Shown: positions 1 to 25,246 of the stretch, one piece after another
Position numbering within the stretch: position 1 is the stretch's first letter
Layout of the letters: each line of letters begins with the position of its first letter
IMG/VR virus record: IMGVR_UViG_3300034374_011196
Span: 1-25,246 of that record
Origin: a virus
Strand: one strand, 5' to 3'
DNA: 25,246 nucleotides
Translations under genes and position numbers: made by a program
The notes under the pieces: model-generated
What the model was told of the DNA's origin: nothing
What the model saw: only the letters and a program-made list of their open reading frames with translations
The model's database searches: none

Positions 1-1129
1 AACGCTGCTGGATCGGACGAAGTTCATCCACCGTTCCGCGTGCGCGCACCCAGTGCCCGCCGTCCGGCTTCGGGTTGAACGGCTTGTACGGAAGCTCGTA
101 CTCCATGTACGGCTCAGAGATCAGGGGGAGGTTGGGAGCGCGGTCCAGCCACCTGATGTGGGCTCCACGCGGCCAGTCACCGCCGGGCTTGATGTATGCC
201 TCATGGACGAGGAACTCATCGCGGCCCGGAACGAGGCGCTGCTGGTTCGTGCCGTCGTCCTCGAGGTTGACCGGAGCAGCGATGTCGGCACGGGTGAATG
301 CGCCGCCGGAGGCGCCGGCCTGCCCCATGCGCGACGACTCCTCCAAGATGTCGTCAAGCTTCTTCCCGGCCTGCGCTTCGATGATCGACCGGGGGAAGAC
401 GCGGCTTTCGATGATCCAGCGGCAGTCCTGCCACTTGGTGACCGACGGGTCGACGCTGATGGCACCGGGGCGCACGACGCGCCAGACGATCTCGCCCAGC
501 TTCATCGGCCGGTACTCCCACAGCGACTCGCCCATCGGGTCTTGCTGGGAGAGCGCCTCGAACTCCTCGCGCGACGAGATCGGCTGCCCGCTCTCCTTGG
601 AGTAGGGGATGTGAGTGACGTCGCCGGAATCCGGGTCGAAGTAGACATGGAGGTAGGAGACGCCGTCGATCTCGCCGTTGAGAACCATGTCCCTGATCGC
701 GGAGCCGACGGCCCAGCCGGAATCGTCCCACTTGGCAGCGATCAGCTTGCTCGCCTGGCGGGCGGCGTCGATGGAGTTCTGCTCGCGGGTGTTCGGGATG
801 ACCTCATACGGGGGGCGCTGCGCGGTCAGGAGGGAAACACGACCATCGGTCATCTGCCTGAGGCGGTTGAACGTGTCGCGCCGGCGCGCGCGAGGGGTAT
901 CCATGAGGAGTTCCAGACGGCCCGACGAGAACCCAGTCCCCGGACGAGCCCGCATCCACTGCTCGCCGCGGTACATGTAGCGGTTCATCTGCCAGCGGTT
1001 GCGCTCCACCTTCGCCAGCTCGCGCCCCTGGGCGACCATCTTCATCAGGTTGCCGGAGGCGTCGCCCTTGCCACGAAAAAGCGAGCCGACGCGGGGCGCG
1101 CTCTGCGGAGGGATTTCAGAGGTCGACAT
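1..1129 (-). CDS. Portal protein (partial, C-terminus outside window)
   Basis: This is the N-terminal 376 codons of a long gene that leaves the window at its left edge. It starts at the ATG at 1129 with AGGAAGG just upstream. The reading includes a basic, aromatic stretch near residues 45-59 (RWQMNRYMYRGEQW), then a middle region with LTAQRPPYEVIPN and NGEIDGVSYLHVYFDP, which resembles P22-type or podovirus-like portal proteins. Portals form the dodecameric ring at one capsid vertex through which DNA is packaged by the terminase and ejected. The gene is last in the visible leftward structural operon, directly behind tail-type genes; the large terminase is divergent, about 5.6 kb away. The family assignment is from recognised sequence pattern and no catalytic motif exists to confirm it. 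The long open frame on the opposite strand here is a high-GC shadow. Confidence 0.75.
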   Translation of the reverse strand, partial: MSTSEIPPQSAPRVGSLFRGKGDASGNLMKMVAQGRELAKVERNRWQMNRYMYRGEQWMRARPGTGFSSGRLELLMDTPRARRRDTFNRLRQMTDGRVSLLTAQRPPYEVIPNTREQNSIDAARQASKLIAAKWDDSGWAVGSAIRDMVLNGEIDGVSYLHVYFDPDSGDVTHIPYSKESGQPISSREEFEALSQQDPMGESLWEYRPMKLGEIVWRVVRPGAISVDPSVTKWQDCRWIIESRVFPRSIIEAQAGKKLDDILEESSRMGQAGASGGAFTRADIAAPVNLEDDGTNQQRLVPGRDEFLVHEAYIKPGGDWPRGAHIRWLDRAPNLPLISEPYMEYELPYKPFNPKPDGGHWVRARGTVDELRPIQQR

Positions 1130-1132
1130 TTC

Positions 1133-1663
1133 TTACCTTCCTGATGCAGATGTTGCGGTACCCGCAACGCCGCGGGATGAGCCAGATGCAGAACCGGAGC
1201 TGGAACGACCGCCGCTTGGCGACGCAACGCCGCTAAGGGAGCGCGGCGGGATGATGAACCTAACCTCGGCAATCGCGGGTATCAGGGCGGCGGCAATTAC
1301 GGCCGGGTAGACGTAAGGGGTGGCTGCCGCAAGTGACGAAACGGCAATGACGGCTGCCGACGCGCGCTGCGTCTGGTTTCTCAGCGTCGCCTGCACATCA
1401 GAGACGACGGTGATGACCTCGGCGGCCTTGTCAGTCGCGTTGGTGAGAGTTCCCGAAATAGACGAGATCGCCGTGATCGCGGCTGCGGCCTGGTCCGAAG
1501 CACGCGACTCAAGACTGAATGCAGGAGATGAAGCTCCTGGTACGGCAGCTTGGGCGCGGTGGCTCGAGGTGTAGAGGGTCGCTGAGACGCCGGACTGCGC
1601 CGCGACGTTCGCAGACGCGTAATGCTGTACCCCGGAACTTGTGAGTAGGAGGAGGAGGGTCAT
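1133..1663 (-). CDS. Ala/Ser-rich repeat protein, probable virion component
   Basis: This 176-residue protein is of unknown function. Residues about 10-115 fall into roughly five units of about 21-22 residues; the clearest three begin ASDQAAAAITAIS, ATDKAAEVITVVS and QTQRASAAVIAVS. The units are amphipathic and rich in Ala, Ser, Thr and Val, compatible with a fibrous or coiled segment. A hydrophobic stretch (PYVYPAVIAAALIPAIA) follows, then a Ser/Gly-rich tail. The stop codon lies inside the ribosome-binding region of the portal gene, so the two are co-translated neighbours. In its own frame a TAG lies two codons before the ATG. A 13-codon GTG reading (1660-1698) ends in a TGA overlapping this ATG and could couple translation to the upstream tail gene. 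A structural (neck, tail or fibre) role is inferred only from position. Confidence 0.6.
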   Translation of the reverse strand: MTLLLLLTSSGVQHYASANVAAQSGVSATLYTSSHRAQAAVPGASSPAFSLESRASDQAAAAITAISSISGTLTNATDKAAEVITVVSDVQATLRNQTQRASAAVIAVSSLAAATPYVYPAVIAAALIPAIAEVRFIIPPRSLSGVASPSGGRSSSGSASGSSRGVAGTATSASGR

Positions 1664-1701
1664 GCGCTAGGGCTGGCCGCGAGTAGGAGGGTGGGGGTCA
1701 C

Positions 1702-2700
1702 TTATGCGGGGCCTATGTCCTCAACCATCAGATAGTCCGGTCGGTTTGATGGGGAAATGGCTGTTGCGGCATTACCAGCACCAAGTTGGCGGTAAACGTG
1801 CATCTTGAGCGAGTGCGAACCGGCAGAGAATGTCATAACACGCGATGCGTAGAGAGTCGCCAATCCGGTGTTCTGAATCACCGTGCTTATGCCGGTCGTG
1901 TGGATTGTCGAACCTTCCTTGATTTGCAGTCCAAAGTAAGCATCGGCAACGCCAATAGTGATTAGCACTTGAGAGTAGATTCGATAAGCCCTGCCAGCAA
2001 CAGCCGTAAACGTGAGGTCGCCAGTAGCGAGGTCTGAGCCTGTAGTGATGCCGCTAGTGTTTGCGCTCAGTTCGGCCTTAGCGACAAGCCCCCACGGCTG
2101 GTTCCACGGCGGGTACCAGCCAGCCCCGTCGTATGTCAGTTGCTTCTTGGTGTCAGTCTCATAAATCGTCTGCCCCTCAAACGGACTCGCAGGCCGCGTG
2201 GAGGAAGTGCAGATGATGGTGCCCGTGGTGACGGCGGGCCACTGGGTTGCCTGGACGATCTTGCTGACGCGGAGGAACATAGGATGAAACGAACCAATCC
2301 CGCCGTTCCCTGCTTGGATGCTTGGCGACGGCAAACCACTGCCCCATGCCGAAACCGCGATGGTATGGGAACCGGCAGAAAGGCTTACCCGGCGCGATGC
2401 TCTTATCCCGACGTTCTGTTGGCTAGTGCTGTCAATAGACTGATAAATGATCCCGGTGATAGACCCGTCAATGACAAGGTTTATGTAGATAGAACCACCG
2501 GATGCGACGGACGACGCGGGGGACTGAAACTCAATCAGCAACGGGGAGCCGTCACTGACTACGGTTATTTCGGGGCAGAATGGGTCGGCGTAAGAAGAAG
2601 ATGCGCTGGGAAGCGTGTAACTAGAAGTCCTCTCCGAGTACCCCAACTCCACCAGCCCGCCGCTCGCGGTCACTACCTGGGTGTCTGTGAGTGAGGTCAT
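1702..2700 (-). CDS. Tail fibre / receptor-binding-type protein, paralogue A
   Basis: This 332-residue protein is Ser/Thr/Gly-rich with a beta-strand-like character. The N-terminal half (about residues 10-150) carries GGLVELGY, a DGSP..IEF segment, SLSAGSHTIAVSAWG and FLRVSKIVQ. All are shared in the same order with the next upstream gene, so the two are tandem paralogues. Around residue 175 there is a short module (GQTIYETDTKKQLTYDGAGW) like the connector found in many phage tail proteins. The C-terminal half (residues about 205-332) resembles a compact beta-sandwich: FTAVAGRAYRIYSQV and FSAGSHSLKMHVYR. It overlaps its upstream neighbour by ATGA. Base composition is visibly less GC-rich than the flanking genes. 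The likely role is a virion surface or host-contact protein; no enzymatic motif is seen. Confidence 0.7.
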   Translation of the reverse strand: MTSLTDTQVVTASGGLVELGYSERTSSYTLPSASSSYADPFCPEITVVSDGSPLLIEFQSPASSVASGGSIYINLVIDGSITGIIYQSIDSTSQQNVGIRASRRVSLSAGSHTIAVSAWGSGLPSPSIQAGNGGIGSFHPMFLRVSKIVQATQWPAVTTGTIICTSSTRPASPFEGQTIYETDTKKQLTYDGAGWYPPWNQPWGLVAKAELSANTSGITTGSDLATGDLTFTAVAGRAYRIYSQVLITIGVADAYFGLQIKEGSTIHTTGISTVIQNTGLATLYASRVMTFSAGSHSLKMHVYRQLGAGNAATAISPSNRPDYLMVEDIGPA

Positions 2701-3698
2701 GCGGCCACCCTTACTGGTGAAACATGAATCGAACGAGTAGCAACTGTCATTGTGCTTCCTACGACACGGGCAGCGGCTCCGAGCGTTCCAGTTGTCAGCG
2801 TGTACCTGTCGTAATGCGACCCAGATTCATAGTTCCCGTTGTTCCCACTGGAAGCACGAATACCGCGAAAATCACCCGTGTCGTATCCGCATCCGTTAGG
2901 ACGCCAAAGCCACCAGTTGAACGCTGTTGCGTTATTGCCCAAAGCATGAGCGGTGATCTCGTAGTCGCCCGCAAGTGGAATAGTGATTCCAGTGAAGTTG
3001 GTGTCCACTACGAAAGAAGTAGATGATGTTGAGAAGGTGGTGTTTGACCACGACTTGAGCGACGAACCCCCCACAAACTTCCACGGGTACGTCCCAATCC
3101 CGTCGTAGTACAGCGACCAGTAAACGCCGTTCGCGGCGTCAGCGGCATAGACCACCTGATCGCCCACCGTCGCGTTCGACGGCAACTGCGTCACAATGGG
3201 CGGGGTCCAGAAGGGCTTGAGGCCGTCGTTCTGCTGGACGATCTTGCTGATGCGGAGGAAGGCGGGAGAGTTTGACGTTGTTGCTGACCCCGCAAGAACA
3301 GAGTTGTTAGCGGGTCCAGAGATTCCGACCACGCGGTAGGTGTGTGTACCGGCAGAAGGCGTAAGGCGAGTTTCGGCCTTTACCCCGTCGTAGTCAACAC
3401 CCGTGCTGCCAGCCGGGTTGACTTTGAGTTGCCAGTATCGGTGCTTCTCTGCGCCGTCCTCCCACAAAGCAAACACGAGTTGCGACTGCCCTGCGCTAAT
3501 AGACGTCTGCGGTGCGTAAAACTCCACCATGATTGGGGAGCCGTCGCAGACAACAGTTACGTCAGGAATGATCGTCGTCGGAGTGGTGAATGAGGTTGAT
3601 GAAACAACTACGGTGCTGGTGATCTGCCCGTACCCCAACTCCACCAGCCCACCAGGAGTGATGGGCTGCGCCCCGCCGAACGCTGACAGGTTCGCCAT
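2697..3698 (-). CDS. Tail fibre / receptor-binding-type protein, paralogue B
   Basis: This 333-residue protein is paralogous to the next gene downstream. Shared landmarks are GGLVELGY near residue 17, CDGSPIMVEFYAPQTSISAG, LTPSAGTHTYRVVGISG and FLRISKIVQ near residue 155. After that point the two proteins diverge. Here a connector (NATVGDQVVYAADAANGVYWSLYYDG) leads to a C-terminal domain rich in Asn, Ser, Thr and Trp (FNWWLWRPNGCGYDTGDFRG). The pattern, a conserved N-terminal attachment part with a variable distal part, is that of virion appendage proteins, where the N-terminus docks on the particle and the tip contacts the host. The start ATG directly follows the TAG of the upstream gene and the stop overlaps the downstream start. 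GC content is lower than in the rest of the window. Function is inferred. Confidence 0.7.
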   Translation of the reverse strand: MANLSAFGGAQPITPGGLVELGYGQITSTVVVSSTSFTTPTTIIPDVTVVCDGSPIMVEFYAPQTSISAGQSQLVFALWEDGAEKHRYWQLKVNPAGSTGVDYDGVKAETRLTPSAGTHTYRVVGISGPANNSVLAGSATTSNSPAFLRISKIVQQNDGLKPFWTPPIVTQLPSNATVGDQVVYAADAANGVYWSLYYDGIGTYPWKFVGGSSLKSWSNTTFSTSSTSFVVDTNFTGITIPLAGDYEITAHALGNNATAFNWWLWRPNGCGYDTGDFRGIRASSGNNGNYESGSHYDRYTLTTGTLGAAARVVGSTMTVATRSIHVSPVRVAA

Positions 3699-4124
3699 CT
3701 AGTCCTCCTCGGTGAACCACGCCACGGTCTGCGTGCCAGAGTTGGCGACCGCATAGACCGCTGCCGTGGGGGACTTGTCCAACGTCAGCGCCTGCGACGG
3801 CGCGAGTCGGATGCCGGTGTTCACCGCAACAGCGGAGTCACCGATAAACACATAGTCCGATCCGAGGTTCGTCAGGACAAGGGAGCGCCGCGTAGCGTCG
3901 GCAGCCTTGACGACCGCCGCGCTAGTGGTGACCGACGCAGAGCCAGAGTCAATCGTGGCGCCGCGCTCGATGACCGAGATGCCGTTGGCATCAGCCGGGA
4001 TGTGCGTCTTGCTGCCGTCGGCGGAGTACGCCAACTTGACGATCTGGACATGCTCGGAGCCCGTGTCGTCGGTAGCGACAACAGACCCGCCCGACATTGA
4101 GTTGAGCGTGACGTTATCGGCCAT
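3699..4124 (-). CDS. Small virion-type protein (paralogue of 4539-4817 product)
   Basis: This 141-residue hypothetical protein starts at the ATG at 4124, one base after the upstream stop. The first 60 residues (VTLNSMSGGSVVATDDTGSEHVQIVKLAYSADG and following) resemble a segment common in phage structural proteins. The last 80 residues (DATRRSLVLTNLGSDYVFIGDS through ANSGTQTVAWFTEED) align with nearly the whole 92-residue product encoded at 4539-4817: both have D.TRR..V..N, IG.S.V, an LA....L..D segment and ASGTQ or NSGTQ near the end. This suggests duplication of a small beta-rich domain, probably a decoration or tail protein. It lies within the structural operon, so a virion role is likely, but the precise function is unknown. 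Confidence 0.7.
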   Translation of the reverse strand: MADNVTLNSMSGGSVVATDDTGSEHVQIVKLAYSADGSKTHIPADANGISVIERGATIDSGSASVTTSAAVVKAADATRRSLVLTNLGSDYVFIGDSAVAVNTGIRLAPSQALTLDKSPTAAVYAVANSGTQTVAWFTEED

Positions 4125-4125
4125 G

Positions 4126-4539
4126 TTAGGTCAGCGTAACGTCGAGGTCGCCGGGCTGGAAGATCACCGTGTCGTACTGAGCGACGGCGACCGGGGCCGA
4201 CAGCGATGCGTAGGCGATCATGTTGCCGCCGCTTGCCGCATCCACGATCCCGACGTCGGTGATCGTCCCCCAGGCTGCGGTCGCCATGGGGAAGGTGATC
4301 AGGTTCGTGTTGGCGGTAGCGCCACCGGACACGGTGTCCCAGTTGCTCGAGTTATTGGTGACCGAAACCCGGGCGTATGAACCACCCGACGGCTCGCCGG
4401 CCGTCGAACCGGTGGACGCGTCAGAAAGAGACGCCGTCCAGAGCCCGATGTAGTAGGTGCCCGGGACTGAGTATGCGACGGCCCCAAAGAGAGAAGCGAG
4501 GACCGCATCCTCGAAGTAGTCGCTGAACCCGGCAGCCAT
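4126..4539 (-). CDS. Phage tail fibre-like small protein
   Basis: This 137-residue protein belongs to a recurrent phage family recognisable from its opening (MAAGFSDYFEDAVLASLFG) and from the following YYIGLWTASLSDAS, YARVSVTNNSSNW, ITFPMATAAWGTITDVGI and FQPGDLDVTLT. In other phages these proteins are annotated as tail fibre-like or virion structural proteins, and they are usually found near tail or decoration genes, as here. The ATG overlaps the upstream stop (TGATG), typical of translational coupling within this operon. No enzymatic motif or signal peptide is visible. Family membership is fairly secure; the exact place in the particle is not. Confidence 0.75.
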   Translation of the reverse strand: MAAGFSDYFEDAVLASLFGAVAYSVPGTYYIGLWTASLSDASTGSTAGEPSGGSYARVSVTNNSSNWDTVSGGATANTNLITFPMATAAWGTITDVGIVDAASGGNMIAYASLSAPVAVAQYDTVIFQPGDLDVTLT

Positions 4540-4817
4540 CAGTTATCCACCAGGATCACGTTGGCGGGCTGGGTGCCAGACGCGACGATCCCGTACCACG
4601 CCTGCTGCGGGGCCGTGTCCTCGCGATGCTGCTGGTCGATGACAAGAACATCGTTCTGGGCCAGCGGGTAGCCGTCGGTCGTGTCGACGCCGGATCCACC
4701 GATGTAGATCGTGGTGGCGTTGACGTTCTTGACGACGATGCGCCGACGGGTCGGGTCCACAGGGGCGATCACCGTGGCCGTCGCGGCGACGGTGACCTTG
4801 TCAGCCGTTACGGCCAT
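4539..4817 (-). CDS. Small beta-rich virion-type protein
   Basis: This 92-residue protein corresponds over most of its length to the C-terminal domain of the 3699-4124 product. Shared positions include DPTRRRIVVKN, YIGGSGVDTTDG, LAQNDVLVIDQ and VASGTQ. The pattern of alternating hydrophobic residues suggests a small beta-sandwich or barrel, as in decoration or tail-associated proteins. It overlaps both neighbours by TGATG junctions and so belongs to the same polycistronic transcript. There are no cysteines, membrane segments or catalytic motifs. A structural role is inferred from context and paralogy. Confidence 0.65.
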   Translation of the reverse strand: MAVTADKVTVAATATVIAPVDPTRRRIVVKNVNATTIYIGGSGVDTTDGYPLAQNDVLVIDQQHREDTAPQQAWYGIVASGTQPANVILVDN

Positions 4818-5068
4818 CAGGAGTTCTCCTCGTTCGAGATGAGCTTGAGATCGTCATCCCATGGCATGTCCAGCGGGGGGACGACGTCTTCGGGGGCAGG
4901 CGCCTCGCGCCCGTCGGGGTAGAAGTCGTTGAGCGCAGCCATGCGAGGCGCATCTGGCGCCTGGATGCGGTCCAGAAGGCGGGAACGCTCCTGCGCGTGC
5001 ATCTGGAGGATGTAGGCGATGACCCCAAGCTCCACGATTGCCACGATGCCGAGGATGATGCAGTCCAT
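4817..5068 (-). CDS. Small single-pass membrane protein
   Basis: This is an 83-residue protein from the ATG at 5068. GGGGAAG lies about 8 bases upstream, a better arrangement than the in-frame TTG at 5074. An N-terminal hydrophobic segment (residues about 3-21, IILGIVAIVELGVIAYILQ) is followed by a charged segment (HAQERSRLLDRIQAPDAPRM) and an acidic C-terminus. The layout, one helix plus a short LLDRI(Q)AP segment, recurs as an uncharacterised protein in the structural regions of actinobacterial phages. It might help lysis or virion assembly at the membrane, but nothing in the sequence proves either. Confidence 0.65.
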   Translation of the reverse strand: MDCIILGIVAIVELGVIAYILQMHAQERSRLLDRIQAPDAPRMAALNDFYPDGREAPAPEDVVPPLDMPWDDDLKLISNEENS

Positions 5069-5070
5069 CG

Positions 5071-5397
5071 TCAACGCTTCCCCTGCTTCGCGCGGTATGC
5101 CTCGAGCAGCCTGCGGCCCTTGGCCGCGAGACGAGCTGCGGCCTCAGGCGTCTGAGGCACAGGCTCCCCCCATGCATTGGCCGCAAGAGCAAGACGCGTC
5201 GGCTTGCCGGTCTTCGTCTTGAGCGGGCCGGACGGGTTCGTGTAGAAGCGGGTGAGGAACGAGCCCTTGCGCCGCATCTTCTCCGGGGTGTTGGCAGCAC
5301 CCTTGACACCCGGCTTCAGATTCGCACCCTCGGTGCGCCTGTAATGCGCGCGTCCGGCAGCAGTCAGGCCGCCCTTGGGGTTGCGAAGGCCGGCCAC
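5071..5397 (-). CDS. DUF6321-like basic phage protein
   Basis: This 108-residue protein is built almost entirely of one conserved block: KGGLTAAGRAHYRRTEGANLKPGVKG, then NTPEKMRRKGSFLTRFYTN, PSGPLKTKTGKPTRLALAANAWGEPVP and LAAKGRRLLEAYR. I recall this block as DUF6321, found in many phages and function unknown; the number is from memory. I prefer the GTG at 5397, which follows the upstream TAG directly; a longer frame back to the ATG at 5442 would overlap the neighbour's coding end. The protein is strongly basic, compatible with nucleic-acid contact or packaging with DNA. It sits in the structural operon between a membrane protein and another basic protein. Confidence 0.75.
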   Translation of the reverse strand: MAGLRNPKGGLTAAGRAHYRRTEGANLKPGVKGAANTPEKMRRKGSFLTRFYTNPSGPLKTKTGKPTRLALAANAWGEPVPQTPEAAARLAAKGRRLLEAYRAKQGKR

Positions 5398-5399
5398 CG

Positions 5400-5879
5400 C
5401 TACTTGTTTCCACGCTTCTTCTTGGCCGCTTCCCGAATCCACCCGGGGATCTTCGGGCTGGGCTTCGGCTTAGGGGCGTGCCAGTTGCCCGGCCCCTTCT
5501 TCGGCTTGGGCAAGCCCTTGGGAGTCGACGGCCCTGCGATACGGCGCCAACTGTCGTAGTGGTTGCCCACGCTACGGCCGTAGGTGTGCGTCCGGTACCA
5601 CTCGGCGTTCTTCGCGTTCTTGGGATACGAACGCTGGAACTCACCAGGAGCCCACTGCCCGAAACGGTCCGTTTCTTCCCGATCCGCCTCCTTGTAGGTG
5701 AGGCGACCGGCTGGGCCGCCCTGCGGGCGGGCCTCGCGCCTCCTTATTGACGGCCCCGTTTTCAGCCTCCGGTTGGGCTTCCTGCGGCCGGGGCGCCCAT
5801 CCTCACCGGGGTACCGATCGTTCGACCGACGGTAGTCGGGGGGCGCGTCGATGTATTCGCGGCGGCGTCGTTCAGCCAT
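5400..5879 (-). CDS. Arg/Lys-rich hypothetical protein
   Basis: This 159-residue, highly basic protein has no recognised domain. The N-terminal 60 residues are dominated by Arg (AERRRREYIDAPPDYRRSNDR and onward). The middle holds aromatic positions (FGQWAPGEFQRSYPKN, WYRTHTYG, NHYDSWRR), and the tail is Pro/Lys-rich, ending AAKKKRGNK. The composition suggests a disordered DNA- or RNA-binding protein, perhaps packaged with the genome or acting as a scaffold. The ATG at 5879 follows the upstream TAG by two bases. Presence in a tightly packed operon makes it a credible gene, although no function can be assigned. Confidence 0.6.
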   Translation of the reverse strand: MAERRRREYIDAPPDYRRSNDRYPGEDGRPGRRKPNRRLKTGPSIRRREARPQGGPAGRLTYKEADREETDRFGQWAPGEFQRSYPKNAKNAEWYRTHTYGRSVGNHYDSWRRIAGPSTPKGLPKPKKGPGNWHAPKPKPSPKIPGWIREAAKKKRGNK

Positions 5880-5881
5880 CG

Positions 5882-6205
5882 CTACATCCCCATCCGGTCG
5901 TAGCGCGGAAGTTCCATCTGCACGACCTGATCCATGTCCATCATCGGACCCTTGCGGCGCGATCCCTTCGCCAGGCGCATCCCGTCCATCCGCCCCGGGG
6001 TGGGGAAGCGCGGGACCGGGCGGGGCATCCGCATCTGCATCGGGGGAGCCATCATCTTGCGACGGATCCCAGACAGGTACTGGTCGTAGCCCATTCCGGG
6101 CATCTGACGACCGGGGACCATGCTGTCCATTCCGCCGGCGTAACCCGGCTCACCGGGGTAGGGGAGGCGGGTCATGGACCCGTCGGGGTTCTGCATCATC
6201 GGCAT
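5882..6205 (-). CDS. Methionine-rich basic hypothetical protein
   Basis: This 107-residue protein has about 21 methionines (roughly 20 percent), many in MM, MQM, MRM or MDM contexts, together with many Pro, Arg and Gly residues. No globular domain or membrane segment is apparent. The ATG at 6205 follows the TAG of the upstream gene by two bases and its stop is two bases before the next start. Such Met/Pro/Arg-rich, probably disordered proteins occur in phage structural regions but have no agreed function. Possible roles include scaffold or assembly chaperone, but these are guesses. Confidence 0.55.
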   Translation of the reverse strand: MPMMQNPDGSMTRLPYPGEPGYAGGMDSMVPGRQMPGMGYDQYLSGIRRKMMAPPMQMRMPRPVPRFPTPGRMDGMRLAKGSRRKGPMMDMDQVVQMELPRYDRMGM

Positions 6206-6207
6206 TG

Positions 6208-6675
6208 CTACGCGGCCGCCTTCTTTCGGGGCGCCCGCCGCTTCGGGGCCGGGTCGTGGTCATCGGGGTCCATCGACTGGACCGGGGGACCGGAGACGGG
6301 CGCTTCCTCGGTGCCGATGAGCAGGCGGAGGGATGCCTGATCGAGGGTCACCGGGGCGCCCGCCTCCAGGTCTGCGACGCGCGCCTCGAGCGCCGCGACC
6401 TCCACATCCTTCGCCTTCATGTCGGCCAGTAGGCGCGCATAGTCGGCGGTCGTCAGGACATGGAAGGGGGAGTCCTCTGAGTTGAGGACCGACTCCAGCC
6501 ATGAGCGGGAGAGGTACAGGGTGTTCAGATGAAGCTCACCCGTGGCTGCCGCGTTCGGGTCCGGGTCGAAGTAGCGGAAGCCCGTGTCCAGGTATGGACC
6601 GGCCTCCTCAGTCGACTGGCCGGTCGGCCCGCACTTGCGAGGAAGGTGATGCGGCGTATCGACCCAGTACGGCAT
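6208..6675 (-). CDS. Hypothetical protein, first gene of the leftward structural operon
   Basis: This 155-residue protein starts at the ATG at 6675 with GGAGGGA about 8 bases upstream. The N-terminal half contains YLDTGFRYFDPDPNAAATGELHLNTLYLSRSWLES. A predicted coiled coil follows (residues about 85-108, ADYARLLADMKAKDVEVAALEARVADLE), then an acidic, proline-rich region and a lysine/arginine-rich end (KRRAPRKKAAA). No family is recognised. As the promoter-proximal gene of a structural operon divergent from the large terminase, it could be an assembly, scaffold or packaging-associated factor, but this is position-based inference only. Confidence 0.6.
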   Translation of the reverse strand: MPYWVDTPHHLPRKCGPTGQSTEEAGPYLDTGFRYFDPDPNAAATGELHLNTLYLSRSWLESVLNSEDSPFHVLTTADYARLLADMKAKDVEVAALEARVADLEAGAPVTLDQASLRLLIGTEEAPVSGPPVQSMDPDDHDPAPKRRAPRKKAAA

Positions 6676-6748
6676 AAGTGAGTCCCTCCGAGGACGGTTG
6701 CGCTTAACTATAACTAATCAGTCCGACGACACATAGGGGGGCGGGATC
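6676..6748. promoter_or_regulatory. Divergent promoter region between structural operon and terL
   Basis: This 73-bp gap separates the leftward operon from the rightward large terminase. It holds the only AT-rich stretch nearby (6704-6719). Read leftward it contains TATAGT (6707-6712), a good -10 hexamer; I see no convincing -35 at 16-18 bases. For the rightward gene the same AT-rich core offers TATAAC or TAACTA. A rightward ribosome-binding run (AGGGGGGCGGG) precedes the GTG start of the terminase. Confidence 0.45.
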
Positions 6749-8221
6749 GTGGGGGACGCATCGGTCGATATCTGGAGGGGCTACGACCCGCTGCCGGCGC
6801 AGACGGCGTTCCATACCTCCACGGCCAAGTGGCGGCTCTACGCAGGAGCCGTGGGCGCGGGGAAGACCAAGGCGGGAAGCCGCGAGGCGATCCGCATCGC
6901 CATCGAGTATCCCAAGAGCCTTGGGATCATCGGACGTAAGGAGTACCGCCCGCTGATGGACTCCACTTGGAGAACCTTCATGCGCGAGCTGGAGATGACC
7001 GGCCTGGTGGAAGCGGGACTGGTCAAGATCACCGGGGGTAAGGCGGCATCCAGTCCTCCGCATGTCCGGTTCTGGAACGGGTCCGAGATCATGTTCCGAA
7101 ACGCCAAGAGCGAGCAGAACTTCCTCGGTGTGGAGCCCGATTGGGTCTACATCGATGAGGGTTCCGAGGTCAGCGACGAGGTCTACGAGATGCTGGGCGC
7201 CGGTCGTCTGCGCGGGACGCCGAATCCTGAGGGGAAGACCATCTCCACGCAGATGATCGCCGGGAAGGAAGTGGAGGTCCGGGTGTCGGGTCCGCTTCGC
7301 ATCTGGATCACCTGCAACCCGGGGCCGTCGAACTTCATCCGGCGGAACTTCGTGCCGCCGGGGACGCGGGGCAAGCGGTCCGTGGGATTCGAGATGTTCG
7401 CCGCCAGGACCGATGAGAACCCATACCTGCCGCCGGAGTACGTCAGGGAGATTGAATCGCGCTTCACCGGAGCCCGGCATGCCGCATATGTGAGGGGCGA
7501 CTGGGGTGCGTTCGAGGGGCAGGTGTTCGTGGAATTCGACCCCGACATCCATGTGGTCGACAACATCGACGCCGGCGCCCTGCGCGGCAAGCTCATCATC
7601 GAGGGGTGGGACTTCGGTCGCGCCGTGGAGACGGCAGTCGTCTGGCTCGCCGTCGATGAGGAGGGAGAGGAGCCTGTCGTGGTCTTCGCGGACTACGGAC
7701 GCGCGGAAGCCGACCCGTCGGAGCATGCCCAGGCGGTGAAGCAGATCCGCCAGCGGTTCGGGATCAGTGAGGTCATGGCTATCGGTGACCCGGCGGGGCG
7801 CCAGCGCGGGGTTTCGGGCTCCTACATGGAGGAATACGCGAGGCAGGGCATATACATCGCGCCCTGCGACAAGGGGAAGAGGCAGGGAGTGCGCGACCAG
7901 AGGCTCGCGCAGATGCTCAACATGAGGGTCATTGGCACGGAGGGGAAGACTCCCGGGTTGGTGATTTGCAGGCGGTGCGAGGGGCTGATCGACTCGATCA
8001 CGGCTGCGAGATACCGCGATGGCGGGCGCGTGGACCGGGATCGGCCGGATGAGCGCGTCAAGAAGGACGACCACCGCCTGGACGCGCTGGAGTACGCGCT
8101 GATGGCGGCGCCGCCGCCCCTGACAGACACGACGGCGGGAAAGCCGAAGTGGCAGGAGTGGGTGGAGAAGGGGATCGTGCTTCCCGGGGCGCAGGACGCG
8201 CTCCGGTTGGCGGGGCGTTGA
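6749..8221 (+). CDS. terL: Terminase large subunit
   Basis: This 490-residue packaging motor starts at the GTG at 6749 behind a purine-rich ribosome-binding run. The N-terminal ATPase has Walker A (GAVGAGKT, residues 33-40), Walker B (VYIDEGSE, about 133-140) and a coupling-type motif (TCNPGP, about 188-193). The C-terminal nuclease has an RNase H-like fold with acidic residues at the expected places: D288 in GWDFG, D347 in IGDPAG and D446 in RLDALEYAL. The enzyme translocates DNA into the prohead through the portal and cuts the concatemer. Its length is normal for the family. It is transcribed alone, away from both the portal and the TerS-like gene (about 5.4 kb downstream on the other strand). 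The long antisense frames across it are shadows. Confidence 0.95.
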   Translation: MGDASVDIWRGYDPLPAQTAFHTSTAKWRLYAGAVGAGKTKAGSREAIRIAIEYPKSLGIIGRKEYRPLMDSTWRTFMRELEMTGLVEAGLVKITGGKAASSPPHVRFWNGSEIMFRNAKSEQNFLGVEPDWVYIDEGSEVSDEVYEMLGAGRLRGTPNPEGKTISTQMIAGKEVEVRVSGPLRIWITCNPGPSNFIRRNFVPPGTRGKRSVGFEMFAARTDENPYLPPEYVREIESRFTGARHAAYVRGDWGAFEGQVFVEFDPDIHVVDNIDAGALRGKLIIEGWDFGRAVETAVVWLAVDEEGEEPVVVFADYGRAEADPSEHAQAVKQIRQRFGISEVMAIGDPAGRQRGVSGSYMEEYARQGIYIAPCDKGKRQGVRDQRLAQMLNMRVIGTEGKTPGLVICRRCEGLIDSITAARYRDGGRVDRDRPDERVKKDDHRLDALEYALMAAPPPLTDTTAGKPKWQEWVEKGIVLPGAQDALRLAGR

Positions 8222-8395
8222 CATAAGAAGCGCCGCCCCGACGGAGTAAGGGACGTCGGGGCGGCGCCTGGTTTGAGCGAGCTGCTGGGCGTCATGGCGG
8301 CTTCCCACTCGCTCCCCTCACCGCTGCTAGCTGCGTGAGGTGGTCCGTCTAGGGGTCCGTTTGCGCTCGAGTTCGCAGGTGCCCCAGTCCCAGCG
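8222..8395 (-). ncRNA. Possible leftward small RNA
   Basis: A promoter-like pair at 8402-8430 would start a leftward transcript near 8395 that ends at the 8230-8267 hairpin followed by TTCTTATGT. The roughly 170-nt product would be well structured: GAGCGAG (8275-8281 region) can pair with CTCGCTC (about 8309-8315), with an inner TGGG/CCCA helix, and a central GCTAGC palindrome lies near 8328. No known RNA family is recognised and the transcript is inferred only from promoter, terminator and folding potential. Confidence 0.3.
8230..8267. terminator. Strong hairpin terminator after terL (usable in both directions)
   Basis: A perfect 14-bp GC-rich stem (8230-8243 with 8254-8267) encloses a 10-base loop (GAGTAAGGGA). 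It begins 8 bases after the terminase stop. Rightward the stem is followed by CTGGTTTG, a weak T tract; leftward by TTCTTATGT, a better one. It should end terminase mRNA and could also end a leftward RNA from the adjacent region. Confidence 0.75.
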
Positions 8396-8401
8396 GCGTT
8401 G

Positions 8402-8430
8402 AGTATACGCATGCCTACGGGGAATGAAAA
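8402..8430 (-). promoter_or_regulatory. Candidate leftward promoter
   Basis: Read on the minus strand, TTTTCA (8425-8430) and TATACT (8402-8407) are separated by exactly 17 bases and match the sigma-70-type consensus at 4 and 5 positions. It points away from the accessory module toward the back of terL and has no protein gene downstream before the hairpin terminator. Confidence 0.4.
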
Positions 8431-8734
8431 GTAGGCCCCGGTTTTACGCCTAAGGGAACCCATATATCACCACTGCCGGCATTCCCGCGACGCCGCCCCC
8501 TCCTCCCCCCCCGGGTGCGCGCCTGGGCTCGCGCGCAGCGCGCGCCGGCGCTCGGGGGTGACTCATACGCGCCAGCACCAGGCGGGGCGGCGGGGCCATG
8601 GGCGGCGGGGACAGGGCACGGCGCGGGGATCCATGGCGGGGCGCATAGGTGATGGCCCTAGACCGTCCCGTCTAGTGCCAAGGGGTCACGGGGAGGGGCC
8701 AGGACGGGGCGCCACGGTGGAGGGTGGCGGCCCC

Positions 8735-8820
8735 GATGAAGCCGGAACGGGGCGGGGTCGTGCGGCGGCGCCGCCCGCCATAAGCGGCGGCGCCGCCGCG
8801 CCACCCCGCCCCGGTTCATC
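8735..8820. repeat. Large imperfect GC palindrome
   Basis: The core is a perfect 14-bp stem (8762-8775 with 8786-8799) built on the self-complementary GGCGGCGCCGCC, with a 10-base loop CGCCATAAGC. Outside it, GGGGCGGGG pairs with CCCCGCCCC and GATGAA with TTCATC, giving an approximately 86-nt cruciform with small bulges. Such a structure could be a terminator, an origin or packaging element, or a protein-bound site. The sequence does not say which. Confidence 0.6.
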
Positions 8821-8853
8821 GCCGCCAATCTGGCGCCAACAGTGCGAAGGGTC

Positions 8854-8949
8854 GCGAGGGTGGCGAGGGTGGCGAGAACTAGTAAAGCCGCCACCCTTAC
8901 GCCGCCAATGTCGCCACCCCCGAAGGGCCGCCAACCATCCGCCAACCAT
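8854..8949. repeat. Short tandem direct repeats, iteron-like
   Basis: Two arrays lie here: GCGAGGGTG repeated about 2.5 times (8854-8876), and a perfect 11-bp tandem repeat CCGCCAACCAT (8928-8938 and 8939-8949). Related CCGCCAAT motifs are at 8822-8829 and 8902-8909. They lie just upstream of the first gene of the accessory module and could bind a replication or regulatory protein. Confidence 0.45.
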
Positions 8950-8991
8950 GCGCCGGGGTCCGTACCATGGGCACCACGCCGGGGAGGGTGC

Positions 8992-9014
8992 TAGGGTGTA
9001 CCCTGGCCGGTACA
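8992..9014 (+). promoter_or_regulatory. Operator-like palindrome with -10 hexamer, copy 1
   Basis: TGTACC (8997-9002) and GGTACA (9009-9014) form a perfect 6-bp inverted repeat around six bases. Its first base is also the last base of TAGGGT (8992-8997), a plausible actinobacterial -10, so a bound repressor would cover the start point. A weak TGGGCA (8968-8973) could serve as -35. The same palindrome occurs again at 11902-11919. GGGAGGA and the ATG of the next gene follow directly. Confidence 0.55.
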
Positions 9015-9035
9015 GATAAGGGAGGAACCAAACCC

Positions 9036-9482
9036 ATGCACCATTTTGTGACAGTCGTGAACGAACACGCCGACACCATCGGGGTTTTTACGACCCAAGA
9101 GGCGGCGGACGAATTCCGCGCCACCAACCATGAGACAACCCTAACCATCACGCTAGATCAACACGAACTAATCGACGCTATCGGGGCAGATCTGGCGCGG
9201 GAGATGGCAAGCGATGCCGATATGGACGCGGTCCGCTCGGTCAATTGGTGGCGGACAGATTCCGTAGACATTGCGCGACACTATGGGGTCGTCAACACCA
9301 TGGGGATGCCTAACGCGTATGACGGCCCCGGAGATGACCCCCGCGACACCCTGACGGCCGTTCTGTCCATGGCCGACGCGCGGCAAGAGATCGCATTCCG
9401 CGCCGAAGAGAACGATTGGAGCGACAGACCTAGCGACTGGGGTCTCGCTGTTGCTGACGCGCTGGTGTCCCTTTTCCTCTAA
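9036..9482 (+). CDS. Hypothetical protein, first gene of the accessory module
   Basis: This 148-residue acidic protein starts at the ATG at 9036, with GGGAGGA 9 bases upstream and the palindromic operator just before that. An in-frame ATG at 8967 would put the operator inside the gene and is not preferred. The N-terminus (HHFVTVVNEHADTIGVFTTQEAADEF) looks like a small alpha/beta domain with a DF/ATNHE segment. The rest is mostly helical and rich in Asp and Ala, with an aromatic cluster around NWWRTDSVDIARHYG. No family is recognised. Its position behind the operator suggests it is the leading product of a regulated transcript. It lacks the 13-bp repeat found with nearly all later genes of the module. 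Confidence 0.65.
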   Translation: MHHFVTVVNEHADTIGVFTTQEAADEFRATNHETTLTITLDQHELIDAIGADLAREMASDADMDAVRSVNWWRTDSVDIARHYGVVNTMGMPNAYDGPGDDPRDTLTAVLSMADARQEIAFRAEENDWSDRPSDWGLAVADALVSLFL

Positions 9483-9497
9483 GCCCGCGCATGGTGC

Positions 9498-9552
9498 CCC
9501 GCCCCGGCCAGTGACGCCGGGGCGGGCGGGGTCCGAATCCCCGGCGCGGCCA
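9498..9552 (+). other. Leader with GC hairpin and tRNA T-arm-like hairpin
   Basis: An 11-bp perfect stem (9498-9508 with 9516-9526, loop CAGTGAC) is followed directly by a 5-bp stem with a 7-base loop, CGGGG-TCCGAAT-CCCCG (9527-9543), then GCGCGGCCA. The second hairpin closely resembles a tRNA T-arm except for C in place of the second loop T. CCGCGC just after the upstream stop could pair with GCGCGG to close the structure. There is no D-arm, so it is not a tRNA gene. It lies in the leader of the 9586 gene. Confidence 0.4.
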
Positions 9553-9585
9553 TCCCCTACCAACCAACCAGAAAGAGGTAGCACC

Positions 9586-9762
9586 ATGGATGACAACCAG
9601 CGATCCGCATTCGCCGCCATCGACCCCGACGGGGAGCCGTACCTCGTCGGGGAGACGGAGGACGGGCTAGCGATTGTCCAGCGCGAGGATGACGGGGCCG
9701 TCTTCCTCATCGACGCCGCCGGGGACGTATGGCGCGCGGATTGGCGCCCCTTCCCCGCATAA
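9586..9762 (+). CDS. Small acidic hypothetical protein
   Basis: This 58-residue protein starts at the ATG at 9586 behind GAAAGAGG. It consists of a compact series of beta-like strands: AFAAIDPDGEPYLVGETEDGLAIVQREDDGAVFLIDAAGDVW in overlapping pieces, ending WRPFPA. No family is recognised. It is strongly acidic and could be a mimic or binding protein, but that is speculation. A full copy of the module's 13-bp repeat begins directly after its TAA stop codon. Confidence 0.65.
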   Translation: MDDNQRSAFAAIDPDGEPYLVGETEDGLAIVQREDDGAVFLIDAAGDVWRADWRPFPA

Positions 9763-10057
9763 GACACCACCCCGCCGCTGCTACCAGGTAGCGGCTCGAG
9801 GATCTGGAGGAACCCGCAATGAAAGACGCCGACATCATCACCAAGGACGAAGGCGATTTCGCTCTCGTCTTCACCAAGACGGCAAAGGGTCGCGAATGGG
9901 TGGCCGACGTTCTGGCCCCTTTCGCGAATGGGGAGGACCGCTATGCCGTCCCCGCCGACTACCCCGCGCAACTTGCCCACCAGGCCGACGCCGCGGGCGT
10001 GCGCGTCTATCTCACCTAGACACCACCCCGCCGCTACCTGGTAGCGGCTCGAGGATC
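9763..10057 (+). repeat. Duplicated 40-bp hairpin element behind two stop codons
   Basis: The segments 9763-9804 and 10019-10057 are near-identical. Each begins with the 13-bp repeat, continues into an inverted repeat CCGCTACC...GGTAGCGG (the first copy has three extra bases), and ends with GGCTCGAGGATC. Each directly follows the stop codon of a small gene. They look like paired intergenic cassettes, possibly RNA processing or termination elements, or joints left by gene duplication. Confidence 0.7.
9819..10019 (+). CDS. Small hypothetical protein
   Basis: This 66-residue protein starts at the ATG at 9819 with CTGGAGGA upstream. It is a mixed alpha/beta sequence (DIITKDEGDFALVFTKTAKG, then REWVADVLAPFANGEDRYAVPADYPAQLAHQADAAG in part, ending VRVYLT). 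I do not recognise the family, but short proteins of this kind are common in phage accessory regions. Its TAG stop shares its last base with the next copy of the 13-bp repeat, and it is framed on both sides by the duplicated hairpin cassettes, suggesting that it is a unit that can be gained or lost. Confidence 0.65.
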   Translation: MKDADIITKDEGDFALVFTKTAKGREWVADVLAPFANGEDRYAVPADYPAQLAHQADAAGVRVYLT

Positions 10058-10086
10058 CCCCGGGGCCGTTGACGCGGCCCCGGGGG
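10057..10086 (+). terminator. Perfect 12-bp hairpin, terminator-like
   Basis: CCCCCGGGGCCG (10057-10068) pairs perfectly with CGGCCCCGGGGG (10075-10086) around the loop TTGACG. There is no T tract, so it would be a Rho-dependent, pausing or processing element rather than a textbook terminator. It lies between the 9819 gene and the 10130 gene. Confidence 0.5.
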
Positions 10087-10129
10087 CGCACCACCACCCC
10101 GCAACCCTTGGACGATTGGAGGACCGGCA

Positions 10130-11005
10130 ATGCCGGCCAAGACTAAGACACCACCCCGCGCCCATGCCCGCAGGTCGTCGCGCGGCCACAAAGACACCAC
10201 CCCGCGCGCCGCCGCCGCGATCCGCGCGATAGAGGACGCCGCCGCGGTCGCGACCTGGCGGGGATCCGTACAGGGGAAGAGCGCCAATAGGAAGACAGGC
10301 GCGACACTCACCACCTATTCCCACCCCGCGACCTGCCCCACTACCTGCCCGCTATATGGCGGGGACCGGGGGCCGGATGGCTCGAGGGTTGACCCCGGGG
10401 CCGAATGCTACGCCGCCGCCGGGTACTACACGCGCCGCGCGTGGGAAGGGGTCCGGCTGACCTGGTCGGAATCCCTCGCCAAGATTCGCGCCGCCCGGGC
10501 GCCCATGGCGCGCGGGAACGTGGCCGGGGACATCATCCACGCCGCGGGGCGGATCGTGCGCGCGGCGGCGCTCGAATGGGCGGCGGCCCTTTCCAAGGAT
10601 GGCACGCGTCCCGCGTGGACGTACACCCATCACGCGCCCACCCCGGAGAACCTCGCCACCCTCGCCGCCATGGCGGACGCCGGGACAGTCGTGAACCTGT
10701 CGGCATCGGACCCCGGGGAGGCTTTCGCCATGATGGCGGCGCACCCCGGGCACCCCGTCGCCACGGTTACCCCGGGGAATTCCCCGCGCGTCATCCGCGA
10801 CCAGGATGGGCGCCGAATCGTGCAATGTCCCGCCACCCTCGAGGGGTCCGGCGTTACCTGTCTGACCTGCGGCGGCGGGCGCCCGCTATGCGCCCGGGGC
10901 GGTCGCGACTATGCCATCGGATTCCCGGTGCATGGCGCCCACGCCGGGAAAGGGGAAGCGCGCATGCGCGCGGCGACCGCCCGGGCGGCGGGGGTGACCC
11001 CGTGA
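10130..11005 (+). CDS. Conserved cysteine-containing phage/plasmid protein of unknown function
   Basis: This 291-residue protein starts at the ATG at 10130 with TTGGAGGA upstream. It shows the layout of a recurring phage and plasmid family (I recall it as DUF7227-like, from memory): GKSANRKTGAT, then CPTTCPL (about residue 66), AECYAAAG, a middle TYTHH (about 164), VVNLSASDPGEA, VQCPAT, a CLTCGG...LCARG cysteine cluster and finally YAIGFPVHG. The conserved cysteines suggest a bound metal or iron-sulphur centre, but no enzymatic activity is established. The N-terminal 30 residues contain two copies of the 13-bp repeat in two frames (TPPRAH and DTTPRAA) and look like an added tail. The stop overlaps the next start by GTGA. 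Confidence 0.7.
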   Translation: MPAKTKTPPRAHARRSSRGHKDTTPRAAAAIRAIEDAAAVATWRGSVQGKSANRKTGATLTTYSHPATCPTTCPLYGGDRGPDGSRVDPGAECYAAAGYYTRRAWEGVRLTWSESLAKIRAARAPMARGNVAGDIIHAAGRIVRAAALEWAAALSKDGTRPAWTYTHHAPTPENLATLAAMADAGTVVNLSASDPGEAFAMMAAHPGHPVATVTPGNSPRVIRDQDGRRIVQCPATLEGSGVTCLTCGGGRPLCARGGRDYAIGFPVHGAHAGKGEARMRAATARAAGVTP

Positions 11006-11235
11006 CCGCCCGCCCGTTCGAGGATTGCCCCGGACTGGCGCAAGGGGTGGCGGGGCATGCGGCCATGGTCGTAGCCCTTGCCTACCGCCCAAGCTCCCGC
11101 CCCGGGGCGCGCGCCAGTCTGGCCCGTGCCGCCCGGGCGGGGGCCATCATCGCCGCGAACAGGCGCGCGCGGCGGCGCCGCCATGCGCCGCCCTACCCCG
11201 TCCCCGTGGCGGCGTGGAAGGGGCGCGAATGGTGA
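11002..11235 (+). CDS. Small basic Ala/Arg-rich protein
   Basis: This 77-residue protein starts at the GTG at 11002, overlapping the upstream TGA (GTGA), so it is probably translationally coupled. The body is predicted helical (CPGLAQGVAGHAAMVVALAY) followed by Ala/Arg-rich helices (ARASLARAARAGAIIAANRRARRRRH) and a proline-rich end. No family is recognised. The high Arg content could mean nucleic-acid binding, but in DNA this GC-rich composition is also what a shadow would show. The coupled start and the tight junction to the next gene favour a real gene. It lacks a copy of the 13-bp repeat. Confidence 0.45.
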   Translation: MTARPFEDCPGLAQGVAGHAAMVVALAYRPSSRPGARASLARAARAGAIIAANRRARRRRHAPPYPVPVAAWKGREW

Positions 11236-11432
11236 CCCCTGCCCGCCGCCGCGCCGCCCGCCGGATCGCATGGGCCGCCATTCTCGGATCCTTGGCCCTT
11301 GCCATGGCATCGCATGGCACCACCCCGCCGGATCGCGCGCCGGCGCTCGAGCAGGCCGCCACCAGGTGCGCGGCGATCCTTCACCGGGAGGGGGTGACCC
11401 CGGCCCCCGGCGGATGCCTTCCGCGCCCCTAG
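11229..11432 (+). CDS. Small membrane or secreted protein
   Basis: This 67-residue protein starts at the ATG at 11229 (a GTG follows directly at 11232) with GGAAGGGG upstream and a 7-base overlap with the previous gene. A basic N-terminus (VTPARRRAARR) precedes one hydrophobic helix (IAWAAILGSLALAMA, residues about 13-27), consistent with a signal anchor or signal peptide. The short remainder contains two cysteines (TRCAAIL and GGCLP). A one-mismatch repeat copy encodes Gly-Thr-Thr-Pro just after the hydrophobic segment. It might act at the membrane (superinfection exclusion or lysis accessory), but this is inferred only from topology. Confidence 0.5.
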   Translation: MVTPARRRAARRIAWAAILGSLALAMASHGTTPPDRAPALEQAATRCAAILHREGVTPAPGGCLPRP

Positions 11433-11464
11433 AGACACCACCCCGCGCCAGTGGCGGCGAGGTT

Positions 11465-11482
11465 CCCGGGATCGATCCCGGG
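11465..11482. promoter_or_regulatory. 18-bp perfect palindrome / T-arm-like hairpin in a leader
   Basis: CCCGGGATCGATCCCGGG is a perfect 18-bp palindrome. As RNA it gives a 5-bp stem with the 7-base loop ATCGATC, close to a tRNA T-loop, followed by GGCGGGGCA. The leader resembles that of the 9586 gene: both have CCAGTG[AG]CG, a T-arm-like hairpin and an A/C-rich stretch with AACCAGAAA before the ATG. Confidence 0.45.
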
Positions 11483-11522
11483 GCGGGGCATTCCCGTCAA
11501 CCAGAAACCAACAGGAGAAACC

Positions 11523-11759
11523 ATGGCCGATGACATCACCTGCGCCCATTGCGGCGAGCCCGTGGAGATCCATTACCTGCGGCACGACGCCGCAGAAGAC
11601 ACCACCCCGCCGCCCGGTGGGCACTACCGCGCCACCCTGTCGGGGCAGGGGTGCCCGTTCTGCGGGTACGACCACGACGGACCGGGCGCCCACGACCTGG
11701 AGCGCGTCGCCGCCCTTGCCAGCGGCGTAACGGATGATGACCCGCTCGAGTTCCTCTAG
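11523..11759 (+). CDS. Small zinc-ribbon-type protein
   Basis: This 78-residue protein starts at the ATG at 11523 behind AGGAGA. Two CxxC pairs, CAHC near residue 7 and CPFC near residue 44, are arranged as in small zinc ribbons. Between them lies HYLRHDAAEDTTPPPGGHYRAT, where DTTP is encoded by an exact copy of the 13-bp repeat. The C-terminus is acidic (DDDPLEFL). Such proteins often mediate protein or nucleic-acid contacts. If the zinc-ribbon reading is right, the repeat lies in the linker between the two metal knuckles, where an insertion is tolerable. Function is unknown. Confidence 0.7.
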   Translation: MADDITCAHCGEPVEIHYLRHDAAEDTTPPPGGHYRATLSGQGCPFCGYDHDGPGAHDLERVAALASGVTDDDPLEFL

Positions 11760-11781
11760 CGGCGACACCACCCCGCAGGAC

Positions 11782-11815
11782 CGCGCCCCGGGTGCCGCCA
11801 CGGCCCCGGGGCGCG
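11782..11815 (+). other. Intergenic GC hairpin
   Basis: CGCGCCCCGGG pairs with CCCGGGGCGCG around the loop TGCCGCCACGGC. It lies between the zinc-ribbon gene and the second operator, between two copies of the 13-bp repeat (11764 and 11850). It could be a terminator for the first half of the module, since a new promoter-operator follows. Confidence 0.45.
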
Positions 11816-11896
11816 CTTCGTCGTGCGCGCGGATTCGGCCCGCGCAATCGACACCACCCCGCCACGCGGGCCACCCCGCAGGGCGTGCGCCCCACC

Positions 11897-11919
11897 GATG
11901 GTGTACCATGCCCGGTACA
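11897..11919 (+). promoter_or_regulatory. Operator-like palindrome with -10-like hexamer, copy 2
   Basis: TGTACC (11902-11907) and GGTACA (11914-11919) form the same 6-6-6 inverted repeat as at 8997-9014. Its first T again closes a hexamer in the -10 position (GATGGT). The spacer differs (ATGCCC versus CTGGCC), so the arms are what is conserved. The ATG of the next gene is 29 bases downstream, behind a TTGGAGCAG ribosome-binding site. Confidence 0.55.
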
Positions 11920-11947
11920 TCCCTTGGACGAGATTGGAGCAGCAGAC

Positions 11948-12217
11948 ATGAAAGACACCACCCCGCACACCGTCACGGTGGCGACATACATCAGGACGAC
12001 GAACACGCGCAGCGGCAACCCTCGCCGCGGGTGGATCGTCCGCGAGGTGATCCCGGGCCAGCCCTACGCCGCCGGCGAGGCGTCCTTCGTGGATGAGGGT
12101 TACGAGGGGACCAGCGCGCTGAACGACGCGTTCCCCGGCGCCGTCATCACCTGTTCAGTGGACGTCACCCCGCAGGAGTACCGGGAGCGCGTGCGCCGCG
12201 CGGAGGTGGCGGCATGA
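11948..12217 (+). CDS. Hypothetical phage/plasmid-type small protein
   Basis: This 89-residue protein starts at the ATG at 11948 (GGAGCAG upstream). After KDTTPH, encoded by an exact 13-bp repeat two codons behind the start, it reads as a compact alpha/beta protein: VTVATYIRTTNTRSGNPRRGW, then VDEGYEGTSALNDAFPGAV and VDVTPQEYRERVRR. I recognise this arrangement (NPRRGW, DEGYEG, VTPxEYR) as recurring in actinobacterial phage and plasmid accessory regions, without known function. The stop overlaps the next start (ATGA). It is the first gene behind the second operator palindrome. Confidence 0.65.
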   Translation: MKDTTPHTVTVATYIRTTNTRSGNPRRGWIVREVIPGQPYAAGEASFVDEGYEGTSALNDAFPGAVITCSVDVTPQEYRERVRRAEVAA

Positions 12218-12480
12218 CTACCCACCACACCACCCCGCAGGTGGTCCGCATCGGCGCCACGCGCTGCTCCGGCGCCGTCGTGTGGGAGATCGATGGCGGC
12301 CCGTCCGGCACCTGGTGCGAGATCGACTGGTCCGATAGCCCCTTCGACATGCCCACGACGATCTACCCCGATGAGCGGCACGGGCGCGACGCGTTCGCCC
12401 GCGCCATCGCCCTCGCGATGATGTGCGCCGACCGGGTCACCATCCACCCCAACCTCGAGTTGTCGGGGGTGGAGCGATGA
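12214..12480 (+). CDS. Hypothetical small protein
   Basis: This 88-residue protein starts at the ATG at 12214 overlapping the upstream stop. After MTTHHTTPQ (a one-mismatch repeat copy within the first nine codons) come beta-like strands with conserved-looking Trp positions (GAVVWEIDGGPSGTWCEIDW), then a helix (RDAFARAIALAMMCADRVT) and a short tail. No family is recognised. It forms a coupled trio with the genes on either side (ATGA overlaps at both ends), suggesting that the three products are made together. Confidence 0.6.
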   Translation: MTTHHTTPQVVRIGATRCSGAVVWEIDGGPSGTWCEIDWSDSPFDMPTTIYPDERHGRDAFARAIALAMMCADRVTIHPNLELSGVER

Positions 12481-12686
12481 ACCCCGGCGACACGGTCCGG
12501 TGGTGGACGAGGGATGGCGGATGGAGATTCGGCCACCTCGCCGCCACCGGACACAAGTACGCCCGCGTGAAGATGGGCAGCACGATCAAGCGGGTGCCAC
12601 TGGACGAGCTTCGCCCGTGGCCGCCCCAGTACCAGGACATCCAAGACACCACCCCGCCGACGCGGCGGGTCAAGAGAGGGAGGTAG
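12477..12686 (+). CDS. Hypothetical small protein with SH3-like character
   Basis: This 69-residue protein starts at the ATG at 12477, overlapping the previous stop by ATGA. The sequence MNPGDTVRWWTRDGGWRFG, then GHKYARVKMGS and VPLDELRPWP, has the spacing of short beta strands as in small SH3-like or KOW-like barrels. This is a visual impression, not a family match. The C-terminal tail (QDIQDTTPPTRRVKRGR) carries an exact 13-bp repeat and a basic end. It is followed two bases later by the serine recombinase GTG. Confidence 0.55.
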   Translation: MNPGDTVRWWTRDGGWRFGHLAATGHKYARVKMGSTIKRVPLDELRPWPPQYQDIQDTTPPTRRVKRGR

Positions 12687-12687
12687 C

Positions 12688-13383
12688 GTGACCCCTACCG
12701 ACACCACCCCGGCGGTCATCTACCGCCGCGTGAGTACCGACGACCAGGCCGCGAGCGGCTTGGGGCTCGAGGCGCAGTACCACGCCTGCGACGGCCACGC
12801 CGCCGCCCGGGGCTGGCACCCCGTGGCGGTCTTCACTGACGCCGGAGTGTCCGGCTCCGTGCCCCTCCGCGACCGCCCCGCCGGGGCGCAGGCGGTGGAG
12901 ATGGCAAAGGCACTTGGCGCCATCCTCCTGGTCGCCAAGATGGACCGGCTCGGGCGCGACGCGGTCGATCGGCTCACCACCCTGCGCGCCGCGGCGGATG
13001 AGGGCTGGCGAATCGAGGCCCCTGACATGGGCGGCATCGACGCCGCCACCCCGGAGGGGAAGCTCGTCCACGGGATGATGGCGAGCGTGTCCGAGTACGA
13101 GCGCGAGTTGACGCGTGCCCGCACGCGCGCCGCCCTGCGGGCCAAGATCCGGCGCGGCGAGCGCGTCGGGATGCCGCCGCAGGTTGACCCCGCCGCCGTG
13201 GCCCGTGCGCGCGAGTTGCGCGGCAAGGGCCTGTCATACGCCGACATCGCCGCGTGCCTGGACGACGAGGGATTCGTGCCACCCCGCGCCGCGCGCTGGC
13301 ACCGGAAGACCGTGTCGCACATGGTGACCGGCGAGCCGTGGGGTCAGGTCACCAAGGCAATCAGGGAGGAGCAGCGCGCATGA
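12688..13383 (+). CDS. Serine recombinase (resolvase/invertase family)
   Basis: This 231-residue enzyme starts at the GTG at 12688 with GGGAGG upstream. The N-terminal catalytic domain has the family hallmarks: YRRVSTDDQ (nucleophile Ser16), FTDAGVSGS, LVAKMDRLGRD with catalytic arginines, and SEYERELTRARTRAAL in the dimer helix. A C-terminal helix-turn-helix follows (GLSYADIAACLDDEGF onward). The length matches small resolvases/invertases rather than large serine integrases. Such enzymes resolve dimers, invert segments or move small elements by cutting both strands at paired sites. Its third to eighth residues (PTDTTP) are partly encoded by a one-mismatch 13-bp repeat. It is coupled to the next gene by ATGA. 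With a tyrosine integrase also present, it is probably not the phage integrase. Confidence 0.9.
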   Translation: MTPTDTTPAVIYRRVSTDDQAASGLGLEAQYHACDGHAAARGWHPVAVFTDAGVSGSVPLRDRPAGAQAVEMAKALGAILLVAKMDRLGRDAVDRLTTLRAAADEGWRIEAPDMGGIDAATPEGKLVHGMMASVSEYERELTRARTRAALRAKIRRGERVGMPPQVDPAAVARARELRGKGLSYADIAACLDDEGFVPPRAARWHRKTVSHMVTGEPWGQVTKAIREEQRA

Positions 13384-13637
13384 GTACCGTTCCCGCGATG
13401 GACAACCACGCCAGCAACGACACCACCCCGCGCCGTGATGCGGCCACCCTCGCCGCCCACCGCCGCAGATGGCGCGAGACTGAGAAGGCGCGCCAGCGTT
13501 ACGAGGCGGCGCTGATTACGCGCAACGCCGCCATCCAGGAAGCGATGGACAACGGATGGACGAGCAACGAGCTTGGTGAGGCGGTCGGGGTCAGGGGCAT
13601 CACCATCAGGAAGATGATCTCGCGCCGGCGCAAGTAG
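13380..13637 (+). CDS. Small helix-turn-helix protein
   Basis: This 85-residue protein starts at the ATG at 13380 overlapping the recombinase stop (ATGA). An N-terminal segment (NHASNDTTPRRD, an exact 13-bp repeat) precedes a basic helix (AAHRRRWRETEKARQRYEAALITRN) and a C-terminal helix-turn-helix (GWTSNELGEAVGVRGITIRKMI) ending RRRK. It is likely a DNA-binding partner, perhaps a regulator or accessory factor for the recombinase with which it is co-translated. It is the last rightward gene of the module, converging on the TerS-like gene with only six bases between stops. Confidence 0.7.
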   Translation: MSTVPAMDNHASNDTTPRRDAATLAAHRRRWRETEKARQRYEAALITRNAAIQEAMDNGWTSNELGEAVGVRGITIRKMISRRRK

Positions 13638-13643
13638 CCCCGA

Positions 13644-14153
13644 TCAGTTCTCTTCGACGGCCTCGCCCTCTATGACATCGGGGGCGGGGCCGTCCGTGCT
13701 TACGTCGACACCACCCCGCTCCCACGGGGGCGCGATGTTGATCTGCACGTTCGGCCCGCTCCCGCCACCGCCGCCACCCATGCCCGCCTCGCTCGCCGCC
13801 GGCAGGCCCAGCAGTTCCGATATCTGCTTGGTCATCTTGAGGTCAGCGTCGATGGCCCATTGCTCGCCCTGACGGACGAGCGCCTCTATCCCGGCTCTCA
13901 GTTCCATCAGTCGCCCGGCCTCCTGCACGCGGACGTCGGTCACCTTCAATTTGGCGACCAGTTCCCCATACTCCTCGGCCACGATCCGGTAGGCAGCCTT
14001 CCACCCACCCTCGAGCTTGAGGACTGTGGCGATCTCGCCGTAGGTGCTGCCTGCCATCCGCAGGCGATACGCCTCGTCTTTCTTCGCCTGCTCGCGCAGG
14101 AGATCCGGCGGGAGGGAGCGGGGGTGGAACTTCTCGGGGAGGTCGTCAGTCAT
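13644..14153 (-). CDS. TerS-like protein (probable terminase small subunit)
   Basis: This 169-residue protein starts at the ATG at 14153, overlapping its upstream neighbour by ATGA. Residues about 25-60 form a helix-turn-helix (AYRLRMAGSTYGEIATVL), followed by helices typical of small terminases (VQEAGRLMELRAGIEALVRQGEQWAIDADLKMTKQ in part) and ELLGLPA, then a glycine-rich linker and an acidic tail. TerS proteins recognise the packaging site and load TerL. The placement is unusual: it ends a replication operon, 5.4 kb from terL and on the opposite strand. An exact copy of the 13-bp repeat lies antisense in its C-terminal coding region (13707-13719, within ERGGVD). A general HTH DNA-binding role is the alternative. 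Confidence 0.55.
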   Translation of the reverse strand: MTDDLPEKFHPRSLPPDLLREQAKKDEAYRLRMAGSTYGEIATVLKLEGGWKAAYRIVAEEYGELVAKLKVTDVRVQEAGRLMELRAGIEALVRQGEQWAIDADLKMTKQISELLGLPAASEAGMGGGGGGSGPNVQINIAPPWERGGVDVSTDGPAPDVIEGEAVEEN

Positions 14154-14521
14154 CCCAATGACCTCCAATTCTCCGCAGGGCCGGAGGCTTCGGGGGCGTA
14201 GTGGTAATAGACCTTTCTCCCCCCCGAGCCGGGGACCGTTGTCTTGGTGACCTCCGACCCGCACTTCCCCAGGGCATGGCGGACGGCAACCTCGCTTCGG
14301 CATATCGCCGTGGCTATTTGGCCGGCAGTCATTCCGTGGTTGGTCACTTGGAGAACCGACTTCACCATTTCCGCGAGTGTCATTGCGCCGGGTTCCGCGG
14401 CGTTTAGCCGCATATCAAGAACGGCGATTTCCTCGCCCAGCTCGATGATCTGCGCCCGCTTCTCAAGAATCTCTGCCTCAAGCCGGTACTTTCTCGCCCT
14501 TTCCAGATTGCTGCTACTCAT
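14150..14521 (-). CDS. Coiled-coil plus winged-helix protein
   Basis: This 123-residue protein starts at the ATG at 14521 with an 8-base overlap with the upstream ATPase gene. Residues about 3-42 form a charged coiled coil (ARKYRLEAEILEKRAQIIELGEEIAVLDMRL in part). Residues about 47-110 resemble a winged helix (TLAEMVKSVLQVTNHGMTAGQIATAI, then VAVRHALGKCGSE and GRKVYYHYA). This second part resembles the C-terminal wing of the neighbouring ATPase (TLDEIAQNM, SIRHALRG, GTRGKLLY), so the two domains may share ancestry. It is likely a DNA-binding partner in replication or packaging. Confidence 0.65.
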   Translation of the reverse strand: MSSSNLERARKYRLEAEILEKRAQIIELGEEIAVLDMRLNAAEPGAMTLAEMVKSVLQVTNHGMTAGQIATAICRSEVAVRHALGKCGSEVTKTTVPGSGGRKVYYHYAPEASGPAENWRSLG

Positions 14522-15932
14522 CGATCTCCTCCTCCATGGCGAGCATCTTCTCCCACCTGGCGAGGTCGCCCTCGTCGGTTACCACAGCCTTATAGAGGAG
14601 CTTGCCCCTCGTCCCCGGGATCTTGTCGCTCTTGATCTGCCCATCCTCCGCGCCTCTCAGCGCGTGGCGGATGGAGTCCTTGGTGCGCCCCATGTTCTGC
14701 GCGATCTCATCCAGCGTCATGCCCTGCGGGTTGAGCGCCAGAAGCGACACCACCATCTCGGTCATCGACTTCCCGTCGTCGCGCTCCATGCGCGTGAACC
14801 CGGTCTGCCGGTCGAAGCGCATGTCGATCACGATGCCGGCGTCGATCATCCCGGGCCGGTGCTTGAAGATGTGGAGCCGGGAGTAGCCCGGCCCCGGGCG
14901 CCTCAGGCCAAGGATCACCTCCGCGCCACGGCTGAAGGCTCCCGACCCGAAGATGTCATCCATGCTGAACCCCGCGGAGCCCTGCGGCGTCTTCATCCCC
15001 TTCCTGGTGTGGACGGGCATGACGAATGCGAATCCGTAGGTCGCACGCCAGCGGTCGAACAGGCGCATGAGATCCACGGCCTGCCGCTCGTCGTTGCTGT
15101 CGATCCGCGCAGCCTTGTACAGGGGGTCAACCACCACGATGTCGGGGCGGATCTCCTCGATGATCTCCTCCACCTCAGCGGCGTCGTGGCTCCCCTCCAT
15201 CAGGTCAAGCCCGTCGGGCACCGAGCAATAGACGATGTCCTCTGAATCGGTGAGGCCAGTCTCCTCAGCCAGCCGCTGGATATCGGGGAGCGACTGCTCC
15301 GCATCGATGATCAGCACCTTGGGCCGGCGCCCCTCCTCATCCGGCCCGATGCCCGCCTCGTCCAGGAACTCCTCGCCGTGCAGCACGGCGCGGAGCATCC
15401 ACATGGTGAGGGTTGACTTCCCCTCGCCGGTCCCCGCCCCGATCAGGGTGCGAAGCCCGCGGATGATGTAGGGGCCGAGCAGGGACTCGTACCCCGGGTG
15501 TTCGGTTGCGTATAGCTCCTTGAGGGTGGCGACCTGGAGGCGATGCTCGAGGTGCCCCTCCTCGTCGTACACCGGATCGCGCTCGCCCTTCTCGAACTGC
15601 TTGACCACCGGGTCATCAGCCTCATACCGGCAGACGCTCTGCGCGATGCGCCGGACGTCGCCGTCATCCAGCGGCGGGATGCACTGCTCCTCGTTCACCT
15701 GATGCAGGGCCGCCGAGATGGCGGCGAAGCCCATGCCACGCCGCCGCATGCTCCCGGCGAGCGAGGCGAGGGCGTTGTCCCGCTGGCCCTCGGGGATGGG
15801 GGAGCCCGCATCGCGCCGGTCGGCCACGCGGCGCTGGCCGGCGGCGTTCCAGATCGCACGGGCGAGTTCCTCGGGGATGCGGGGTGCGCCCTCCTGCCAC
15901 GGGGTGGCCGGGACGTTGACGGTTACACCCAT
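14514..15932 (-). CDS. RepA/RecA-fold replication ATPase (helicase-like) with primase C-terminal domain
   Basis: This 472-residue protein starts at the ATG at 15932. Residues about 46-103 match the helical primase C-terminal domain that usually follows a prim-pol (EGQRDNALASLAGSMRRRGM, IPPLDDGDVRRIAQSV). A RecA-fold ATPase follows, with Walker A GAGTGEGKST (165-174), VLIIDAEQ (207-213) and Walker B DIVVVDP (264-270), plus PVHTRKG. The C-terminus is a winged helix (about 385-440). Such ATPases act as replicative helicases in phages and plasmids. The prim-pol domain is encoded by the directly upstream gene, overlapping by 10 bases, so a usually fused primase-helicase is split here into two polypeptides. 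Confidence 0.85.
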   Translation of the reverse strand: MGVTVNVPATPWQEGAPRIPEELARAIWNAAGQRRVADRRDAGSPIPEGQRDNALASLAGSMRRRGMGFAAISAALHQVNEEQCIPPLDDGDVRRIAQSVCRYEADDPVVKQFEKGERDPVYDEEGHLEHRLQVATLKELYATEHPGYESLLGPYIIRGLRTLIGAGTGEGKSTLTMWMLRAVLHGEEFLDEAGIGPDEEGRRPKVLIIDAEQSLPDIQRLAEETGLTDSEDIVYCSVPDGLDLMEGSHDAAEVEEIIEEIRPDIVVVDPLYKAARIDSNDERQAVDLMRLFDRWRATYGFAFVMPVHTRKGMKTPQGSAGFSMDDIFGSGAFSRGAEVILGLRRPGPGYSRLHIFKHRPGMIDAGIVIDMRFDRQTGFTRMERDDGKSMTEMVVSLLALNPQGMTLDEIAQNMGRTKDSIRHALRGAEDGQIKSDKIPGTRGKLLYKAVVTDEGDLARWEKMLAMEEEIDE

Positions 15933-16396
15933 TCGTACCTCCCCCCGTCTGCGCGCAGCGACGGCGGCGCCACGACGAACCCGTTGCCTGCCTTCACATC
16001 CAGCCCGGCGAGCTTCGCCGCCTGCACCTGGCCCTCGAGGTAGAGGTGGATGCCACGCCGGGTCCGCACCTGCGGGCAGCCGGGCACGGTGCCGTTCAGA
16101 CCGTTCAGCCAGTCGGCGCCCTGCTCGTCATCGATGTCGATGACCACCAAGTTGCTGCGCCCGCAGACGATCCCGACGTTCCGTGGCTGCTGGAATTCGC
16201 TCCACCATGCCGCCACGATCTCGGGATCGTTGCTTGCCCTCTCGGGCCAGTCGCGCCACAGCGGGTGCTTGCCTGCCGAGTCGCACTCCATCCCGGCCCA
16301 GCAGGTGCAGGTTCCGTCATCGTTTACCCCGTGCAGCGGAATGACGTACCAACCGTGCCGCGCGTATCGGACCGCCGAATCACCGATGTCATTCAT
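15923..16396 (-). CDS. Bifunctional primase/polymerase (prim-pol) domain protein
   Basis: This 157-residue protein starts at the ATG at 16396 (ATGA overlap with the upstream gene). It contains the archaeo-eukaryotic-type primase signature: YARHGWYVIPLHGV at the start, GKHP (42-45), VVIDIDD with the catalytic acidic pair (about 84-90), TRRGIHLYLEG with the conserved histidine (about 112-122) and GNGFVVAPPSLR. A cysteine pair (CTCWAG) with C38 could form a small metal site. The enzyme would synthesise primers at the phage origin. The protein stops just after the prim-pol fold and its usual C-terminal helper domain sits at the front of the next gene, so the two products presumably form one complex. 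Confidence 0.88.
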   Translation of the reverse strand: MNDIGDSAVRYARHGWYVIPLHGVNDDGTCTCWAGMECDSAGKHPLWRDWPERASNDPEIVAAWWSEFQQPRNVGIVCGRSNLVVIDIDDEQGADWLNGLNGTVPGCPQVRTRRGIHLYLEGQVQAAKLAGLDVKAGNGFVVAPPSLRADGGRYEWV

Positions 16397-16584
16397 GCGG
16401 CGTTCTCCCACCGGCTGCGCCAGTAGGCGACCTCAGTCTCCAGTTCGCGGATCCTGCCCTCCGCGTGCTTGCGGCGGATCCTCTGCACATGAGCTGCGAT
16501 CTTCCACCGGGCCGCGCGACTCTGCTCCCTCCGGCACTTCTCCTTCAACTCCAGCGTGCGGTTCATCTCTTTGTTGATGTCCAT
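16393..16584 (-). CDS. Small basic coiled-coil protein
   Basis: This 63-residue protein starts at the ATG at 16584. It is almost entirely helical and charged (MDINKEMNRTLELKEKCRRE, AARWKIAAHVQRIRRKHAEG, RIRELETEVAYWRSRWENAA), consistent with a coiled coil. The ATGA overlap with the prim-pol gene and the four-base gap from the RuvC-like gene place it firmly in the operon. It may be a small replication or structural adaptor. No family is recognised. Confidence 0.6.
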   Translation of the reverse strand: MDINKEMNRTLELKEKCRREQSRAARWKIAAHVQRIRRKHAEGRIRELETEVAYWRSRWENAA

Positions 16585-16587
16585 CTG

Positions 16588-17049
16588 TCACTCCCCGAAT
16601 GCTTCGATCCACATCGCAATCGCGATGCATGCGGCGTCTGCCTCGTCTTGCGAGCCGGGCACGAACCCGAACTCATCACTCACGAACTCCTTCACGCGCT
16701 CCTTGCTGGCCCGCCCGCCGACGCCAGCGACCTTCCGCCACTCGGTCGGCTGGAAGAACCTGATGGGCGCGTCCCTCCACAGCGAGCGGCACGCGTCTTC
16801 GCATCTGGCGACGGCCATCCCGTGCATGTACGCAGCACGGGGGAAGCCGAAGTGCGGCTGCTCGATCCCGACCCACGCTGGCTCCTTCGCCACGCGCTTC
16901 GCGTCGCGCAGGGCCTCGCGGATCTGCTCCGCTTGGCGGCCCGCCGAGATGCGCGTCATCTCGCAGCGGGCGATCTCGTCCTCGTAGTCGAAGACCGCCC
17001 ACGCGATGCGGGTACCGGAGATGTCGATGCCAACGACGGGGCTACTCAT
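16588..17049 (-). CDS. RuvC-like Holliday junction resolvase
   Basis: This 153-residue protein starts at the ATG at 17049, overlapping the previous gene by 8 bases. It has an RNase H/RuvC fold signature: VVGIDISGTRIAWAVFD with the first catalytic Asp (D9), VGIEQP with the Glu (E63), and DEADAACIAIAMW at the end with the last acidic residues (D135, D138). RuvC-type enzymes cut four-way junctions arising during replication and recombination. In phages they also trim branches before packaging. The length fits the compact phage versions. The longer in-frame extension to 17124 would run across the upstream coding region and is not preferred. Confidence 0.82.
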   Translation of the reverse strand: MSSPVVGIDISGTRIAWAVFDYEDEIARCEMTRISAGRQAEQIREALRDAKRVAKEPAWVGIEQPHFGFPRAAYMHGMAVARCEDACRSLWRDAPIRFFQPTEWRKVAGVGGRASKERVKEFVSDEFGFVPGSQDEADAACIAIAMWIEAFGE

Positions 17050-17248
17050 AGTCGCCCCCTTCGAGCTTCTCCTCCAGTTCGCGGATGATCTCGCAGAGGG
17101 CTTCGCCCTCGGCGTCGTGCTCATCGCAGATGCGGACGACGTCTTCGCACGCCTTGTCGATGGCGAACTTCTCTGCCGCCGACAGACGGTTCGCGAGCGC
17201 CTGGACCGGTGCCAAGCACAGCGCGACGTCCTTGCTGAGGTCGCTCAT
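17042..17248 (-). CDS. Small acidic hypothetical protein
   Basis: This 68-residue protein starts at the ATG at 17248, overlapping the upstream zinc-finger gene by ATGA. It is helical and acidic (LCLAPVQALANRLSAAEKFAIDKAC, VRICDEHDAEGEALCEIIRELEEKLEGGDYE in pieces) with four cysteines, none in a clear metal-binding spacing. No family is recognised. It is probably an accessory factor in the replication operon. Confidence 0.6.
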   Translation of the reverse strand: MSDLSKDVALCLAPVQALANRLSAAEKFAIDKACEDVVRICDEHDAEGEALCEIIRELEEKLEGGDYE

Positions 17249-17619
17249 TTGCGCGCCCTCCAGACAGAGATCACCGACGCCGGCGTCTCGCGCAGACGGA
17301 TCGCCACAGAAGTGATCGCATCCGTCTCGGGACGTCCCATCGCGACCTCGGCATGGATCTCTTGGACGATCCTCCGCTGCGCGGCCTCGTCAGCGACGGG
17401 CATCTCCAGCATCTTGGCGATGGCCCTGATCTCGTTGGCGCTTGCTGCCTTGCGCTGCTTGGCACGTTCCAACTGCCCCTTCTTGCGCTCGCTCTCGCGC
17501 TGCGCGCGGTACATGCGCTGACAGCGCGGTGAGCCGCATGTCATGTAGTTGGGACGCGGTGGGCGGAAGCGAGTGCCGCAGATGGGGCACTCGCGCTCCT
17601 CTGGCCGTTCACGAGTCAC
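17245..17619 (-). CDS. Zinc-finger, helix-turn-helix-type protein
   Basis: This 124-residue protein is started at the GTG at 17619, within the end of the methyltransferase gene (11-base overlap). The longer frame back to 17832 is antisense-like in composition and lies wholly inside the methyltransferase. The N-terminus has CPICGTRFRPPRPNYMTCGSPRC, a CxxC...CxxxxC zinc knuckle similar to those in HNH or recombination endonuclease VII-type proteins. A basic helix (MYRAQRESERKKGQLERAKQ) follows, then a possible helix-turn-helix (TSVAIRLRETPASVISVWR). No HNH catalytic motif is visible. It is likely a DNA-binding accessory protein, perhaps linked to the methyltransferase. Confidence 0.65.
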   Translation of the reverse strand: MTRERPEERECPICGTRFRPPRPNYMTCGSPRCQRMYRAQRESERKKGQLERAKQRKAASANEIRAIAKMLEMPVADEAAQRRIVQEIHAEVAMGRPETDAITSVAIRLRETPASVISVWRARK

Positions 17620-18889
17620 GGAGAACCTCCCTAAACCTGGAGGCAATCCAGTAGGCGACCGGCGCCACGACCCCGTTGCCACATGCCGCGTAGCGCCGGG
17701 AGTCGGGGGCGTGATCCTTCTTGTTCCACGGGATGTCGGTCCAGCCATCGGGCCAACCCATGAGTCGCTCGCACTCCATGGGCGTAAGGCGCCGCACTGT
17801 CGCCTGCTCCTGCACACGGATCCCACGGTCATAGCCCGGGAGGTGCGTCTGCTGCGCCAGCGTCGGGTGGACGTCCGCCTCGTCGACGCGAAGGTCCGCG
17901 CCGTTTCCGTATTCGGGGCGGACGTTGTACGCAGTCACGACATGCGTCGTCCGCGTGGAGCTTGCGTCGAACTGGTTCAGCGTGTTCGCCACGCCGTCAG
18001 TGGCCCATGTCTCGAAGTCGTCGGCGCTCTTGGCGCGGCGGGACTTGCGGTAGACGTAGGCACCCGCGATGTCGGTCGTCCGCTGACCGCCCTGCTGGTT
18101 GCTCGGCAGGGTGCCTGCGATGTCTGTGTTCGACGGGTTGACGCCGACCGGAATGTCGTGCCCGGTCACAAGTTGCCCCTGTCGGACGAACTCCTGGTCG
18201 GTGTACTTGACGTAGGCGGCGGCGGAGAGGGATCCCACGATTCGCCCGCCACCGCCCGCAGCGCCTCGTCCAGCTGCGGCGGAAGCGAGCGGCCACGACG
18301 GGTCGCTCGTCGGAGAATCCCCGCCGCTGCCTTCTGCGACAGCGAGTACTTCTCCGATGCGTTCGGCTCCAGGATCTCCGTCAGCGATGGCGCACACGAA
18401 CACGCGGCACCTTCGCTGTGGCAACCCGAAGTGCTGCGCGTCAAGAGTTCGCCATGTCGCCAGATACCCGAGTTCGGCCAGCGTGTCGAGGACGACCCCG
18501 AAGTCTGCGCCTTTAGTGCTTCCAGAGCTGTAGAGCCCTTGGACGTTCTCAATGAGGACGGCTCGGGGGCGAAGAGCGTCAACGATTCGCATGAACTCGA
18601 AGAAGAGTCCGCTGCGCTCGCCTGCGAGTCCGGCGCGCTTGCCGGCGACGCTGAGGTCTTGGCAGGGGAAGCCTCCGCAGAGGAGGTCGACGTACCCTGC
18701 GCCTTCGTCAACGAGCTTGACGTCTTCGTAGACGGGGACACCGGGGAAGCGGGCCTCAAGGACTGCTCGGCAGTAGGGATCGATCTCAGCGAAGAACTGA
18801 TGCCGGAAACCGGCCCACTGGAGTCCGATGTCCATGCCACCGACTCCTGAGAAAAGAGATCCGGCTGCGAGGGGTGCGGAGGCATTCAC
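17609..18889 (-). CDS. C5-cytosine DNA methyltransferase
   Basis: This 426-residue enzyme starts at the GTG at 18889, overlapping the lysin stop by GTGA; the frame extends further upstream but that part is antisense-like inside the lysin gene. The family motifs are complete and in order: SLFSGVGGMDIGL (motif I, about 11-23), AEIDPYC, GGFPCQDLS with the catalytic Cys (PCQ, 75-77), ENVQGL (114-119), QRRCRV (158-163), and the C-terminal RRLTPMECERLMGWPDGW and GNGVVAPVAYWI (motifs IX and X). The region between holds the target-recognition domain. It would methylate cytosine at position 5 in a specific sequence, shielding phage DNA from host restriction or marking it. No partner restriction gene is seen. 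Confidence 0.92.
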   Translation of the reverse strand: MNASAPLAAGSLFSGVGGMDIGLQWAGFRHQFFAEIDPYCRAVLEARFPGVPVYEDVKLVDEGAGYVDLLCGGFPCQDLSVAGKRAGLAGERSGLFFEFMRIVDALRPRAVLIENVQGLYSSGSTKGADFGVVLDTLAELGYLATWRTLDAQHFGLPQRRCRVFVCAIADGDPGAERIGEVLAVAEGSGGDSPTSDPSWPLASAAAGRGAAGGGGRIVGSLSAAAYVKYTDQEFVRQGQLVTGHDIPVGVNPSNTDIAGTLPSNQQGGQRTTDIAGAYVYRKSRRAKSADDFETWATDGVANTLNQFDASSTRTTHVVTAYNVRPEYGNGADLRVDEADVHPTLAQQTHLPGYDRGIRVQEQATVRRLTPMECERLMGWPDGWTDIPWNKKDHAPDSRRYAACGNGVVAPVAYWIASRFREVLRDS

Positions 18890-19419
18890 CAGCACCTCCA
18901 CGCGGACCAGGCACGGATCCCGTACTTCTCCATCAAGCGGTGCCCGACCAACACCTGCGTCTGCCAGTTCCACCGACCGGCGTCGTAGCCGTAGGGGTGG
19001 CCGGTCGATGCGTGGCTGCGGTCGTACATACCGAGGCCGCCCTGCCAGCGGAATGAACTTGGGGTGTTCCAGCGCACCCCGCCGTACCCCGAACCGGGTC
19101 CGGCCTCGCATCGCCCAAGCCTCACCCACCTCTGGATGGCTACATCCCGGGCGCGGAGGTCGCGCGTGGTCACCGGGTACTTAGGCCAGCGAACAGCGTT
19201 GCGCTTGCGCTGCGCCTTGTATGCCTTGAGGCACTCCTTCTTGGTGACCTTGGTGCTTGCGGTGTGCTTACCGCATGGGGCTGCGTAAGCGTATGACCCT
19301 GAGCCAAGGAGGGCGAACGCCGAACAAACTCCGAACGTCGCTACACCGACAGAGCGGAACAGGCGGAACAGGGTGTGCTGCGGTCGGCGGCGAGAATCCC
19401 TGCTCGCAGCAACAAGCAT
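18886..19419 (-). CDS. Secreted Rpf-like / transglycosylase-type lysin
   Basis: This 177-residue protein is started at the ATG at 19419. An upstream in-frame ATG at 19545 would translate the antisense of the tRNA remnant and is rejected. A basic N-terminus with RRRPQHTLFRLFR precedes a hydrophobic segment (about 24-46, ending SYAYA-A), a likely signal peptide. After a lysine-rich linker, residues about 93-177 resemble the resuscitation-promoting factor/lysozyme-like fold: IQRWVRLGRCEAG with candidate catalytic Glu105, GGVRWNTPSSFRWQGGLGM, and a final WRCW. C104 and C176 could form a disulphide. It would cleave peptidoglycan for lysis or entry and points to an actinobacterial host. It overlaps the methyltransferase by GTGA, an unusual operon partner. 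Confidence 0.75.
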   Translation of the reverse strand: MLVAASRDSRRRPQHTLFRLFRSVGVATFGVCSAFALLGSGSYAYAAPCGKHTASTKVTKKECLKAYKAQRKRNAVRWPKYPVTTRDLRARDVAIQRWVRLGRCEAGPGSGYGGVRWNTPSSFRWQGGLGMYDRSHASTGHPYGYDAGRWNWQTQVLVGHRLMEKYGIRAWSAWRCW

Positions 19420-19458
19420 CCGACCCGAGGACACTGGTGCGCGCTTCTTCGGCGCACC

Positions 19459-19500
19459 TTCCCAAGCTGAGGGTCGCCGGTTCGAGCCCGGTCGCCCGCT
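19459..19500 (+). other. attP core: 3' part of tRNA-Gly(CCC)
   Basis: From the anticodon loop TTCCCAA onward the sequence reads as a tRNA: GCTGA (3' anticodon stem), GGGTC (variable), GCCGG-TTCGAGC-CCGGT (T-arm), CGCCCGC (3' acceptor strand) and T. The 5' part is missing: the preceding GCACC does not pair with GCTGA and no GCGGGCG acceptor strand precedes. This is the identity segment by which an integrating phage restores the tRNA gene it enters. The integrase starts 114 bases to the right. The host target would be tRNA-Gly with anticodon CCC. Identity may extend a few bases further at either end. Confidence 0.88.
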
Positions 19501-19563
19501 TGACGTAAAGAACCTGCTAATACGCATATTCGTCTCCCTCCTCATGCGGTGACAGAAACACAG

Positions 19564-19597
19564 GTCCGAACAGAAACGAACGCATCTACGTTCGGAC
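19564..19597. promoter_or_regulatory. Inverted repeat upstream of integrase
   Basis: GTCCGAAC (19564-19571) and GTTCGGAC (19590-19597) form an 8-bp perfect inverted repeat with an 18-base spacer. It ends directly before TACCGT (19601-19606), a -10-like hexamer that would place transcription at or next to the integrase ATG. It could be an operator or an integrase/excisionase site. Confidence 0.45.
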
Positions 19598-19613
19598 GAG
19601 TACCGTTGCCTCC

Positions 19614-20672
19614 ATGTCCATCCATCGTCACGACGGGGCGCGCGGCCCCAGATGGGAAGTCAGGTGGCGTGAGGGCGACCGCAACCGCTCCCGAACATTC
19701 CGTTCGGAAGACGATGCGCTCGCCCACCAGGCGGCGATGCGCCGCCGCCATGAACTGGGAGCCTTCGCCCCCAGCGAGCCTTCGCGGATGCTGCTCTCGG
19801 ACTTCATCGAGCATTGGATCCGCACAAGCGGTGTTGAGTGGGCCAAGACCACGCTGAGGACGCGGGTCCACCTGCTTGACAAGTGGGTCGACCCATACAT
19901 CGGCCATGTCCCGCTTCGCGAGCTGGGCCGCACCCGCGTCAGGGAGTACCGCGCGGAGATCATCCGCGCGGGGAGCCCGCCGACCAATACCAACAATGTG
20001 ATGCGCGTCCTGTCCGCCGCCCTCGGGCGCGCCGAGGACGAGGGCCTGATCCCGGTCAACCCATGCCGCCGCTTGGGGCAGGTTCGGCAGGATCGGCCGG
20101 CGAGGGACGCGCTGCCCGAGGACGTCCTCTTCCGGCTCATCGATTCCGCACCGACTCCGCGCGACGCCGCCATCGTTGCCCTTGCCGGACTGGCCGGACT
20201 TCGTCCCGCGGAGATCGTTGCCCTTGAATGGGGCGACATCCAAGACGGGGTTATCCATGTTCACTCGTCGGTTCAAGGCGGGGAGCGCGGGCCGGTCAAG
20301 AACGGGAAACCCCGAACTTGCCTCAATACCGAACCCGCGCTCAACCACGCCCTCGCTCAAGCGCGAGGTAAGACCAGACCTAGCGCGAGCGACCTTGTCG
20401 CCCCGGGCGCCCGGGGCGGTTACCTCAACTTCGCGATGTGGAGCAGGCGCGTGTGGCGTCCGCTGCGCGAGGCTGCGGGCGCTCCTGGCGCATCCTTCTA
20501 CAGCCTCAGGCACACGGCCATCTCCCGATGGATCGGGCAGGGCCATGACCTGATGACGGTCAGCGGATGGGCCGGCCACGGGCCTGACGTCACCTTGAAG
20601 GTGTACGCGCACCAGTTCCAGCGATCTCGTCAACGAGCCGCGCAAAGCGGCCCTTCTTCGTCTTCTGGGTAG
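19614..20672 (+). CDS. int: Tyrosine integrase
   Basis: This 352-residue recombinase starts at the ATG at 19614. No ribosome-binding sequence precedes it, and TACCGT lies eight bases upstream, so a leaderless transcript is likely. Residues 1-50 form an arm-binding region (GPRWEVRWREGDRNRSRTF), about 58-145 the core-binding SAM-like domain, and 165-340 the catalytic domain. The catalytic positions are R197 (GLRPAEIVALEWGD), Y296 and R299 in FYSLRHT (tyrosine replacing the first His, as in many actinobacterial integrases), H322 (GWAGHG) and nucleophile Y331 (VYAHQF). It integrates the phage at tRNA-Gly through the neighbouring attP. Its last 83 bases overlap, tail to tail, the excisionase-like gene on the other strand. 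Confidence 0.95.
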   Translation: MSIHRHDGARGPRWEVRWREGDRNRSRTFRSEDDALAHQAAMRRRHELGAFAPSEPSRMLLSDFIEHWIRTSGVEWAKTTLRTRVHLLDKWVDPYIGHVPLRELGRTRVREYRAEIIRAGSPPTNTNNVMRVLSAALGRAEDEGLIPVNPCRRLGQVRQDRPARDALPEDVLFRLIDSAPTPRDAAIVALAGLAGLRPAEIVALEWGDIQDGVIHVHSSVQGGERGPVKNGKPRTCLNTEPALNHALAQARGKTRPSASDLVAPGARGGYLNFAMWSRRVWRPLREAAGAPGASFYSLRHTAISRWIGQGHDLMTVSGWAGHGPDVTLKVYAHQFQRSRQRAAQSGPSSSSG

Positions 20673-20841
20673 CGGCTGGCGCAGCGCCGTGAGACTTGGG
20701 CTCTAGGTCAGACAGCCTCACGCGCCACTTGCGGCCTACGCGGGTGGCAGGAAGTTCTCCCCGCTTGATCGCCCGCTGCACCGTCGCCGGGTGGATGCCG
20801 AGTACCTCAGCCGCTTCTGCCACCCCAACCATCTTCTCCAC
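20590..20841 (-). CDS. Excisionase-like / MerR-type HTH protein
   Basis: This 83-residue protein is taken from the GTG at 20841, with GAGGAG seven bases upstream and four bases after the upstream stop; in-frame starts further up (20901) would overlap the zinc-ribbon gene. Residues about 3-48 form a winged helix-turn-helix of the excisionase/HTH_17 type: VGVAEAAEVLGIHPATVQRAI, KRGELPATRVGRKWRVRLSDLE. The tail is basic (KTKKGRFARL). Proteins of this type bend att DNA and direct integrase toward excision, or act as small regulators. The gene is the last in the leftward early operon and its end overlaps the integrase 3' end by 83 bases. Confidence 0.78.
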   Translation of the reverse strand: MEKMVGVAEAAEVLGIHPATVQRAIKRGELPATRVGRKWRVRLSDLEPKSHGAAPAATQKTKKGRFARLVDEIAGTGARTPSR

Positions 20842-20845
20842 CAGT

Positions 20846-21052
20846 TCACTCCTCGTCACACCATCGGCAGACGACCCAGACATACGGGCCGCGCTCGCCA
20901 TCTACGAGAACCCATCTCTCCAGAACCCGCCGCTGGTTCATGCAGTAGCGGCAACTGCCGCCGGGATCGGGGCGTCCGCGACGCCTGCGGCGGGCTTTCC
21001 TCTGGCCCGTCGCAGTGCGTGTCTCGTCCCAACCGATCCCGGCGACAGGCAT
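20846..21052 (-). CDS. Small zinc-ribbon protein
   Basis: This 68-residue protein is started at the ATG at 21052, two bases after the upstream stop region. A basic N-terminal half (ETRTATGQRKARRRRRGRPD) is followed by a clear zinc ribbon: CRYC (about residues 33-36) and CRWC (about 63-66), with GPYVWVVCRWCDEE at the end. Small ribbons like this bind DNA, RNA or polymerase. In this early operon a recombination or regulatory accessory role is plausible. The upstream in-frame extension to 21235 lies antisense-like inside the SSB-like gene and is rejected. Confidence 0.65.
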   Translation of the reverse strand: MPVAGIGWDETRTATGQRKARRRRRGRPDPGGSCRYCMNQRRVLERWVLVDGERGPYVWVVCRWCDEE

Positions 21053-21054
21053 GG

Positions 21055-21552
21055 CTAGAAGGGGATCTCCTCCTCCTTGCCGCCGAACTCGTCGGCCAGC
21101 ACCTTCTTGGGGTCGCGCTTCGGAGTGGCCTTGGCCGCTTCCTTGCCCTTCTTGTCGGCGGCCTTCGACTCCATCTTTACGCAGTTGAAGTCCAGATACC
21201 CGCGGCCGGCCTTCGACACGCGCTCGCCCTTGCATTCCACGAAGACGAGGATGCCGGGCTTGGCCCCGCCGTCGTCAGCGCCCTCTCCCAGCTCCTCCCT
21301 AAGGATTTTTCCTGACAGGCGGAACTCGATCTCCCGGTCGGGGTCGTAGTCCTCTGCGTGCGTGCGGACGCCCTTGAGGATCAGCGTCTCCACCTCCCCG
21401 AACGGTGCCTCCTCCATGCCGCGGTCGATGACCAGGCCGGACAGCCACTCACCCTTCTCGGACAGACGGACCCAGTCGCCCCCGCCGCCCTTGCTGCTCG
21501 CCTCGGCGCGCAGGCCAGCGAGGATGTCGTCGCTAATGATCAGATCACTCAT
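21055..21552 (-). CDS. SSB-like or recombination-partner protein with EEEIPF tail
   Basis: This 165-residue protein starts at the ATG at 21552 with an 8-base overlap with the nuclease gene. The N-terminal 110 residues (SDDILAGLRAEASSKGGGGDWV, EWLSGLVIDRGMEEAPFGEV, EFRLSGKILREELGEG, GILVFVECKGERVSKAG, YLDFNCVKMES) suggest a beta-barrel such as an OB fold. A lysine-rich linker leads to the acidic C-terminus KEEEIPF, closely matching the DDDIPF-type tip by which bacterial SSB recruits repair enzymes. Paired with a RecB-type nuclease, it probably coats ssDNA made during resection. OB-fold identity is inferred; the tail is seen directly. Confidence 0.7.
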   Translation of the reverse strand: MSDLIISDDILAGLRAEASSKGGGGDWVRLSEKGEWLSGLVIDRGMEEAPFGEVETLILKGVRTHAEDYDPDREIEFRLSGKILREELGEGADDGGAKPGILVFVECKGERVSKAGRGYLDFNCVKMESKAADKKGKEAAKATPKRDPKKVLADEFGGKEEEIPF

Positions 21553-22414
21553 TGGTGCTTCCCTCCCGCTCCGTCAGGAGCTTGGTGTCGTCGTTCGGGT
21601 CGGCCAGCGGGGGGTAGAACGACACCCTCTCGTCGGCCGCCTGTTCTGCGTATGCCATCGCCACGCAGACCTTGAAGTGCTGGAACGCCTGGTCATCTGC
21701 CACGACGGGGATGACCTGGGGTTCTTGGTCGGGGCGGACCCAGAGGATCACGCCCAACTCGTCCGTCTCCGGCATCGGCTCCTCGGAGCCGTCGTCATGG
21801 CAGATGACATCGCCATGGCGAAGCGCGGCGAGCTGAAGCTGGTACTCGGTCTTGTTGACCGACCGGCTTGTCTTGATGTCGGCCACGCAGCGGCGCGGCT
21901 CGTCCTCGCCCGGGAACTTGATTAGGACGATCCCGTCCATGGTCCCGGCGTATCCGACGTCTGAGTTGAAGACCGTCTGCTCGCTGCGCTCCCAGACGAT
22001 CTCGTACCGGCGGCACAATTCGTGCAGCCCCCAGTACATGTCAGCGATACCCTCGTCGGTGACATCAGCGACGATGGACTCAGCGTCCTTGTCGCCCTTA
22101 AGCCACTCCTCGAAGAGCTTGTGAACCTTGGTGCCCTTTGCGCCGGCGGCGTCGCGGTCCTCGTAGGGGGCCTTCTTCAACCACTCGAACGCGGACTGCG
22201 GGTCGGCCTCGTACAGCGCCGGGAGGATTCCCGACTCCTGACCAGTGATGTACTTGGTCGCCACGCTCTTGCCGCCGTAGGGGATGGCCCATGTCCACAC
22301 GCTCCAGTACCGCGTCGACCCGGTCACGTTGATGTGTTCGGTCAGTACTCCATTGACCTCGCGGACGTAGCGGCGCTTGCCACCCCTCTTGGCTACTGCG
22401 GTGCGCGGTGGCAT
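21545..22414 (-). CDS. PD-(D/E)XK exonuclease, RecB/Cas4-like
   Basis: This 289-residue protein is started at the ATG at 22414, overlapping the upstream stop by TGATG. The motifs of phage and Cas4/RecB-family nucleases are in order: GTKVHKLFEEWL with conserved H98, GYAGTMDGIV with D160, CVADIKTSRS with D179 and K181, and TEYQLQLAAL. It would resect DNA ends to leave single strands for recombination, working with the SSB-like protein encoded next. Although the fold is shared with Cas4, no CRISPR array or cas genes are present, so a phage recombination role is more likely. The longer frame to 22468 has no better start. Confidence 0.85.
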   Translation of the reverse strand: MPPRTAVAKRGGKRRYVREVNGVLTEHINVTGSTRYWSVWTWAIPYGGKSVATKYITGQESGILPALYEADPQSAFEWLKKAPYEDRDAAGAKGTKVHKLFEEWLKGDKDAESIVADVTDEGIADMYWGLHELCRRYEIVWERSEQTVFNSDVGYAGTMDGIVLIKFPGEDEPRRCVADIKTSRSVNKTEYQLQLAALRHGDVICHDDGSEEPMPETDELGVILWVRPDQEPQVIPVVADDQAFQHFKVCVAMAYAEQAADERVSFYPPLADPNDDTKLLTEREGSTNE

Positions 22415-22530
22415 CAGTCCACCGCCCCGACTGCCGTGTCGATCAGGAACCACAGGGCCACGACGCACGCGGCCACGAACATCGCGGAGAAGAACACCGC
22501 GGCTGCGGCGTCCACGCGATTACGCTTCAT
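22414..22530 (-). CDS. Tiny single-pass membrane protein
   Basis: This 38-residue protein starts at the ATG at 22530. It has a short basic N-terminus (KRNRVDAAA) and one hydrophobic helix (VFFSAMFVAACVVALWFLI, about residues 11-29). It overlaps the upstream gene by 11 bases and is coupled to the nuclease gene by TGATG. Its size and topology fit small phage membrane proteins that may influence superinfection or membrane state. No specific function can be assigned. Confidence 0.5.
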   Translation of the reverse strand: MKRNRVDAAAAVFFSAMFVAACVVALWFLIDTAVGAVD

Positions 22531-22759
22531 TCTCTTCCTCCTCGCGAGCGGCGAGGATGTCGGCCACGACGTCCTCGAGCGGGAAGAACTCCCCGACCCG
22601 TGCGTTGAAGACCTTGACCTGGCGGTCAAACGCGGCGTGCGCCTCGTCGCTCATGTCGTCTTGGAACTTCACGAACGTCTTGAGCATCCCGTAGGCAAAG
22701 TCGCCCATCGCTCCGACGAGGTGGGTCATCTCCTCGCCCGATACCTCCAGTTGCTCCAT
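22520..22759 (-). CDS. Hypothetical acidic protein, first gene of the leftward early operon
   Basis: This 79-residue protein starts at the ATG at 22759 with CGGAAG nearby. It is helical and acidic: SGEEMTHLVGAMGDFAYGMLKTFVKFQDD, then FDRQVKVFNARVGEFFPLEDVVADILAAREEEENEA in pieces. No family is recognised. As the promoter-proximal gene behind the palindromic operator, it would be among the first expressed when the repressor is lifted. That makes it a candidate for an early host-interaction or anti-repressor-like function, without direct evidence. Confidence 0.6.
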   Translation of the reverse strand: MEQLEVSGEEMTHLVGAMGDFAYGMLKTFVKFQDDMSDEAHAAFDRQVKVFNARVGEFFPLEDVVADILAAREEEENEA

Positions 22760-22784
22760 CTGTCGTCTTCCGTTCCTCGTTGTG

Positions 22785-22878
22785 CGTTTACGTTTACGGA
22801 AACGTAATACTGGGCTCGGACGTCATCTCCTCCCCTTCCTAGCGGCACAAAAAGAAATTGTCGCTACGAGCGTAAACC
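22785..22878. promoter_or_regulatory. Operator region with TTACGTTT-ACGG-AAACGTAA palindrome
   Basis: A perfect 8-bp inverted repeat with a 4-base spacer lies at 22788-22807. CGTTTACG also occurs twice in overlapping tandem (22785-22792 and 22791-22798), and CGTAAAC recurs at 22871-22877. These are clustered between the leftward early operon and the rightward repressor gene, the expected place for lysis-lysogeny operators. A related CGTAACCGTTT lies at 23471-23481 beside another promoter. Confidence 0.65.
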
Positions 22879-22933
22879 TGTACTTTCGGACAGTAAGGCG
22901 CACGCCATCTGGGGAGGCTGCGTTTCGCGCGCC

Positions 22934-22962
22934 TTGTGCCTGCGGTAGCGCATACCTAATGT
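22934..22962 (+). promoter_or_regulatory. Candidate promoter of the repressor gene
   Basis: TTGTGC (22934-22939) and TAATGT (22957-22962) are separated by exactly 17 bases, with a start expected about 20 bases before the TTG start codon. The -35 matches only its first three bases well. Confidence 0.5.
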
Positions 22963-22990
22963 CTCAACCGCAACCAAACGAAAGACTCTC

Positions 22991-23323
22991 TTGAGCGATG
23001 AGACGATTGTCGACCGCGTCAAGTTCCTGGAGCGGTTCTACGAACTGACAGGAACCACGCAGCAGAAAGCTCTGGCGCAGATTGCGAACCTGACCTCTGC
23101 CAGCATGTGCCGAATCCAGCAGGGCCAGAGCTTTCCCAGCGTGGAGACGCTGTCGCGCTTGGCGATGGTTCTGGGCGTGAGCATCGACTACCTCGTCGGG
23201 CTCACAGATGACCCTACGCCGGCGGCTCGTTCAGCGAAGACGCTGAAGAAAGTTCTCGAGACTCCCATCGACAGAGCGTCTGCGAAGCGGCCTCAGCCGC
23301 AGCGTCCAGCCAAGCGGAAGTAG
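22991..23323 (+). CDS. HTH-type (XRE/CI-Cro-like) repressor
   Basis: This 110-residue protein is started at the TTG at 22991 behind GAAAG; the ATG at 22998 is out of frame. Residues about 20-70 form a typical XRE helix-turn-helix: TTQQKALAQIANLTSASMCRIQQGQSFPSVETLSRLAMVLGV, in pieces, followed by SIDYLVG. The C-terminus is basic and proline-rich (KRPQPQRPAKRK) with no peptidase domain, so it is a short repressor that would not self-cleave in the LexA manner. Its position next to a palindromic operator and divergent from the early operon points to the lysogeny/lytic switch. Its 3' end is overlapped by a leftward gene. Confidence 0.82.
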   Translation: MSDETIVDRVKFLERFYELTGTTQQKALAQIANLTSASMCRIQQGQSFPSVETLSRLAMVLGVSIDYLVGLTDDPTPAARSAKTLKKVLETPIDRASAKRPQPQRPAKRK

Positions 23324-23411
23324 GGCACGGGCCGAGCCTGGCGGCGCTTCGCCGCATCTCCGTGATCACGCGCCGGACTTCTTCGGCCTGTGTTTCAGGG
23401 GATGGGGTCAT
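23214..23411 (-). CDS. Small hypothetical protein overlapping the repressor 3' end
   Basis: This 65-residue protein is started at the ATG at 23411 with GAGGAAG seven bases upstream and a promoter with TATAAA about 35 bases further. Its first half reads as a helical protein (SPETQAEEVRRVITEMRRSAARLG); its second half lies antisense to the last 110 bases of the repressor gene. The good promoter and ribosome-binding site support transcription and translation. The antisense overlap makes a coding-only interpretation less sure. It may serve as much as an antisense RNA to the repressor mRNA as a protein gene. Confidence 0.45.
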   Translation of the reverse strand: MTPSPETQAEEVRRVITEMRRSAARLGPCPTSAWLDAAAEAASQTLCRWESRELSSASSLNEPPA

Positions 23412-23446
23412 CGGTCTTCCTCGTCGGTTTGCGGACCCGAGCATCT

Positions 23447-23475
23447 TTTATACACGAACGCAGCGGCATGCGTAA
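23447..23475 (-). promoter_or_regulatory. Leftward promoter facing the repressor gene
   Basis: On the minus strand TTACGC (23470-23475) and TATAAA (23447-23452) are 17 bases apart; the -10 is strong. The CGTAACCGTTT overlapping the -35 resembles half-sites of the 22788 operator, so the same repressor may act here. Transcription would run through 23411-23214 and into the antisense of the repressor gene. Confidence 0.5.
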
Positions 23476-23484
23476 CCGTTTGCG

Positions 23485-23760
23485 CTACCGGAACGTCCCC
23501 TCGTCGGGGTGTAGAACCCGGCGCATGGCCGTGTAGAGGACGAGGTCGACCAGTTCTTGGTAGCGCTCCGTGTCGAACCACTCCGGCGGCTTTCTCAGCC
23601 ACTCGCCGGAAGTGCCCTTGTACTCAGCCTCGCCTTGCCGGAAGCGCGCCTCGGCCAGCGCCATGAAACCCGGCTGCGGCTCCATGAACACCGCCTTCAC
23701 CTCCACCCATGCCCGCGGGATCTCCTCACGGATGAACGGCCACGGGTCGGCCCCACTCAT
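23485..23760 (-). CDS. Hypothetical protein, possibly MazG-like
   Basis: This 91-residue protein starts at the ATG at 23760, sharing a base with the stop of the metallophosphoesterase gene (TAATG). It has aromatic-rich helices: DPWPFIREEIPRAWVEVKAVF, LAEARFRQGEAEYKG and RYQELVDLVLYTAMRRVL. The last helix recalls the ELxDxxxY pattern of MazG-type nucleotide pyrophosphohydrolases, but the full EExxE set is not evident, so this is only a suggestion. It is translationally coupled to the metallophosphoesterase, and both may act on nucleotides. Confidence 0.6.
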   Translation of the reverse strand: MSGADPWPFIREEIPRAWVEVKAVFMEPQPGFMALAEARFRQGEAEYKGTSGEWLRKPPEWFDTERYQELVDLVLYTAMRRVLHPDEGTFR

Positions 23761-24656
23761 TACAGCGTCACTTCCAGCGTCCACGGACTGCGCTCCTTCA
23801 TCTGCCCCACTCGGCGGGGCTTGATCGTGATGACAGGCGGGCCGAGGTGCGCGCCGGGCATCTTGTGTCGGTAGTTCTTGAACGTCTCGTAGGTCGTCGG
23901 GGCGTGGTCACCGGCCTTGGGCTCGATGTGACCGACCTTGTAGGTGCCGGTCGACGCAACCAGCCGAGGCCACTCGGCAACCCCGGTCCGATTGATCCGA
24001 AGTGACGGGATCACCTGGGCGATGCGGGGCGCATGGCTATGGCCGCGCAGAAGTACATCCGCGTCGGTGTAGCCAAGCTCGCGCTCCATCCCGTTGATGA
24101 GGTTCCCCGAGCCCGCGCGGCCGGCGGTCTGCCAGCCGTGGTGAACGTGGATCTTCATCGACCCCACGCCCTTGTTCTGCTCGCGGTGCGTCCATGTCAC
24201 ATGGATGAACCCTGAGTACCCGAGCAGGCGGTTAAAGATCCCGCCGCCCAACTCGCTAGCGAGTTCGGTCATCAGGTCACGCTGGCAGTGCTTGGAGATC
24301 GTCATCTCATGGTTGCCGGATGCGACGCCCCAGATGCGGCCTACCCACGGCTCGAGGATCTCTGCGGCGTGCTTGACCGTCTCGGTGGGGATTCCCCCGG
24401 CCGGGTCCAGCATCGCGTCGACGTACCGCTGCGGCATGTACCCCTGCGGGTGCCACCGCTTATCTCCCGGCCCGATCAACTCCCCGATGTCTCCCATCAG
24501 GATCAGTCGGGCGTTCGGGTTGTCCTCATGCTCCTTGAGGTCCGAACGGATCTGCGCCTCGTCGCAGTCAGCGGCGCCGAGGTGCCAGTCGCCCGTGGGG
24601 ATGAGCGTGAACGCATCCCCCGTGGCGAACTTCTCAGAGATGTGGACGACGCGCAT
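23760..24656 (-). CDS. Metallophosphoesterase
   Basis: This 298-residue protein starts at the ATG at 24656, two bases past the upstream stop. It has the complete calcineurin-like metallophosphoesterase motif set: GDWHLG (D23, H25), GDIGE (D56), GNHE (114-117), HVHHG (170-174) and GHSH (205-208), which together bind two metal ions. Phage members of this family can act as nucleases or phosphatases on DNA, cyclic nucleotides or other phosphoesters. Substrate cannot be read from sequence. The length is normal. It is coupled to the next, possibly nucleotide-related, gene. Confidence 0.88.
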   Translation of the reverse strand: MRVVHISEKFATGDAFTLIPTGDWHLGAADCDEAQIRSDLKEHEDNPNARLILMGDIGELIGPGDKRWHPQGYMPQRYVDAMLDPAGGIPTETVKHAAEILEPWVGRIWGVASGNHEMTISKHCQRDLMTELASELGGGIFNRLLGYSGFIHVTWTHREQNKGVGSMKIHVHHGWQTAGRAGSGNLINGMERELGYTDADVLLRGHSHAPRIAQVIPSLRINRTGVAEWPRLVASTGTYKVGHIEPKAGDHAPTTYETFKNYRHKMPGAHLGPPVITIKPRRVGQMKERSPWTLEVTL

Positions 24657-24658
24657 GG

Positions 24659-24922
24659 CTAGTCGTCAAGGCCGGCGCGGAACTCCTCGAAACTCGTCGC
24701 GCTCACGCCGTTGTCGGGGCCACCGTCGGTCCAGACCGCCAAGGTGTTGGCCTGCCAGGAGCGCAGGACCGACAGGACCGCAGCGAGGACTCCGGCGATG
24801 ATGGACAGGGTCAGCGGCACGGCGGTGCCCGCACCGTCCAGTCCGCTGATGACAGCACCGACGGCTGCCGCGATGATCGTGACGACGGCGATGACCGTCG
24901 AAATGCCAACGGGAACCTTCAT
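24659..24922 (-). CDS. Holin-like small membrane protein
   Basis: This 87-residue protein starts at the ATG at 24922 with GTAGGAG upstream. Two hydrophobic helices are clear: residues about 7-27 (ISTVIAVVTIIAAAVGAVISG) and about 34-54 (VPLTLSIIAGVLAAVLSVLRS), joined by a short Gly/Asp loop and followed by a hydrophilic acidic tail. This is the topology of many class II phage holins, which permeabilise the membrane at lysis. If so, it is separated from the Rpf-like lysin by over 5 kb. The alternative is an unrelated small membrane protein. Confidence 0.55.
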   Translation of the reverse strand: MKVPVGISTVIAVVTIIAAAVGAVISGLDGAGTAVPLTLSIIAGVLAAVLSVLRSWQANTLAVWTDGGPDNGVSATSFEEFRAGLDD

Positions 24923-24933
24923 GTGGATCGCTC

Positions 24934-25246
24934 CTACTTGTCGTGCGCCTTGTCCGGGTCGTACCCCGTGAGCTTCTTTGCGGAGTTACGCCCAAACCCG
25001 GCGCGGATGAGCCTCCCGAAGGAGGAACGGGGGGCCTTTGCCCGCCCTTCTGTGATCGCCTCGGCACTCTTCTCACCGAAGCCGGCGCGCCTGAGGCGCT
25101 CCTCCAGTTCCTGGTTGTAACCAGTGAGCTGGCTGGCGGACTTCTTCCCGAAGCCCGCCTTGATCAGGCGGCTGTACGAGGAGCGAGGTGCCTTGGCCCT
25201 CTTCTCCAAGATGGCGTCGATGGACTTCTTCCCGAAGCCCGCACGC
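24934..25246 (-). CDS. Peptide-repeat protein with AGFGxKSA motifs (partial)
   Basis: These are the last 104 codons of a gene that enters at the right edge. It consists of alternating units: one of about 28 residues (AGFGKKS..AI, then RAKAPRSS..RLI) and one of about 24 residues (AGFG..SA..LTGY, then LEERLRR), so that AGFG recurs four times and a 52-residue super-repeat is visible nearly twice. The units are basic and look helical, with the AGFG turn between helices, reminiscent of tandem helix-hairpin DNA-binding modules, though this is only a resemblance. The total repeat number is unknown because the start lies outside the window. It ends 12 bases before the holin-like gene. Confidence 0.65.
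   Translation of the reverse strand, partial: RAGFGKKSIDAILEKRAKAPRSSYSRLIKAGFGKKSASQLTGYNQELEERLRRAGFGEKSAEAITEGRAKAPRSSFGRLIRAGFGRNSAKKLTGYDPDKAHDK

Follow-up and report, generated by a model that had tools for sequence, protein, structure and literature searches.

A one-directional 13-base word in a phage accessory module, very probably a control signal

Introduction

What does a 13-base word do when it recurs through a single phage gene module, always in the same direction? The window studied here is the whole IMG/VR fragment (IMGVR_UViG_3300034374_011196; 25,246 nucleotides) of a temperate phage, and the module is located between the gene for the large terminase (TerL, 6749-8221) and the Prim-Pol/helicase genes. 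Short asymmetric repeats recur in actinobacterial phages, the start-associated sequences (SAS) and the Cluster EC motif being examples; the stoperators are the one such kind that is understood.

Results

The word, MGACACCACCCCGC (M = A or C), occurs in 12 exact and three one-mismatch copies between 9763 and 13719, all on the + strand (Table 1). Exact copies of GACACCACCCCGC number 0 in expectation from shuffles, and chance or GC bias is therefore rejected as their origin. Motif search of the window found no reverse-strand copy with one mismatch or fewer and no further copy outside 9763-13719. Other repeats of this kind are absent from the window, the top 12-mers of its 25 kb being nearly all pieces of the 13-mer. 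A first-pass annotation of this DNA had given the same counts within 4 kb, had described the word as never inverted and without another full copy in the window, and had set chance aside, all of which holds. So does the A or C that it placed in front of the word, found before every one of the 21 exact copies that two genomes have between them; beyond this base, the 21 copies share no conserved position outside the 13-mer.

Five of the 12 exact copies are noncoding and one (13707) is antisense within gene K, again as annotated. Of the six intragenic sense copies that are exact, 10147 is in frame 2 and the other five are in frame 0 (GAC ACC ACC CCG, encoding DTTP), as are the three one-mismatch copies; the earlier description of copies in different reading frames is thus mostly wrong. 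Every copy is located within, or at the 3' end of, + transcription units. The palindromic operator-like pattern has two matches in the window against 0.01 expected, and only copy 11850 is near such a promoter-like palindrome, with no copy overlapping one.

Table 1. Copies of the 13-mer and neighbouring features, in window coordinates
Feature	Position	Strand	Description
Palindrome GGTGTACCCTGGCCGGTACA	8995..9014		Operator-like; ahead of gene A0
Copy 1	9763..9775	+	Exact; adjoins gene A stop (TAA 9760-9762) on its 3' side
Copy 2	10019..10031	+	Exact; one-base overlap with TAG stop of gene B
Hairpins after copy 2	second at about 10056-10086		CCGCTACCTGGTAGCGG, then a strong hairpin
Degenerate copy	10090..10102	+	Two mismatches; ahead of gene C leader CAACCCTTGGACGATTGGAGG
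Gene C	10130..11005	+	DUF7227 protein; 83% identity with ortholog in the 13-mer-carrying MAG relative
Copy 3	10147..10159	+	Exact; +17 nt from gene C start, frame 2; same place in MAG relative
Copy 4	10193..10205	+	Exact; gene C, frame 0
One-mismatch copy GGCACCACCCCGC	11316..11328	+	Gene D; identical in MAG relative
Copy 5	11434..11446	+	Exact; one base 3' of gene D stop
tRNA-like fold	11440-11489		ACCCCGC of copy 5 is the 5' strand of its outer stem
Copy 6	11598..11610	+	Exact; within gene E (EDTTPPP); MAG relative without copy (EDYGPPP)
Copy 7	11764..11776	+	Exact; 4 nt 3' of gene E stop, few nt ahead of terminator-type hairpin
Copy 8	11850..11862	+	Exact; E/F intergenic, between hairpin and F operator/promoter; one mismatch in MAG relative
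Palindrome GGTGTACCATGCCCGGTACA	11900..11919		Second of its kind; ahead of gene F; conserved in MAG relative
Copy 9	11954..11966	+	Exact; +6 nt from gene F start (M-K-DTTP); residues extra relative to G003
Degenerate copy	12161..12173	+	Two mismatches; 3' part of gene F
One-mismatch copy	12226..12238	+	Past gene G start; exact in MAG relative
Copy 10	12645..12657	+	Exact; C-terminal codons of gene H
Gene I	12688..13383	+	Serine recombinase (resolvase family)
One-mismatch copy	12700..12712	+	Last base G; past start of gene I
Gene J	13380..13637	+	Small predicted helix-turn-helix (HTH) protein; candidate 13-mer binder
Copy 11	13419..13431	+	Exact; near start of gene J; exact also in L120 and MAG
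Gene K	13644..14153	-	Convergent; contains antisense copy
Copy 12	13707..13719	+	Exact; antisense within gene K; 70 nt past J stop

A diverged relative was available as a phage contig (27 kb) in a metagenome-assembled genome (MAG) of 7.4 Mb. It carries nine exact 13-mers within 3.7 kb, all on one strand (9+2 copies in all). Outside the arrays no copy occurs, whether in the minus-strand genes of the window, elsewhere in G001 or elsewhere on the MAG contig. At the eight sites that can be aligned between the window and the MAG, 102 of 104 motif bases agree as compared with 223 of 323 in the flanks (Fisher p about 6e-12; divergence about 20%), a difference which indicates that purifying selection acts on the bases of the word. 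Gene C has its second copy in frame 0 in the window; in the MAG relative that copy follows the first by 15 nt and is in frame 2. The last copy lies directly 3' of the J stop in the MAG relative, where it is intergenic, and antisense inside K in the window, in + orientation in both. Slot F holds unrelated genes in the window (F) and the MAG (F'), both with a 13-mer just past the start, and an F'-family gene that occupies another slot in a further carrier, L120, is without it. From the frame change, the moved last copy and the sharing of slot F, it follows that the 13-mer is conserved by position and as nucleic acid, the latter as the first-pass annotation had supposed and as the MAG relative now confirms independently. 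On this comparison, it appears to be the slot and not the gene that decides whether the word is present. Copy 10 is kept in L120 and the MAG despite differing flanks.

A protein-level repeat (DTTP) is rejected because of the noncoding and antisense copies, the frame change between orthologs, and the invariant DTTP codons, which have a probability of 0.084 per copy under phage codon use; in a true (PDTTPP)n protein repeat found in one genome of the MAG's phylum, the codons vary. A search of IMG/VR with the 13-mer pattern gave essentially chance singletons only, among the matches listed, and searches with proteins C and I gave no carrier beyond L120. Elsewhere in the 7.4-Mb MAG the word has 0 copies, all nine being on the phage contig, and 378 other genomes of the same phylum have mostly scattered copies, at a level like that of the reversed control pattern, and no comparable clusters. 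A Chi-like signal, which the first-pass annotation had listed among its analogues, is rejected together with a DNA-uptake or other host-wide signal, since the word is over-represented neither in the MAG nor in these genomes.

In G003, the closest of the complete syntenic relatives, the F, H, I, J and K orthologs are all without the 13-mer, copy 10 in gene H included. At the same position of the module G003 instead has a different one-directional 13-mer, GCAACCCTTCCGA, in five exact copies that are always just upstream of a Shine-Dalgarno sequence and ATG; G008 has one to two copies. Because the window itself contains GCAACCCTTCCGA cognates (10100, 11924), this element is not the ortholog of the window's word. 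The first-pass annotation had held that relatives with the same genes, no repeats and no functional difference would speak against its reading, and G003 bears this out by half: its orthologs are without the 13-mer, but another directional element is found there. Analogous dispersed words were also sought in syntenic phages at a greater distance (L137, L138, L139 and L141), which gave only tandem or acidic-codon repeats.

As to a protein that might recognize the word, the recognition region of J, TSNELGEAVGVRGITIRK, is the same in the two carriers but not in G003, a covariation that covers two carriers and one non-carrier in a module where every protein is more alike between carriers. An AlphaFold model of J has a long helix and two HTH helices and places the residues encoded by the repeat in a disordered tail; a fold search of the PDB with J gave no significant match, and the model of protein C (DUF7227; two sequences) reached a mean pLDDT of 32. 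The repressor recognized in the window (22991), a 110-aa CI-type HTH protein, had been proposed as a binder. It is not favoured, since its recognition helix is about as different between carriers as it is from that of the non-carrier, and for this lack of covariation with the 13-mer we reject it; J is the better candidate.

Discussion

Since the word has stayed in place in a distant relative while the sequence around it has changed, the 13-mer is very probably a control signal rather than an accident. The explanation that we find best, and put forward tentatively, is an asymmetric site for a phage protein acting on DNA to modulate + transcription in the manner of a stoperator. The 13-mer, with its preceding A or C, would be a directional recognition sequence under selection in a single operon region of the phage, marking gene ends and beginnings in two + units, A0-E and F-J, each apparently headed by one of the palindromic operator-like sequences. 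A sequence-specific protein encoded by the phage, for which the HTH protein J is the best candidate, would bind the sites as an asymmetric complex and hinder or modulate RNA polymerase travelling in the + direction, and the accessory genes might be held down or their expression graded, as with stoperators. If J binds the sites, site and protein would make up a compact pair by which accessory phage genes are controlled according to position. A natural comparison set exists: the two carriers have diverged from each other, the non-carrier is syntenic and has another element, and the same operon encodes a small protein as candidate binder.

It is possible, if on the unlikely side, that the word instead acts at gene borders within the polycistronic mRNA, where a protein or an antisense RNA would bind it or where it would mark a site of processing or antitermination. 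A signal at the RNA level would explain the orientation and the gene-edge placement about equally well: the copies have a single orientation relative to + transcripts, they lie directly past stops and +6 to +21 nt past starts, and several stop-proximal ones are few nt ahead of hairpins. In the window, the 18 nt downstream form a better fold with the tail of the motif than background sequence does (z -4.3), but this trend was picked among several offsets and the MAG copies do not repeat it (z -1.2; mean percentile 0.40). A nut-like hairpin element is thus suggested by the window and not by the MAG, and one that is conserved universally as sequence plus hairpin seems doubtful. Copy 11850 also argues against reading in RNA: a conserved terminator-type hairpin precedes it, the next promoter-like palindrome follows it, and it is probably outside transcripts; Rfam gave no relevant match, and neither did a search for known RNA families and tRNAs.

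Other explanations fit the comparisons less well. The location of sites at gene edges, the unrelated genes with a copy at both ends in slot F of the window and the MAG, and the serine recombinase encoded in the module would suit boundaries for cassette exchange, which the first-pass annotation had listed, with the repeats as recombination sites or homology patches for the swapping of accessory genes. We consider this quite unlikely, because the HI gene (in L120 and the MAG, not in the window) and an extra G/H gene in L120 were inserted or deleted away from the repeats, genes of one family have the repeat in one slot and none in another, and G003 has the recombinase without the 13-mer sites. 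Moreover, serine recombinase sites are paired inverted half-sites, and the copies here are direct single sites. A selfish or mutational micro-repeat, spread by duplication and tolerated at gene edges, would account for the resemblance of copies to 12-15-nt in-frame additions in F, I, H and K relative to G003, and for two copies that form a 15-nt tandem in the MAG. It is nonetheless very unlikely, given that the word is far better conserved than its flanks after about 20% divergence, that its one-strand orientation is strict, antisense copy included, and that there are few degenerate copies and only one region. Hardly more probable is a replication or packaging signal bound by an initiator, primase or terminase: the module does lie between TerL and the Prim-Pol/helicase genes, but the 13-mer is absent from syntenic phages whose replication and packaging genes are the same, and its presence shows no covariation with the helicase, K or TerL.

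The finding of GCAACCCTTCCGA in a sister phage, at the same module position and with the length and single direction of the window's word, raises the thought of exchangeable gene-border punctuation, in which lineages would use different short directional words in one syntenic module and the words would belong to the slot, not the gene. We think this unlikely; the words would be the 13-mer in the window, L120 and the MAG, GCAACCCTTCCGA in the lineages of G003 and G008, and tRNA-like folds that follow stop codons. If words did belong to slots, incoming genes would come under common control by position. Unlike the 13-mer, GCAACCCTTCCGA works like SAS, upstream of the start.

Among known systems, the first-pass annotation had listed stoperators and SAS with other analogues, none an exact match, and these two are upheld as the nearest functional parallels; the 13-mer is not a member of either family. 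The L5 stoperator consensus is GGTGGMTGTCAAG, and the reverse complement of the word, GCGGGGTGGTGTC, differs from it, having only GGTGG and TGTC in common with the spacing one base off. Like the 13-mer, the stoperators of Cluster A (L5-like) mycobacteriophages are 13-bp asymmetric sites present in many copies, at gene junctions and mostly in one orientation relative to transcription, and their specificities differ between related phages (PMC9283540, PMC6550527). They are spread over the genome, whereas the 13-mer is confined to one 4-kb module, has many copies inside coding sequence and has none on operator-like palindromes; in L5 the same repressor also has an operator. A two-domain repressor of the Cluster A type (HTH plus stoperator domain; about 183 aa) was not recognized here, where the CI-like protein has 110 aa and does not covary with the site.

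The SAS of Cluster K mycobacteriophages are likewise asymmetric 13-bp sequences in one orientation, with 11-19 copies in the non-structural half only, absent from the host genome and shared by genes of different families (PMC3203893). They lie 3-7 bp ahead of the start codon and show partial anti-16S pairing (PMC3203893), while the 13-mer has copies past starts, past stops and inside genes. In Microbacterium Cluster EC phages, an 18-bp asymmetric motif of unknown function has 12 copies in the same orientation, intergenic and 22-30 bp upstream of starts of mostly non-structural genes (PMC7302621). It resembles the 13-mer in copy number and single orientation and differs in sequence, in placement and in being less strictly conserved. 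To the placements of these repeats the 13-mer adds a third, behind stops and, past starts, inside reading frames.

Copy number, orientation, and placement of the 13-mer

The 13-mer GACACCACCCCGC is present in 12 exact copies, all on the plus strand between 9763 and 13719 and none elsewhere in the window, while shuffled sequence gave no copies. An inverted copy with up to one mismatch was not found in the window, and the first-pass description of a one-directional element (12 exact copies, three with one mismatch, no other full copy) was reproduced by our scan. Five of the exact copies lie outside genes, six are sense copies within genes (two in C, one each in E, F, H, and J), and one is antisense. 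The same description placed the copies in different reading frames, which is true of one copy (10147, frame 2) but overstated, because the other five sense copies are in frame 0 and encode DTTP, and frame 0 also applies to the copies with one mismatch in D, G, and I. Beyond gene edges, the window copies share no position relative to start or stop. As had been noticed, the preceding base is A or C, and this holds for all 21 exact copies in two genomes, the window and the MAG contig described below, across which no other base outside the motif is conserved.

Positions of repeats, folds, and genes (window coordinates unless a contig is named)
Feature	Location	Strand	Remark
13-mer, exact	9763	+	outside genes, directly behind stop of A
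13-mer, exact	10019	+	outside genes, overlaps TAG of B
13-mer, exact	11434	+	outside genes, 1 nt behind D
13-mer, exact	11764	+	outside genes, 4 nt behind E
13-mer, exact	11850	+	outside genes, E/F gap
13-mer, exact	13707	+	inside K, antisense to K
13-mer, one mismatch	11316, 12226, 12700	+	genes D, G, I
13-mer, two mismatches	10090, 12161		within same stretch
Palindrome GGTGTACCNTGNCCGGTACA	8995-9014		before A0, looks like operator
Palindrome GGTGTACCNTGNCCGGTACA	11900-11919		before F, conserved in MAG
GCAACCCTTCCGA, G003	L153 18350, 17433, 16962, 15968, 15660	-	
GCAACCCTTCCGA, further copies	L135 12597; L136 12368, 13138		
GCAACCCTTCCGA cognates	10100, 11924		window
tRNA-like folds	9482-9552, 11440-11489		window
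tRNA-like folds, G003	L153 about 18496-18440, 17532-17480, 17048-17000	-	
tRNA-like fold, G003	L135 about 12533-12582		
tRNA-like folds, others	L136 about 13061-13112; MAG L176 about 1305-1355		
Terminase large subunit	6749-8221		
AAA/PriCT helicase	14514-15932		
Prim-Pol	15923-16396		
Tyrosine integrase	19614-20672		
CI-type protein	22991-23323		

Relatives with and without the 13-mer

Scans with capsid and terminase gathered a syntenic phage family, in which terminase is followed by a plus-strand module of small genes, resolvase I, convergent K, and helicase. The exact 13-mer was absent from all 13 syntenic phage records tested. In the closest complete one, G003 (terminase 91%), the orthologs of F, H, I, J, and K are without the residues encoded by the repeat: the N-terminus of F is M-HVAV versus MKDTTPHTVTVA in the window, H has a four-residue gap at DTTP, and K is missing about five residues at the site of the antisense copy. 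The near-identical relative L120 (G001, 30.6 kb; 99.7% identity to window 12689-25246) has copies in H, I, J, and K and none in the remainder of its record. Separately, the 68-kb IMG/VR record 3300008107_000123 carries two distinct capsid genes from this family on a single contig, and is a chimera, a concatemer, or tandem prophages.

The decisive comparison, at the level of sequence, came from a diverged carrier, MAG contig JAUIAC010000043.1 (L164/L176; helicase 74%, C 83%, I 90%, J 76%, and K 56% relative to the window), which within 3.7 kb carries nine exact copies and two with one mismatch, every one of them on the equivalent strand. At eight alignable sites, 102/104 motif bases are identical versus 223/323 in the flanks (Fisher p about 6e-12). 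The 13-mer is conserved as nucleic acid, as the first-pass annotation stated, and by position, not as protein, because the second copy in C is found in both phages in another frame and at another spacing (46 nt in the window, 15 nt in the MAG); the last copy follows the stop of J in the MAG and falls antisense inside K in the window, its orientation unchanged; slot F holds unrelated genes, each with a 13-mer just after its start; the G-start copy is mutated in the window and exact in the MAG; and the DTTP codons are always GAC ACC ACC CCG (0.084 per copy under this phage's codon use). The L120 gene between G and H belongs to the family of F', the MAG gene in slot F (25% identity, E 7e-9), and has no 13-mer. 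Not every copy is kept, since the MAG has no E copy and has only a degenerate version of the copy that follows the start of I.

Candidate functions

Repeated, asymmetric, one-directional words of unknown function are already known from Cluster K phages (start-associated sequences; PMC3203893) and Microbacterium Cluster EC phages (PMC7302621). Distinctive here are the sequence itself, its confinement to a single module, and its placement behind stops and inside frames. In its fixed orientation, many gene-junction copies, and strict base conservation, the 13-mer is like the stoperators, at which a repressor halts RNA polymerase in one orientation only (PMC9283540, PMC6550527). All copies are downstream of the first palindrome, either inside two plus-strand units or at their 3' ends, and the two palindromes are probably the operator/promoter of these units. 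The second unit ends with the gene for J. A structure model of J predicts a long helix plus HTH, and the two carriers share an identical recognition region that differs from the one in G003. Because of the stoperator-like features and this covariation of the predicted HTH with carriers, we tentatively propose, as the most likely mechanism, that J or another module protein would bind the 13-mer sites and modulate plus-strand transcription; that the conserved word implies a binding protein is our inference.

The main rival, a site acting at the RNA level, we consider somewhat less likely; a universal RNA element combining sequence and hairpin is not favoured, as the trend in the window was not reproduced in the MAG. 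Three earlier suggestions were not supported. A host-wide or Chi-like signal is rejected by exact copies being confined to the phage contig in the 7.4-Mb MAG, and the 22991 repressor is made unlikely by a CI recognition region that differs between carriers as much as from G003. Cassette boundaries are made unlikely by two gains or losses (the gene between H and I, and the G/H gene) that break away from the copies. The former gene, present in L120 (reverse strand, about 505-790) and the MAG (65% identical), is cleanly absent at window 12686-12688, and this junction is not at a 13-mer.

Other elements of the module and phage

In this module G003 carries a directional 13-mer of its own, GCAACCCTTCCGA, which also occurs in G008. 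In G003 every copy immediately precedes Shine-Dalgarno and ATG, making it a start-associated element of these sister phages. Adjoining stop codons on the 3' side in the accessory module are tRNA-like folds of about 50-70 nt (7-bp outer stem, small hairpin, T-arm-like hairpin with TTCGA-type loop), unrecognised by ARAGORN and Rfam. Their outer stems vary in sequence and keep 6-7 of 7 pairs, and a descriptor search found six versus 0.4 expected, all in the module and on one strand.

The IMG/VR record, complete at 25,246 bases, is a temperate phage fragment that also encodes a cytosine methylase. Between terminase and A0, a long GC-rich noncoding stretch (8230-8930) contains large inverted repeats, whose 28-nt arms lie at 8748-8813, and is a possible origin or packaging region. 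Gene K (13644-14153) is matched by a PHROG labelled RNase E (6e-6), and its context and C-terminus resemble a small terminase subunit. Directly upstream of the tyrosine integrase, the tRNA 3'-end-like sequence GGGTCGCCGGTTCGAGCCCGGTCGCCCGC (19467-19505) is likely the attP core for a tRNA gene.
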